Positions 1 to 48,013 of a stretch of DNA of 48,013 nt are shown one piece after another. The position numbers and the translations under genes are program-made. The stretch lies in assembly GCA_026397505.1 (NCBI GenBank), contig JAPLUR010000091.1:1-48013 (forward strand). The letters are read 5' to 3'. This stretch comes from Candidatus Zixiibacteriota bacterium. GTDB taxonomy: Bacteria > Zixibacteria > MSB-5A5 > GN15 > PGXB01. The notes beneath the pieces were generated by a model. It worked only from the letters and a program-made list of their open reading frames with translations. It was not told the DNA's origin and made no database searches. Numbering within the stretch: the stretch's first letter is position 1; every line of letters starts with the position of its first letter.

Positions 1-168
1 GTCTGCCGCTTCCCCCGTGAAAACCTCGGATTGATTACCTGTGGCTCACTATAAAAGAGGCCACGAATAGCAGACTGGTTTGGATTCACGAATAAAACCC
101 GAAAATGGGCTTGACTTGATACATAGCAGACCCTGCGGAACTGGAAATATGACCCCGCCCCTGGATTT

Positions 169-182
169 CCCGCTTAAGCGGG
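169..182. repeat. Palindromic repeat copy 1 in gene-free 5' end
   Basis: A perfect palindrome, CCCGCTTAAGCGGG, lies in the otherwise gene-free stretch 1-276. Its flanks (GGATTT before, GAATAAC after) resemble those of the hairpin at 588-607. A phrase reading as a 'GTCATGCTGGACTTGATCC' type repeat follows at about 246-264. This looks like a dispersed intergenic palindromic repeat family. No gene is recognised in 1-276. Confidence 0.55.
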
Positions 183-276
183 GAATAACACTTAATTCGG
201 CCTATACTCGGAAACCTGCTCTCTTGCGGTTGATGCCCGATGAATGTCATGCTGGACTTGATCCAGCATCCAGATA

Positions 277-579
277 TTAAACGATTTCATCATACAGGTC
301 GCGCCATTCTGGGTTGAAACTTTCAATGAGTTCTATTTTCCATTTCCTTTTCCAGAATTTTAACTGCTTTTCTCTGGTTATAGCCGAGGAAATGTCGCCA
401 CAATCTTCAAAGTAAACCAGCTGATGCACGGCATATTTCTTAGTGAATCCTTCTATGAGTCCATTTCTGTGTTCGTAGGTTCTCCGCGGAAGATTATTAG
501 TGACACCAACATACAAGGTGCCGTTTTTTCTAGAGGCAAGGATATAGATGAAATAGGTCGTCGGAGTTAATATAATCAA
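277..579 (-). CDS. Small GIY-YIG domain nuclease-like protein
   Basis: This is a single-domain GIY-YIG protein of about 100 residues. The first motif reads YFIYILAS...LYVGVTNNL, followed by conserved Arg and His residues (RRTYEHR), a KYAVHQLVYFE strand and a C-terminal EKQLKFWKR helix. These match the short GIY-YIG (UPF0213/YhbQ-like) family, a predicted structure-specific DNA endonuclease fold whose cellular role is not established. The open frame runs up to 663, but its first ~28 codons are translated repeat sequence (588-607 hairpin and flank), so I place the start at TTG 579 immediately before conserved sequence. The start has no convincing ribosome-binding site. Palindromic repeats flank the gene on both sides, as is common for this family. 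Confidence 0.8.
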   Translation of the reverse strand: MIILTPTTYFIYILASRKNGTLYVGVTNNLPRRTYEHRNGLIEGFTKKYAVHQLVYFEDCGDISSAITREKQLKFWKRKWKIELIESFNPEWRDLYDEIV

Positions 580-587
580 TTTCTGGA

Positions 588-607
588 TTCCCCGCCAAAG
601 CGGGGAA
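588..607. repeat. Palindromic repeat copy 2 beside the GIY-YIG gene
   Basis: The arms TTCCCCGC and GCGGGGAA pair perfectly around a CAAA loop. Flanks GGA before and TGAC after resemble the copy at 169-182. The upstream end of the GIY-YIG reading frame runs through it. Confidence 0.6.
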
Positions 608-673
608 TGACAAGAAAAGGGGTTTTCGGCAGAATGACAAAGTGAGGGGCTTTCGCAAGACAAAGTGTCGAAA

Positions 674-708
674 CCCCCGCTCGTTCCTACAAAGGCGGAA
701 CTCGGGGG
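674..708. repeat. Imperfect inverted repeat
   Basis: The arms CCCCCG-CTC-GTTCC and GGAAC-T-CGGGGG form a hairpin with a nine-base loop. It belongs to the same intergenic repeat-rich patch as 588-607. There is no T-run, so it is unlikely to be a terminator. Confidence 0.5.
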
Positions 709-820
709 GAATCTCGACCCAGTAAAAGCGATAAGTTATTCATTAACAATTAATTATGGTGGTCTTGGGGTGTTTTGATCGGGAAAATGGGGAAATCGGG
801 AAAAAATTTCCATTTTTCCC

Positions 821-848
821 TTGACAAATGAATATCTTTGGTTATCTT
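821..848 (+). promoter_or_regulatory. Sigma70-type promoter of the dockerin gene leader
   Basis: TTGACA at 821-826 and TATCTT at 843-848 are separated by 16 bases. The preceding ATTTTTCCC is identical to the sequence before the -35 boxes at 42672 and 44348. If used, it gives a leader of about 600 nt before the 1672-aa gene at 1471. Confidence 0.6.
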
Positions 849-855
849 AGACATC

Positions 856-975
856 GAGCGTGTGTTACTACGTTGCGGCCGTTAAGAGAGCCACGAATTT
901 CGGCGGCAACAGATTACTTCTCGAAGCTTAGGTTCAGTTGCTAAAGGGTTAGAATCCTCACCAGGATTTTTATAT
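856..975 (+). ncRNA. Possible structured leader RNA with short terminator
   Basis: Downstream of the 821-848 promoter, GTTGCGGCCG (872-881) pairs with CGGCGGCAAC (901-910), leaving one G-G mismatch. A second hairpin, AATCCT (953-958) with AGGATT (963-968) around CACC, is followed by TTT and an AT-rich run, like a weak intrinsic terminator. Together these could form a ~115-nt attenuated leader or small RNA. No known riboswitch class was recognised. Confidence 0.3.
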
Positions 976-1096
976 TTATTGATACCTATCTATTTTCCAA
1001 CCTGTAGTTGATTAAATAGTTGTAGGGACCCAAGAATGTAAGCCCTCCTCACGCTGCTGAATATAAGATCCACCTTTTATTTCTGATCTGATAACA

Positions 1097-1240
1097 ATGA
1101 ACGATAACTATATATTAATGAAATCAGGAGGTGACGATTTTAGCAACATTAAGGTTCTCAATAAAAGTCAGAAGTTACTATTTAATTCTCAACGCAACAT
1201 TTCGGAGTTAAATCGTCAACTTTACTTAGAAAAAGTTTAG
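1097..1240 (+). CDS. Possible 47-aa leader ORF
   Basis: A 47-codon frame (MNDNYILMKSGG...LYLEKV) lies in the long leader of the dockerin gene. It has no convincing ribosome-binding site. It does contain an internal AGGAGGTGA at 1125-1133, a perfect Shine-Dalgarno-like string with no start codon at a usable distance. It could be a leader peptide or chance. Apart from this ORF and the promoter/leader features, I see nothing coding in 664-1470. Confidence 0.2.
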   Translation: MNDNYILMKSGGDDFSNIKVLNKSQKLLFNSQRNISELNRQLYLEKV

Positions 1241-1470
1241 CTCCTTACTCCAATAGGAATAAAATGAAATTGTTAACCGAAACATTATCTCACAAATCCC
1301 TGGACAGAGGTGAGTCATGAAGAGACGCCGCATGGCCATCGGAAATACTGATTTTTGGAGGCAAAGATTTTCGAATTTTTGCCGACAGGAATTATATCTG
1401 ATTGGTTTGGCCGATTTTCGAGTTTTAGTTAACAACATTAACATATTTCCTAATATTAAGGAGGAAATAA

Positions 1471-4400
1471 ATGTTTAAAAAACTGATAATCGCGGTACTT
1501 ACTTTAGGGTTATTTGTTGCCTTCAGTAGTGCGGCTATTAGTTCCGATGTACTCAAGGTTGGACTGAATACCGTTGAAAAGTACAATCCGAATGCACCGA
1601 AGCTGAATAAAGCGACCGCGATTGAGCGTCCAGCGGCTTATCAAAAGCCGTCGAACGCTCTCAATCCGATCACGCCTACAACCGTGCTTCCGCCGGACTA
1701 CAAGTGCGAGTTTATCGACTACTCCGGCGGCGCTATGGCCTATTTTTGGCGCCTGACCGACAAGTACGGTGATACGATTATGGGCCAGCGGTTCACGCCT
1801 AACGAGGGGTATAACTGTACCCTGTTGACCGCCTATATCGGCGTATACGGCACCAAAATCTTCGGCAATCCGGGGATGCGGGTGGAAGTATATGACGACG
1901 CCGGTGGTTTCCCGGGTTTATCGCGGGGATTTGTTGATGTCCCGGCGGCCAACCTCCCGCATAGCGGTGCCTATTACTATCCGGTTGACCTGACCTCGCT
2001 CGGATTGGTTTACAGCGACGGCGCTGAATTCCATATCGGCGTCTCTGCGGTCACAGCCGGTTTACCCGGTGTCGCCGATACGCTGGCGATCCTATCCGAC
2101 GACGGTTCCAACGGTCTTCTCCGCTCCTGGGAGGATTACGGCGCTTATGGCCTCATGCTCGACGACTGGGGCTTGGATGTCAACTTCCTTATTGGCGTTG
2201 ATATCTGCTGCGGTCGTATTCCATATACGAGCTGTTATACCCAGTCTTATTCCTGCGGTACGACCTATTTCTGGCGTCAGCCGGATGCCTATGGTGATGA
2301 TTATTTCAACATGAGATTCACCTCGAATACTCCGGAGACCCTGAAATCGGTTGACATAGCTGTTTATCGTCCCGGTTCCAAGCCCTGGGGCGCGCCCAAT
2401 TTCGACGTTTATGTCTGGGGCGACCTCGGCGGCTTCCCGAATCTGGCCGATGAAAAGGCTCATGTTAACATTCCGTGGGCCAGTTTGGTCTTTTACCCGA
2501 GCTGGTTGACACTTGACCTCTCGGCCCTTAATCTGGTCGTACAGGGTGACTATCACATAGGTTGGTCCACTGATGAACTGGCCCCCGGTGATACCCTGGC
2601 CTGCCTCTCCGATAACGGTTCCTGCGGCACGGGTCGCAGTTCCGAAAATAATGGCTTTGGGCCATGGGGCAACTTCGTCGACGACTGGGGCATTGATGTC
2701 AACTTCCTTACCAAGGCGTATCTCTGCAAAGATGAATTTGCCGATTGCAGAACGCTCAGCGATTTTGGTGGCGACTTCTATTACTGGCGCTATCCCGATC
2801 GCTATGGCGATATCGGCCTTTATCAGCTGTTCCAGCCGAAAGGCGAGGGATGCCGCATTGATAAGGTTAATTTCAGATTTTACTATCGGTTAGCAATGGC
2901 TGGGTGGCCGTTGTTCACCACCAATTCCGAACTCCAGGTCTGGGATGTAGATCCCGGTACCGGTTTACCGGGGAACAAGATCTACAGCAAGACGATTCTG
3001 CCGGGTGATTACGGCGTAATCGTTCCGACGACCGCTTCCACCCGCTGGTGGAAAGCGTACGACATTCATCTGGATAATTTCCGTTTTGATTTCCCGATTT
3101 GGGTTGGAATGGAATCTCAGGCACCCGATACCATGAGTGGTTTCTTCACGTTGTCCGATGACGGACTCTCCGGCGGGCTCCGTTCTGCCGAAGGGTGGGG
3201 AGCCTTTGGGTTTATGCTTGACGACTATGGTGTTGATGTTGACCATGGCATTACTCTTGATGTTTGCTGCGTTCCGATTGCGGAGTGGCCCTGCTTAGTC
3301 GGCGAAGATTGGCCGACCATGGGCTTCAACAAACTCCGTCAGGCTCACAGCCCGTTTGGTATCGGCGTTACTCCTGAGTGCGACCTTACCAAGGCGTGGG
3401 AATATGTGGCCGGTAATGAAGCCCTGTTCAACAGTCCTGTAATTTACAAGGATACCGTTCTCTGCTACTTCCTTGACAGAGTGGCCGCGATTGATGTCAA
3501 CACGGGCGCTCAGATCTGGCAGAGGTTGTCGGACGGCTTTGTAGTCGGTTCGGGTTGTTATAACACCCCAACCGCCTATGACGGCAAGCTTTACATTGCC
3601 GGCGGTAACGCCAAGTCGTTCTCGGCTATCAGTATCGCTACCGGCGCGACGGTTTGGACGCGCAATTTTTCGACCCATAGCAACCACTTCATGACCTTTG
3701 GTCCTTCGGTGGTGGTTGATATTGGCGGCACGCCGTATGTAATCTACGCCGATGACTTCGGCTGGGTTTACTGCGTTGACGCCAATACCGGCGTTCTCTT
3801 TGCGGGATGGGCAGGTGCCGGCAATACCAATCCTTACAAACCCGGCCAGCCGATTGCCAGAGGCCTTAGCGCTGACCTCACCAAGCTGTATCTTGGTATC
3901 GATCAGGCTGCGGCCACCGGTTGGGTCGTTGCACTCGACCTGGCAACAGGCGGGGTAGTATGGACGAACACCGGCGCGGGCGCGACTGTCGTGCCTCCGA
4001 AAGATTGGCCCGGCAAAGAAGGCTTTGCGGCCGGTCTCGCGATCGATCCTGTCGAAGGTGTCCTTTATACGAACTCCTGGTATAACCCGGCCGACAACAG
4101 CGCCCCTGTGCAGGATGGTGGTGTAATGTACTCCATCAATACCGCTACAGGCGCGACCAACTGGGTTAACCTTTGCACCGGCGGCGGTCTTGGCCCGTCC
4201 TATACGGTCCCGGCGATCGATGCCGCCAATGTTATTTATCAGAGCTGGACTCCGTGGCTTACTTCCGGCCAGTTGCGCGGCCCGATGGCCTTCAATCGTA
4301 ACAGCGGCGCATATACCTGGAAGTTCACGGAAGCCGATCCGGTTCCGAACCCGGGTTGGGGCGACGGCGCGATGATGGAAGGCTTGCTGACTTGCGAGAC

Positions 4401-6489
4401 GGAAAGTTTCGACTGGTATGTTTCACAGACCCGTTGCAACTTCGTAAACTTCCATAACGCCGATCTCGGGACTCAGGTATTCCATCGTCGTTACACCGGT
4501 TATCTCGGTACTACTTTCAGCCGTGCCGGCCACAGAGTGTCGCCGGTCATGGATGAAGGTCATCTGATCGTAACCTGGCGTAACAAGATGTTCTGCCTGA
4601 CCAAACAGACCGAACGTCCTCGTCTGGAACTCCCGAATTATGTAATTCAGCTTCCGGTCGAGTTCGGTTCGCCCAATCCGACGATCGTAACATTCCCCGA
4701 TGCTATTCGCAACACCGGTTGCATTCCTCTGACGCTTGACTCCATTAATATCTACAATGAGGACAATAATACGTCACCGGTGCTCTTCACGCCTCTTTCG
4801 GCGATCAGCGAAGAGCGTCTGAACGCCATGAATGTCGTCTCCGATAAGTTCACTTCCAAAGCGAGCCGGATGATGGAATCCTTCCTGGATGATCAGACAC
4901 TCGGCAAGGCTTCGGATGAAATGATGAACAAGAGCATGTCGGTTAACAATGCCGCCGGCACCGTTCCCGCTTTCGTGAACGCGATCGTGTCGCCCGCTAA
5001 CGGCTCCACAGTCGCTCCGGGAGTAACTATCCCGATTAAACTGAGCGTCAACGGTGGGATTATCAGCCGCGGCTTGCACACCTTCTATGCTCAGGTTTGG
5101 ACCGACGATCCGGATTACTTCCTTGATAGTGCTCGTATTGACGCGGCTCTCCCGATTCACGGCGGCAAATATGCCGCTCCGCAGATTGAACTTGGTCTGA
5201 TTGGCGGCTGTCTCTATGGCGCCAAGAGGCTGGAGTTTGGTATGACGGCCTCGGTGAATATCGAGAATGTCTGGAATTCGGGTATGCTCGCGAACGGCGA
5301 CTCGGCTCTTTCCATGAGGGTCAGCGGCGACGCTGCTTCCTTCTGGCAGGGCGCGCTCGTTTTCGCAGCCGGTCATTACAAAGTAGCACTCCATTCACAG
5401 CCCTGGGATGGTTCAGTATGGCAGTGGAAATCACTGCTGTCCGATCCCGACTGTATCAATGGTGCTTGCCCGCCGCAGCTTGCGTCGAACGTTCTGCTGG
5501 GCACCATTTCCAACGACCTTGGCGCTACCTACACCAACGTCTTTGGTAATGTGGTGACCTTTGCGTTCGTCGACTCGGTTCAGGATCTGGGCGAGTATGA
5601 CACCACCGGCGGTTATCATCTTGTCAAGTGGCATTGGGACTGGCCGCAGAATTACACTGCGGATGCTCCTTACGACGATACTCTGACCATCGGCTTCCAC
5701 GCCTGTGCGAAGGTTATCGGCGCGAAGGATGTTCCCGCTCTGGCCAACTTCACAATTCATAAGTATGAATTGACCAGCCGGAACGGCGTCAATATCCCTG
5801 ATTTCTACATGGGCATGATGATGGACTATGATGTTCTGCCCAACAGCAAGAATCAGATCACCGGTTATGACAATGCCCATTCGGTGGCCTATGTTTATGA
5901 CTGCGGCACACCCACCACGGGGTGGGGCGCGGTGAAGGTTCCGTTTGGCTGCCGTTACGAGTCGATGCTGATGGCGAAGACCATCGAAGCTCGTCCGGGC
6001 GGCCCGTGGAACGATTCCGCCTGGTGGCTCGATTCTGTTTACCTCTCGTGGATGAAAGTCCAGAGAGGGCTGACACATCAGCCGAATACCTATCCGTGCA
6101 CTCCTTCTACGACCGACAGAGATGCCTGGTTCACGTATGAAGGTGGCACGATTCCGGCTTCCGGCAGTATTACTTTCGGCTTTGGCCAGTTTGGCCTGGT
6201 CGGAATCACCAATGCCAATGACGCGGCGAGCTACTTCGGCTTGGCCAACACCATTAACATGTGGTGCGGTTTTGGCCGTGGTGATGTCAACAACGACGGT
6301 AAGATCGACCTCGTCGATATCGCCTATCTGAAGAATTATGTCTTCGGTATAGGGAACGGCCCTTATCCGTTCAAGCATCTCGGCGACGTTGATGCCAGCG
6401 GTGGCGCGCCTAATGCGGCTGACGTCACGTTCCTTATGAACTACTACTTCAACTTCAGTGAGTGCCCAAGAGGCGCCTGGACGTTGTAA
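1471..6489 (+). CDS. Large secreted protein: triplicated beta module, PQQ-like propeller, C-terminal dockerin
   Basis: This 1672-residue secreted protein begins with a signal peptide (KKLIIAVLTLGLF...SSA). Three tandem copies of a ~170-residue module follow at about residues 77-250, 251-420 and 420-610. Each has a YFWR/YYWR..D.YGD opening, a VYDDAGGFPG-like turn, an F/Y-HIG strand and a closing LSDDG...LDDWG.DVNF. Residues ~620-1000 carry PQQ-like beta-propeller repeats (AAIDVNTGAQIW, ALDLATGGVVW). A ~600-residue unassigned beta-rich region follows. The C-terminus is a type I dockerin with two calcium-binding repeats (GDVNNDGKIDLVDIAYL and a second copy). The start is preceded by AAGGAGG. The family role is unknown; it is probably a surface or extracellular structural or binding protein. 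A strong terminator follows. Confidence 0.88.
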   Translation: MFKKLIIAVLTLGLFVAFSSAAISSDVLKVGLNTVEKYNPNAPKLNKATAIERPAAYQKPSNALNPITPTTVLPPDYKCEFIDYSGGAMAYFWRLTDKYGDTIMGQRFTPNEGYNCTLLTAYIGVYGTKIFGNPGMRVEVYDDAGGFPGLSRGFVDVPAANLPHSGAYYYPVDLTSLGLVYSDGAEFHIGVSAVTAGLPGVADTLAILSDDGSNGLLRSWEDYGAYGLMLDDWGLDVNFLIGVDICCGRIPYTSCYTQSYSCGTTYFWRQPDAYGDDYFNMRFTSNTPETLKSVDIAVYRPGSKPWGAPNFDVYVWGDLGGFPNLADEKAHVNIPWASLVFYPSWLTLDLSALNLVVQGDYHIGWSTDELAPGDTLACLSDNGSCGTGRSSENNGFGPWGNFVDDWGIDVNFLTKAYLCKDEFADCRTLSDFGGDFYYWRYPDRYGDIGLYQLFQPKGEGCRIDKVNFRFYYRLAMAGWPLFTTNSELQVWDVDPGTGLPGNKIYSKTILPGDYGVIVPTTASTRWWKAYDIHLDNFRFDFPIWVGMESQAPDTMSGFFTLSDDGLSGGLRSAEGWGAFGFMLDDYGVDVDHGITLDVCCVPIAEWPCLVGEDWPTMGFNKLRQAHSPFGIGVTPECDLTKAWEYVAGNEALFNSPVIYKDTVLCYFLDRVAAIDVNTGAQIWQRLSDGFVVGSGCYNTPTAYDGKLYIAGGNAKSFSAISIATGATVWTRNFSTHSNHFMTFGPSVVVDIGGTPYVIYADDFGWVYCVDANTGVLFAGWAGAGNTNPYKPGQPIARGLSADLTKLYLGIDQAAATGWVVALDLATGGVVWTNTGAGATVVPPKDWPGKEGFAAGLAIDPVEGVLYTNSWYNPADNSAPVQDGGVMYSINTATGATNWVNLCTGGGLGPSYTVPAIDAANVIYQSWTPWLTSGQLRGPMAFNRNSGAYTWKFTEADPVPNPGWGDGAMMEGLLTCETESFDWYVSQTRCNFVNFHNADLGTQVFHRRYTGYLGTTFSRAGHRVSPVMDEGHLIVTWRNKMFCLTKQTERPRLELPNYVIQLPVEFGSPNPTIVTFPDAIRNTGCIPLTLDSINIYNEDNNTSPVLFTPLSAISEERLNAMNVVSDKFTSKASRMMESFLDDQTLGKASDEMMNKSMSVNNAAGTVPAFVNAIVSPANGSTVAPGVTIPIKLSVNGGIISRGLHTFYAQVWTDDPDYFLDSARIDAALPIHGGKYAAPQIELGLIGGCLYGAKRLEFGMTASVNIENVWNSGMLANGDSALSMRVSGDAASFWQGALVFAAGHYKVALHSQPWDGSVWQWKSLLSDPDCINGACPPQLASNVLLGTISNDLGATYTNVFGNVVTFAFVDSVQDLGEYDTTGGYHLVKWHWDWPQNYTADAPYDDTLTIGFHACAKVIGAKDVPALANFTIHKYELTSRNGVNIPDFYMGMMMDYDVLPNSKNQITGYDNAHSVAYVYDCGTPTTGWGAVKVPFGCRYESMLMAKTIEARPGGPWNDSAWWLDSVYLSWMKVQRGLTHQPNTYPCTPSTTDRDAWFTYEGGTIPASGSITFGFGQFGLVGITNANDAASYFGLANTINMWCGFGRGDVNNDGKIDLVDIAYLKNYVFGIGNGPYPFKHLGDVDASGGAPNAADVTFLMNYYFNFSECPRGAWTL

Positions 6490-6512
6490 GAGCAGTTTGT
6501 AAGCTTTTTTTT

Positions 6513-6546
6513 GAAGAAGTCCCGCTTCGGCGGGACTTCTTCTTTT
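6513..6546 (+). terminator. Intrinsic terminator
   Basis: GAAGAAGTCCCGC pairs perfectly with GCGGGACTTCTTC around a TTCG tetraloop, followed by TTTT. It ends the transcript of the 1672-aa protein gene. Confidence 0.92.
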
Positions 6547-6605
6547 ATGGGCGGAATTTTCCCGCATATCTTTCCGGGGTGTATAAAAGAGACGGCGATT
6601 CGCCG

Positions 6606-6634
6606 TTGACAATGTGAAACTTATTGCGTTTAAT
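6606..6634 (+). promoter_or_regulatory. Candidate sigma70 promoter for the site-2 protease gene
   Basis: TTGACA at 6606-6611 and TTTAAT at 6629-6634 are 17 bases apart. They lie between the terminator at 6513 and the GTG start at 6696. Confidence 0.55.
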
Positions 6635-6695
6635 CATGTTTTATGGAAAATAAACCGGTTTCGGAAGCAGTTGTGAGAGGCATAAGGAGACGCTC

Positions 6696-7727
6696 GTGAA
6701 TAACCCGGAGATGGTCTCACGCACGGTATATTATCAACTGGCCGATCTGTTCGAAATCTCGGCCGTTTATTATCATGAGGGACGGCTGATATTGCGGGCG
6801 CGGCCGCACGGCAGCGCCGCCGAGGCCGTTGAGGCGATGCATCGGCGGCTGCGGGCGGCGGGCTTTGAAGCCAGTGTCAAAGAGGATGCCCTCGGCCTTT
6901 TAATCGGCGTGCGCGAGGTGACACGTTTCAAATGGCCCGTAGTGAATATTGTATTATTCCTGGCGACGGTGGTAACGGTCTTTTTTGCCTGGCCGGGGCC
7001 GCCGGCACGCCGGATAGAGTATGCCGTGGCGCTTATGACAATCCTGCTGTTTCATGAATTTGGGCATTATCTGGCCGGACGGCGGCGCGGGGTGCTGATG
7101 TCGCTTCCTTATTTTCTGCCGGCGCCCGGTTTTATCAATATAATCGGGACTTTCGGGGCGGTGATCAAATCGCGCTCCTTTTTCACCAACCGACGTGACC
7201 TGATTGAAGTGGGGGCGGCCGGACCGATCGCCGGTTTTGTCATTTCTGTTGTAGCCCTTTCGATCGGGCTTCATTATTCGCAGATTGTGGCCGTCGGGAT
7301 GAGCGGGGGGCTGCAACTGGGAGATTCGCTTCTAATGAGACTGCTGACGCGGGTGATTATCGGTCCGATACCGGAGGGGTATGATTTTGTGCTGTCGCCG
7401 GCGGCGTTTGCCGGCTGGGTGGGGCTTCTGGTAACCATGCTCAATCTGCTGCCGCTGGGCCAGCTTGACGGCGGGCATATTCTCTACGGGTTGGTCGGCC
7501 GCTATCAGCATTTGGTCGGCAAAATATTTCTGGCGATTATATTCGTGCTCGGTTTCTGGTGGCCGGGCTGGTGGCTGTTCGCGGCGCTGGCGTTTCTTTT
7601 CCGAATGAACCATCCCCCCACATACAATGATGCCATGCCGTTGCCGTTAAGCGCCCGCCTTCTGGGGCTGGCGGCGATTTTGATATTTGTGATCGGGTTT
7701 ATTCCGGTGCCGATTACACTGAATTGA
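6696..7727 (+). CDS. Site-2 protease family (M50) membrane metalloprotease
   Basis: This is a 343-residue integral membrane protein of the M50/S2P type. The zinc motif is FHEFGH and the second active-site motif is LGQLDGGH in a membrane segment near residue 255. Several further hydrophobic helices surround these. The first ~85 residues form a soluble domain containing EAVEAMHRRL, as in the EGY/S2P-like subgroup found in many bacteria and plastids. Such enzymes cleave substrates within the membrane plane; the substrate here is unknown. The start is GTG 6696 with AAGGAG at 6684-6689. Its 3' end overlaps the convergent regulator gene by 14 bases. Confidence 0.88.
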   Translation: MNNPEMVSRTVYYQLADLFEISAVYYHEGRLILRARPHGSAAEAVEAMHRRLRAAGFEASVKEDALGLLIGVREVTRFKWPVVNIVLFLATVVTVFFAWPGPPARRIEYAVALMTILLFHEFGHYLAGRRRGVLMSLPYFLPAPGFINIIGTFGAVIKSRSFFTNRRDLIEVGAAGPIAGFVISVVALSIGLHYSQIVAVGMSGGLQLGDSLLMRLLTRVIIGPIPEGYDFVLSPAAFAGWVGLLVTMLNLLPLGQLDGGHILYGLVGRYQHLVGKIFLAIIFVLGFWWPGWWLFAALAFLFRMNHPPTYNDAMPLPLSARLLGLAAILIFVIGFIPVPITLN

Positions 7728-9198
7728 GCATTTGCAGATTCAGCCCGGCCCGGCCATAAATGATGTTGCTGTTGATTGAGCCGTCATGATAAGCTTCCAG
7801 AAATAAATCGACAATCAGCGGATCAAACTGGGTGCCTTTGTTCCTGACCAGCTCCTCCTGGGCATACTGCGGGTCGCCTCCGGGACGGTAGGGGCGATCC
7901 GAGAGGATGGCATCAAAGGTGTCGACCACGGCCAGGAGTCTCCCCTCGATGGGAATTCCCTCCCCTTTTAAACCATGCGGGTAGCCGGTGCCGTCGTATT
8001 TCTCATGGTGGGCAATGATATAGGGCATAATCGGCCGGAGAAAGGGAATCCCCCCCAGGATTCTCACGCCCAGCTCGGGATGCTTTTTCATGATGTTGCG
8101 TTCAAATTCGGTAAGCTGACCGGGCTTGTTCAGGATGGAATCGGGGACACCTATTTTGCCGATGTCGTGCAGGAGGCATCCCGTTCTGAGCCGGGCCATC
8201 CGGGTGGAATTCCAGCCCATCTTCCGGGCGATAACGCGGGCGATACGATAGACGCGGTCGGTGTGCCCGGCGGTATAGCGATCGCGCGCCTCGATGGCGT
8301 TGGCCAGGGCCCGAATGGTCTGCATGTAGGATTTGCGGAGGTTGCTGTCCTGGTTGCTGCTTTCCACGGCCGAGGCGGCGGTGGAAGCCAGAAGCGAAAG
8401 GAGACGCAACTGTCCCGGCTTGATATGGTTGAACCGGTCGGTATAGACGACATTGAGGAAGCCGACCATCCCGCCCCGGGAAATCAGAGGATAGGCGACA
8501 TAGGAGCATTTGTGCGGTTTATTATCGATGACCAGTTCCTCATTGACAATGCCGGGAACAGCGGTGCGGAAATCGACAGTGCATTTGCCCATGTCTCCAT
8601 CAAGAAATCCGACCACGGCCGGGTCATGGTTCGAGGCGGACCGGAAGGCCGGCGTGAACTCGCCGGTTGTCTGTTTCCGGAGTAAAATCGAGGCGGACGA
8701 TTGCGGCAGGACGCTGGCGGTGGTCCGGACAATCAGCTCCAAAAGCGGCTGTAGTTTCATTCCGGAAGTCATGGCATCAGTGACTTTCATCAATTCGAGC
8801 TGACTGTGCAATTCGACATTCTCGCGTTTGATTCGCTGGTGCTCGAGGCCGCGCTGGATGGTCGCTTTGAGGTCCTCCAATTTGAAGGGTTTGATGAGAT
8901 AGTCGTAGCCCCCCCGCCTGAGCACGGAGATAGCGGTTTTTACGGTCGGATAACCGGTCATAAGGATGACGACGGCATCGGGGTGATTGGCCAGGGCGGC
9001 ATCGAGGATTTTTTCGCCGGAGAAATTGCCCATAACCAGATCGGTCAGGACGAGGTCGACGCTGTTTTCGGAGATGAAGTCGGCGGCCTCCTGCGGCGCA
9101 GTAAATTTATGGACGGCAAAATCCGGGAACTCTCCCAGCGCCTCCATGATGATATTGCAGATGTACTGTTCGTCATCGACGACTACGATGTTTTTCAT
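7714..9198 (-). CDS. Response regulator with REC, GAF-like and HD-GYP domains
   Basis: This 494-residue protein starts with a receiver domain: acidic pair D8-D9, phospho-acceptor D53 in LVLTDLVM, and conserved Lys in YLIKPF. A short coiled segment leads to a GAF-like sensor domain (about residues 135-295). It ends with an HD-GYP domain carrying AGHTDRV, LLHDIGKIG, AHHEKYDGTGYP and a DTFDA motif. HD-GYP enzymes hydrolyse cyclic di-GMP, so this is a predicted two-component output lowering c-di-GMP. No partner kinase is adjacent. The frame is open to 9324, but the receiver fold and GGGGAAAGAAG before ATG 9198 fix the start. It converges with the site-2 protease gene. Confidence 0.93.
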   Translation of the reverse strand: MKNIVVVDDEQYICNIIMEALGEFPDFAVHKFTAPQEAADFISENSVDLVLTDLVMGNFSGEKILDAALANHPDAVVILMTGYPTVKTAISVLRRGGYDYLIKPFKLEDLKATIQRGLEHQRIKRENVELHSQLELMKVTDAMTSGMKLQPLLELIVRTTASVLPQSSASILLRKQTTGEFTPAFRSASNHDPAVVGFLDGDMGKCTVDFRTAVPGIVNEELVIDNKPHKCSYVAYPLISRGGMVGFLNVVYTDRFNHIKPGQLRLLSLLASTAASAVESSNQDSNLRKSYMQTIRALANAIEARDRYTAGHTDRVYRIARVIARKMGWNSTRMARLRTGCLLHDIGKIGVPDSILNKPGQLTEFERNIMKKHPELGVRILGGIPFLRPIMPYIIAHHEKYDGTGYPHGLKGEGIPIEGRLLAVVDTFDAILSDRPYRPGGDPQYAQEELVRNKGTQFDPLIVDLFLEAYHDGSINSNIIYGRAGLNLQMLNSV

Positions 9199-9349
9199 CC
9201 GCTTCTTTCCCCACTTTTTGTTGCCTTCAAGCGGGCAACGGCGCGCAGCATTTTCACCTATCCTTTCTCGGATTATCGGATGAAGAGTGGATGCCCCCAA
9301 GAGCGGAAAAGGCGAATGTATCAAAATTGCCCTATTTATGGGCTTTTTC

Positions 9350-10194
9350 CTATTTTCCGGAGGCAGGGTGATACTGTTCAGCGGCCTGATATGAAGAGCG
9401 CACCAGCGGCGCGGAAAAAACCGATTTTATGCCGGACGCGCGAGCGGTGTCAGCCAGCGCCTCAAACTCCTCCGGAGTATAGTACCTTGCAATGGGGTGG
9501 TGATTTTTCGAGGGGGCGAGGTACTGCCCGATAGTGAGGAATTCGACCCCCGCTCCGGCCATATCGATAAAAACTACTCTGAGTTCGTCGGCCGTCTCGC
9601 CAAGTCCCACCATAAGACCCGACTTGACGGCTATCCCCTCCGTTTCCGCCGCCTGGCGGAGAATCTCAAGCGAGCGGGCATAATCGGCGCCGGGACGAAC
9701 CGCCGGGTAAAGACGCGGGAGACATCGGGGCGGGCGGCCAGTATGGCGGCGACCGCCTCGCGGTTCCCCCTGAAATCGGGAACCAGCAGCTCGACGGCCG
9801 TATTTTTCCCCAGGCGGCGGATTTCCCTCACCACGGCGACAAACTGGGCCGCCCCGCCATCAGGGAGGTCATCGCGGGTGACCGAGGTAATGACGGCATG
9901 GCGGAGGTCGAGAATATTGACCGCCTGCGCAACGCGCGCGGGCTCGTTTTCATCCAGCGGCGCGGGCAGCCCGGGGGTAACATTACAGAAACGGCAATGG
10001 CGGGTGCAGTTGGGCCCCATGATAAGGAAAGTGGCGGTGCCGCGAGAATAGCATTCACCGCGATTCGGGCAATTGGCTTCCCGACAGACCGTATTGAGAT
10101 GGTGCTCCTCCAGCAGCGCCTGAACCTCGCGATATTTCTGACTGCCGCAGGCCCGCACTTTCAGCCAGGGCGGTTTGGTGTTTGGTTTATCCAT
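9350..10194 (-). pseudogene. lipA: Lipoyl synthase gene broken by a small deletion
   Basis: Two frames together make one lipoyl synthase, which inserts sulfur into octanoyl groups. The 5' part has the auxiliary-cluster cysteines (CREANCPNRGEC) and the radical SAM motif CTRHCRFC. The 3' part has SGLMVGLGE and the terminal RSSYQA serine motif. At 9716-9720 the invariant FNHN.ETVP stretch between PDV and RLYPAVRPG is absent, replaced by five bases where family members have 27. That implies a ~22-base loss and a frame change. The N-terminal half continues into about 30 residues of out-of-frame sequence. The start is ATG 10194. Either a real mutation or an assembly error explains this; no lipB or lplA is nearby. 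Confidence 0.85.
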
Positions 10195-10349
10195 TTTCCA
10201 TCTTATTACGCAGAATGTTTGAAAATTATACACCCTTTCTTAAATCGCAACAAATCAGCATCTTCGCTCAACAGGCGTCGTAAAGTTAAGCCAAAATCGC
10301 TCGATATCAAGAAGAAGAAGAGAATATTTTCCTAAAAAAGGAGCTATCG

Positions 10350-12488
10350 ATGGTCCGAAAAGCAGGCGCCGTTGTGTTATTCTGTCTCGTTTTGATTTCC
10401 TCGGCGGCAGGATATACTTTAAAAAGAGATGCCGTTGTTTCACCTTTGAACAATCAGACTCTGCAGACTTTTTCTTTTGCCCCAAACTTTGCCACCGCCG
10501 AAGCCTGCACGGTTCGGCATGATAATGGACCCTGGTGGCTGATCCAGCACTGGGTAACCGGAGCGGAATTATACAAATCATACCAGAATCCGACTCTTTC
10601 CTGCACGACCCCTTATCCATTTACGGTGCTGGATGTGCAGATAGTGATGGGCTTTGAGAGGCGGTGTACTCTCTATGTCTCCGTCGATGTGGAATCCGCC
10701 GACCTGAGCACCCCCTCCTGCCCTGCGCCGGGAAACCTGCTTTCTATCTCATCGGAATACATGTTTAATATTCCCGGCAGTGGCCTATACCTTCTTTCGG
10801 TACCCCTGGATTCGCCCGCGGTCGTTAATGACGCTTATTTCGCGGGTTTTTATATCTCCAATGTGCTGGACACTCTGATTGGCGCGAGCGTGGTGACCGA
10901 TAGTATCCCGGCGCTCTGTACCGGGTATAATATCTGGGATACAGCCATCGGATATATCGACCTGGCCAACAATTCCTACTTTAATTTTCCGGGGCGGCTT
11001 CTGCTTTTCTCCAGCGGCACGACCGGCGGAAGCGGCGTTCAGCCGGAGCCATCGATAATACTGCTGAAGCCGGGCATGAACGAATTATTGCTCGGCGCGG
11101 TAAAATTATGGGGGTCGGAAAATTCGGGCAGTACTATCATCGATTCGGTGCGTTTTGAGGATCGCAGAAACGGCAGCTGGACCAGAATCGGGATTGACGC
11201 TGACGGTCAGCGGGCGCTGCGCAACGGCGTGGATCCCTCGGGAACCGGCGACGGCTACGCGCTTGACTGGAATTACAGTGCCCTGACCGAGGGGGCCTAC
11301 TGGCTGAAAGCCGCGGCTTTCGATACGTTGGGACGGTTCGATGTCGATTCACATCAGGTATCGATCGATCCCACACCGCCGGATTTGACAATGCTCAATC
11401 CGACTTCGATGGACACGCTCTGCCTTCCGACGAAACTTGAGGTGACCAGTCTCGACGAAAATATCACGCAGGTGAAATTCGAAAGAAAGGCGGCTCCATG
11501 GGACTTCAATATCTCGATTACGCCGCTGGCCCAGTCCAAATACGGCGACAAAAACGGCAACCCAAATGACGGCAATCACGCCGCCTCGGGGGAGTATGGT
11601 GACTACTACTGCGGGCCGGTGGTCGGCGCAATGGCGGTCAAATACTGGTTTGACAAGGGATTCCTGTATTCGATGAGAGAAGGAACCAGTTATATATCAG
11701 TCGATACGGTCGTGGAAAGGCTGGCCGCTAATATGCAGACCCGCGCCAATAAGGGAACTTATGACGACCTTTTCTACGGTGGGATACTGCAATATATCGC
11801 TACGCACGGCAACGAGCTTCAGCTGGACCTGCACCGCCGCCCCGACTACGCCGAATTCCGCACCATATTCCAGGAAAATGAACTGACGGCGATCATGGCT
11901 CTTGGGGGGATGCCGGGGGCTTATGTCATGGCGACCGGAGCGAACGGACTGCTTGACGGGCAGGGACGTTACCCGGTAAAGATAGCCGACCCGATCAGCG
12001 GCAGCATCATAACCGCCTATATCAAGAATGTCCCCGGCGGTGCGCAGGTTTATTACCGGAGCAGCTGGCACGATCTCGAAATGATCATTACCGTGAAGGG
12101 ATACTCGCTGACCGTTACCCGGGAGTTGATAGGGACGGATAATTCTGCGGTGGGGGGATGGACTTTCGATTGGAATTCCTCGAATATGGTAAAAGACTCC
12201 CTCTATTTCATTACGGCGACCGCGACCGACGCCACGGGACGGATCGGCATGGTAACCAATCTGGTACAATACGGCTGTCCGGTGATGGTGAAAGGGGATT
12301 ATGACGGGAACGGGGTATTGAATATCGGAGATGTGCTTTATCTGATCAACTTCATATACAAAAAAGGGCCGGCGCCGTCCGGAGGGGCGGGACGGGCTGA
12401 TGCCAACTGCAATGGCGATATAGATATCAGTGATATTATTTGCGCCATCAAGTATATTTATACGGCCGGGCCGGCGCCCTGCTATTAA
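10350..12488 (+). CDS. Secreted protein with C39-like domain and C-terminal dockerin
   Basis: This 712-residue protein begins with a signal peptide (GAVVLFCLVLISSAAG). The N-terminal ~330 residues are beta-rich, including an Ig-like region near residues 225-350. Residues ~390-570 resemble a papain-like C39 peptidase: YYCGPVVGAMAVKYW supplies the nucleophile Cys, and a downstream IADP matches the usual Asp-Pro. The position that normally holds catalytic His, before YVMATG, is Ala, so activity is doubtful. The C-terminus is a type I dockerin with two calcium loops (GDYDGNGVLNIGDV and ADANCNGDIDISDI). RBS AAGGAG at 10338-10343. It shares the dockerin architecture with the 1672-aa protein. Confidence 0.85.
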   Translation: MVRKAGAVVLFCLVLISSAAGYTLKRDAVVSPLNNQTLQTFSFAPNFATAEACTVRHDNGPWWLIQHWVTGAELYKSYQNPTLSCTTPYPFTVLDVQIVMGFERRCTLYVSVDVESADLSTPSCPAPGNLLSISSEYMFNIPGSGLYLLSVPLDSPAVVNDAYFAGFYISNVLDTLIGASVVTDSIPALCTGYNIWDTAIGYIDLANNSYFNFPGRLLLFSSGTTGGSGVQPEPSIILLKPGMNELLLGAVKLWGSENSGSTIIDSVRFEDRRNGSWTRIGIDADGQRALRNGVDPSGTGDGYALDWNYSALTEGAYWLKAAAFDTLGRFDVDSHQVSIDPTPPDLTMLNPTSMDTLCLPTKLEVTSLDENITQVKFERKAAPWDFNISITPLAQSKYGDKNGNPNDGNHAASGEYGDYYCGPVVGAMAVKYWFDKGFLYSMREGTSYISVDTVVERLAANMQTRANKGTYDDLFYGGILQYIATHGNELQLDLHRRPDYAEFRTIFQENELTAIMALGGMPGAYVMATGANGLLDGQGRYPVKIADPISGSIITAYIKNVPGGAQVYYRSSWHDLEMIITVKGYSLTVTRELIGTDNSAVGGWTFDWNSSNMVKDSLYFITATATDATGRIGMVTNLVQYGCPVMVKGDYDGNGVLNIGDVLYLINFIYKKGPAPSGGAGRADANCNGDIDISDIICAIKYIYTAGPAPCY

Positions 12489-12517
12489 GAACTCCATATC
12501 TTTTCTGCGATAACTCC

Positions 12518-12548
12518 GAGCCCCGCCCTGAAGCGGGGCTCTTTTTTT
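12518..12548 (+). terminator. Intrinsic terminator
   Basis: GAGCCCCGC pairs with GCGGGGCTC around CCTGAA, followed by a T-run of at least seven. It ends the dockerin gene and abuts the stop codon of the convergent holin-like gene. Confidence 0.9.
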
Positions 12549-12883
12549 TACTTGCGGGAAATAGCGGCCGAGGCGGCGCGGCGGGCGATTTCATCATCAA
12601 TGCCGCAGATCTCCATAATCTTATCGACCGCCTCATCCAGCCTTTTCATCCAGGCGCTATCCGGATATTTGCTGATCAGATCATCGGTGACCTCATCGGC
12701 GATCAGGGCGATATATTCGGCGTAGCGGCGGCGTTTCTCGACAGCCAGATAAGGGACCAGATATTTCCGGGCAAACCAGACGACCAGAGCCATAAGAATC
12801 GCTCCGGCACCCCCGAGAAGAGCAATGATGTCGCCGGGTATTGACTGAAGAAAAGAACCGATTACCGGTATCAAGAGTATCAT
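12548..12883 (-). CDS. Holin-like small membrane protein (LLH-type)
   Basis: This 111-residue protein has one N-terminal hydrophobic segment (IIALLGGAGAILMALVVWF). A charged helical tail follows with AEYIALIADEVTDDLI and a terminal EICGIDDEIARRAASAAI. The layout resembles phage holins of the LLH superfamily. Holins open the inner membrane at lysis, but no endolysin gene is seen nearby. It is the last gene of the minus-strand phage-type cluster. Start ATG 12883 has AGGAGG close upstream. Confidence 0.6.
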   Translation of the reverse strand: MILLIPVIGSFLQSIPGDIIALLGGAGAILMALVVWFARKYLVPYLAVEKRRRYAEYIALIADEVTDDLISKYPDSAWMKRLDEAVDKIMEICGIDDEIARRAASAAISRK

Positions 12884-12904
12884 AACAGAACCTCCTTCCT
12901 ATTG

Positions 12905-14416
12905 TTACCAGGTTAAAAGCCAGCGGGAAATATTGGGGACCGTTATCCTTTCCCGCAGAATGGTACCATCAGTACGGGTGATGGTTATTTCATATTTGCC
13001 GTTGCCCGAAGTCAGATTAATGCTGGGAATCAGATCCAGATAGAAATAGCCGGTACTGTCGGAGACAGTTGATTTCTTGAAAGGCGAGATGATGCCGGCC
13101 CCGACTCGGGAGACGCCCGATGGGAGCCAGGCGGTTATATTGGCCCCTTCTTCGCGGCCGCCGCTGATATCGAACAGGAAGCCATAAACGCGGCAGATTT
13201 CGGGCAGGGCGGGCGCACCCGGATCGAAACGGTAACCATATATGGTGTCGGTGCCGGCTCCGGTGACAAGCAAAGTGTCATAACTTTCAAATATGTAGCC
13301 GGGAGCAAAGGGGATAACCAGAAAAGTATCCAGATCGAGATTGAACCCGGCATAACCATCGAAATCAGTCGATCCCGAAGCGATCAGGGCGGTCTGGCTG
13401 AGATTGCGGACGACTATTTTCACTCCGGGGATAATCTGTCCGACAGTACTATCGACCATCATCAGGCGGCAGGAATAGAGGCCGCTGCCGGAGCCGATAC
13501 CGGAGATTTCGGTGTCAAGATATTTTCCGAAGGTGCCGGTTTGGGTATGATGGTTCTGCGGCGTGTTCCAGACCCAGCGGGCCACCGAGGTCGAGTCGCC
13601 GCCGCCGCCCTGCCCTTTATAGTGCGACGAGTCCTCGAGGACGCGATTGGCGATCGTATCGGCATAGGGCAGGTTTCCGGAAATATCAATCAGCACCGAT
13701 TCGGCCACCGAGCCGACCGATCCGGAGAGATTGCCGTGGATATTTCCGCTCAAATCGTAACTTCCGATACCGTTTCCTTTGATTATCGCCCCGGTGCCAT
13801 TGCTGTTTTCGATGTAAAGAGAAGCATTAGTACTGTTCGCCCCGGAAATCAGAGCCCGCCGCAGAGTCAGGACGGAATCGGGATTAGTATAGCGAATATT
13901 CCCGACCCAGTTATCGAGATTCTGAAGGGTATCGATAACGGCCTGCAGGGAATCAATGGTCATCACCAGGGCATCATCAAATTCCCGGCTGACCAGCTGG
14001 AAATAAAAAATTCGCGGGGTTTTCAGCCAGGCGCCGGTTTGATCCGATTTGGCGCCGAGTTTGACACAGTACTGACCGATCTGGCCGTTGCCGTCGATAT
14101 CGGAAACCTGCGCCACCCAACGGTACGAGGTATCGCCGTTATCGATGCTCATCTTAATGCGGCCGGCGGCGCCGGCGATAACCTCACTGAAGACCGAATC
14201 ACCGCCCGGATTGAAGACAATCACCTTGGTGGTATCGAGGCCGCCGATATTTTTCCCCAGGCTGTCCAGATTGAAAAATCCGATGCAGAGGGAATCCTCG
14301 GGCGTGACGGCGGTGCTGGAGTTGTTGACAATGGCAAATCCTGAAGCGTGGGTAAGGGGCCAGGCAGTTAAGATTAAGATGATCAGTGCGGCATCTAGAA
14401 ATGAATGGGTTTTCAT
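12905..14416 (-). CDS. Secreted protein of the phage-type cluster, unknown function
   Basis: This 503-residue protein has a clear signal peptide (FLDAALIILILTAWPLTHASG). The body is rich in Gly, Ser, Asp and Thr, with a helical patch near residues 150-175 (DDALVMTIDSLQAVIDTLQNL) and two carboxypeptidase-regulatory-like beta domains toward the C-terminus (DGYAGFNLDLD, DSTGYFYLDL). The true start is ATG 14416, which overlaps the upstream stop in an ATGA, so translation is probably coupled. An export signal is unusual for a virion gene. It could be a fibre-like or surface protein. No family is recognised with confidence. Confidence 0.6.
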   Translation of the reverse strand: MKTHSFLDAALIILILTAWPLTHASGFAIVNNSSTAVTPEDSLCIGFFNLDSLGKNIGGLDTTKVIVFNPGGDSVFSEVIAGAAGRIKMSIDNGDTSYRWVAQVSDIDGNGQIGQYCVKLGAKSDQTGAWLKTPRIFYFQLVSREFDDALVMTIDSLQAVIDTLQNLDNWVGNIRYTNPDSVLTLRRALISGANSTNASLYIENSNGTGAIIKGNGIGSYDLSGNIHGNLSGSVGSVAESVLIDISGNLPYADTIANRVLEDSSHYKGQGGGGDSTSVARWVWNTPQNHHTQTGTFGKYLDTEISGIGSGSGLYSCRLMMVDSTVGQIIPGVKIVVRNLSQTALIASGSTDFDGYAGFNLDLDTFLVIPFAPGYIFESYDTLLVTGAGTDTIYGYRFDPGAPALPEICRVYGFLFDISGGREEGANITAWLPSGVSRVGAGIISPFKKSTVSDSTGYFYLDLIPSINLTSGNGKYEITITRTDGTILRERITVPNISRWLLTW

Positions 14417-15786
14417 TGGTGCACCTCGGGTATGGAGTAATTGCATTGATTTACGAGTTGATGTTTATGAGTCTCTTCATCAAATGAAAGCCGGGCCAAC
14501 TCGATCAGTTTTCGCCGCGGTGACACAATGGTTGATGTCCCGGCCGTGTAGGTGGCATAGATTGACCAGCGGTTATTCGCGGCAGATGATTGGCTCCAGG
14601 TAACGGGTAGCGACGTTGCATTATGAACCGAAACGACATTAGATTCGCTGTCGAATCGGGCGCGGATGGCAGAGGCGGGTGAAACATCACCAAAAGCGAC
14701 GACATAAGTGGTCCCGGCCGAAAGGGTTTGAGAAACGGCGGCGGTAGTATTCCACTGCATGCCGCTGTTGGTAACGGTTAATTGCACGCCCGACGCCAGC
14801 CGGGAATCGGGGTATCCGTTCGCATAAGAATAAGCCGCGAAACTGACATAGGCGGGGTTAGTGTAAGTCAGGCAATAGATGCTGTAAGAGGTGATAATGT
14901 CTCCGCCGGAGGCAGTATGGCGACAAGAGGATGAACCGGCAAGAGCATGGCAGACGGAAGTGGATAAATAGGCGGTGCTGGCGCCGACATTGGTATTGCC
15001 GAAAGTGGGGTCGATGGTCACCGGATAACTGGCCTGCTCCAGAAAGCGGCGGGGAATCGTAATGGTAAGAAAGGAATCGATGTTCAAGTTGCACCATACT
15101 GTCCAGCCGCGGCTGTCGTGGGCTTTGGGACGATAGATATGGAAGGCTTTTCCGGCGCCGTAATTCTCATAGGTCGTGTCATTTCGGCGAACGACAAGCC
15201 GGTCCCCCTTTTTCCCGGAATAATAGACGGCATAGGAACCGATGACGCTGTCGGGCCGCTCGACGCCCGAGGCGATTTCCGCGGCGGTCAACTCGGGTTG
15301 ATAGAGAAATTCAAATCCTTTGGTTTCGAGAGAGAAACAGACGACATCCGTATCGGGCGCGTGATCAAGAATTATTTCCCATTCCAGAGCGCCGTCTGAG
15401 CGAGTATATAACTGATGCGCAACGACCGGCGGTGTCGAGTCGATATTATTATCCCGTGCAAACCAGAGGCCGGGGCGATGATCGACCAGAAACGGCCGGG
15501 GGGCTGAGGAGATATCTCCTTTATCATTCGAGAGATGAATCAGGAGGCTGCATTCCCCTCCCCAGGCGGATAGCCGGCACTGCGGGCCAGGTCGTTCATC
15601 GGCAGACCGCCCGATTTCGACCGTCAGCGCGCGGGACGTGACCTTTGCCGACGATATTTCATCAGATATTTTCCAGACGGCATAAGTCTCGGCGCGGGCG
15701 ATGCCGAAGGCGGCCAATATAACGGTCGAGACAATTACAAACGGCAATCGGAAGAAATGCCGGAGCATTCTTAAAAGAGAGTTCAT
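14413..15786 (-). CDS. Secreted beta-rich protein of the phage-type cluster
   Basis: This 457-residue protein has an N-terminal hydrophobic segment ending in AFGIARA, consistent with a signal peptide. It is beta-rich, with an SYPVTIDPTFGN strand near residues 258-269. That phrase often precedes C-terminal repeat or fibre domains in secreted and phage proteins. The function is unknown. Both ends overlap neighbours by ATGA tetranucleotides (14413-14416 and 15783-15786), placing it firmly in one co-translated unit with the 101-aa and 503-aa genes. Confidence 0.6.
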   Translation of the reverse strand: MNSLLRMLRHFFRLPFVIVSTVILAAFGIARAETYAVWKISDEISSAKVTSRALTVEIGRSADERPGPQCRLSAWGGECSLLIHLSNDKGDISSAPRPFLVDHRPGLWFARDNNIDSTPPVVAHQLYTRSDGALEWEIILDHAPDTDVVCFSLETKGFEFLYQPELTAAEIASGVERPDSVIGSYAVYYSGKKGDRLVVRRNDTTYENYGAGKAFHIYRPKAHDSRGWTVWCNLNIDSFLTITIPRRFLEQASYPVTIDPTFGNTNVGASTAYLSTSVCHALAGSSSCRHTASGGDIITSYSIYCLTYTNPAYVSFAAYSYANGYPDSRLASGVQLTVTNSGMQWNTTAAVSQTLSAGTTYVVAFGDVSPASAIRARFDSESNVVSVHNATSLPVTWSQSSAANNRWSIYATYTAGTSTIVSPRRKLIELARLSFDEETHKHQLVNQCNYSIPEVHQ

Positions 15787-16088
15787 TGCGAAATTTCCTC
15801 CTTTGCGCTCTTGTCACGGGCGGCGGTCTTCTGCTTTCCGCGGCCGGGGCGTTTCCGACGAGCGCTGGGATCAGGCGGCCCGGCAAGTTCTTCTTCGCGC
15901 AGCTTGTTTATCATTTCCCAGAATTTTTTCTCGCCGGTCCCGGAAACGGAGAGTTTCTTTTTCAGTTCAATGACTTTCAAAAGATCACCCACTTTCGTTT
16001 TTTCAGGATTGTCCTGGAATATCTTATATAACGTATTGCGAACGTCTTCCAGAATCTGTAAATCATCGTAAGGTTTATCTTCACTCAT
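15783..16088 (-). CDS. Small charged protein of the phage-type cluster
   Basis: This 101-residue protein is mostly helical and highly charged. It has an N-terminal helix (LQILEDVRNTLYKIFQDN), a VGDLLKVIELKKKL segment and a basic tail (RRKRPGRGKQK). The size and shape recall small terminase or DNA-binding adaptor proteins, but the match is too weak to name it. No small terminase gene is otherwise seen in the cluster. It overlaps the next gene by ATGA. Confidence 0.5.
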   Translation of the reverse strand: MSEDKPYDDLQILEDVRNTLYKIFQDNPEKTKVGDLLKVIELKKKLSVSGTGEKKFWEMINKLREEELAGPPDPSARRKRPGRGKQKTAARDKSAKEEISQ

Positions 16089-16109
16089 AGATCATCACTC
16101 GGTTCAGTT

Positions 16110-16481
16110 TCAATATCCCATTTCGTAAATGAAGAAGTCGGCGTTGACGGCGGCGGAAGCGGCCGGATCGCGCGCCACACGGAAACCGGTCGCGGACTCC
16201 TCGCCGACCAGATAAACGGCATGGGAGGAACGAGGGCGGATCAGCACTTTGGGCGAAAGAATCTGTCCGGGAAGGCGGTTGCCGCGGAAATCAACCAGGT
16301 CGGCGAAAGAAATATTCTGGGCCGTGCCGCCGATAGCCGAGACACCGAACATCAGACGCCCGGTCGATTCGATTTCCTCTCCGCCCAGATAGTACAACAG
16401 GGCATTGTCGGCGGTACCCCAGACAAGGATTTCTTTTACGACCCAGAGGCGATGGCTTTTAAGATAAGTTAAAGTGCGCAT
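16110..16481 (-). CDS. Unknown protein of the phage-type cluster
   Basis: This 123-residue, beta-rich soluble protein has no recognised motif. It starts at ATG 16481 with AAGGAG upstream. Its position just after the connector-like gene suggests a virion or head-completion protein; that is context only. Confidence 0.5.
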   Translation of the reverse strand: MRTLTYLKSHRLWVVKEILVWGTADNALLYYLGGEEIESTGRLMFGVSAIGGTAQNISFADLVDFRGNRLPGQILSPKVLIRPRSSHAVYLVGEESATGFRVARDPAASAAVNADFFIYEMGY

Positions 16482-16493
16482 AATCTCCTTCCT

Positions 16494-17312
16494 TCAAGAG
16501 CGCCGGGGACGGTTCATACGGGCCGCGGGCGGTCGGAAATTTTTCACGAGTTCCTCAAAATCGCGGCGGTAGCTTTCGGCCAGAGCCAGCCAGGCGCCGG
16601 AGCGAGTGGCCTGCCCGCCGGCGGCGGATGTTTTCAATTCGTTGGCCGCGGCGATCCGGCAGACCAATGATACCGCCAGATAAGTAGCCGCGGTTTGCAA
16701 GGTCAGATCGGCGCCGAAGGTTCCGGCCGGGTCAACCGATTTCTCCATGACCGCGTTGGCCTCATCAGCCGCGGCGGCAATTATTTCATCGCCCAGGCGT
16801 CCGGAGCAAAGTTCATAGTCGATCAGAACCGTCTGCCCCGGAAGAATGGCGCCATTTGATAAGCGACGAACCAGCCCTTCGGAGTAGTTCACGCTGTAGT
16901 CGGTGCCCTCGACATAAGGAGAATAGAAATAGTACCATACCGCCACGGTCTCTCCCTCGGGAATAGTACCATCGGGCAACCGAGTAATCCTGCCGCGGGC
17001 CGAATCAAGGGCATAATCGGCGTTTTCCGCATAAACAATACCGAGGGAACTATCCGAGGCTACGGTGGCCGAGTAAGGCACTATTTTCTGATGGGTGAGC
17101 CCGACTTCCGTATCGCCCAGAGTGACAGACTCGAGAGTAGGCGCAGTATCTTTGACCGCTTTGACCGACACCGAACCGTCAATAATGGAACCGCCCGGGA
17201 GTTGCACCCAGTCCAGGCCGGAGAAGGTGGCAGGATAATCCTGCCGGAGGCCGGAAGAAGCGCCTCCCAGGTCGATATGTTTCTTGACCAGATCAGAATT
17301 GGTGTATGACAT
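16494..17312 (-). CDS. Connector-like virion protein
   Basis: In this 272-residue protein, a duplicated ~45-residue beta motif (YALDSARGRITRLPDG and YSVNYSEGLVRRLSNG) precedes a helical C-terminal region (DEIIAAAADEANAVME...LAESYRRDFEELV). The helical part resembles head-tail connector/adaptor proteins that bind the portal vertex. The beta motif resembles repeats seen in phage tail-associated proteins. Start ATG 17312 lies three bases beyond the upstream stop and is preceded by GGAG. Assignment is by shape and context. Confidence 0.5.
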   Translation of the reverse strand: MSYTNSDLVKKHIDLGGASSGLRQDYPATFSGLDWVQLPGGSIIDGSVSVKAVKDTAPTLESVTLGDTEVGLTHQKIVPYSATVASDSSLGIVYAENADYALDSARGRITRLPDGTIPEGETVAVWYYFYSPYVEGTDYSVNYSEGLVRRLSNGAILPGQTVLIDYELCSGRLGDEIIAAAADEANAVMEKSVDPAGTFGADLTLQTAATYLAVSLVCRIAAANELKTSAAGGQATRSGAWLALAESYRRDFEELVKNFRPPAARMNRPRRS

Positions 17313-17315
17313 CGC

Positions 17316-18728
17316 TTACTCCATGAGAATTATTCCCGAGGGGTTCGGGATGCAGGTAATCTGCGTTCCGACCGGCCCGGTACTGAAGGGAGAGGTAACG
17401 GCCACTTTCAGCCAGAATTTCTCGGCGCCGTTGAGATTGCTTTTCTGCCAATCGCCCGGCAGGGATGAGTAATCATCCCACAGAAGAAGCTCTTTATCGG
17501 CGGACGTGAAATGGTAAATTCCGCCGGACGGTACAAAACCGATCCATACTTCTCCGTTGAAGTACTGCCAACTGACCGTACCGCCGGCGCCGACCGCAGA
17601 AAGAATAATCTTCAGATAGTTGTACTTCCGGTCCAGACCAAGATAGAGAGCATCGCCGGAATCCTTGAAAACAACGCCGGAATCGACATGATAGATATCG
17701 CCGGCAGTCGCATCTGCGGCGGCGGTGGTCAGGTCTTTGTAATTGCCGTTGGCGGCGCGATAGCAGAACACTTTCGAAAGAGCATTCTTGACCGGATCCA
17801 GGACGGCCGGTGGCTCGAAATTATCGGTCAGGCGGCAGGAGTACATCATCTTTGATTGACCGGCACCGTACGAAGTCAGATAGACGATATAAGGAGAATT
17901 GTTGAAGTACTTGAGTTGCGGGAATGAGCCGGCTGCGGCATCGATATCGATAAGAGCGCCCCAGATATTGCCGTCAAACTCGCGAAACCTGATGCGGTTG
18001 TCATCGAAGACGACGCCAATGCGGCCATCAACGGAGCCGGCGGCGTCGAAATCGTGGTCGAGTGCCGAACCGGAGGCAAGTTCTATTTCATCATCCCAGA
18101 GAGAGGCACTGCTATGTTTCGCCCGGAGGGCGAGTTTAATGCCGCCCAGTGAATAAAAGGCGTAAAGATAGGGGTCGCTGACAACGATTTTGGAATAAGC
18201 TGAGGCGGCGCCGGCGGAAAGAGCGGTACCATAACTGGTGGGGCCGCCCGACCAGTTGACACCACCATCCGTGGAATACTTCACATTGATATAATACTGT
18301 CCGGAAGAAAGCCGGCTCCATGAAGCCCAGAGGCGACCCGAAGGTTCGATGTTGATGGAAGGATAGTAGTTATCGTCGCCGTTATAGAGAGCGTTCAATG
18401 CCCCGGCACTCCAGACACCGGAGGAAAAAGCCAGCTTTCGTACGACCAGGTCGTTATTTGAATTCAGTGTGTAAGCGACAAAAATATTCCCCTCCGTGTC
18501 CATGACGGCATCAAATGGATAATCGGCGGTATCATTGATTAGGAGTGTGGGAACGGTCCAGTAAGTGTAAGGGTAATCGGAGCAGGACAGCTTAATCTCC
18601 GTGGGAGAAGTTTGTATGAGAACCGCCATTCTTCCGGCATATGGCCCGGAGGGTACCTTGAGAAGCCTGCGATTGGGGCTGATGCCGGTTCGATACAGCG
18701 CCGAACTGTTGGTCAGATGATTCTGCAT
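17316..18728 (-). CDS. Beta-propeller (BNR/sialidase-like) protein
   Basis: This 470-residue protein's N-terminal ~300 residues form repeated propeller blades, with an Asp-box (YSTDGGVNWSG) near residue 155. The C-terminal ~130 residues form a separate beta domain (VSWQYFNGEVWIGFVP...EKFWLKV) as in phage virion surface proteins. There is no signal peptide. Catalytic sialidase residues were not identified, so a binding or receptor-recognition role is more likely. Start ATG 18728 has AAAGGAA upstream. It sits directly after the capsid gene. Confidence 0.6.
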   Translation of the reverse strand: MQNHLTNSSALYRTGISPNRRLLKVPSGPYAGRMAVLIQTSPTEIKLSCSDYPYTYWTVPTLLINDTADYPFDAVMDTEGNIFVAYTLNSNNDLVVRKLAFSSGVWSAGALNALYNGDDNYYPSINIEPSGRLWASWSRLSSGQYYINVKYSTDGGVNWSGGPTSYGTALSAGAASAYSKIVVSDPYLYAFYSLGGIKLALRAKHSSASLWDDEIELASGSALDHDFDAAGSVDGRIGVVFDDNRIRFREFDGNIWGALIDIDAAAGSFPQLKYFNNSPYIVYLTSYGAGQSKMMYSCRLTDNFEPPAVLDPVKNALSKVFCYRAANGNYKDLTTAAADATAGDIYHVDSGVVFKDSGDALYLGLDRKYNYLKIILSAVGAGGTVSWQYFNGEVWIGFVPSGGIYHFTSADKELLLWDDYSSLPGDWQKSNLNGAEKFWLKVAVTSPFSTGPVGTQITCIPNPSGIILME

Positions 18729-18743
18729 ATTAATTCCTTTAGT

Positions 18744-18771
18744 GACCGACCCGGCTCTCGCCGGGTCGGTC
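18744..18771 (-). promoter_or_regulatory. Perfect 12-bp hairpin downstream of the capsid gene
   Basis: GACCGACCCGGC pairs exactly with GCCGGGTCGGTC around TCTC, between the capsid stop and the propeller gene. No T-run follows on the minus strand, so it may be an mRNA stabiliser or processing site that sets capsid transcript level rather than a full terminator. Confidence 0.55.
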
Positions 18772-18779
18772 GATTAAAA

Positions 18780-19883
18780 TCATGCAAAAACGGTATCAAG
18801 AATCACCGAAGCCTCGCGGATTACTTTGGCATAGGCTACCGATTCGGAAATGATGGCCTCTTCGATCCGCTGCTCGATGATTTTGTCATATTCCACCATA
18901 AGGGGTTGGGTGATGACCTCCTCGACCGCAAAGCGGGTGTCGAGACCGATGATCAGATCGGTGGGAACGTCATCACAACGCACCAGCGCCGCCCCCAGCG
19001 GACTGAATAGTTCGCCCCGGTTCTGGAAACGATACCCGGCCATCGGGTCCTTGAACTCCTCAAGAGTCAAGATGGTTTTGAGCTGACCGATATGGCAGAT
19101 GATAGCGTTCATTTCGAACGGCGCAAACTCCGCCCAGAGATCGATGAGGTCGTCGTAAGTGAGCGTTCCGGAAACCGCGGTATTGATTTTCTCGGCCGGA
19201 TTGGCGTTGCCGTCACCGTTGATAAGGCAATCGATCACCAGCCCGATTTTATCGGTCTGCAGTTTGAAACCGATGTACCATAAAAGGACCCGAAACTGAG
19301 CAGTGGTGCGGTACTTGAGCGATTTGTAGCTGGCTTTAAGGCCCAGACCGTACTCCGGAACACTGATGGAATGTTTCTGTTCGGTGACCAGCAGTTGTGG
19401 AATTTCGGTTCCCTCGCCTATGGGACGAAGCGAGAAACGAGCGGTGGTACCGGTATCGATATGGAACGGGGTATAGCGGTTGTTGGCCACGGCGGTGGAA
19501 TTGGCGATAATGGCCGAAAGCTCCGGCCGCATCGACTGCCCTTTCTTGATCTCGCGCAGAATGAATTCGGGCATTAGGGCGGGGGCTTTCTGATAGAACA
19601 TATCAACGGTGGTGGCTTTGGAGCCGCCCAGCCGAATACCGGCCAGAGCCAGCTGCCTTTCAAAAGCATCGAGGGGACATCCCGGGGCGGTGGGATCGTA
19701 TTCCGAGGTATCCAAAAGCTCGCTTAAGGTCATGCCGCGCGTTTCCGCCTCGAGATAGGTTTCCTTGTCAACTTTGATTTCGGCCGTGCGGCTCAAGTCG
19801 ACCGGGCCCGAGAGTTCTCTCTGCGCCAGGTCGGAATACTCCCGCGCGACAATTGCTGATTGTGCAAATTTATTAAAATCCAC
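18780..19883 (-). CDS. HK97-fold major capsid protein
   Basis: This 367-residue protein has the layout of an HK97-fold capsid protein. It has a helical N-terminal arm (EYSDLAQRELSGP), a central GIRLGGSKATTVDMFYQ region and a C-terminal helical and strand region (EYDKIIEQRIEEAIISESVAYAKVIREASVILD) typical of the P/A-domain end of major capsid proteins. The start is GTG 19883 with AGGAGG six bases upstream. It lies between a decoration-like gene and a propeller gene, the usual place for a capsid gene. Function: shell assembly around DNA or other cargo. Confidence 0.75.
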   Translation of the reverse strand: MDFNKFAQSAIVAREYSDLAQRELSGPVDLSRTAEIKVDKETYLEAETRGMTLSELLDTSEYDPTAPGCPLDAFERQLALAGIRLGGSKATTVDMFYQKAPALMPEFILREIKKGQSMRPELSAIIANSTAVANNRYTPFHIDTGTTARFSLRPIGEGTEIPQLLVTEQKHSISVPEYGLGLKASYKSLKYRTTAQFRVLLWYIGFKLQTDKIGLVIDCLINGDGNANPAEKINTAVSGTLTYDDLIDLWAEFAPFEMNAIICHIGQLKTILTLEEFKDPMAGYRFQNRGELFSPLGAALVRCDDVPTDLIIGLDTRFAVEEVITQPLMVEYDKIIEQRIEEAIISESVAYAKVIREASVILDTVFA

Positions 19884-19895
19884 GGTCTTCCTCCT

Positions 19896-20318
19896 TTAAT
19901 TTAGAAGTATGGTGCAATCGGTGGTACTATTGACTTCCAGCACCGTGCCGCGGGCGACATTCCCGCCGGCCGGGTCATATCCGGTCAGAACCGGAGCCTG
20001 GCGCACCGTGCCGCCGGTGCCGCCGACCACACGGTTCCCGACCACCGGATAGGTGGCCGAAATGGACAGGCGGCAAATACCGCCGATCTGTACGGTGGCA
20101 ACCCGTTTGCCGTTGTCGACATCGGTGAGCGTGAGGGTGATCAATTTCCCCAGTAGGATCGAGCCGGAACCGCAGGGACCAACCGTATAGTTGCCGTTGA
20201 GGGTCGCCGCCTTTCCGATGTCGGCGTCTTTCAAATCATCGACTCCCCCGGTCTGCGAAATTTTGAACGAGGCCAGCACCGGCGCGATGGTTTCCAGATT
20301 TTGTTCTCTTACACTCAT
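19896..20318 (-). CDS. Head decoration-like protein
   Basis: This small 140-residue protein is rich in Gly, Val, Thr and Ser. Its repeated short beta segments (LITLTLTDVDNGK, ARGTVLEVNSTTDCTILLN) resemble capsid cement/decoration proteins that bind the outside of the shell. It immediately precedes the capsid gene, as such genes usually do. It starts at ATG 20318 with AAGGAG upstream. Confidence 0.5.
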   Translation of the reverse strand: MSVREQNLETIAPVLASFKISQTGGVDDLKDADIGKAATLNGNYTVGPCGSGSILLGKLITLTLTDVDNGKRVATVQIGGICRLSISATYPVVGNRVVGGTGGTVRQAPVLTGYDPAGGNVARGTVLEVNSTTDCTILLN

Positions 20319-20397
20319 ATCATCTCCTTATAGTTTATCCTTGTTTAATAAGGCCGGGCCGAAACCCGCATGGCCGCAAGGGGCATAAGCCCCGCGC

Positions 20398-20811
20398 TCA
20401 AATTTTGTGTTCTGTCCAGTCTTTCTGCTGACCGGCGGCGGACCTGAAGGTCAGGTACTTGAAACTGGCCGGGAAATTGCTCCGAAAGCGGGCTGCCACT
20501 CTACCGTACAGCCGCACCAGTTCTTTGGCTTCAATCTGTTCCAGATCGTCCGCCAAGGATGCCGCCAGGTCCATATCATCGGGATCTTTGCGGCAGGCCA
20601 GATTGGCTTTGAGCATTCCGACAATCCTGTTGCGGTAATCATCTTTAATGGTCATGAGTTCCGCTTTCATCTTCTCCAGCCGGCCGCAGACCGGCGTCAT
20701 CTCTTTGAGCAACTCCTGCAGAGCGTCAAAGTCGATCAGCTCCACGGCATCACGGCTCAGACATTCGCGGTAACTGTTTATGGTTGCTTCATCGAATTTT
20801 ACTGGATTCAC
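20398..20811 (-). CDS. Helical phage-cluster protein, unknown
   Basis: This 137-residue, predominantly helical protein (DALQELLKEMTPVCGRLEKMK...DDLEQIEAKELVRLYGRV) has no recognised motif. It starts with GTG 20811, overlapping the stop of the upstream membrane protein in GTGA, so translation is probably coupled. It could be a scaffold or chaperone by position between protease and decoration genes, but nothing in the sequence proves this. Confidence 0.5.
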   Translation of the reverse strand: MNPVKFDEATINSYRECLSRDAVELIDFDALQELLKEMTPVCGRLEKMKAELMTIKDDYRNRIVGMLKANLACRKDPDDMDLAASLADDLEQIEAKELVRLYGRVAARFRSNFPASFKYLTFRSAAGQQKDWTEHKI

Positions 20812-21113
20812 TTTCCTCTCCTCTGTTCGGTCAGGTAGAATTCTATTCGGGTCAACCGTGAGTCGATATTGTTCCTGAATTCAAAAAACTCATCCTTGCT
20901 GACTCTTCCCTCTTTAATGACAACCTCAATTCGGGCCAGTCTTTTGTCCAGCGCTTCGACCAAAACTGTTTCGGCCTTTTCGGCCAGTTGCACTTTGATA
21001 CTTCCAATGGTCGTGAAATAGGCGGCCGACATTCCCAAAAGGGCCATGACAAAATTGAAAATGGGGCGGTTGAGCAGGGCTGCCCAGCTGATTTTGCCGT
21101 TGCCGTTTTCCAT
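20808..21113 (-). CDS. Small membrane protein with coiled-coil tail
   Basis: This 101-residue protein has one hydrophobic segment near the N-terminus (FNFVMALLGMSAAYFTTI) and a charged coiled-coil tail (VEALDKRLARIEVVIKEG...RLTRIEFYL). The form resembles XhlA-like or spanin/holin accessory proteins. It overlaps the downstream gene by GTGA and follows the protease fusion gene by three bases. Confidence 0.5.
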   Translation of the reverse strand: MENGNGKISWAALLNRPIFNFVMALLGMSAAYFTTIGSIKVQLAEKAETVLVEALDKRLARIEVVIKEGRVSKDEFFEFRNNIDSRLTRIEFYLTEQRRGK

Positions 21114-21116
21114 GGG

Positions 21117-22946
21117 TCACCTGCTTTCGACCTTTTCGATATCGAGTTGGTAGAAAAGATATTTTCGCTCTCCGCGGGAAACGGCCGGGCGGAGAATGAA
21201 TCTCCCCCGGAAATATCCATCCATACTTAATACAGCGCTGTCGCCATGCCTTTCCTGCTCCAGCAGATGACCGGAACCATCGACATGATGCAAAGCGGCA
21301 CTATCGCCAATTCTTTTCTCAGCGAAAAATCGCCGCCCGGAATTCAGTAATGATGAGGAGAAGCGGGGTATAAGCAGAGTCTTCTGTTCACCATTGAGAT
21401 CATCAAATGAAAGGGACAAGTCGTCGCTGTTGGAAAATGAAACATGGTATGTTCCTTCATTTGCTGAGGGCGGCGGGATGGAACAAAGGAGCGACACATC
21501 CGATGGCGCGATGGATTGTCCCAGGCAATGGCACAGACGAGGATGCGTCAACTGAATGCGGCCGTCTTCAAATTTCAATGAGCGAGTCTCTATTTCAACC
21601 GTTTCGCCGGCAGATATTTCCCGAGCGGATACAATCGGCTCGGCAAGGGGTAGAAGTTTATCGCCATACCGGCAGGTAAGGTGATATTTGAATTGCCTGC
21701 CATGCTTCTCCCTTTCCGATATGATCGCCGGAAACAAACGATTGAAAGTAAATAGGAATCTTTCATTGGAATCGTTATCAATGATCTCCGCCCCGAAACG
21801 GGTGCCGCATTTTTCTATCGCGGCTTCAAGATTCTCGTTGTCGGTTTCTGTCACGGGAATCAGAAATCCCGGATGATCGGCAAACAACTGTTCGAGTCTT
21901 TTCCTGCGCTCAAGGAACGAACTGTAAGTGTCATCCCCACTTTCGGCGGAAAAAATATCAGATACTTTCAGATCCAGATGCCGGACAGTCGATTTTTTGT
22001 CTTGCAGGTATTTATTGAGTTCTTCAACCGACTGGCGCTCCTTCCCCCGATAACCTATAATGCGGCAGGGGAGGTGATAGTCATCCTCAGGAAACGACAG
22101 GGAATGAAGAAAATCGATGAGGCGGCGGCTTTCCATCGCCGAGCCAGGAGCATCGCGCAGTACAATCCGGCCCTTTTCCTTGCTCAGTATAATCGGTATC
22201 GATTCATAGGCGGGCATAACCAGATATTTATGACTTTGTTCGAGCAGCCGGATATCCCAGATTCTCTTCACCGTTGGTTCTTTTCGGGGCGGTGCCGGTG
22301 ATTTATCGATAGCCTCTTTACCTTTGGTGAACGCCAGATCTTTGGTGATAGCAGTGTCCGAAACCGAGCCGCGATAAACCAGCGATGTTTCGAGCACCTT
22401 CTCAATCCGGCGATAATTGAAGTAGGCCTCTTTCTTTTCGCCGCTTTCGGTATCGTAGGTGATAAAGGGGCGATGCCGGCATTCGCGAATATCCGCCCCG
22501 CAGATAGAGCATTCGGGGAAACTGAAAATGAAACTGATGGAGCATTCCTTATAGATGCCGCCATCGATATTCCGGCGCAGTTCCTCGCCCGGTTCGGAAT
22601 TTTTCAGCCAGTAGAAATATGCCTTGACCCAGTTGGCGCCGTCGCGGGCAACCGGCTCGGCATGGAAATTACGGGCAATAGGCAGACTATCTTTCCGATG
22701 GCCGATCAGAACCGGCGCATCGATAAGAAGATTTATCAATTGAGGATGCTCGTCGGCGGGAAAACAGCCGCCGTAGCTGTTAACCCGGTCAGAGACAATG
22801 TACATGGTGCGGATATTGATATCATCCGGCGCAAGCGGCTCCGGCGGCCGGATATTGCCGTTGAGCTTATCAATGAGACCGGCCGGTATCGGCGAGTCGC
22901 TTGCCAATAATGATGCTGTGATTTTTCCTATCAGGTTTTCCATCAT
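21117..22946 (-). CDS. Prohead-protease-like protein fused to DNA-ligase-like domains
   Basis: This protein has 609 residues. Residues ~45-165 look like a prohead protease: His83 in LIGHRKD, Ser136 in KECSISF, and a Cys/His knuckle (CSICGADIRECRH, 146-158). Residues ~228-475 follow the layout of an ATP-dependent DNA ligase: a domain with VRHLDLKVSDIFS and ERRKRLEQL like the ligase D.L..pl..RR..L segment, then an OB-fold-like GETVEIETRSLKFEDGR. The KxDG lysine motif is not visible. Residues ~498-600 may resemble the LigD phosphoesterase domain (LSLSFDDLNG, GYFRGRFIL). ATG 22946 or 22943 follows GGAGG. Confidence 0.55.
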   Translation of the reverse strand: MMENLIGKITASLLASDSPIPAGLIDKLNGNIRPPEPLAPDDINIRTMYIVSDRVNSYGGCFPADEHPQLINLLIDAPVLIGHRKDSLPIARNFHAEPVARDGANWVKAYFYWLKNSEPGEELRRNIDGGIYKECSISFIFSFPECSICGADIRECRHRPFITYDTESGEKKEAYFNYRRIEKVLETSLVYRGSVSDTAITKDLAFTKGKEAIDKSPAPPRKEPTVKRIWDIRLLEQSHKYLVMPAYESIPIILSKEKGRIVLRDAPGSAMESRRLIDFLHSLSFPEDDYHLPCRIIGYRGKERQSVEELNKYLQDKKSTVRHLDLKVSDIFSAESGDDTYSSFLERRKRLEQLFADHPGFLIPVTETDNENLEAAIEKCGTRFGAEIIDNDSNERFLFTFNRLFPAIISEREKHGRQFKYHLTCRYGDKLLPLAEPIVSAREISAGETVEIETRSLKFEDGRIQLTHPRLCHCLGQSIAPSDVSLLCSIPPPSANEGTYHVSFSNSDDLSLSFDDLNGEQKTLLIPRFSSSLLNSGRRFFAEKRIGDSAALHHVDGSGHLLEQERHGDSAVLSMDGYFRGRFILRPAVSRGERKYLFYQLDIEKVESR

Positions 22947-22952
22947 ACCTCC

Positions 22953-22981
22953 ATTATAAAAGAGGGGGGGGGTGGGGAAAT
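22953..22981 (-). promoter_or_regulatory. Candidate promoter with a C9 tract in the spacer
   Basis: On the minus strand TATAAT (22958-22953) lies just before the protease-ligase gene. Its spacer contains a run of nine C (G on plus, 22964-22972) plus CCCC. The -35 is weak (ATTTCC or TGATTT depending on spacing). A homopolymer here could change spacing by slippage. Confidence 0.35.
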
Positions 22982-23007
22982 CACCATCGAATCGCTACAA
23001 AAATTGC
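22979..23007 (-). repeat. 29-bp dispersed element, copy 1
   Basis: It starts AATCACCATCG on plus and ends in an AAAATTGC-like segment. The same 11-bp core recurs at 26006 and 32943, each 30-60 bases upstream of a minus-strand start codon. It may be a regulator site. Confidence 0.5.
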
Positions 23008-23187
23008 ATGGCCGGTTATGCAAAGCGGTTCATAAACGGTGACAAAAAAGGTTTGGGGCTAACCGGGACGGCCCGAAATGCATTGCCTTTCAATAGATTA
23101 CCGGCCGTGCCGGAACATTGTGCGGCGGCACGCGAGTTGCTCAGGACAAGTATGGTAAATTGGATTGGTTTTTCTAAGAGGAAAAGA

Positions 23188-23307
23188 ATGTTAGTCTATA
23201 AGGCAAAAAAAAGATTTTCATTCAAATGGATTATGGCCGGTATCATTTTTGTTGCCGTTCTTTGTATCACTTTTAATGATCTGTACGGCGCCGGTCTTCC
23301 ATTCTGA
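23188..23307 (+). CDS. Possible 39-aa single-helix membrane peptide
   Basis: ATG 23188 is preceded by AAGAGGA at good spacing. It encodes a basic start (MLVYKAKKRF) and one hydrophobic helix (WIMAGIIFVAVLCITF). A longer frame from 22972 has no ribosome-binding site. It is antisense to the phage cluster, in the 424-base gap between the protease-ligase and terminase genes, and is the only coding signal seen there. Confidence 0.3.
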   Translation: MLVYKAKKRFSFKWIMAGIIFVAVLCITFNDLYGAGLPF

Positions 23308-23334
23308 CAGTGTCTTAAGAAAAGCTCCTGCTTG

Positions 23335-23372
23335 AAAAGGTCTGTATCCGCCTGCGTGGATGCGGGCCTTTT
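23335..23372. terminator. Bidirectional terminator after the terminase gene
   Basis: AAAAGG...ATCC pairs with GGAT...CCTTTT. The minus strand ends in CCTTTT right after the terminase stop, and the plus strand ends in CCTTTTATATTTT. This separates portal-terminase from the rest of the cluster. Confidence 0.6.
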
Positions 23373-24717
23373 ATATTTTCCCCACGCGGGGGCCGATCAT
23401 GGGGGCATCCCGTTTATGCAACGGCCATAAAGCCAGCGCCAGAGCCATCAGGCTGTCGCAGGTGTTGTTATCATCCCAGCGGGCGGCACGAAGTTCTTCC
23501 TCCAGCGACCATACCCGGCCGTTATCATCAGGCAATTCCCAGCGATGATACTTGATTTTCCCCATACTGTGAAACAATTCCAGGTTGGTCAGCAATTCCG
23601 CTTTGGTCTTGGGCGTGAATATGACGGCCATCGGATTAAGGTCGGCCAGTTGCGAGACAACCACATCCCCCAGGCCCGTGCCATCGATAATCAGCCTCCC
23701 CGGATATTGCTGCTGGCGGTTGCGGATTTTCGCAATGATTATATTCCAGTCCCATTTCTTGATTCGCGTAAGAGCCTTCACGGTGCAAATGCCATTCTGA
23801 AGCTCGACCGTGATACCGACCGTGGCGGTTATTTTGCGGGCCAGGTCCCACCCGGTTATGAGTAATCTGTTTTTTGAATCGGTTCCGGTCTGATTCTCTT
23901 CCGCTTGGCCTGGCAAAAGGGCGGCATCGACATATTTTCCGGCGATTATTTCTCCGCCGGAATCGACAAACTGCCCCAAGATATTCTGCGCCACCCGTTT
24001 ATCGCTGAGATATTTTAGTTGCATGTCGAGGTACTCCGAGGAGATATGGCAATTTTCGCGTGAGTCTCCCGACTGCACGTAGGCATCTTCGGGACGTTCT
24101 TTCAATTCCAGCATCTTACGGTAGAACCAGTTGCGGCCGTTGGGAGTGGAAACCAGGTCGAGTTTTCCCTTACGGTCCGCCAACCGCATCTTGACCACAT
24201 CATTGATAACATATTCGGCGTCGTCATCAAAGGCGACCTCATCATAAAGGAAATAATCATAGTCGTTACCCAGAAGGTATTGACCCCGGTGCTGGGTGGA
24301 GCGGGCCTCAATTATCGCGCCGTTACCGAGGAAAATTCGCGGGTATGGAGTAACGGTTACTTTCTTGACCAGCCCCTCGATGCGGCAGGTGCCGTTGAGA
24401 ATGCGGAGCACCGTGTTGAAAATGATTCGGGCCTGATCAAGGGTGATACTGGCGGTCACGATATGGTAACGGCGAAAGCGATCGTAGCGAAGGCCGCGAA
24501 TACGGAAGAGGGCATGATGAATGATCTTAATGGCCGAGGCAAACGATTTTCCCCAGCGATTGCCGGTCACCAGAAGATTCTCGGCTTTGGTACTGCCGGC
24601 CAACCATCTTTCCTGCCCGGGGTGCGGCGTGATGCAGAGAAATTGCCGGGCAAAAAAGGGGATATCCCGGATGGCCTGTCGCCAGTCGTCGGAAGTGAAT
24701 ATCTTTTCTATATTAAA
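23371..24717 (-). CDS. Terminase large subunit (ATPase-nuclease), start uncertain
   Basis: This is the packaging motor. The ATPase half has a Q-motif (TPHPGQERWL), a Walker A variant (GNRWGKS), a Walker B segment (YFLYDEVAF) and STPNG coupling. The nuclease half has GWDLAR, IIDGTGLGD and a terminal DSLMALALAL, giving the acidic RNase-H-like residues. The first canonical start codon in frame is TTG 24603, which lies after the conserved Q-motif. The frame is open to 24717, just after a TGA at 24718-24720, with no ATG, GTG or TTG, and overlaps the portal stop in the -1 frame. A near-slippery TTTAATA lies at the overlap. Non-canonical initiation, frameshifting or a sequence error are all possible. 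Confidence 0.85.
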   Translation of the reverse strand, partial: FNIEKIFTSDDWRQAIRDIPFFARQFLCITPHPGQERWLAGSTKAENLLVTGNRWGKSFASAIKIIHHALFRIRGLRYDRFRRYHIVTASITLDQARIIFNTVLRILNGTCRIEGLVKKVTVTPYPRIFLGNGAIIEARSTQHRGQYLLGNDYDYFLYDEVAFDDDAEYVINDVVKMRLADRKGKLDLVSTPNGRNWFYRKMLELKERPEDAYVQSGDSRENCHISSEYLDMQLKYLSDKRVAQNILGQFVDSGGEIIAGKYVDAALLPGQAEENQTGTDSKNRLLITGWDLARKITATVGITVELQNGICTVKALTRIKKWDWNIIIAKIRNRQQQYPGRLIIDGTGLGDVVVSQLADLNPMAVIFTPKTKAELLTNLELFHSMGKIKYHRWELPDDNGRVWSLEEELRAARWDDNNTCDSLMALALALWPLHKRDAPMIGPRVGKI

Positions 24718-25949
24718 TCACCGGCCGCGCCGACCGCCGTATCTTTCGATATCAATCCGGCGGTGTACAGCTTGATGACATTATCGACTCTGGTCTTGCC
24801 GATTTCGGCCCGGTCCGACTCCAGATAAGTGAAGGTATTGTCGAAACTGAAGCGGCACCGGGCATCGATATTTCTCAGGGCCAACTCCATATTCCCCAGC
24901 CACTCGAGAAAGCGAGCCGTCTGGCGCTGGACCGAGATAACCTGACGCATCACCAGATCATATTTGAATTGCGCCCAGTTATGCGTGGTGCCATAGCTGT
25001 ACCCGAGCATGAATGGCGCCAGGTTGGTGCCGGAACAAATTTCCTCGACCATGGCGCGGTGATTTAAAAACCAGGTGTTGCCCACGCCGGTAATATTGGT
25101 CGGCCCGATATACTCGACCTTCACATTATCCCAGGTGACCGGATTATCCTCCGGCTCGCAGTCTTTGATCATCTCCACGGTTTCATCGAAATACTCGTTG
25201 ATCCGGCCGACAAAGGATTCATCGGTTTCGCCGGCCATCTTTTCGGGCGGAGTGATTTTGACATGCAAGCGATGATACCCGGCGTTGTGTGAGGTTCGCC
25301 GCATATCATCAACCAGCTGCTGTTCGATATAGGCGACAAAAGGCACAGCGCTCAGGATGGAATTACCCAGGCCCTTCTGAATATCGGTGTTCAGGCCGAA
25401 ATAATAAAAATCATCGCCCTCAATCTTGATATCTCCGGTTTCTGTTTTCAAAACCAGATAATCCCCACCTTTGTCGGAAACGCGAACAATATATGAGGGA
25501 TCAATTGGCTGGAAATAATCTATTCCGCCGCAGTCGGGACTCATTATCACAAATCCGCAGAAAGCCCCATCGGTATAAAGTGAACTGAAAAAGAACGGCA
25601 GGAATGACTCCAGTCCGCCCATTTGCCGCCCCTGGAGCGTGTACAGGCGGAGAGCGAGTTGCTCAAGATACTCCTGTGCCTCCGCCTGCTGCATTTCCGG
25701 AATATTGCCGATCAACTCGAATTGTCCCGGCGCTGATGATAGACGACTCCAGGTCCAGATGCAGGCATTCAAGAGGGGGATATTGTCTCTCAGAAACCGG
25801 TAGAGTTCGATTCGAAATTTCTGGGGACAATAATCGTTCCGGCTCCAGACCAGCCGCCGTGTCGCTGACCCGGAGCGACTGATGGCTGATTCTACCGGCA
25901 GAGAAGCCTTTTTGGCCCGGATAATTTCCGATGATTTCAATCTGTCCAT
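24708..25949 (-). CDS. Phage portal protein
   Basis: This 413-residue protein has the portal layout: a helical entry region (IPLLNACIWTWSRLSSAPG), an EYLEQLALRLY helix, a clip/stem region (GLNTDIQKGLGNSILSAVPFVAYIEQQLVDDMRR), a wing with EEICSGTNLAPFMLGYSYG and a crown-like C-terminal helix. Portals form the dodecameric DNA gate at the capsid vertex. The frame extends to 26006, but the start at ATG 25949 follows AAAGGAAAG and begins MDRLKSSEIIRAKKASL. Here the portal gene precedes the terminase gene; usual phage order is the reverse. Confidence 0.75.
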   Translation of the reverse strand: MDRLKSSEIIRAKKASLPVESAISRSGSATRRLVWSRNDYCPQKFRIELYRFLRDNIPLLNACIWTWSRLSSAPGQFELIGNIPEMQQAEAQEYLEQLALRLYTLQGRQMGGLESFLPFFFSSLYTDGAFCGFVIMSPDCGGIDYFQPIDPSYIVRVSDKGGDYLVLKTETGDIKIEGDDFYYFGLNTDIQKGLGNSILSAVPFVAYIEQQLVDDMRRTSHNAGYHRLHVKITPPEKMAGETDESFVGRINEYFDETVEMIKDCEPEDNPVTWDNVKVEYIGPTNITGVGNTWFLNHRAMVEEICSGTNLAPFMLGYSYGTTHNWAQFKYDLVMRQVISVQRQTARFLEWLGNMELALRNIDARCRFSFDNTFTYLESDRAEIGKTRVDNVIKLYTAGLISKDTAVGAAGDLI

Positions 25950-26325
25950 AATTTTACACTTTCCTTTAATGGTTATTTCTTCTCTTGAAAGTAAGATCCT
26001 GTCCAAATCACCATCGGTTTACCTACGATTTTGCTTTGGAAGCAGAAATTGGATGGAGAATCGGCGGCAGTCGTTATTGAAAATAATTCCATATAGGTGT
26101 AATCATTTCAACAAGATAGACATTTCCTGTTAAATTATTGCACGATTTTGCAGATTATTCGTTCGCATCCCTTTTTATAAACTTTATTGAAGAACTTATT
26201 TATTGTCGGAGAATGACTTACGCTCAATATTCTTATTTTGCGGAAGGGTACTATAATTGCTTGCATTATTAATGAGTAATTATATTTAGAATATTAATGA
26301 GACTTTTATAGAGCGAGGATTGACT
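25950..26325. other. AT-rich intergenic region at the phage-cluster boundary
   Basis: This divergent gap separates the portal gene (minus) and the PEP-CTERM gene (plus). It holds the dispersed element at 26006-26034 and an AT-rich stretch 26130-26310 without a clear TTGACA-type promoter. No gene or attachment-site repeat was recognised. Confidence 0.6.
26006..26034 (-). repeat. 29-bp dispersed element, copy 2
   Basis: It has the same AATCACCATCG core as at 22979 and 32943, ending GATTTTGC. It lies 56 bases upstream of the portal start. Confidence 0.5.
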
Positions 26326-27078
26326 ATGAAAAAAGGTTTGATAATGGTGGCTTTCTTGAGCCTCTTTATGTTTGCAGGAAATTCCGGTGCATTTGAATAT
26401 AAGCTCGGGTATGATTTTGGGAATCCATTCGATGAAAATAATAATTATAGTCCGGTCTATTATCCTTATCACATTCAAAATTATCCCTCCCCGGGGTATC
26501 TGGGCGAGGGAGGCGAGAAATTCGACCTTGAGGGGATCCATTTCGGCATTTCGGGAGATATGGTTCATGTCGCCTTAGTTAATTCTTTTGGCTTGGCTGC
26601 GACTTCCTCCGCATGGCATCAGACCTACAACCTCGGCGATATATTTTTCGGTTTTGACGGCAGCAGCACCAGCTACGCCATCGATCCATTTACCCGGGAG
26701 CTTTATGCTGTCAACAGTTATGATGGTATCTACAATCTTCCCGGTTCCTATTATGGCAATTCTTATGTGAGAACCACGGTGGGAGCTTACAATGTGACTT
26801 CCGGAACGAATCTCGGGACTGTCAATCATGAATACACCATGTGGCAGGGTTTGGAGACAAACCCGATGCAGGGCAGCGGCGACACCTGGGTCATGGAATT
26901 CTCTTTTAACCGCAGTCTGATTGATATGGCCGGCATGAGAACAATATCTTTCCACAATACCCTTGGTTGCGGAAATGATCTGATGAATAAGACATTTACG
27001 GTTGTGCCGGAGCCGGGCACACTTCTCCTGTTTGGTCTGGGTTTGCTTGGTTCGATGGCAATTCGCAAAAAAGATTGA
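26326..27078 (+). CDS. PEP-CTERM sorted exported protein
   Basis: This 250-residue protein has a signal peptide (MKKGLIMVAFLSLFMF...SGA) and a C-terminal PEP-CTERM signal: VPEPGT, a hydrophobic helix (LLLFGLGLLGSMAI) and a basic end (RKKD). Such proteins are cut and moved to the surface by exosortases, usually in EPS-producing bacteria. The body is Gly/Tyr/Asn-rich and unassigned. Start ATG 26326 follows GAGCGAGGA. The exosortase in this window is type H, which recognises a different signal, so this protein needs another exosortase elsewhere. Confidence 0.85.
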   Translation: MKKGLIMVAFLSLFMFAGNSGAFEYKLGYDFGNPFDENNNYSPVYYPYHIQNYPSPGYLGEGGEKFDLEGIHFGISGDMVHVALVNSFGLAATSSAWHQTYNLGDIFFGFDGSSTSYAIDPFTRELYAVNSYDGIYNLPGSYYGNSYVRTTVGAYNVTSGTNLGTVNHEYTMWQGLETNPMQGSGDTWVMEFSFNRSLIDMAGMRTISFHNTLGCGNDLMNKTFTVVPEPGTLLLFGLGLLGSMAIRKKD

Positions 27079-27101
27079 ACTTTCCATTCGAATAATTCAT
27101 G

Positions 27102-27126
27102 GCCCGGCGATTGCCGGGCTTTTTTT
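27102..27126 (+). terminator. Intrinsic terminator
   Basis: GCCCGGC pairs with GCCGGGC around GATT, followed by seven T. It ends the PEP-CTERM gene. Confidence 0.9.
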
Positions 27127-27140
27127 ATATTTTCAAAACC

Positions 27141-27168
27141 TTGACATCATGGTTTTTTTTTATATTTT
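27141..27168 (+). promoter_or_regulatory. Candidate sigma70 promoter
   Basis: TTGACA at 27141-27146 and TATTTT at 27163-27168 are 16 bases apart, upstream of the TPR lipoprotein gene. Confidence 0.5.
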
Positions 27169-27240
27169 CTGATTATTCCTGATATTCTGCAATCAGAATG
27201 AAGCACGGAATGCTGTTTGGACTATTTAGCAAGGAAGCCA

Positions 27241-28758
27241 TTGAGAAATAAGCTGTCATTTGCTGCCGGAACCACGATCTTCCTGTCTGTGGTCAGTATA
27301 CTTTTCCTCGGCTGCAGCACGGACCGAAGCATTGCCATTCGATATAATGGGGAAAAGCTGCTTCAAAAGGCTGAAAAGCTCTTTAACACCGCCGGCATAA
27401 AACCGAACTTAAGCGACCGAGCTACCTGGGATCTCATCAAGAATGCCTACCGGGAGGTCACCGGATATTGCTGGAAAAACATCGACTCCATTCCGCTGGG
27501 GACTCACCCTAAGGAACATAAGGAATTGGAAACGGTAGCCTATATGGCCGCCAACCGTCTTTCCAGTATCTATTATGGCGAGAGAAAATACGATTCTTCA
27601 ATATTGGTTCTTAACCAGCTTTTGACCTTCACTCATCTTGAGGGACGACCGTTGCTCACCACTCGTTTGAATCTGGCCCGGCTGCTTCAGTCCAAAGGGG
27701 ATTGGATGGAGGCAATGAGGATATATCAGAGTGTTATTGATACTTTCTATCCCCCGGTGGACAACGATAATGAAATCTACACCCCGGTACTCAATCTTCC
27801 GCTGGAAATGGTCAATGTCAATCGGATGCTGGGAGATACGGTGGCCGCCGGAATTCATGCGCAGTCGGCGATGGCTTACTACCAGAGACTCATACAGGAG
27901 TGGCCCAGTTCTGCCCTGGCGACAGCCGCTCGAAGCAATCTGGCCCGTCTTTACACCGATTTGAGGGATTGGGATAAGGCAATAGAAAATCTAAACCTGA
28001 TAAAGGATTCCACGGGCCAAACCGACATTCAGGCGGCCCTGATGGTAGCCAATATTACAGCCTCGGGGAAAAGGGATTATACCCGAGCTATCCTGATGTA
28101 TGACAACTTGATAAACCAGATAAAAGACACCTCTTTTCTGCCGGCAATCTATGTCAGGAAGGGGATCGCCTATTTTAACAATAAGGATTATGAAAATTGC
28201 CTTGCTACGATGAGGCTTATTAAGGATAAATTTAGTCAACATTTTCAGTCAAATCCAGCGCCGGAAAATTATATCGCTTTGGCGCTGGCCCAACAGGGGA
28301 AATGGCAGTTGGCCGAGAATGAATTACAATGGCTGATTGACAATTATTCAACCAGCGAAGAGGCTTTCAATGGCTATCTTGTTATCTCCGATCACTATAT
28401 GCAGACCGGGGATACGGCCAGAGGAAATGGCTGGTTTCGCCGGGGTGAGGATTTTTATAACCGCATGATTCGTCAATATTCTGGTTCCGCGATTGAAGCT
28501 TCGGCAATTTCCTATAAGGCGGAAATCGCCCGGCGACAGGGGAAATGGGATCTGGCCGCCAAATATCTCGAGGAAATATTCGAAAAATTCCCTCAAAGCG
28601 ATATCGGCCGCCAGGGTCTCCTTAATGCGGCCACGGTTTATAGGGAACAATTGAACAATCCGGTCAAAGCCGACTCCCTGATAAACCGTCTTAAAAGGGA
28701 ACTATTGCCACTGGAAGATGGTAAAAATATAAAACCAATGACCGATGATAATGAGTAA
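27241..28758 (+). CDS. TPR-repeat lipoprotein
   Basis: This 505-residue lipoprotein has lipobox LFLGC about 25 residues from the start. After the acylated Cys come repeated TPR-like helical pairs (ESALILNQLLTFTHLEG-type, DWDKAIENLNLIK, KDYENCLATMRLIK, KWDLAAKYLEEIFEKFPQSD). It is probably periplasmic, anchored to a membrane, and acts in a protein assembly. I take TTG 27241 as start because AAGGAAG sits five bases upstream; an upstream TTG at 27217 is also open. It precedes a small secreted protein gene by 32 bases. Confidence 0.75.
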   Translation: MRNKLSFAAGTTIFLSVVSILFLGCSTDRSIAIRYNGEKLLQKAEKLFNTAGIKPNLSDRATWDLIKNAYREVTGYCWKNIDSIPLGTHPKEHKELETVAYMAANRLSSIYYGERKYDSSILVLNQLLTFTHLEGRPLLTTRLNLARLLQSKGDWMEAMRIYQSVIDTFYPPVDNDNEIYTPVLNLPLEMVNVNRMLGDTVAAGIHAQSAMAYYQRLIQEWPSSALATAARSNLARLYTDLRDWDKAIENLNLIKDSTGQTDIQAALMVANITASGKRDYTRAILMYDNLINQIKDTSFLPAIYVRKGIAYFNNKDYENCLATMRLIKDKFSQHFQSNPAPENYIALALAQQGKWQLAENELQWLIDNYSTSEEAFNGYLVISDHYMQTGDTARGNGWFRRGEDFYNRMIRQYSGSAIEASAISYKAEIARRQGKWDLAAKYLEEIFEKFPQSDIGRQGLLNAATVYREQLNNPVKADSLINRLKRELLPLEDGKNIKPMTDDNE

Positions 28759-28790
28759 GACCTTTTAACTTAATTCTGGCTGGAGGAAAA

Positions 28791-29360
28791 ATGAGACTTA
28801 AAAAATCAGCATTGCTAATGGTTGCCTTGTTGGTGCTTGTTTCTGCCAATCTGATGGCCCAGACCGCTGATACATACGGCGCGGTTGATACCGTTTATGC
28901 CGAACCGTATAAGATCGATGCCAAGCATTGGGGAATCAATATCTCCATGTTCAATGATGAAGAAATCATTGCGATATCGGTCCCGGTAACGTTTTCGGCG
29001 GGTAACAACCGGCTGGTCGCCGATTCGACCATTTTCACCGGTGGTCGGGCGGAGGCTTTCCGGGTCAAATTCGCCCGTCCCGACACCACCACACAGTGCC
29101 TGACCATAGGCCTGATCGCCGATATCGGGGTTTCGGTGCCGCCGATTCCACCGGGAAAAGGAAGAATCGCCACCATATTTGTTTCTTCACTCGACGGCAA
29201 GGAAATAACATCATTTAAGGTTGACAGCACGACAACTCCCCCGGGCAACAGCCTGCAGTTGGTCAAGCAGCCTTCTGATGGTATCTATCCGGCTTTTGTC
29301 GTGAAGAAAGCTGTGGAAAAGGAAGCTGCCAAGGAGGCGGAGAAGAAGGAAAAGAAGTAG
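28791..29360 (+). CDS. Small secreted beta protein, possibly cohesin-like
   Basis: This 189-residue protein has a signal peptide (LLMVALLVLVSANLMA), a ~120-residue beta domain (IIAISVPVTFSAGNN...GKGRIATIFVSSLDGK) and a Lys/Glu/Ala-rich tail (KEAAKEAEKKEKK). The strand order and the VPVTF...GGR..AFRVKF pattern loosely recall cohesin-type domains, which bind dockerins. Two dockerin proteins are in this window, but no motif proves a cohesin. It follows the TPR lipoprotein gene by 32 bases, and RBS GGAGG lies before ATG 28791. Confidence 0.45.
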   Translation: MRLKKSALLMVALLVLVSANLMAQTADTYGAVDTVYAEPYKIDAKHWGINISMFNDEEIIAISVPVTFSAGNNRLVADSTIFTGGRAEAFRVKFARPDTTTQCLTIGLIADIGVSVPPIPPGKGRIATIFVSSLDGKEITSFKVDSTTTPPGNSLQLVKQPSDGIYPAFVVKKAVEKEAAKEAEKKEKK

Positions 29361-29395
29361 ACAATATCGGGATCTAGTGACCAATCAGATTTCAG

Positions 29396-29429
29396 GCCCG
29401 ACAGGCTTGGCCTCCTGTCGGGCTATTTT
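29396..29429 (+). terminator. Intrinsic terminator
   Basis: GCCCGACAGG pairs with CCTGTCGGGC around an eight-base loop, followed by TATTTTA. It ends the secreted-protein gene and abuts the convergent nuclease gene's stop. Confidence 0.8.
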
Positions 29430-30642
29430 ATTCCTCTTTATCATAACTGGCACGGACAATTGCCTGGCGTTTCCTGCGCAAAAAGGCCTGAAGCCTCTCT
29501 TTCAGGGCAGGGGGGAGCTTCTCACGCACAAAAAATTCTTTATATAAGATATTCTGATCCAGCTTGAAACATTCCTCTAGTCCCGCCTCGCGCACCAGGG
29601 CGGAAATCTCATAATAGGCGTTTTCGTCATCAGACTTGGTCGGGAAGGTCTCGGATTCGGACACGGACAGCTTGATATGGCCGCCCGATCCTTCCAGCCG
29701 CGTAATATCAACCGCGGCGCAAAAGGAGATGATATCCTGTTTGAGGGCATCGAGCTGGGAATCCAGAAGCTTCTTTTCCCGGCTGACTTTCAAATACTTT
29801 TCGGCCAGTTCTTTCCCCATGCTTTTATCAAATTCCACTGGAATATCATCATCGAGCGCCAGCCGGTGCCGTTTGGCGGGGCAGAGCTCAAAATAAACAC
29901 ACCAGTCGCAAATGGCTGATTCTTTGGGCGGGAAATTATCCTCTCGCCGGGCGTTTTCAATCTCCAGAATTCTCTGGAATGTTCGGTAACTTATCTCCTC
30001 AAGTTTGTCATCATCCATTACCGCAGAAAGAGAAACGCCATGCCGCAGGAAAATCTGCTTCAGTTCAATCCGGTCGAAATCAGGCCAGAGATATTTGACC
30101 CCCAGCTGATACAGTCCCATCTGCGTATCATCTTCAAGCGACCGCTGCGCCGGAAGGGATGAGTTGGTCTTATAATCGATTATTTCCACGATACCGTCCG
30201 GGCGGCGGCAGAGACGGTCGATTTTTCCCCGGATAACAAACCTTTCCTCGGGATCGAGGGGGAAACTGATATTTTTCTCCAGCGCCAACGAGACACCGTC
30301 CTCGAAAGGGGCGTATTGCTCATAGAACTTGGTCAGCGCCTCGACGCCGACCCGGATATAATCATCAACGCCCAGATTTTCGCGGGTTACTTTGATTCGG
30401 TCCCTGTCCGGCCCCTCCCAGTACTTATTATAAAATTCGAGCATTTCGCTCGGCGGCTGAACCCGCAGATTCAGCTTGAACGAATAGAGTCTTTCCAGCG
30501 CCCGATGCACGGCATCACCCAAAAAGGCCTCGACACTCACCGGCTTTTTCACTGCCGCTTTCTCGATGTACTGAAACTTGTACTGTCGGGGACAGGTGCC
30601 AAAAGTCTCAATTTTCGACTTGCTATAAGAAGTGGCCACCAT
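29428..30642 (-). CDS. PD-(D/E)XK nuclease of the Cas4/RecB type
   Basis: This protein has about 404 residues. Nuclease motifs are GDAVHRALE, GKIDRL, EIIDYKT and a following YQLGVKYLWP. One Cys near the N-terminus (TCPRQYK) and three near residue 265 (ICDWCVYFELCP) match the 4Fe-4S cluster of Cas4/AddB-like nucleases. No CRISPR array or cas gene is nearby, so a repair or processing role is more likely than spacer acquisition. I place the start at ATG 30642 (or GTG 30639) because AAGGAGG lies immediately upstream. The open frame continues to 30690. Confidence 0.75.
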   Translation of the reverse strand: MVATSYSKSKIETFGTCPRQYKFQYIEKAAVKKPVSVEAFLGDAVHRALERLYSFKLNLRVQPPSEMLEFYNKYWEGPDRDRIKVTRENLGVDDYIRVGVEALTKFYEQYAPFEDGVSLALEKNISFPLDPEERFVIRGKIDRLCRRPDGIVEIIDYKTNSSLPAQRSLEDDTQMGLYQLGVKYLWPDFDRIELKQIFLRHGVSLSAVMDDDKLEEISYRTFQRILEIENARREDNFPPKESAICDWCVYFELCPAKRHRLALDDDIPVEFDKSMGKELAEKYLKVSREKKLLDSQLDALKQDIISFCAAVDITRLEGSGGHIKLSVSESETFPTKSDDENAYYEISALVREAGLEECFKLDQNILYKEFFVREKLPPALKERLQAFLRRKRQAIVRASYDKEE

Positions 30643-30761
30643 ACCTCCTTGAAAATACGATCTGAAACACCGGAATGATATATCCGCCATCGAAGAAAAG
30701 CAATCAGATAAAAAAATACCGGCAGAAATGCCGGTATTCTCAGATGGAGAGAGAATGACTA

Positions 30762-31355
30762 TTATGGAAGTTTGAAATCGAGGCCGAAAGTAAAACTGTT
30801 GTATTTGGTTACACTGCCGGGCGTGTCGATCCAGTTCATCCGATATTCGGCGCTGATACCGAACGGGAACGCGGGAAGGCCGATATTGATGCCACCGACC
30901 AGATGGTACCCCAGGCGTGAAACCGAACCGGGAACCGTGATATCGTTATCGGCAAGTGACAGCGACAGGGGCTTGACATAGTCAAAGCTCAGATTATGGC
31001 TGCCGACTCCACCGCCGAAATATGGGGATACAAACTGGAACTTGATCGGATAGACTGCGGAAGCATCGAAATAAAGGTCGTGCATCTGCAACTCAAAAGT
31101 CTGCCCGCCAAAATCGTATTTGTTATTTTTCCAGGCATAGTTTCCGGAAACAATGAAATTAATGATCGGCAGAGTGCTGATTTTAACCTGCGCTCCGGCC
31201 AGATTCATTTTTTCGGCGCTGAAATCCCCCACCGCCAGACCCGGCTGCTCGTAGTTGCTCACAAATCCCCCTTTGACCCCGAAAGAGAGGCCGGTCAGGG
31301 CAAAGGTCGGCGCGGCGAACATGAGGCATAAAAACGCCAGGATTACTCTTTTCAT
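30762..31355 (-). CDS. Outer-membrane beta-barrel protein
   Basis: This 197-residue protein has a signal peptide (LAFLCLMFAAPTFA). Alternating hydrophobic strands (GLSFGVKGGFVSNYE, FGISAEYRMNWIDTPG) end in FGLDFKLP, with a terminal strand pattern consistent with an outer-membrane barrel. It is a small porin-like or OmpA/OmpW-type barrel with no clear motif for substrate. AGGAGG lies just before ATG 31355. It is downstream of the alcohol dehydrogenase gene. Confidence 0.7.
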   Translation of the reverse strand: MKRVILAFLCLMFAAPTFALTGLSFGVKGGFVSNYEQPGLAVGDFSAEKMNLAGAQVKISTLPIINFIVSGNYAWKNNKYDFGGQTFELQMHDLYFDASAVYPIKFQFVSPYFGGGVGSHNLSFDYVKPLSLSLADNDITVPGSVSRLGYHLVGGINIGLPAFPFGISAEYRMNWIDTPGSVTKYNSFTFGLDFKLP

Positions 31356-31419
31356 GAAACCTCCTTAATTTCCCATATTATCGGCAGAAAGAGGGTCTGA
31401 ATTGAGTCTTTCCGCAATA

Positions 31420-32433
31420 TCAAAAATCGCTTTTCAAGACGATTCGGTAGCGGGCCTTTCCCGATTTCAGATGCGCCAGAGCCTCGTTCACTTTCGACAT
31501 GGGAAACATCTCAACCTGAGGCGCAATCTTGTGACGGCTCGAAAATTCCAGCATCTGCCGCACCCGGACGGGACTTCCCAGCGGGGACGATGAAATCGAT
31601 TTCTGGCCCACGAGTAACGAAAAGACGCTGATATTCAACGGCAGCGGTACGGCCCCGACAAAATGCAGACGGCCATTCGGTTTCAGGGCATTGATATATA
31701 GTCCCCAATTCAGCGGAACGTTGGCCGTGACGAGGATGAAATCGAACGAATAAGCGAGCGACTCAAGGGCTTTGTCATCGTTGGAGGCCACGACCTCGTG
31801 GGCGCCGAAACGACGCGCCTCCTCGGATTTGCTCAGGGTCGAACTGAACGCCGTTACGTGGCATCCCCACTTATTCAGGAACTGCAGGGCCATGTGTCCC
31901 AGCCCGCCGATGCCGACCACACCGACACGATGGATCGGCAATACGCCGAATTGGAGAATCGGCCCAAACACGGTAATGCCGCCGCAAAAAAGCGGGCCGG
32001 AGGCTTGCGCCGGCAGTCCCGGCGGCAGAGGGATGGCCCAGGACCAGTGGCATCGCACCCGGTCGGCGAAGCCGCCGTAGCGGCCGATCATGGTCTGCTC
32101 GGCACTGGAACAGAGGTTGTGATGGCCGCTCAGGCAGGCATCGCAACGCATACAGCTTTTTGAGAACCAGCCCAGCCCGACTATGTCGCCCGGCTTGAGA
32201 TGAGTGATGGCATTACCCACCTGCACGATTTCCCCGACCACTTCATGCCCCGGGACAAACGGGAAATTGCTCATCTGCCACTCATTATCTATCATCGAAA
32301 GATCAGAGTGGCAAATGCCGCAATAGTGCACTTTTATGTCAACCTCCTCGGGGCCTAAAGAACCGACCTGGTATTGAAACGGTTTCAGCGCCTCTCCCGG
32401 GCCGGAAGCCACGTAAGCCTTGATCGTCTCCAT
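31420..32433 (-). CDS. Zinc-dependent alcohol dehydrogenase (CAD-like)
   Basis: This 337-residue medium-chain dehydrogenase has catalytic-zinc ligands in YCGICHSD and GHEVVG, and the structural zinc motif CMRCDACLSGHHNLC. A Rossmann turn, GIGGLGHMA, near residue 170 binds NAD(P)H. The set matches the cinnamyl-alcohol/YahK subgroup, which reduces aldehydes to alcohols. The substrate is not predictable. It starts at ATG 32433 with AGGAG upstream, and appears to be a single-gene unit. Confidence 0.85.
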   Translation of the reverse strand: METIKAYVASGPGEALKPFQYQVGSLGPEEVDIKVHYCGICHSDLSMIDNEWQMSNFPFVPGHEVVGEIVQVGNAITHLKPGDIVGLGWFSKSCMRCDACLSGHHNLCSSAEQTMIGRYGGFADRVRCHWSWAIPLPPGLPAQASGPLFCGGITVFGPILQFGVLPIHRVGVVGIGGLGHMALQFLNKWGCHVTAFSSTLSKSEEARRFGAHEVVASNDDKALESLAYSFDFILVTANVPLNWGLYINALKPNGRLHFVGAVPLPLNISVFSLLVGQKSISSSPLGSPVRVRQMLEFSSRHKIAPQVEMFPMSKVNEALAHLKSGKARYRIVLKSDF

Positions 32434-32483
32434 AAGATTTCTCCTATCTTGAAGTGATAATCAATTCTTTTCGTTAATTAAAC

Positions 32484-32908
32484 TTATACGAATAAGCATT
32501 TCCCTTTAATAGTTCCGGTTGTCTGTCGTGAAAGAAAATCAGGGTCTCTTACCCATAAGTTAAGAAATCCCTTGCCTGATGGCAATACCCCTTTATGATC
32601 AAAACCGAAAGCCCGCCACCCTATTCCGTCGATATCGCATGTGAAACAATGGATTAGACAATATTCGACCAATGGCAAAATTGGGTTTGTTTCTTCGATT
32701 TTTAAAAGTTGCGCAGGCTCGGGGTGGCTATGATAAAGCATAAGGCCAACGATGTAAGAGAGTATGCGCAAATAAGTTGTGAAAATGTGACAAGGTTTTG
32801 GGCGGGACGGCCTGTTTTTTGTTTTGCATGGCCGGTCGTTTTGGGGCCATTGTTGAGAATGACCGTATTTGGGCGCTTGAAAATATGTTGATTTTCATCA
32901 AAAAGCAT
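32484..32908 (-). pseudogene. JAMM/Prok-JAB-like gene, frameshifted
   Basis: ATG 32908 follows AAGGAAA and opens MLFDENQHIFK, but that frame is lost near 32770. The -1/+1 partner frame then carries YIVGLMLYHSHPEP, the metal-binding HSHP of JAMM peptidases, followed by WRAFGFD. Neither frame alone is complete. The JAMM Asp is not obvious. It may be a decayed JAMM protein or a sequence error. The dispersed 29-bp element lies 34 bases upstream of the start. Confidence 0.35.
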
Positions 32909-32942
32909 AATAATTTCCTTCTATATAATGGGAAAGGTTCCG

Positions 32943-32971
32943 AATCACCATCGATGCGCTACAGATTTTGA
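32943..32971 (-). repeat. 29-bp dispersed element, copy 3
   Basis: It has the same AATCACCATCG core as at 22979 and 26006, ending GATTTTGA. It is upstream of the JAMM-like reading frame. Confidence 0.5.
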
Positions 32972-33120
32972 AGAGGGTACTATGGGGGACAACGAGTTGC
33001 GTGGGGCTTTATATGAAACCGCAGGCAAGTTTAGCTTAACCTGGCATCAATTCCGGCTATTTTATGGGAGATTAGGTGGAAGACTGCAGTTGTTGATTTG
33101 CGCCTAGCCCAGCGCTTGAG

Positions 33121-33157
33121 AATTCCCACCCGTTGGGGGGTAACGGGTTTAGGAATT
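33121..33157. repeat. Long hairpin in the gene-free stretch 32972-33240
   Basis: AATTCC..ACCCGTT pairs with AACGGGT..GGAATT around a six-G loop, with one bulge on the left and three bases on the right. A 62-codon minus-strand frame overlaps it but shows no family. The region up to 33240 holds no other recognised gene. Confidence 0.45.
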
Positions 33158-33247
33158 GCGAAGAAGACAGGCTCATCATGAATGATTGGCCACCCGGCCA
33201 AAGACGGGGAGCAGCCCATATCTCCACATTTCTGAGGTTTTCCTGCG

Positions 33248-33270
33248 CCGTCAGGAGTCTCTCCTGACGG
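33248..33270. repeat. REP palindrome, left copy of the transposase unit
   Basis: CCGTCAGGAG and CTCCTGACGG are perfect arms around TCT. The same arms recur at 33852-33874. The outer edge TCCTGCGCCGTCAGGA (33241-33256) has a near-perfect inverted match at 34488-34503. Confidence 0.75.
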
Positions 33271-33284
33271 AATAGAATTACAAT

Positions 33285-34397
33285 ATGAGAAGCCGTAATC
33301 GACAGAATTATGAGAAATATGGTGACCTGTTTTTCGTCACGTCCACAATCGTCGGATTTATTGACCTGTTTGATTCAAGAGAATGCTGCAACATAATGCT
33401 GGGTAGCCTGAAATCTTGTCAATCTCGCGGCGATTTTTGGATGATCGGCTATGTCATAATGCCGAACCATTTTCATCTTCTGGTGAAGACAAAGCCTGAA
33501 AGCAGCATATCAAAAATCATTGGCAATATTAAGAGATATACTTCCCATCAAATTGTGAGTTATTTGGAAGACAGTTGTCAGACAGGTCTTCTGAAGCTGC
33601 TTGCAGTGGCTGCATCCAAAGAACCCGCTGAGGATTGCAGGATTTGGAAACCGCGCTTTGATTGTTTTGTTATAACAAATGAAGATACTTTAGGGCAGAA
33701 ACTGGAATATCTCCATTTTAACCCTGTCCGGCGCGGTTTGGTTGACGATCCGATCAAATGGCGGTGCTCAAGTGCACGCAACTATGCGGGACTTTCAGAT
33801 GTTGATTTGGATGTAGATATTCATTGGACGTGCCTGGGATATAGAACAGTCCCGTCAGGAGGGACTCCTGACGGCGCTTTAAATCATCACGAGGAGAAAA
33901 TAATGGACGATAAGCGGACGCTCTTGATTCATTTCCTGGCCGCGCTGGCCTATCGGACACAGAAGGCGCTTCGTGGGGCGCCTGAAGATTTCGCCACTTT
34001 TCACGCCGCACCGAAGGCTCGCACGCCCCATGAACTTGTTAACCATATGAATAGTGTTCTGGGATACGCGCGCACTTTTCTTGTGGGTGGTACTTACCGT
34101 GTAACTCCTCTACCTCAATTTTCCGCAGAGATAAATCGGTTTCATGCAACGCTGGCCGACCTGGCGCGCCTTATTGCAGAGAGCAGCGAGTGGAAAAATA
34201 TCACGCCGGAACAGTTGCTTCAAGGGCCTTTGTCGGATGCAATGACCCATGCCGGCCAGTTGGCTATGCTGCGCCGTTTGGCCGGTCGCCCGGTTCCGCC
34301 GGAGAATTTCGTTTTCGCAAAGATAAGCCCGACTAATCTTGGGCCTGACCAGCCGCCTCCTGCGCGACCGGATGAAGACTGGCCGGAACACCCCTGA
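33285..34397 (+). CDS. REP-associated tyrosine transposase running into a DinB-like domain
   Basis: Residues 1-~185 are a Y1 HUH transposase of the REP-associated type. They carry the HxH motif MPNHFHLL, the nucleophilic Tyr in IKRYTS, then YLHFNPVRRG and WRCSSARNY. These enzymes bind and cut REP hairpins. The frame then crosses the REP palindrome at 33852 with no stop and continues into a DinB-fold protein. That second part has its own ATG at 33903 with GAGGAG upstream, and metal-ligand-like histidines in ELVNHMNSV and MTHAGQLAM. The fusion looks accidental, a transposase inserted just upstream of a DinB gene. Confidence 0.8.
   Translation: MRSRNRQNYEKYGDLFFVTSTIVGFIDLFDSRECCNIMLGSLKSCQSRGDFWMIGYVIMPNHFHLLVKTKPESSISKIIGNIKRYTSHQIVSYLEDSCQTGLLKLLAVAASKEPAEDCRIWKPRFDCFVITNEDTLGQKLEYLHFNPVRRGLVDDPIKWRCSSARNYAGLSDVDLDVDIHWTCLGYRTVPSGGTPDGALNHHEEKIMDDKRTLLIHFLAALAYRTQKALRGAPEDFATFHAAPKARTPHELVNHMNSVLGYARTFLVGGTYRVTPLPQFSAEINRFHATLADLARLIAESSEWKNITPEQLLQGPLSDAMTHAGQLAMLRRLAGRPVPPENFVFAKISPTNLGPDQPPPARPDEDWPEHP
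33852..33874. repeat. REP palindrome, internal copy
   Basis: It has the same 10-bp arms (CCGTCAGGAG / CTCCTGACGG) as at 33248, around GGA. It lies between the transposase and DinB parts and is translated as part of the fused frame. Confidence 0.75.
33903..34397 (+). CDS. DinB-fold protein, likely independent start
   Basis: These 164 residues start at ATG 33903 with GAGGAG six bases upstream. They form the DinB-like four-helix domain with histidines in NHMNSV and THAGQL. DinB-fold enzymes are metal-dependent, for example bacillithiol transferases; the substrate is not predictable. It shares its frame with the upstream transposase, so it could be made alone or as a fusion tail. Confidence 0.65.
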   Translation: MDDKRTLLIHFLAALAYRTQKALRGAPEDFATFHAAPKARTPHELVNHMNSVLGYARTFLVGGTYRVTPLPQFSAEINRFHATLADLARLIAESSEWKNITPEQLLQGPLSDAMTHAGQLAMLRRLAGRPVPPENFVFAKISPTNLGPDQPPPARPDEDWPEHP

Positions 34398-34487
34398 GAT
34401 GTACTCAATAGTCTCAAAGACTGATAACCGTGCGGTTGGAATTGTGCGGGGCCTTGTGGCAATTATAACGGGGGTGTCAAAAGAGAA

Positions 34488-34503
34488 TTCTGACGGCGCA
34501 GGA
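34488..34503. repeat. Right inverted end of the transposase-DinB unit
   Basis: TTCTGACGGCGCAGGA matches the reverse complement of 33241-33256 at 15 of 16 bases. It bounds a ~1.26-kb unit carrying both the transposase and the DinB gene. Confidence 0.6.
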
Positions 34504-34513
34504 GGAATTCAAC

Positions 34514-35338
34514 TCAGGGGGTGGTGCTTTTGGTGCGGAGTTCGCTGATCACGGCATTAAGCTTTTCCACTTCGGTGCGTGCCGCTTTTTCGAAATCATC
34601 GCCCGACGAGGCATAAATAACGGTCCGGGAGACATTGATCAAAGCCGGCTTTTTGAAATTGTCGGTGCCGCCGATAATCGCCTGCTCCAGACTTCCCCCC
34701 TGCGCTCCCACGCCGGGAATCAAAATAGGAACATCACCCGCCGCTTTCCGTATTTCGACCAGTTGCTCCGGATGCGTGGCGCCGACCACCAGACCGAGAT
34801 TCTGCTCTTTGTCCCAGTAAGCCACCTTCTCGGCGACATACATATAAACCGGCTTGTTGAGAACATGCAAAAATTGAAAATCGCGGCTTCCGGGATTGGA
34901 AGTGAGACAAAGGACAAAAGCCCCTTTATCTTTGTATTCCAGAAAAGGCCGAATCGAGTCGTACCCCATATACGGGTTGACTGTCACCCAGTCGGCGTCG
35001 AAATGTTCGAACATGGCGGCGGCATAATGGGAGGCGGTGTTGCCGATATCGCCCAGTTTGCCATCGAGAATAACCTGCACCCCGTCGGGGATTTTGGTGA
35101 CAATTTTTTCCAGAAGGGAGAATCCCTCGGGCCCGAGCTCTTCAAAAAAGGCCAGATTCGGTTTATAGGCGCAGACCAGATCGGCGGTGGCATCGATGAT
35201 TTTCATGGCGAAATCATACAGCCCCTTAATCGAGGTGGCATAGGCGGTCGGGACTTTTTTCCGATCCAGATCGAGCCCGATACAGAGCATCGATTTATTT
35301 TTTTCCTGAATCTTTTTCAGTTCACCGGTAGCGCTCAT
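34514..35338 (-). CDS. pyrF: Orotidine 5'-phosphate decarboxylase
   Basis: This 274-residue decarboxylase makes UMP. It has the catalytic DGKLGDIG segment, the N-terminal CIGLDLD strand, PGVGAQGG phosphate-binding turn and LINVSR. Length and layout fit the longer PyrF type. It is the last gene of the pyrK-pyrD-pyrF run; its ATG abuts the pyrD stop without a gap. It sits beside the right end of the transposase-DinB unit, which lies 11 bases beyond its stop. Confidence 0.95.
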   Translation of the reverse strand: MSATGELKKIQEKNKSMLCIGLDLDRKKVPTAYATSIKGLYDFAMKIIDATADLVCAYKPNLAFFEELGPEGFSLLEKIVTKIPDGVQVILDGKLGDIGNTASHYAAAMFEHFDADWVTVNPYMGYDSIRPFLEYKDKGAFVLCLTSNPGSRDFQFLHVLNKPVYMYVAEKVAYWDKEQNLGLVVGATHPEQLVEIRKAAGDVPILIPGVGAQGGSLEQAIIGGTDNFKKPALINVSRTVIYASSGDDFEKAARTEVEKLNAVISELRTKSTTP

Positions 35339-36253
35339 TTAATACGACCTCAATTGACCCACAAGTTCTCTGGCACTGCCCAATTTATTCTTTGTAAGAT
35401 AATTTCGCAAGTCTTTAACAATTTTGATCGGGGCATCCGGCTCGATAAAAAGGGCGGTTCCGATCTGAACGGCAGTGGCCCCGCAAAGAAGGAATTCCAC
35501 GACATCTTTATAATTGCTGATTCCCCCGAGGCCGATAAGGGGCACTTTCACCGCTTTATATACTTTATAGACCATGGCCAGCGCCACCGGCTTGACCGCC
35601 GGCCCGGAAAGGCCGCCGGTATTGTTGGTCAGGCAGGGACGAAAAGTCTCGATATCAACGGCCATCCCGACCAGGGTGTTGATGAGCGAGAGGGCATCGG
35701 CGCCGCCCCCCTCGCAGGCCCGCGCAATAGCGACAATATCGGTGACATTGGGGGAGAGTTTGGCGATAACCGGGCGGGGGAAAACCCGTTTCACCTCGCG
35801 GACCGCTTTCTCGGCGGCAATCGGGTCGCCCGCGATAGCCATACCGGCCTCGACATTGGGGCAGGAGAAATTGAGTTCGATCATGTCGGCCCGGGAGCAA
35901 TCTGCCAGACGGGCGGAGATTTCGACATATTCCTGCACTTTGGCTCCGGCCACATTGACTATTACGCGAGTATCAAACTTCTCCAGGAATTTCAGTTTTT
36001 CTTCGATGAATTTATCCACCCCGACATTGGCCAGCCCGATGGCGTTGAGCATACCCGAGGCGGTTTCGGCAGTGCGCGGCGGCGGGTGTCCCTCACGGGG
36101 GCGGACCGTTATCGACTTGGTGACAATTCCACCCAGTTGCGAGAGGTCGAAGAGCTCGGCCAGCTCTTCGCCATAACCGCAGGTGCCCGAGGCGGTCAGA
36201 ATCGGATTATTGAATTTGACTCCGGCAATTTCCACGGCGAGGTCGGGCATCAT
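35339..36253 (-). CDS. pyrD: Dihydroorotate dehydrogenase B, catalytic subunit
   Basis: This 304-residue FMN enzyme of the class 1B type converts dihydroorotate to orotate. The active-site base Cys is in LNFSCPNVE. FMN-binding segments include LTASGT, GGISNYKDV and ALINTLVGM. Class 1B enzymes pair with PyrK, which is encoded directly upstream and overlaps it by ATGA. This places the NAD-linked type in a pyrimidine operon. Confidence 0.95.
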   Translation of the reverse strand: MMPDLAVEIAGVKFNNPILTASGTCGYGEELAELFDLSQLGGIVTKSITVRPREGHPPPRTAETASGMLNAIGLANVGVDKFIEEKLKFLEKFDTRVIVNVAGAKVQEYVEISARLADCSRADMIELNFSCPNVEAGMAIAGDPIAAEKAVREVKRVFPRPVIAKLSPNVTDIVAIARACEGGGADALSLINTLVGMAVDIETFRPCLTNNTGGLSGPAVKPVALAMVYKVYKAVKVPLIGLGGISNYKDVVEFLLCGATAVQIGTALFIEPDAPIKIVKDLRNYLTKNKLGSARELVGQLRSY

Positions 36254-37041
36254 AAAAGCACCTCCCCGATATTATAGACGGGGCCTTCCCGGCAGACGCG
36301 CGTGTATCCCCCCGATGTCAGGGGGAGAACGCACCCCAGACAGACCCCGATTCCGCACGGCATCGGCGCCTCGAGCGAAAGCTGGCCGGGGATCGTCCGC
36401 TCCTGCGCCACACGGTCAATCGCTTTGAGCATCCCGGTCGGCCCACAGGCATACAGGCGATAATCGCCCTTATTATTTTCGAGATATTCCTTGATGCCTG
36501 AGGTTACAAACCCTTTAAAACCGAACGATCCGTCGTCGGTGGAAAGATGCAGCTTCACTCCGAGTTTTTTGATACGGGCAACCTCAATCAAATCGGCTCG
36601 GCAATTGCCGCCATAGAAAAAATGAATTTTATCCGATTCATGCTTTTTCTGAATCATCTGTTTGGCCAGAAAATATAGAGGCGGCATACCGATTCCGCCC
36701 GCCGCAAGAATCACGGACTCTTTCTTACCCGGCGGATCGAACCCATGCCCCAGCGGTCCCATCAGATTGACCGTATCCCCCCTCCGGCATTTCGCCAGCA
36801 GAGCCGTCCCCCGGCCGAAAACCTTGAAGAGTATCTCCAGAGTCTTCTCTTCCGGATTGACATCATACACCGAGAAAGCGCGCCGGAAAAAAACAGAACC
36901 ACCGGGAACCTGAAGATGGACAAACTGCCCGGCCATGATACTTCTGCTGCGACCGAAAGGACCGAGTATCAAGCGATAATTGCCCCGGCCCAGATCGGAA
37001 GAATCGAGAATTTTTACATCCTCGATAGCAATCCGGCTCAC
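36250..37041 (-). CDS. pyrK: Dihydroorotate dehydrogenase electron-transfer subunit
   Basis: This 263-residue protein carries an N-terminal FAD domain (FFRRAFSVYDV), a NAD-binding region (AAGGIGMPPLYFLA) and a C-terminal 2Fe-2S site with Cys in CGIGVCLGCV and VCREG. It passes electrons from PyrD to NAD+. The start is GTG 37041, overlapping the upstream TPR-protein stop as GTGA. It overlaps pyrD by ATGA. Confidence 0.93.
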   Translation of the reverse strand: MSRIAIEDVKILDSSDLGRGNYRLILGPFGRSRSIMAGQFVHLQVPGGSVFFRRAFSVYDVNPEEKTLEILFKVFGRGTALLAKCRRGDTVNLMGPLGHGFDPPGKKESVILAAGGIGMPPLYFLAKQMIQKKHESDKIHFFYGGNCRADLIEVARIKKLGVKLHLSTDDGSFGFKGFVTSGIKEYLENNKGDYRLYACGPTGMLKAIDRVAQERTIPGQLSLEAPMPCGIGVCLGCVLPLTSGGYTRVCREGPVYNIGEVLL

Positions 37042-39134
37042 TTCATACTCCGAGGAAGTTGCACCAAATATTTATAAACAAACCATGAATCATATAATTG
37101 TGGAGGAATCCAGCGCGTATCCCAGTGCGACACTTTCACCGTTTCGTAGGCCTCCTGATTGAGCGGCTCGGAGGGAGTCGGATTCATCAGTCTCAAATCA
37201 ACGACATCGCCGAAAGGATCGATGCGGATCTGAAAATAAAGGAACCCTTCAAAATTTGTTGTGTACGCCGCCGGCGGGTATTTGAACTCCCGATCGACTC
37301 GGAGAGGCGAACCCTGAACCGCGAACAGGGTATTCCCGTCAGGGCCGATAAAGTATTTCTCTTCGGGAGTGAGAGTTCTCTGCTGGGTGGAATCGCCGGT
37401 AGTGTCGGCGTCCTGGGCATCAGCAACAGCGGTCGTGTCGGCCGAAGGGATATTCTCATCTTTTCCGGTCGGATTGACGAATTTGGGTCGTCCGGCCAGC
37501 TTCTTGATCGCCGCTTTCCCATACTCGGTTTGACCGAATGAGTCGGCAAAGTTGGCATAAGCAAAGTACAGCGAGGAATCCTCCGGGTTTTCATACATCT
37601 CTTTCAGCCAGAGCAGAGCATATCGGGCCTGCTTATTGTATGTCGAGCGGGGGAAACTGTCGGCCACAATGGAGAAATAGTATTTGGCGGAATCGATATT
37701 GCGGTCGTCAAAGGAGAAATTCTCCCCTTTATGGTAATAGTATCCGGCATAGCCGGTATCGGCCAAGGTGCCGCTAAGTCCCAGAAGGGCGATTGCCTCG
37801 GGCGCAAAATCGGAGCGGGGATAGTTCCCGAGGACAACCCGCAGGGTGGTATCGAACCCCAGCGTGTCATCATAGCTGTCACGCAACATCTGGGCGATCG
37901 CAATCATGGCCTTGGGTGCGATATAGGCTTCGGGGAAATTCTGGGCCACGTAACGGAACTCCTGCATGGCCGAATCCGGTTTCCCCATCTGGATCAGGTA
38001 CAGCTCGGCCAGAAGGTACTGCGTTCGGGCGGCTTCATCGATTTCCTCCTGCGTGGATGTCGAGTCAAAGACTTTCCGCTTCGAGTACTCCTGCAACTTG
38101 CCGATATCGGTGGAACGCTGCAGGGCATCATGGTAAATGCCGCTTCCGGAGCCGGCCCGCTTGGCCAGGTCGTAGTATTCCTTGGCCTTCTTATAATCCT
38201 CATAATCGAACTGATAGATAAGTCCGAGGTTATAATTAGCCATAGATCCGGCCTGTCTCTGATCCTCCAGCGCCACCTGCTTATAGGTTCTTTCCGCCAG
38301 CGGCAGATCACCATCCAATTCATGTCCGAACGCTATCATGAGCCGAATCGCCGAAAGTGAATCATAAAAGAGATTGTTTTGCGCCAGTTTATTGAAATAG
38401 GTCATGCCATCCTCAATCTCATTGAGATAGAAACAGCATTCCCCGGCGCGGAAAGTGGCCCGATACTCATCCGCCAGCACCGGCTTAAGAGCAAGGACTT
38501 TTAAATAGTTTTCGAGGGCGCTCTTGTAATTGAATCGGACATACTGCCCGTCGGCCACATACATCTGAGCGACAATTTTATCTTCGGTGGCTCCCAGCGA
38601 ATCAATGAGCGAATTGAAGTATTTCTCCGCCGTCACGTAGTCTTTCTCACCGAAATAATATTCCCCCAGAGCCACAGCCGCCTGGGACTTGACCGTTTTG
38701 TCTTTGCTTTCCTCAAGCTGAATTTCAAAGAGGCTCATCGCCTCCGTTTCTTCACCCAGCTTCAACTTGGTCTTGGCCAGATACAAGCGTGATTCCATGA
38801 CATATTCTGATTTGGGATAATTGGCAATCAGTTCCCGAAACCTTTTTTCCGCCTTAGAATAGTCGCCCATATAGAAGCTGGAAACCCCGTTGACAAAAAG
38901 AGCATCATCATACCAGCTGGAATTAGGGTATTTCTCAAGAACGATTTGAGATTTATCCAAAGCCCGGTTATACCCGCAGCTGCCGCTTTTGCCTCCCTTA
39001 CGACCCGCCTCTTTTCGTTTCGATTCCGCCTCGTTGAAGGCTTTTCGGGCATAATAGAAGGTGTTATAATAGACACAGCCCGAGGCAATGATAAGAATCG
39101 TCAGCAGAACAGCTATCCGCTTAAACTGTTTCAT
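37038..39134 (-). CDS. TPR lipoprotein with C-terminal TonB_C-like domain
   Basis: This is a 698-residue lipoprotein (lipobox IIASGC, followed by VYYNTFYYARKAFNEAE). Many TPR-type repeats fill residues ~30-520. After a Thr/Asp/Ala-rich linker, the last ~85 residues form a TonB C-terminal-like domain (GFLYFQIRIDPFGDVVDLRLM...VKVSHWDTRWIPP). It is likely periplasmic, linked to an envelope complex. It overlaps the radical SAM gene by 14 bases and pyrK by GTGA. Its place inside a pyrimidine operon has no obvious metabolic reason. Confidence 0.85.
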   Translation of the reverse strand: MKQFKRIAVLLTILIIASGCVYYNTFYYARKAFNEAESKRKEAGRKGGKSGSCGYNRALDKSQIVLEKYPNSSWYDDALFVNGVSSFYMGDYSKAEKRFRELIANYPKSEYVMESRLYLAKTKLKLGEETEAMSLFEIQLEESKDKTVKSQAAVALGEYYFGEKDYVTAEKYFNSLIDSLGATEDKIVAQMYVADGQYVRFNYKSALENYLKVLALKPVLADEYRATFRAGECCFYLNEIEDGMTYFNKLAQNNLFYDSLSAIRLMIAFGHELDGDLPLAERTYKQVALEDQRQAGSMANYNLGLIYQFDYEDYKKAKEYYDLAKRAGSGSGIYHDALQRSTDIGKLQEYSKRKVFDSTSTQEEIDEAARTQYLLAELYLIQMGKPDSAMQEFRYVAQNFPEAYIAPKAMIAIAQMLRDSYDDTLGFDTTLRVVLGNYPRSDFAPEAIALLGLSGTLADTGYAGYYYHKGENFSFDDRNIDSAKYYFSIVADSFPRSTYNKQARYALLWLKEMYENPEDSSLYFAYANFADSFGQTEYGKAAIKKLAGRPKFVNPTGKDENIPSADTTAVADAQDADTTGDSTQQRTLTPEEKYFIGPDGNTLFAVQGSPLRVDREFKYPPAAYTTNFEGFLYFQIRIDPFGDVVDLRLMNPTPSEPLNQEAYETVKVSHWDTRWIPPQLYDSWFVYKYLVQLPRSMK

Positions 39135-40032
39135 ACGCCAGTTCCTGAATAAATCCGTTTCTCAGACCCGCCTCATAAAATGATTCCAGCGCGAATTCGA
39201 ATTCGGCCGCGGTGATACGCCGGGCGATGGCGACTTCGTCGGCCGCCTTGTAGGCCGGAAAATACTGACTCATAAGCGAAATATAAATATCCCTCGAGAT
39301 TTCGCCGGCCAGAAAGTTGAAAATTCCCGCGGAACCGGAGATATTCCCGGGGAGCACCAGATGACGGACAATTACTCCCGAGCGGGCAATCCGGCGCCGG
39401 TCACATTTGAGACTCCCAACCTGACGAAACATCTCCCGCACCGAGGTTCGATTGATTTCTACATAATTATGACACCCAGAATACTTCAAAGCCATTTCAT
39501 CATCATCATATCGCATGTCAACCAGATATATATCTATTATACCATCCAACCGCTGCAATATATCCAGTTTCTGATAACCGGAACAGTTATAAACAAGGGG
39601 AAGTTGCATCCCTTCGGCCCGGGCCTGCCCGAGTGCCAGAAGTATCATCGGAAGCATGTGATCGGGAGTGACGAAATTGATATTCTCGGCGCCGCGCTCC
39701 TCAAGGTCCAGCATCATATCCTTGCATTCTTCAATGGTCACAGCGCGGCCGTTGCCAAATTGCGATATAGGATAATTCTGGCAATATTTGCAGAAAAGGG
39801 AGCAATGGGAAAGGAAAATTGTCCCGGAACCGCCGCCGCCCGAAAGTGGCGGCTCCTCTCCCAAATGGATATTGAAACTGGCCACTTTCAGTTCGGCCGT
39901 ACTCTCACATTTCCCCAATTGCTCTTTAAGGCGGTTGACCCGGCAATCCATCGGGCAGAGCCGACAGGAATCAAGCGAATCATACAGATTTTGCCCGATT
40001 TCGATTATTTCCTGGGGGGATTTCTTTTTCAT
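39121..40032 (-). CDS. Radical SAM protein, PflA-related
   Basis: This 303-residue protein has the radical SAM motif CSLFCKYCQNY. An N-terminal Cys motif (CRLCPMDCRVNR...LGKC) may add an iron-sulfur or zinc site. VVNCSGYQ-type and LVLPGN segments follow the PflA-like (COG1313) pattern. The substrate is unknown; relatives act as glycyl-radical activators or modify proteins. It overlaps the TPR lipoprotein by 14 bases and the sirtuin gene by four. Confidence 0.85.
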   Translation of the reverse strand: MKKKSPQEIIEIGQNLYDSLDSCRLCPMDCRVNRLKEQLGKCESTAELKVASFNIHLGEEPPLSGGGGSGTIFLSHCSLFCKYCQNYPISQFGNGRAVTIEECKDMMLDLEERGAENINFVTPDHMLPMILLALGQARAEGMQLPLVYNCSGYQKLDILQRLDGIIDIYLVDMRYDDDEMALKYSGCHNYVEINRTSVREMFRQVGSLKCDRRRIARSGVIVRHLVLPGNISGSAGIFNFLAGEISRDIYISLMSQYFPAYKAADEVAIARRITAAEFEFALESFYEAGLRNGFIQELAYETV

Positions 40033-40763
40033 TCTTTCATAATCCTGACAATTTCGGGGAGAATCTCGCCCGCTTTCCCGTGCGCGGCAAAATCGGCAAA
40101 TTCGGTCAGCGGGGTTGGCTCCAGATTTATTTCCACCAGGTAGGCGCCGTTCCTCTTGGCCGCAAATGGCATCGCCGCTGCCGGATGAACCAGGGCCGAG
40201 GTTCCCACCGAAAAAAACAGTTCCGCCCGGGCGGCGGCCTCAAAAGCAGCCATCACTGCCTCTTCCGGCAGAAGCTCGCCGAACCAGACCACATCAGGAC
40301 GGATTCTACCGCCGCAGTTACAGAGGGGAAGCTTTCCGGCTTCGATATCAATTTCGCCGGAGAATGGCTGACCGCATGCGAAGCATTTATTCCGGGAGAT
40401 ATTTCCGTGAACTTCGAGCAGATTTTGGGAGCCGGCGGTGCGGTGAAGCCCATCGACATTCTGCGTGATCAATGTAAAATCTTCGAAATGCCTTTCCATT
40501 TCCACAAGTGCGAAATGACCGGGGTTGGGGGAAACTTTGCTCATCAGCTCCCGCCGGTGTAAGTACCACTCCCACACAAGCTTGGAATTATCCATAAATG
40601 CCTCAACCGTGGCCAGTTCCTCCGGGCGGAATTTCGACCAGAGCCCTTCAGTGCCGCGGAAAGTCGGCACCCCCGATTCGGCCGAGATGCCGTCTCCGGT
40701 CAATACGGCTACTCGCTTCACAGATTGTAAGACTTTGCGTAATTCCGGCGGAAAATCTATCAT
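40029..40763 (-). CDS. Sirtuin NAD-dependent deacylase, class III-like
   Basis: This 244-residue sirtuin has NAD-binding GDGISAESGVPTFRG (one residue unlike the usual GAG), TQNVDGLH and a Cys4 zinc site in CFACGQ...CNCGGR. WEWYLHRRE carries the Tyr-x-x-Arg pair used by class III sirtuins to bind succinyl or malonyl groups. The frame runs up to 41051, but sequence before ATG 40763 looks non-coding and the fold begins there. It is the first gene of the operon reaching pyrF. Confidence 0.9.
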   Translation of the reverse strand: MIDFPPELRKVLQSVKRVAVLTGDGISAESGVPTFRGTEGLWSKFRPEELATVEAFMDNSKLVWEWYLHRRELMSKVSPNPGHFALVEMERHFEDFTLITQNVDGLHRTAGSQNLLEVHGNISRNKCFACGQPFSGEIDIEAGKLPLCNCGGRIRPDVVWFGELLPEEAVMAAFEAAARAELFFSVGTSALVHPAAAMPFAAKRNGAYLVEINLEPTPLTEFADFAAHGKAGEILPEIVRIMKE

Positions 40764-40848
40764 ACGGCAACAAAGTATGAAATTTCCACCCCTGGGGAAA
40801 CAGTTATTTAAGGTTTGCCTTAATTTCCGAAGAGGATAAATTAGGAAT

Positions 40849-42357
40849 ATGAATCGAAAACTCCTTTTTACGTTGATCGCATTTTTGCTCATGTTCCTTC
40901 TGCTCGAGACGGCCGCCCGGATTATAGAGTCGGCGCTGGCGCGAAAAGCGACTTCAGCGGACATCCAGCCGGGCTGGCAGGCGGAGTTTTTCAAATCATT
41001 CTTTGACTGGCACGAGCCGGATCCGGATCTCCTCTGGCGTTTCAAACCCAATCTCGATAATCCCCTTATTAAAACAAATGCGGAACACTTCCTCGGTAAT
41101 GAAATTCCAGCCGGAAAAGAACCAAAGAGCTATCGTATCCTTCTTCTGGGCGATTCCTCGCCGGTGGGCCTGGGGCTGAAATCAAGACGCCAGGCTTTTG
41201 GGGAAATTCTGCGCTCGTTTCTCGAGACAGAGTACGCCGGCACCCGAAGCATTGAGTTAATCAATGCCGCTGTCTCCGGATACTCCAGCGAGCAGATCGC
41301 CCGTTTCCTGAAACTGCGAGGGTGGAAATATCAACCGGACCTGGTCACTCTATATTGTGGAAATAATGACGCCTCCATCTCCGGCGCTTTTTCCGACCGG
41401 CAATTGATGAGTGAACAGAAGCTGATTCCCATTAGAAAACTCTTTTCTCATCTGGCGTTTTATCGCCTGCTGCGGGATTTGCTTACCGGCCGAGAGCATC
41501 AGGCCAATTCAGTCCAGGCGCTGCAGATCCGCGTTGATGCAGACCGGTATGGAGAAAACCTGACTGATATTGCCAACCAATGCCGGAGCCATAATTGCCC
41601 TCTTTTGATACTCAAACCGCCGGTGCCGCGCCTCTGGCCGGCCGGACTACAGTTTAAGCCTCTCACCCATGTCACTGGTGATAATGGCCGCCTGATTTTT
41701 CCGGAGGAGATGATTTCTCTTCTCGGACGAAACCTCAAGTACTGCCTCGACCGCGAGAGATTTTTGCACCTTTATGGTCGAGGCGACATACTTACTCAGA
41801 ACGTTTATCTTGCTTCCTATGATGATTCGCTGGCCCCTGTTGATGCTGTCAGGCATTATCGCCGGCAGCTTGAGACCGGAAAAGGAAATCCGGTCTTGCT
41901 CAATAATCTGGGGGTTTCATTCTGGCAAAGCCGGGAATATGATTCGGCTGATTATTATCTGAAAGAATCGCGACGTCAATATCAGAAAGTGCATTCGGAG
42001 GACTTGAGCCCTGCGGTTCTTTCGGCCGGGTCGCCGTTTCTGTTCAATATCGGGATCAATTTGCTTTCTCAAACCCCTGACAAATTGGATGCCGGTTCCA
42101 GTCAGGACGCTTTCATATATCTTGATTCCGCGCTTCAGGCTGACTATTTCTCGCTGCGGATCAAGAGGGATTATTGGAGGAAAATAGACAGTTTCGTCGG
42201 GCGGAAAGGTGTGACCGTAATAGACCTCCCGGTGATATTTGAAAAGAACGGGGGCGAGAAGCTCTTTATCGATCACTGCCATCCCACACCGCAGGGGCAC
42301 CTGCTGATCGCAAATGCTTTACTGAAAGCTGTTAATCAGGCAACTCTCATAAAATAG
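40849..42357 (+). CDS. SGNH/GDSL-type membrane-anchored hydrolase
   Basis: This 502-residue protein has an N-terminal membrane anchor (LFTLIAFLLMFLLLE). Block I GDS (residues 101-103) is in LLLGDSSPVGLGL, block III GNND in LYCGNND near residue 171, and the Asp-His block in DHCHP near 475-478. A TPR-like insert (LLNNLGVSFWQSREYDSADYYLKES) is near residues 348-375. The fold hydrolyses esters, often on cell-surface polymers; the substrate is unknown. It diverges from the sirtuin operon, with 85 bases between the start codons. Confidence 0.8.
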   Translation: MNRKLLFTLIAFLLMFLLLETAARIIESALARKATSADIQPGWQAEFFKSFFDWHEPDPDLLWRFKPNLDNPLIKTNAEHFLGNEIPAGKEPKSYRILLLGDSSPVGLGLKSRRQAFGEILRSFLETEYAGTRSIELINAAVSGYSSEQIARFLKLRGWKYQPDLVTLYCGNNDASISGAFSDRQLMSEQKLIPIRKLFSHLAFYRLLRDLLTGREHQANSVQALQIRVDADRYGENLTDIANQCRSHNCPLLILKPPVPRLWPAGLQFKPLTHVTGDNGRLIFPEEMISLLGRNLKYCLDRERFLHLYGRGDILTQNVYLASYDDSLAPVDAVRHYRRQLETGKGNPVLLNNLGVSFWQSREYDSADYYLKESRRQYQKVHSEDLSPAVLSAGSPFLFNIGINLLSQTPDKLDAGSSQDAFIYLDSALQADYFSLRIKRDYWRKIDSFVGRKGVTVIDLPVIFEKNGGEKLFIDHCHPTPQGHLLIANALLKAVNQATLIK

Positions 42358-42378
42358 CTTTTTCCAAGAGTACCAGTA

Positions 42379-42549
42379 ATGAAAAGGGGCAGCGTCATGC
42401 TGACGACATGGTTACTATTGCTTGTAGCAACAATCATTCTTGAGATCCGCTCCTATCGCCTGATTCATACGCTCCATGAAAATTGGAGCATGGATAAGAG
42501 CAGGGTTAGATCTTTGCGATCATTCGCACTTGTGAGAAACATGAAATGA
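42379..42549 (+). CDS. Possible 56-aa membrane protein
   Basis: A 56-codon frame (MKRGSVMLTTW, helix LLLLVATIILE, then a basic tail) begins 21 bases after the SGNH stop. Only a weak CAAGAG lies upstream. It is the only coding signal I see between 42358 and 42662. Confidence 0.3.
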   Translation: MKRGSVMLTTWLLLLVATIILEIRSYRLIHTLHENWSMDKSRVRSLRSFALVRNMK

Positions 42550-42662
42550 TCGTCCATGATTGCTAAGTAATCCGAAAAACGTGATAAAAAGGGGGGGATT
42601 ATCTAAGCTGTTGCCTCACAATCGAAATCTATTGCCTGTCTCGTTTCCATAAAAGAAATTCA

Positions 42663-43076
42663 ATTTTTCCCTTGACAGCAAGGGGCTGGGGGCATATTTT
42701 TACACTGAAGGTTGTTGGTTCTTTATTTCATATTTGGTTTCTGACCAGAACGTATATTAGAACATTTATTCAGATTGGTTAAGACCATTATGGCCAAGCT
42801 CTGATTCTTGTTTTGGCAGCAGTTACAGGGGGAGTTTTTCATCCTTGCCTTTCTTCTTCTTACCTGTCGGTTGATTGACCATACAGAATATAGATAGGGA
42901 TTGTCCTCGGTGCTTTGCCACCTGTAGGAAGCAGAATCTGTTTACCGGGGATAGGGAGACGAATGGCTGATGGGTAGAGATTAGAAAGGAGTGCGCCTAT
43001 AGAAAAACCGGCTAATCAATTCTCTTTTATTCAAGTGATCTGTGGTGCGATCAAAACCGCAGTGTTCTTGACCTAC
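42663..43076 (+). repeat. Leader repeat A: promoter plus conserved non-coding region
   Basis: It is strongly similar in order and sequence to 44339-44752. It begins ATTTTTCCC-TTGACA, with TTGACA at 42672-42677 and TATTTT at 42695-42700 (17 bp). The shared part has no matched reading frame on either strand. It gives a leader of about 540 nt before the IPTL-CTERM gene at 43243. Confidence 0.75.
42672..42700 (+). promoter_or_regulatory. Sigma70 promoter of leader A
   Basis: TTGACA-N17-TATTTT, preceded by ATTTTTCCC as in the promoters at 821 and 44348. Confidence 0.7.
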
Positions 43077-43242
43077 AAAACTTAAATAATAGATGCATGT
43101 ACCTATGACAGAAGCGGGATAGAGAAAAGGACAATCGCAACTGCATGGGGACTGCGGAGACGGGTGCGAACATCTGCGAGCTATATTATCATACTATGCC
43201 CTGTAGTAATACCAAGGCAGGGAAACTGAAGGAGGTCATAAA

Positions 43243-44133
43243 ATGAAAATTAGAATGTTGTTTGGTCTTGCGGTCGGTCTGGCATGTGTCAGCGGACTTA
43301 TGATGCCCGGTGATGCCCTAGCGGGCAAGGTCAATGCGAAGGTTTGGTACTGGCACGGTATCAATTACTACGGTAACACGCAAATTGTGAACGATTACGG
43401 GACCGCATCACGCTACATAAGCACTACCTCGCACGGCAAAAAGGGATATGCCGACGCTTACGAGCGGTCGTATTATTCAAATGGATTTAAACTGGTCAAT
43501 CACGAATGGGCCCAAGACGTGAAAGGTTACAACTTCGGTGCAAAAGCGTGGCACACCGGATCCTCAGGACCCTCACCGATCAACGCCAACGAGGCGGATC
43601 TCGCTTGCTGTCCAGACACTATACCCCCCCCACCGATCCCCGGTGATACGGTAACCACGGAGTACTTCAAAATCAGTTACAGTGACGCGAGTGGGGGCAT
43701 TTTCGACATCGACATCGACTCCGTCTCCTTCCTTCAGGTCTATTTGGATGACGTTGTCGATGGCGATTCCGTTGTTAAAGACTGGAAACTAAACATCAAC
43801 GGTGAGGTCAGCCACGTCGTTCTCCGCGGTATCGCCAACTCTGGTGGAGAGGATTACGTCACATATAGTAAGGACGGACGCTTTGCCGAATTCTTGCCCA
43901 CGCTCACAGAATATCCGAATCGTGTATATGTATTGAGGTTTGGCGCGATGCATTTCACGGCGCCTGGAACCGTGGAGGGCTCTGATCTCGAGATTGCTTC
44001 GGGCCAAGAACCGCCGGATGCACCTATCCCCACCCTGACCGAATGGGGGTTAATCATCTTTGCGGTGCTGCTGGTCGGGTTTATGACCTGGGTGGTGGTT
44101 AGAAGAAGAAGGAGAGTTACGATTGGCATTTAA
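43243..44133 (+). CDS. IPTL-CTERM sorted exported protein 1
   Basis: This 296-residue protein has a signal peptide (MLFGLAVGLACVSGLMM...ALA). The C-terminus is an IPTL-CTERM signal starting near residue 262: IPTLTEWG, a hydrophobic helix (LIIFAVLLVGFMTWVVV) and RRRRRV. It is predicted to be cut by exosortase H. The body is Tyr/Asp/Gly-rich and unassigned. AAGGAGG lies before ATG 43243. The last ~35 codons and the terminator hairpin match protein 2 almost base for base, while the body differs. Confidence 0.88.
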   Translation: MKIRMLFGLAVGLACVSGLMMPGDALAGKVNAKVWYWHGINYYGNTQIVNDYGTASRYISTTSHGKKGYADAYERSYYSNGFKLVNHEWAQDVKGYNFGAKAWHTGSSGPSPINANEADLACCPDTIPPPPIPGDTVTTEYFKISYSDASGGIFDIDIDSVSFLQVYLDDVVDGDSVVKDWKLNINGEVSHVVLRGIANSGGEDYVTYSKDGRFAEFLPTLTEYPNRVYVLRFGAMHFTAPGTVEGSDLEIASGQEPPDAPIPTLTEWGLIIFAVLLVGFMTWVVVRRRRRVTIGI

Positions 44134-44178
44134 GTAAAGATTACGCTATTTCTGGCGAATTTTTCAGCCCCCCACATG

Positions 44179-44202
44179 GGAGGGGGCAGCCATGCCCCCT
44201 CC
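44179..44202 (+). terminator. Terminator hairpin of IPTL cassette 1
   Basis: GGAGGGGGCA pairs with TGCCCCCTCC around GCCA. It resembles 46480-46503. No strict T-run follows, so efficiency is uncertain. Confidence 0.6.
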
Positions 44203-44338
44203 TACTATAACAGCCTTAAAAGAATTCGGGTTGCCATTATCAGTATGGCTTTGCGCCTCCAGTATCAAGAGCTACCATTTAACTTATTGTCCGACAATAA
44301 ATATCCCAAGGTTTGTCCGCTTTAACACAAGAATCTGG

Positions 44339-44752
44339 ATTTTTCCCTTGACAGATAAGGACTGGGGGTATATTCTTATACTGAAGGTCGCTGTTTCTTC
44401 ATTACATATTTGATTACAGACCAGAACGTGTATTAGAACATTTTTTCAGATTGGTTAAGACCATTATGGCCAAGCTCTGATTCTTGTTTTGGCAACGGTT
44501 ACAGGGGGAGTTTTTCATCCTTGCCTTTCTTCTTCTTACCTGTCGGTTGATTGACCATATAGAAAATAGGTAGAGATTGTCCTCGGTGCTTCGCCACCTG
44601 TGCGAAGCAGAATCTTTTGGCCGGGGATAGAAAGCGCAATGCTTGATTATTGGGAATTGAAAAGGAGTTTTCGTAAAGAATAATAAGGTAATCAATTCGC
44701 TTTTATTCAAGTGATCTCTGATGAAGTCAAAACCGCAGGGGTTTCGATCCAT
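44339..44752 (+). repeat. Leader repeat B: promoter plus conserved non-coding region
   Basis: This is the second copy of 42663-43076, with the same order of landmarks (TTGACA promoter, a GACCAGAACG-type block, GGTTAAGACCATTATGGCC, ACCTGTCGGTTGATTGACC, and a CTCGGTGCTT hairpin GCTTCGC/GCGAAGC). A 117-codon minus frame exists only in this copy, so it is probably chance. It ends just before the Lnt-like gene. Confidence 0.75.
44348..44376 (+). promoter_or_regulatory. Sigma70 promoter of leader B
   Basis: TTGACA (44348-44353), 17-base spacer, TATTCT (44371-44376), preceded by ATTTTTCCC. Confidence 0.7.
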
Positions 44753-44766
44753 AAGGACTTTGCGCA

Positions 44767-45489
44767 ATGGAACGCAATTCAGAACAGTTCGTCAAGAGCC
44801 GGAGTGTTGACCAAGCATTTGTACAGTCACGGGAACGCTGTTGGGCTGAAGATTTCCCTTACGCCGGCGTTTCCAGTCTGCTGCTGATTATTGCCCAACT
44901 GCATAGCAAGTTCACTCCGCTGTATCTGCTGGCGCTGATTCCCTACTTCTGGCGTGTTATTCACTCCAGCCTGTGGCGTTCAGCCTTTCTCGGAACGACG
45001 CTGGCAACATCGTATGTTATTATCGCTTATGCGGACAATCTGCTGCATGCGCCATCGACTTTCGCCATTCAACTCTTCTGCTACAACCTGATCTTTGTCA
45101 GCTACGGCATCGCCGTGCTCAAAGCCAGAAAGGTCTTTGGCATAAATCCGTTGCTGCTGCTTTTTCTCTGGCTGCCGATCGAGTATGGCCGTAATCATCT
45201 CGCCGGAGTGGGACAGCTCTTCGCGCTTCCCACTGCAGATGCCGACTTAGTGACACGATTTACCTACGGGTTTCAGATTTTCATCATCCCGTTCATTGTC
45301 TTCCTTCTGAATCCGCTGCTCCTGCTGTTAGCCGGCATAGTTGTGGAATATCTCCTGCGACAGGAGGGAACAGGTCTGACCGCAAGCCCGCGCAAGTTTG
45401 TTCGCGCCACACATAGAGTTTCCTCCCGTCCCTGGTTTTACTTCCCTGATCTGCGAGCACCCCCGATCTGCGATCTGCAAGCTTTGTGA
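44767..45489 (+). CDS. Membrane protein resembling the N-terminal half of apolipoprotein N-acyltransferase
   Basis: This 240-residue protein has several hydrophobic helices (YLLALIPYFWRV, LGTTLATSYVIIAYA, FCYNLIFVSYGIAVL, NPLLLLFLWLPIEYGRNHL). The order of helices and the ALIP...WLPIEYGRNHL pattern resemble the membrane half of Lnt. The nitrilase-like catalytic half is absent. Its C-terminus after ~195 is polar and ends ICDLQAL. Start ATG 44767 follows AAGGA. It lies between leader B and IPTL-CTERM gene 2. Function inferred only from fold similarity. Confidence 0.6.
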   Translation: MERNSEQFVKSRSVDQAFVQSRERCWAEDFPYAGVSSLLLIIAQLHSKFTPLYLLALIPYFWRVIHSSLWRSAFLGTTLATSYVIIAYADNLLHAPSTFAIQLFCYNLIFVSYGIAVLKARKVFGINPLLLLFLWLPIEYGRNHLAGVGQLFALPTADADLVTRFTYGFQIFIIPFIVFLLNPLLLLLAGIVVEYLLRQEGTGLTASPRKFVRATHRVSSRPWFYFPDLRAPPICDLQAL

Positions 45490-45552
45490 TATGATATGGT
45501 AACAACCGCAGGCAGCAATGCCTGCACTCTTCAAGTGAAGGAGCCTCATAAA

Positions 45553-46434
45553 ATGAAGAAGTTACTTTTATTAAGCGCACTCTTTATCCTTTTGAGCGTG
45601 CTTTTGTCAGTTCCTACTCAAGCCTGTTGCTTCACAAATAAAGATGTGCACAACGGCACCGGCGTGGATGCCTATGATCTCGAAATCGAGGTGACGGGGC
45701 TTCGCACGGTGGAATGGCACTTCGATGGATATCTCGGTGCTTATCGTTTTGCGCAGTTCTCCACGTGGAAGGCGAATGGAAAGACTTATCTTCGGTGGTT
45801 TGATCCCAGAGACCCTGCTGGGAACCCGGCGCCTATTCCGCACTGCTCATGGGTCCACATCGGATATCAACTTAATTTACCCGCACCATATACCCATGGC
45901 TGGTGGACAGACGCGGCTGGAAATAAGATTTGGAATGGCCACATCCAGCAGCCGAGCCACTACTTCTATCCACCTTGGACTCCAGCACCTCAAGAATTCC
46001 CGATCACGAATGCTCGGCTGGTATTACGTAACGATTTTGCAGGCTGCCCATACCCGACAATAATTCGCAATATTACTTTTGCCGTTTTGCCGGAGGAGAT
46101 ACCTTTGGACTCGCTCAATGCGCAAAATGCTCATCTGGCGAGCATGCTCCAGCCTTTGGCGACCGGTCCTTTTACTATGGATTCTGTGGGCGATAGTGTC
46201 TATTTCGATATACCAACTCCAATTCCGTTTGGCAGTGTAGTGGTTTATCGTTTTGAGGGAGGCATTGGCAGTCCCAACGAGTTTGTGGACTTCGGTCAGC
46301 ACCACTGGGTTGCTCCTCCAGGAGTCATCCCCACTCTCACCGAATGGGGGTTAATCATCTTCGCCGTGCTTTTGGTCGGGTTTATGACCTGGGTGGTGGT
46401 GAGAAGAAGAAGGAGAGTTACGATCGGCATTTAA
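45553..46434 (+). CDS. IPTL-CTERM sorted exported protein 2
   Basis: This 293-residue protein has a signal peptide (LLLLSALFILLSVLLSVPTQA). An IPTL-CTERM signal starts near residue 259 (IPTLTEWG, LIIFAVLLVGFMTWVVV, RRRRRV). The body (Trp/Pro/His-rich) shows no clear relation to protein 1, yet the C-terminal ~35 codons and hairpin are nearly identical. Start ATG 45553 follows AAGGAG; the frame is open from 45496. Predicted exosortase H substrate, downstream of the Lnt-like gene. Confidence 0.88.
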   Translation: MKKLLLLSALFILLSVLLSVPTQACCFTNKDVHNGTGVDAYDLEIEVTGLRTVEWHFDGYLGAYRFAQFSTWKANGKTYLRWFDPRDPAGNPAPIPHCSWVHIGYQLNLPAPYTHGWWTDAAGNKIWNGHIQQPSHYFYPPWTPAPQEFPITNARLVLRNDFAGCPYPTIIRNITFAVLPEEIPLDSLNAQNAHLASMLQPLATGPFTMDSVGDSVYFDIPTPIPFGSVVVYRFEGGIGSPNEFVDFGQHHWVAPPGVIPTLTEWGLIIFAVLLVGFMTWVVVRRRRRVTIGI

Positions 46435-46479
46435 GTAAAGATTACGCTATTTCTGGCAATTTTGTCAGCCCCTCACATG

Positions 46480-46503
46480 GGAGGGGGCAGCAATGCTCCC
46501 TCC
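46480..46503 (+). terminator. Terminator hairpin of IPTL cassette 2
   Basis: GGAGGGGGCA pairs with TGCTCCCTCC (one G-T pair) around GCAA. It is the same element as 44179-44202. Confidence 0.6.
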
Positions 46504-46528
46504 TATTCAATAATTAGCTTAAAATATA

Positions 46529-47098
46529 TCAGGCGGCCGCGATCGGTGTCGCTTTGCGTTTCTGAAAGATTGCATGCCACTTGTAGTAATAGTACAGCCC
46601 GGCCCAGATTATCACCGGCACCAGCATGCTGTCTAATCGGGTCAGCGTTAAATCGCCATAAAATAATATTTTCCGCCAGAGAGAATGATAAATCGGCGCT
46701 CCATCCATCTGCATATGTGTGGCATAATAATTGAGAATATATATTGTCAGCCTGACCACTTGAACCGGGAAGAGAACGACAAGCCCTAATAGTAGAATTT
46801 TCAGCCGCAGTTTATAATTTACATCCGGCACGGCCATAATCAGGGCCAGAAGAAAAACGGTATTGAAACTGATATTACGCGCATTCATAAAATGCGGTTT
46901 GCCGTCGGGCGAGGGGGCGTATTTCAACGCAATAGTTTTTCCGCGCGATATCATCCCTTTGGTAAAATCGTGCGTATCGAAAACTTTTACGATTTTCTCG
47001 GTGCAAAAAGTGAGAATCGGCGTACAGATCGGCGTGGTCGCCAGCCAGAAAAGAAAAGCGGCGACAAAGAAGACCAGGAATCTAAGCAGAAACCGCAC
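46529..47098 (-). CDS. Exosortase H-associated membrane protein
   Basis: The protein has about 190 residues and multiple helices (LLRFLVFFVAAFLFWLA, NTVFLLALIMAVPDV, ILLLGLVVLFPVQVVRLTIYIL, LVPVIIWAGLYYYYKW). The pattern and position next to exosortase H match the small membrane protein that accompanies it. The frame is open to 47194, but that part is Ser/Gly-rich and overlaps the exosortase end, so I prefer GTG 47098, which overlaps the exosortase gene by 17 bases. Start uncertain. Confidence 0.75.
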   Translation of the reverse strand: MRFLLRFLVFFVAAFLFWLATTPICTPILTFCTEKIVKVFDTHDFTKGMISRGKTIALKYAPSPDGKPHFMNARNISFNTVFLLALIMAVPDVNYKLRLKILLLGLVVLFPVQVVRLTIYILNYYATHMQMDGAPIYHSLWRKILFYGDLTLTRLDSMLVPVIIWAGLYYYYKWHAIFQKRKATPIAAA

Positions 47099-47627
47099 CC
47101 GGACCGAGCGCCGTTTCTTTCTTGATCCGGCGTGACCAGAAATCCCAGATGAAGATCGCCCAGAGGATGATGATCGGCTGCCAGACATATACATGCACCT
47201 CGTTAAAAATGTCCGGATAGTGCTGTCCCATATAGAAAAGGCTTATCACCCGCCCCAGATTGAGCGCGAAAATGGCGGCCGTTCCCAGCAGAATGCCCCA
47301 TATCTTGTCTTTCAGTGTCGAGGGATAAGCGATAACGCCGGAGATCAAAATCGCCGTGGCATAGATACCGTTGCAGCCATCGACAATATCGATACTGTAC
47401 TGCGAAGTGGCCAGCATGGTCCCCGAAACATAGGAGCCGGCGCCGAAGACATTCATGAGAAAACTGCTGCAGACGGCAATAAAGGAAGTGAATGGAGAAA
47501 TGACATGCTGTCGTACCGGCAAAAGAAAGAATGCCACCACAAACAGCCCCATCACTGCCCCAAAAATCAGGTATAGCCGCAAGAGCGATCTTAAGACCGC
47601 CCTATCAATCTTCTTCTCTTTCTTCAC
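47082..47627 (-). CDS. xrtH: Exosortase H (IPTL-CTERM-specific)
   Basis: This 181-residue multi-helix membrane protein has catalytic Cys85 in DGCNGIYA, Arg126 in LNLGRVISL and His145 in NEVHVYVWQ, the exosortase catalytic set. The short length and the neighbouring IPTL-CTERM genes fit exosortase H. It cleaves the IPTL-CTERM signal and may transfer the protein to another anchor. The start is GTG 47627; only a weak upstream GGAGG is seen. Convergent with the IPTL cassettes. Confidence 0.88.
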   Translation of the reverse strand: MKKEKKIDRAVLRSLLRLYLIFGAVMGLFVVAFFLLPVRQHVISPFTSFIAVCSSFLMNVFGAGSYVSGTMLATSQYSIDIVDGCNGIYATAILISGVIAYPSTLKDKIWGILLGTAAIFALNLGRVISLFYMGQHYPDIFNEVHVYVWQPIIILWAIFIWDFWSRRIKKETALGPGAVSA

Positions 47628-47914
47628 CCCATAAAGAACGCCTCCGGCAGATTTGACCGAGCCAAATTTCGTAATAAGTTGCCGCTGACACGTATCGAAG
47701 CGCCAAAGCGCGATATATCATCTTCTTAATTATAACCGAGTTCCGCCTCCCACGCAAGCAAAATATTGCCGGACGGCAAGAGAAAATTCCGCTTTGGGGC
47801 CAAAGTAAGGGACTTGCCCGGCGGGCGGCATTCAAGGGCAATCAATTCCTTGTCGATAATCCATAAAATGAATATGGTCGGACGCATATCTTTCAGAAAT
47901 ACCGGAGAATAGAG

Positions 47915-48013
47915 ATGAAGAATTACATTATAGGCCTGGCCTTACTACTTTTCGTGACCCCTGTCTTTGGGCAGCAGACATCCGAGGAGGCGGCCCTGAA
48001 AGCCGCATTCATA
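47915..48013 (+). CDS. Start of a secreted protein (cut by window end)
   Basis: Thirty-three codons are seen. They encode a signal peptide (MKNYIIGLALLLFVTPVFGQ) and then QTSEEAALKAAFI. GGAG lies seven bases before ATG 47915. The rest is outside the window. The 287 bases before it (47628-47914) show no gene. Confidence 0.6.
   Translation, partial: MKNYIIGLALLLFVTPVFGQQTSEEAALKAAFI

Follow-up and report, generated by a model that had tools for sequence, protein, structure and literature searches.

The gene transfer agent (GTA) of Rhodobacter, RcGTA (Rhodogtaviriformidae), carries a long, siphovirus-type tail and is, like the Zixibacteria cluster described here, an endogenised, vertically inherited set of head and packaging genes. 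Six features of GTAs are given in a published definition (PMC9662315): proteins derived from tailed phages, a genome fully endogenised in the host, vertical inheritance and co-diversification, encapsidation of mostly random host DNA, a head too small to package the element's own genome fully, and delivery of DNA to other cells. Another known trait of GTAs is that they evolve more slowly than free phages do. Characterised GTAs come chiefly from Alphaproteobacteria and from a small number of further groups, according to Borodovich et al. 2026 (PMC12946183), in which the FpGTA of Faecalibacterium is described and packaging events of Onthomonas are reported. By that description FpGTA resembles the present cluster: both are podovirus-like, lie outside Alphaproteobacteria, encode terminase, portal and capsid, and carry no replication genes. 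The FpGTA operon of 10.5 kb compares with 13.5 kb here, and its fibre, baseplate and lysis genes, none of which were found in the present cluster, lie in a second operon of 5.5 kb. FpGTA has been shown to form particles and to package about 9 kb of DNA, whereas the cluster here is known from its genes. No published account of such a cluster in Zixibacteria was found in the literature.

Gene content of the cluster

The window, i.e. the whole stretch of DNA analysed, comprises 48,013 nt of contig JAPLUR010000091.1 from Candidatus Zixiibacteriota bacterium, a Zixibacteria species. Fourteen genes, all on the minus strand between 12548 and 26006, form a tailed-phage head and packaging module containing a portal, a large terminase, a protease-type protein, a major capsid protein, a head protein, a head-tail adaptor and two exported proteins (Table 1). 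The portal gene starts either at the ATG at 25949, where a first-pass annotation had ended the module, or at the TTG at 26006. That annotation had listed portal, terminase, protease-type, decoration-like, capsid and connector-like genes on one strand, an assignment borne out by PHROG matches and the adaptor model and, for the protease-type gene, indirectly.

Table 1 Genes of the cluster and its flanks. Counts are loci in which the gene was found over loci that span its expected place or in which it was found, at family, order and class level, with one locus per genome.
Feature	Position	Strand	Evidence	Found (family, order, class)
Flanking dockerin protein	10350..12488	+	Opposite strand to cluster in 6/7 family and 18/19 order loci	
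111 aa, N-terminal membrane helix, soluble helical tail	12548..12883	-		5/7, 12/19, 6/13
513 aa protein with signal peptide	12905..14446	-		7/7, 21/21, 13/14
457 aa protein with signal peptide, fast evolving	14413..15786	-		7/8, 5/21, 0/14
101 aa protein	15783..16088	-		8/8, 17/21, 7/15
123 aa protein	16110..16481	-		9/9, 21/21, 14/15
272 aa head-tail adaptor, inserted beta domains	16494..17312	-	Predicted structure	
470 aa seven-bladed beta-propeller	17316..18728	-	Predicted structure	11/11, 22/22, 15/15
Major capsid protein, 367 aa	18780..19883	-	phrog_3922 (major head protein), E 2e-58	
140 aa head/decoration-type protein	19896..20318	-	phrog_4588 (head/virion structural), E 1e-7	11/11, 22/22, 16/16
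137 aa helical protein	20398..20811	-		11/11, 17/21, 0/16
101 aa, one membrane helix then coiled coil	20808..21113	-	Sequence; phrog_462 weak	8/9, 18/21, 12/16
609 aa, prohead-protease-like N-terminal domain	21117..22946	-	phrog_16951	
Terminase large subunit	23371..24717	-	phrog_2, E 3e-28	
Portal protein	24708..26006	-	phrog_3753, E 6e-19	5/7, 19/20, 8/15
Flanking PEP-CTERM surface protein	26320..27078	+	PF07589; kept beside cluster	

For the counts in Table 1, no locus of the three groups was dropped, and the broken or short clusters L172-L178 and L185 stand outside the groups. Loci L049-L055 repeat contigs of the seven genomes represented by L009, L010, L013, L014 and L016-L018, more of the named loci likewise duplicate genomes in the fetched set, so the two locus sets overlap. 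The order of the 123 aa gene and the adaptor gene is swapped in some class-level members. The 137 aa helical protein is possibly a scaffold, by its position only.

Pfam searches returned almost nothing for the cluster genes, and profiles of the capsid, the portal, the 140 aa head protein and the 513 aa protein matched no solved chain by sequence. For the capsid and portal, compared here with RcGTA, the threshold was E <= 1; the solved-chain set presumably includes the RcGTA capsid. By sequence, the predicted particle is from a lineage unrelated to solved capsids.

The listed terminase reading frame starts at 24603; the frame homologous to the N-terminus of other members continues to 24717, and this upstream part holds no ATG, GTG or TTG. 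In searches against solved structures, the terminase profile matched the ATPase and nuclease of P74-26-type TerL (E 1e-8 to 9e-8). The Walker A motif GNRWGKS was present in 42/42 sequences and D121-E122, D253, D307 and D383 were invariant in the same set, so all catalytic residues are intact; the set left out sequences of <=300 aa or with X and holds duplicates from both locus sets. The nearest phage terminases, at 22-30% identity, are those of Thermus phages P74-26, P23-45, G20c and relatives. Unlike the cluster, these three are long-tailed phages with genomes of >70 kb. The portal had no match in the phage collection, and no small terminase was identified for the cluster.

The N-terminal domain of the 609 aa protein contains a zinc-knuckle-like C-C-C-H motif and invariant H83 and S136. 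Alignment with HK97 gp4 using hhalign was weak (probability 0.3%, E 0.21), with coinciding positions of the His and Ser, which are catalytic in gp4. The homologue in gut phage contig L105 matches protease families (E 2e-7 to 2e-3), and these observations indirectly suggest that the 609 aa protein is of the prohead-protease type. Its C-terminal region is perhaps a degenerate DNA-ligase-like domain (hints at E 0.005-0.4).

Signal peptides had been noted for two genes on first inspection, and are indeed evident, on visual inspection and under a crude rule, at the N-termini of the 513 and 457 aa proteins. For the 513 aa protein, 32/47 starts pass this rule, which misses evident cases (e.g. L019), and the 47 include duplicates and some ill-chosen starts. 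Alignment of the 513 aa protein demonstrated conserved C-terminal carboxypeptidase-regulatory-like beta-sandwich domains, with PF13620 below threshold. The 111 aa protein is holin-like by appearance only; one member alone matched the holin family phrog_1350 (E 0.19).

Distribution and inheritance in Zixibacteria

The capsid gene was found in 111/132 genomes of the phylum, in 73/78 of those of high quality and in 18/19 families, with one copy per genome except for three genomes with split pieces. Among the 21 genomes devoid of a capsid match, 11 encode a full-length terminase and G072 has a strong propeller match; counting capsid together with strong terminase or propeller matches gives 123/132 genomes (76/78 high-quality). 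In single-contig genomes G044, G051 and G076, the fragments of a split or missing capsid end at runs of 100 N and thus reflect joined contigs, and biological breaks were rejected for them. The cluster is deleted in G028, with only remnants at the same site, therefore absence in that lineage is a secondary loss. High-quality genome G064 yielded none of the three searched genes (capsid, terminase, propeller) and has 3.9 kb beside the dockerin gene without any cluster gene.

Identity of full-length matches follows kinship, at 76-80% within the family, 64-72% within the order and 55-66% within the class. Relatives keep the same gene order, strand and spacing, and within the order the cluster occupies one fixed chromosomal place marked by the dockerin gene. 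The flanking PEP-CTERM gene has tblastn matches in 15 loci, some being duplicates of one genome. The best conserved cluster genes are those for the capsid and the 140 aa head protein. At class level, only 8/15 loci that span the expected place yielded the terminase and the portal, partly because inserts shift them outside the 20 kb fetched.

Trees of the particle proteins and of rpoB were built with FastTree for 37 genomes; four of 41 were dropped, three with a fragmented rpoB (G005, G013, G018) and one that lacked the gene (G060), and G019 was retained with a partial rpoB. The trees share 20/34 splits, whereas 1000 shuffles of the labels gave no more than 3. Of the strong particle-tree splits, 18/22 are present in the rpoB tree, and 5/19 strong rpoB splits are missing from the particle tree, with one strong conflict (G036). 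Both trees recover the order, and each of the four families with several genomes, as a clade. Particle and rpoB distances were correlated, with a Mantel r of 0.888, whereas 999 shuffles gave 0.435 at most. Across the seven within-genus pairs with estimable dS, dN/dS was 0.013-0.109 for the capsid, 0.056-0.113 for the portal and 0.075-0.106 for the terminase. The cluster is under purifying selection and has co-diversified with its host.

Relatives among phages

Apart from L094, a search of 2.9 million viral contigs gave no free phage above 35% capsid identity. L094 shows cluster genes only, and pieces of such clusters thus get filed as viruses. The same capsid family occurs at 32-35% identity in L105 and in Oscillospiraceae loci L073-L093. 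L105 also has the portal and protease-type families of the cluster and, unlike the cluster, carries a tail sheath, a tape measure and an anti-repressor.

Adaptor, propeller and missing functions

The adaptor model (pLDDT 85.1) gave neck and adaptor proteins at the top of the structural comparison (best Z 9.8, 90 aligned, rmsd 2.7), and RcGTA neck chain 6te8 has a similar fold (Z 6.7, 84 aligned, rmsd 3.4). As modelled, the 272 aa protein is a head-tail adaptor resembling those of short-tailed phages. The model of the 470 aa propeller (pLDDT 93.9), with an inserted domain at about 310-460, matches Photorhabdus lectin folds (Z 27.0, 285 aligned, rmsd 2.5), and lectins take the best rows of the comparison. 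Podophage nozzles of the P22 gp10 or T7 gp12 type are beta-propellers located below the adaptor. None appeared by name among the best 50 solved entries, a list filled by lectins and other propellers; one row in the viral structure comparison was named P22 Gp10 (rank 11, E 5.6e-8, TM 0.37). The predicted propeller is lectin-like and a candidate nozzle or receptor-binding protein. Together, adaptor and propeller make it likely that the module includes a short tail or neck apparatus. The initial description of the module as tailless accordingly holds for a long tail and needs amending for the short-tail or neck apparatus.

Integrase, replication and endolysin families gave no match to any cluster gene in Pfam/PHROG-type profile searches, and the tape-measure family PF10145, the sole one searched, is absent from the whole genome; both results agree with the first-pass annotation. 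The tail sheath family PF04984 is likewise absent genome-wide, and a tailocin or other contractile particle was rejected on this ground; with the same settings it was found in 3/14 control genomes. The window contains no tRNA, and the cluster edges have no common repeat >13 bp and no perfect common repeat >11 bp.

Discussion

The cluster is probably a domesticated head, packaging and neck module of a tailed phage, fixed in the Zixibacteria chromosome, vertically inherited and GTA-like. As judged from the genes, this suggests that Zixibacteria may make their own gene-carrying particles. A domesticated or GTA-like element had been favoured over an intact prophage at the outset, and looking in related genomes for the cluster at one chromosomal site had been proposed as a check. 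This check came out positive, and the single-copy capsid, conserved order and flanks, rpoB congruence and purifying selection all uphold that reading. The findings named at the outset as contrary to it did not turn up: no integrase and no edge repeats were found, and close relatives do carry the cluster. Among the features of GTAs, proteins derived from tailed phages were found, as were vertical inheritance and co-diversification (37 genomes against rpoB) and, by genome sequence only, full endogenisation in the host.

Homology of the head genes to those of L105, which is a true phage and has an anti-repressor as well as sheath and tape-measure genes, would agree with a prophage or decayed prophage that is merely common, but the single-copy capsid in 111/132 genomes, fixed place in the order, tree congruence and low dN/dS of the genes measured render this extremely improbable, indeed already refuted unless every tree misled. 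Neither integrase, replication and lysis genes nor edge repeats, a variable place or a patchy distribution, as expected of prophages, were observed. Head and packaging genes with no long tail are also consistent with a capsid-forming phage satellite (cfPICI-like) moving with helper phages, an option raised initially. Integrase and mobility define cfPICIs; neither was found, and vertical inheritance at one fixed place leaves this option with a near-negligible probability. A DNA-free shell, whether an encapsulin-type compartment or a delivery shell, would fit the strong conservation of capsid and head protein, and the HK97 fold is common to encapsulins. Such a shell is nonetheless very improbable, since the invariant catalytic residues of the terminase in 42 sequences and the conserved portal would be useless without DNA.

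The evidence of domestication (distribution, trees, dN/dS) would serve equally for a particle that packages host DNA without delivering genes, whether a killer comparable to Bacillus subtilis PBSX or a shell with a protective role or one in storing DNA, and a complete tail is not visible. PBSX kills by its contractile tail, however, and the genome has no sheath gene; the adaptor and lectin-like propeller moreover suggest attachment and an exit path for DNA. A non-delivering particle is therefore considered unlikely. In PMC12946183, PBSX is described as a DNA-packaging, non-injecting particle and called a tailocin.

If the cluster is indeed a GTA-like module, the terminase would load host DNA, and not its own genome, into a capsid matured by proteolysis, because no replication or integration genes are present. 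The neck would be closed by the adaptor and perhaps also by the lectin-like propeller, and the particle, tailless or short-tailed, may bind a glycan on recipient cells. Release would occur by lysis through factors outside those identified in the cluster, and the two exported proteins may work at the cell envelope, where release, tethering and reception are their conceivable roles. Recipients would take up the DNA and then recombine it. The genome encodes DprA and ComEC, and each occurs in 10/14 control genomes, so they are common and carry little weight. A more specific version, which we regard as tentative and rather unlikely, is an ancient phylum-core gene-transfer system with a very short-tailed particle, a lectin-like attachment protein and the exported 513 aa protein, inherited together with it, as its own dedicated release, tether or reception factor, such that production and uptake would share one operon. 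To our knowledge, receptors and uptake genes of known GTAs are scattered.

If the GTA-like reading is true, a particle cluster of phylum depth from another phage lineage would make such domestication older and more independent than thought, and would account for how genes are exchanged in this uncultured phylum. The cluster family provides a test set for comparing loss, selection and host ecology.

Gene content of the particle cluster

The cluster comprises 14 consecutive genes, all on the minus strand. PHROG profiles named a portal, a large terminase, a major head protein and a head/virion structural protein, confirming the portal, terminase and capsid genes proposed on one strand by the first-pass annotation; Pfam matches above cut-off added only a terminase. 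The absence of an integrase or replication gene also proposed there was upheld, as comparison of the cluster genes with Pfam and PHROG profiles gave nothing above noise for integrase, replication or lysis families. The description of the cluster as tail-less stood in part: neither tail sheath (PF04984) nor tape measure (PhageMin_Tail, PF10145, the one tape-measure family searched) was found in the window's own genome (147 contigs, rated 100% complete), but an adaptor is likely and a propeller protein is a possible nozzle. The terminase Walker A motif, DE pair and three nuclease aspartates were invariant in 42 sequences.

Coordinates of the cluster and of other features in the window
Feature	Position	Strand	Remark
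lipA (lipoyl synthase)	9350-10233		Seems split into two reading frames (frameshift or sequence error); second piece without family match, assigned by eye
Particle cluster	26006-12548	-	
111 aa gene	12548-12883	-	
513 aa gene	12905-14446	-	Exported
457 aa gene	14413-15786	-	Exported
137 aa gene	20398-20811	-	
609 aa gene	21117-22946	-	Protease-type
Gap between protease-type and terminase genes	22947-23370		Insertion spot
PEP-CTERM protein	26320-27078		Adjoins cluster
IS200-like Y1 transposase domain	33285-34397		Fused to Mycothiol-S-transferase-like domain (below its cut-off)
Two IPTL-like proteins and a membrane protein	43243-44133, 45496-46434, 46529-47194		Both proteins with the same IPTL-like C-terminal anchor; membrane protein a candidate exosortase, by eye

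Protein-sorting genes (PEP-CTERM, IPTL-like anchors, candidate exosortase) thus lie near the cluster.

Distribution, place, vertical inheritance and selection

When named genomes were scanned with the capsid, 24 close loci came up; 20 bear the title Zixiibacteriota or Zixibacteria, which places the window in that phylum. Among all 132 phylum genomes available, every one from a single class, the capsid was found in 111 (73/78 high-quality genomes; 18/19 families), as a single copy apart from pieces in G044, G109 and G125. A full-length terminase was present in 11 of the 21 capsid-negative genomes (two weak, partial matches were left out of the count) and a strong propeller match in five (two weak ones left out), of which G072 alone adds to the terminase set. 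At least one strong particle gene occurred in 123 of 132 genomes and in 76 of the 78 of high quality. Between the expected neighbours, the high-quality genome G028 keeps the 111 aa gene intact but of the 609 aa gene only its beginning, followed by stop codons; this is a deletion that left remnants. G064, also of high quality, gave no strong match to capsid, terminase or propeller.

The prediction that relatives carry the same cluster at a fixed place was borne out within family and order, with the same flanks. Expressed as loci with the gene over loci spanning its expected place, a dockerin gene lies on one side (family 6/7, order 18/19) and a TPR gene on the other (family 4/5, order 12/16). 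Class-level flanks differ (TPR 0/8), so the cluster has moved at least once. Its core stays together at class level (head protein and protease-type gene 16/16, propeller and adaptor 15/15, exported 513 aa protein 13/14); terminase and portal each stood at 8/15, and in several loci inserts separate them from the protease-type gene. The 137 aa and 457 aa genes were not recognisable in class-level loci (0/16 and 0/14). The insertion spot is at the same place in L011, L038 and L042 and is occupied in some relatives by unrelated genes spanning several kb. Joins of exactly 100 N occur inside single-contig Zixibacteria genomes (L010, L172, L173, L177, L178, L192, L193), which makes apparent rearrangements there untrustworthy.

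FastTree trees of six joined particle proteins (2081 columns) and of rpoB (1246 columns) from 37 genomes shared 20 of 34 splits; 1000 shuffles of the labels never gave more than 3. Of the strong splits, 18 of 22 from the particle tree recurred with rpoB and 14 of 19 from the rpoB tree recurred with the particle proteins; the trees were in strong conflict once. Both recovered the order, and each of the four families with more than one genome, as clades. Distances correlated at r 0.888, with 999 shuffles reaching no more than 0.435. Across seven within-genus pairs, dN/dS was 0.013-0.109 for capsid, 0.056-0.113 for portal and 0.075-0.106 for terminase, with no value for some pairs in which dS was saturated. 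Evolution is faster in the exported proteins, the ratio reaching 0.42 in the 513 aa protein.

Predicted neck, exported and protease-type proteins

The 272 aa model (pLDDT 85) combines beta domains with a helix at the N-terminus and three long helices. Its first 24 matches included T4 gp13 (Z 9.8, 90 aligned, rmsd 2.7), portal-tail, tail or vertex proteins of the short-tailed phages GP4, A4, SU10, KHP30, Moo19, HRP29 and crAss001 at Z 6.6-8.9, and, at Z 6.7, the neck of RcGTA, where Z near or under 8 can reflect common arrangement only; some other matches covered the beta part alone. Since the named matches share one functional class and the cluster holds portal and capsid, an adaptor is the natural reading of this model. 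For the 470 aa protein the model (pLDDT 94) shows a propeller with an inserted domain, seven-bladed like its closest matches, Photorhabdus lectins (Z 27.0, 285 aligned, rmsd 2.5); we infer a putative nozzle or receptor binder.

In the 513 aa protein both the signal peptide and the C-terminal domains are conserved, and for the latter a weak PF13620 match suggests a beta-sandwich fold. This combination is unusual for a virion gene and is the least explained part of the cluster. A degenerate ATP-dependent DNA ligase domain may occupy residues about 215-400 of the 609 aa protein: DNA ligases formed five of eight solved-structure matches to its C-terminal half (E 0.018-0.22), and DNA_ligase_A_M was detected in 4 of 14 members (best E 0.005). 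The supposed catalytic lysine position holds lysine in one of the 14.

Origin and status of the cluster

On part of a 40 kb viral contig (L105), capsid, portal and protease-type genes of the same families lie together with genes for a tail sheath, a tape measure and an anti-repressor, from which we conclude that the head module derives from true tailed phages. No free phage above 35% capsid identity was found in viral contigs or phage records except L094 (IMGVR_UViG_3300027896_005586; capsid 60%), in which only cluster genes are seen. Although filed as a virus, L094 is a piece of the bacterial cluster: besides the capsid it carries genes for portal, terminase, the protease-type protein and the propeller.

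Capsids 32-35% identical to the window's were found at 21 loci (L073-L093) in Oscillospiraceae, Clostridiales and other bacteria. The gene cluster around them is conserved, subgroups have flanking genes in common, and 55 of 150 genomes of one family (that of G132) carry one copy each, one in two pieces. These loci are possibly a second domesticated cluster, perhaps the one behind the GTA-like packaging that PMC12946183 reports for gut Oscillospiraceae.

With subscription papers and most preprints outside its scope, the literature search found no paper on Zixibacteria with a gene transfer agent (GTA) or capsid and no Zixibacteria prophage title on a particle cluster; the spellings Zixiibacteriota and Zixibacteriota occurred in none of the matches listed, and further listings contained nothing on the phylum. 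The nearest published system is FpGTA (PMC12946183). Six features of GTAs were taken from PMC9662315. Because three of the six were tested and found here and the other three concern particles, we call the cluster GTA-like rather than a GTA: it would be a new variant that spans the phylum and stems from a separate phage lineage.

Follow-up and report, generated by a model that had tools for sequence, protein, structure and literature searches.

The window analysed here is a 48,013-nucleotide stretch of DNA from a Candidatus Zixiibacteriota bacterium, and towards its end it carries two genes for secreted IPTL-CTERM proteins, each within one copy of a duplicated unit (Table 1). Since genes for exosortase H (XrtH) and a probable XrtH-associated membrane protein adjoin the two IPTL-CTERM genes, this region is an exosortase H locus. 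The exosortase and the cargo of the XrtH/IPTL-CTERM system (TIGR04177, TIGR04174) are present with scores above the curated cut-offs, together with the probable associated protein, whose score lies below its cut-off. Unlike that system as described in the literature searched, where no such gene is mentioned, the second cargo has an arrest-type leader gene upstream of it. The frame of this cargo is open from 45496, and its Shine-Dalgarno sequence and signal peptide point to 45553 as the likely start. A search with XrtH for the nearest relative among named genomes returned nothing.

Table 1. Features of the duplicated unit and of the neighbouring exosortase H genes, with positions in the window.
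Feature	Position	Strand	Basis
Leader copy 1, with promoter 42672-42700	42663-43062	+	Alignment to copy 2; promoter match
Stretch of 161 nt found in copy 1 where copy 2 has the arrest gene	43063-43223	+	No similarity to arrest gene
Cargo 1, secreted IPTL-CTERM protein, no arrest leader	43243-44133	+	IPTL_CTERM 25.1 bits (cut-off 20.5)
IPTL-CTERM tail 1 and 3' hairpin (44177-44204)	44026-44204	+	Tail identity; hairpin fold
Leader copy 2, with a probable promoter at 44348-44376; probably the long 5' untranslated region of the putative arrest-leader gene	44339-44738	+	85% identity to copy 1; promoter 10/12
Putative gene for a translation-arrest leader; the product is a six-helix membrane protein, homologous to the membrane half of Lnt, with RAPP near its C-terminus	44767-45489	+	Homology, motif, helix prediction
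RAPP codons; stall predicted when the codon for Pro232, the first of the two prolines, is in the P site	45454-45465	+	Motif; geometry from PMC10951233
Cargo 2, secreted IPTL-CTERM protein preceded by the presumed arrest leader	45553-46434	+	IPTL_CTERM 25.0 bits (cut-off 20.5)
IPTL-CTERM tail 2 and 3' hairpin (46477-46506)	46327-46506	+	92% identity to tail 1; hairpin z -4.2
Probable exosortase H-associated membrane protein	46529-47194	-	NF041730 29.7 bits (below cut-off 35)
Exosortase H (XrtH)	47082-47627	-	TIGR04177 120.8 bits (cut-off 86)

The two leaders agree in 342 of 401 alignment columns (85%), and each begins at a promoter match, TTGACA-17-TATTTT/TATTCT, with agreement in 10 of 12 positions. 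The bodies of the two cargo proteins are unrelated, with significant BLASTP alignment limited to the last 39 residues, while the tails (44026-44204 and 46327-46505) have 92% DNA identity. This homology sets in exactly at the IPTL codons (44026/46327), and the 35-residue CTERM peptides of the two cargos are identical, the 8 differences among their 105 nucleotides all being silent. In these respects the locus is as a first-pass annotation had described it: two similar leaders with promoters, unrelated bodies and IPTL-CTERM segments nearly identical in DNA. The same annotation proposed a G-rich terminator hairpin, and a G-rich hairpin of 12–13 bp does follow each IPTL gene, with z about -4 and energies of -25.3 and -23.4 kcal/mol. 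Neither hairpin is followed by a T-run, so that they do not qualify as intrinsic terminators in the usual sense.

What the first pass missed is that leader and IPTL gene are not adjacent in copy 2. Here an overlooked open reading frame of 723 nt (44767-45489) lies between the leader and its IPTL gene, encoding a protein of 240 amino acids that ends FPDLRAPPICDLQAL. Of the window's 340 open frames of at least 60 amino acids, no other has R[AGS]PP close to the C-terminus. The sister cassette, copy 1, has the promoter, 5' region and tail of copy 2 and lacks the arrest gene. No remnant of that gene is present there, the 161 nt in its place being unrelated in sequence. Stop codons interrupt all three forward frames across the leader itself. 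Related leader genes have promoter-like boxes upstream (best match 9.7 of 12, vs 7.8 of 12 in shuffles), typically at a distance of a few hundred nucleotides, and for this reason the long leader noted in the first pass probably serves the arrest gene as its 5' untranslated region. What appeared to be the duplication of a non-coding leader is re-explained by an arrest-type gene that had been overlooked.

Four homologues of the 240-residue protein are encoded elsewhere in the same genome, each immediately before a gene whose product has an exosortase-type tail. When the five are aligned, the longest run without variation is RAPP, which lies a few residues short of the C-terminus. We used a profile of these five sequences to collect more members within the order, and a larger profile built from them to search 132 Zixibacteria genomes. 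Matches occurred in 42 genomes; in five of these every match was either weak or fell on full-length Lnt, and the family is present in the remaining 37. All 45 complete Candidatus Zixiibacteriota homologues carry RxPP near the C-terminus, a motif that was not used for their selection. The variable residue is A, G or S in 44 of the 45, mostly as RAPP or RGPP, with RSPP in two and RVPP once, and RAPP or RGPP occurs in 41 of 44 catalogued units. In an alignment of 29 members, where the mean column identity is 29%, no residue is invariant except Met1 and, within RxPP, the arginine and both prolines. The codons for RxPP have 38 different spellings in the 44 units, which indicates selection on the peptide.

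The proteins are as a rule of about 220–285 amino acids with six predicted helices, and the median gap to the next gene is 98 nt. They are related to the membrane half of apolipoprotein N-acyltransferase (Lnt): similarity to LNT_N (PF20154) is found in 21 of 29 members, with a best E-value of 3.9e-10. In contrast to Lnt, the family lacks the catalytic CN-hydrolase domain and has an RxPP tail added; in the window the reading frame stops after the membrane domain and LNT_N is its sole match. R[AGS]PP is absent from all four full-length Lnt proteins of the same phylum. A structure model from 10 sequences reached a pLDDT of 69 and retrieved Lnt entries in Foldseek at non-significant E-values only, and a profile search for the leader family against PDB sequences returned nothing. 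The membrane domain is under purifying selection, with dN/dS about 0.16–0.27 in three close pairs. A Bacteroidota metagenome-assembled genome encodes a version of only 58 residues, with two helices followed by NERAPP, 41 nt before an IPTL-type gene. This form is a natural deletion in which the motif is kept and most of the domain dropped.

The linker from the last membrane helix to RxPP, about 41 residues long, is nearly random in sequence, at about 10% pairwise identity, and almost constant in length. The standard deviation of length is 0.36 for a 35-column stretch of the tail, vs 13.9 before helix 1 and 5.6 after RxPP, where between 0 and 24 residues follow. The distance from the centre of the last helix to the P-site residue, determined independently of the alignment, is 52 residues in most members. 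Blocks of positive charge occupy the N-terminus and the segments that follow helices 2, 4 and 6, and the leader tail is accordingly predicted to be cytosolic with the last helix N-out/C-in. Tight spacing is typical of insertion-sensing arrest peptides with such a helix (PMC10987492, PMC7886326), so that a divergent tail of fixed length is as would be expected of an insertion-gated arrest peptide, and the spacing in this family suits insertion-dependent release. With 45 candidate arrest proteins, a near-fixed distance from helix to arrest site and a nearly random linker, the family offers a direct test of the ruler model for membrane insertion.

Directly downstream of the leader lies a secreted protein with a CTERM-type exosortase sorting tail in 38 of 39 assessable units (36 called by pattern and two by eye; five further units are cut off or masked). 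The leader proteins form one homology cluster, while the cargo bodies fall into 30 groups. Among the exosortase matches listed, and with size classes of our own drawn from them, a small XrtH-type exosortase occurs in 35 of the 37 genomes with the family vs 15 of the 95 others (Fisher p about 1e-17, a value that carries no phylogenetic correction). Of 60 family genes, 16 lie within 6 kb of a small exosortase. Seen from the cargo side, the leader precedes 23 of 79 IPTL genes, or 21 of 49 outside two IPTL-rich genomes; the 56 IPTL genes that have no such leader count against a reading of the family as arrest leaders. Non-homologous RxPP upstream frames are essentially lacking before these other IPTL genes, and where RxPP occurs close upstream it belongs to the Lnt-like family.

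Arrest at RAPP and RGPP is experimentally established in other proteins (PMC12992588, PMC10951233), and the leaders share much with ApdA, ApdP, ApcA and the RQH family (PMC7897499, PMC10951233, PMC10987492, PMC12992588): R-A/G-P-P in the C-terminal region, a membrane or export signal, a length below 300 amino acids and a position just upstream of a gene on the same strand. They differ in having one common six-helix scaffold derived from Lnt, in that stalling is predicted for them, and in preceding exosortase cargo in place of secA, secDF, yidC or a metal/TonB gene. The distance from the last N-out/C-in helix to the arrest site resembles that of MifM, the YidC monitor of B. subtilis, in which it is narrowly distributed around a median of 54 (PMC10987492), compared with about 52 to the helix centre here. 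MifM has a different arrest motif and scaffold and controls an insertase, whereas the present family would presumably control cargo. CruR of Bordetella pertussis is also an upstream frame with a C-terminal RAPP and a target outside the Sec/YidC machinery (PMC12992588, PMC10951233), but it is copper-responsive, belongs to a different protein family and controls the operon of a TonB-dependent receptor. In the literature searched, arrest peptides placed before protein-localisation genes have machinery targets (secA, secDF, yidC). The genes downstream of the present family encode exosortase-type cargo, and so are not the localisation machinery that would mark a Sec/YidC monitor. That the known arrest leaders of this literature precede machinery or transport genes and not sorting-enzyme cargo also speaks against arrest. 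In proteins of E. coli and B. subtilis, the majority of the RAPP-like motifs examined did not cause stalling (PMC10987492), which shows that context matters and that RAPP alone is insufficient.

We conclude that these proteins are putative translation-arrest leaders of exosortase cargo and form a new family, one that is new in scaffold and in class of target and is spread across the phylum. For the locus in the window, the probability that copy 2 is an operon of a translation-arrest leader and its exosortase cargo is, in our estimate, about 0.7. By analogy with the experiments on other RAPP peptides, the six helices of the leader would enter the membrane during synthesis and, with RAP at the P site, the ribosome would stall before the second proline. 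The stalled ribosome, tethered at the translocon by the inserted domain, would then control the IPTL-CTERM cargo gene that follows, and a pull from the last helix or completed insertion would release it. We infer that the stall may raise or localise expression of the cargo, with membrane insertion as the signal. Because copy 1 has no arrest gene, cargo 1 would escape this control. A leader family before sorting-enzyme cargo would extend arrest-based control to exosortase sorting. Exosortases go unmentioned in the RAPP arrest-peptide papers searched, as do CTERM proteins in the main text of a 2025 survey; full-text searches for the combination of arrest and exosortase, over an incomplete coverage of the literature, gave nothing relevant, and the literature searched contained no study on the regulation of exosortase sorting.

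The read-out seen in SecM, in which a Shine-Dalgarno sequence is freed, is not universal among arrest peptides. Unmasking of the Shine-Dalgarno sequence by the stall footprint gave no general signal in 43 units (mean rank 0.51 vs masks elsewhere), which lends no support to a SecM-type read-out and makes coupling through transcription, mRNA stability or location at least as likely. In the units of one contig (C85), sequestration of the Shine-Dalgarno sequence looked suggestive by eye. One tentative scheme, to which we would give rather less than even odds, is a spatial gate in which the inserted, stalled ribosome fixes the mRNA to the translocon and each cargo is thereby translated only where its polytopic leader has inserted properly, near XrtH. 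If true, this would be the first link of programmed ribosome arrest to exosortase sorting, and a single leader family would serve numerous unrelated cargos.

The RxPP tail could instead be a signal at the protein level, such as a binding site, a protease tag or a docking motif for XrtH or a partner, with the Lnt-like protein assisting the neighbouring cargo as an accessory factor, either a chaperone or one that handles lipid. Strict linkage to cargo, co-occurrence with XrtH-type exosortases, purifying selection on the membrane domain and resemblance to a phospholipid-handling enzyme would all fit such a role. However, the invariant residues are exactly those of the known arrest motif with its permitted variants, and an exosortase signal would require a helix after the motif, where there is none. 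The variable number of residues after RxPP, combined with a near-fixed distance from the helix, is better explained by a ruler along the ribosomal tunnel, and the 58-residue form has kept RAPP with most of the domain gone. We therefore regard a protein-level signal as unlikely. It is very improbable that the long leader acts as a structured regulatory RNA, a riboswitch or thermosensor controlling both cassettes. Its length and its conservation between the two copies are suggestive, as are the promoter-like boxes a few hundred nucleotides before related leader genes, but the leaders have no Rfam match, fold no better than shuffled sequences (z -0.02 and -0.31) and were not found in the relatives searched, and their identity to each other fits a simple duplication.

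The first-pass annotation itself favoured conserved DNA flanks between which bodies are exchanged, and the unit could be mainly such a recombination cassette, with the inserted gene incidental. The duplication of the leader agrees with this, and so does the mosaic that sets in at the IPTL motif both here and in a second genome (G033); on the wider scale, one family of leader proteins goes with 30 unrelated groups of cargo bodies. The proposal is thus supported in part. On the leader side nothing beyond fragments of 30–41 nt was found in 59 relatives, no further copy of the leader DNA exists in the same genome, and the exact pattern of a REP-type repeat at the leader end is missing from that genome. 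Since the leader DNA occurs in none of the other genomes tested, nucleotide flanks cannot be a widespread site of exchange. A mosaic also leaves RxPP and the fixed spacing unexplained, and the arrest gene accompanies CTERM cargo across the phylum and is therefore not incidental. Recombination as the main function of the unit is very improbable. A protein-coding gene with an arrest motif as the constant 5' element explains more than the shuffling of cassettes.

In G033, which belongs to another family, two adjacent IPTL genes on contig C17 have unrelated bodies and share 198 nt at 96% DNA identity, from about 2 nt before the IPTL motif through the 3' hairpin. The 3' untranslated parts are similar within the window genome and within G033 and unrelated between the two; tails therefore seem to be homogenised within genomes, in a pattern that gene conversion or recent re-use of a tail would give. 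The shared tails have probably been copied or converted between neighbouring genes. The first of the two G033 genes comes after a RAPP leader, and its body clusters with that of cargo 2 of the window.

Two neighbouring IPTL-CTERM genes on contig C17 of genome G033 (locus L102) have in common a stretch of 198 nt at 96% identity that runs from the IPTL motif to the end of the 3′ hairpin, while the bodies of the two genes are unrelated. The first gene is preceded by a RAPP leader, the putative translation-arrest leader gene, and the second is without one. The pair in G033 resembles the window, where one IPTL-CTERM gene likewise has a RAPP leader and the other does not.

Coordinates of the features described
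Sequence	Positions	Feature
L102 (G033, C17)	676-873; 1499-1696	Shared stretch
L102	~815-845	REP-like palindrome
L008, L009	1501-1530	REP-like palindrome
Window	43051-43077	REP-like palindrome
Window	40849-42357	GDSL/SGNH-hydrolase-like protein
L014 (C85)	408-3596	Tandem leader-cargo pairs
L091 (JASEHD010000023)	3980-4977	Mini-leader locus

An imperfect, REP-like palindrome of the form TCAAAACCGCAGGGGTTTTGACCTAC lies at the end of the leader homology in the window. It is also seen between genes in related genomes, but a search of the window's genome for the exact pattern found none. Directly upstream of the IPTL-CTERM/exosortase locus is a gene for a GDSL/SGNH-hydrolase-like protein.

On contig C85 of the window's genome the leader-cargo pair is duplicated in tandem, with RAPP ending both leaders. 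By eye, the downstream Shine-Dalgarno sequence can pair with the RAPP codons there, although the family-wide test of whether a stalled ribosome unmasks the Shine-Dalgarno sequence (43 units) was negative.

Two related genomes are rich in IPTL-CTERM matches (18 in G114:C1 and 12 in G115:C1), nearly all of which lack the RAPP leader, unlike those of other genomes. A Bacteroidota MAG carries a mini-leader of 58 aa that keeps two membrane helices and the C-terminal end NERAPP, followed after 41 nt by an IPTL-type lipoprotein-like gene. Behind that gene comes another IPTL gene, which encodes Kelch repeats and has no leader.
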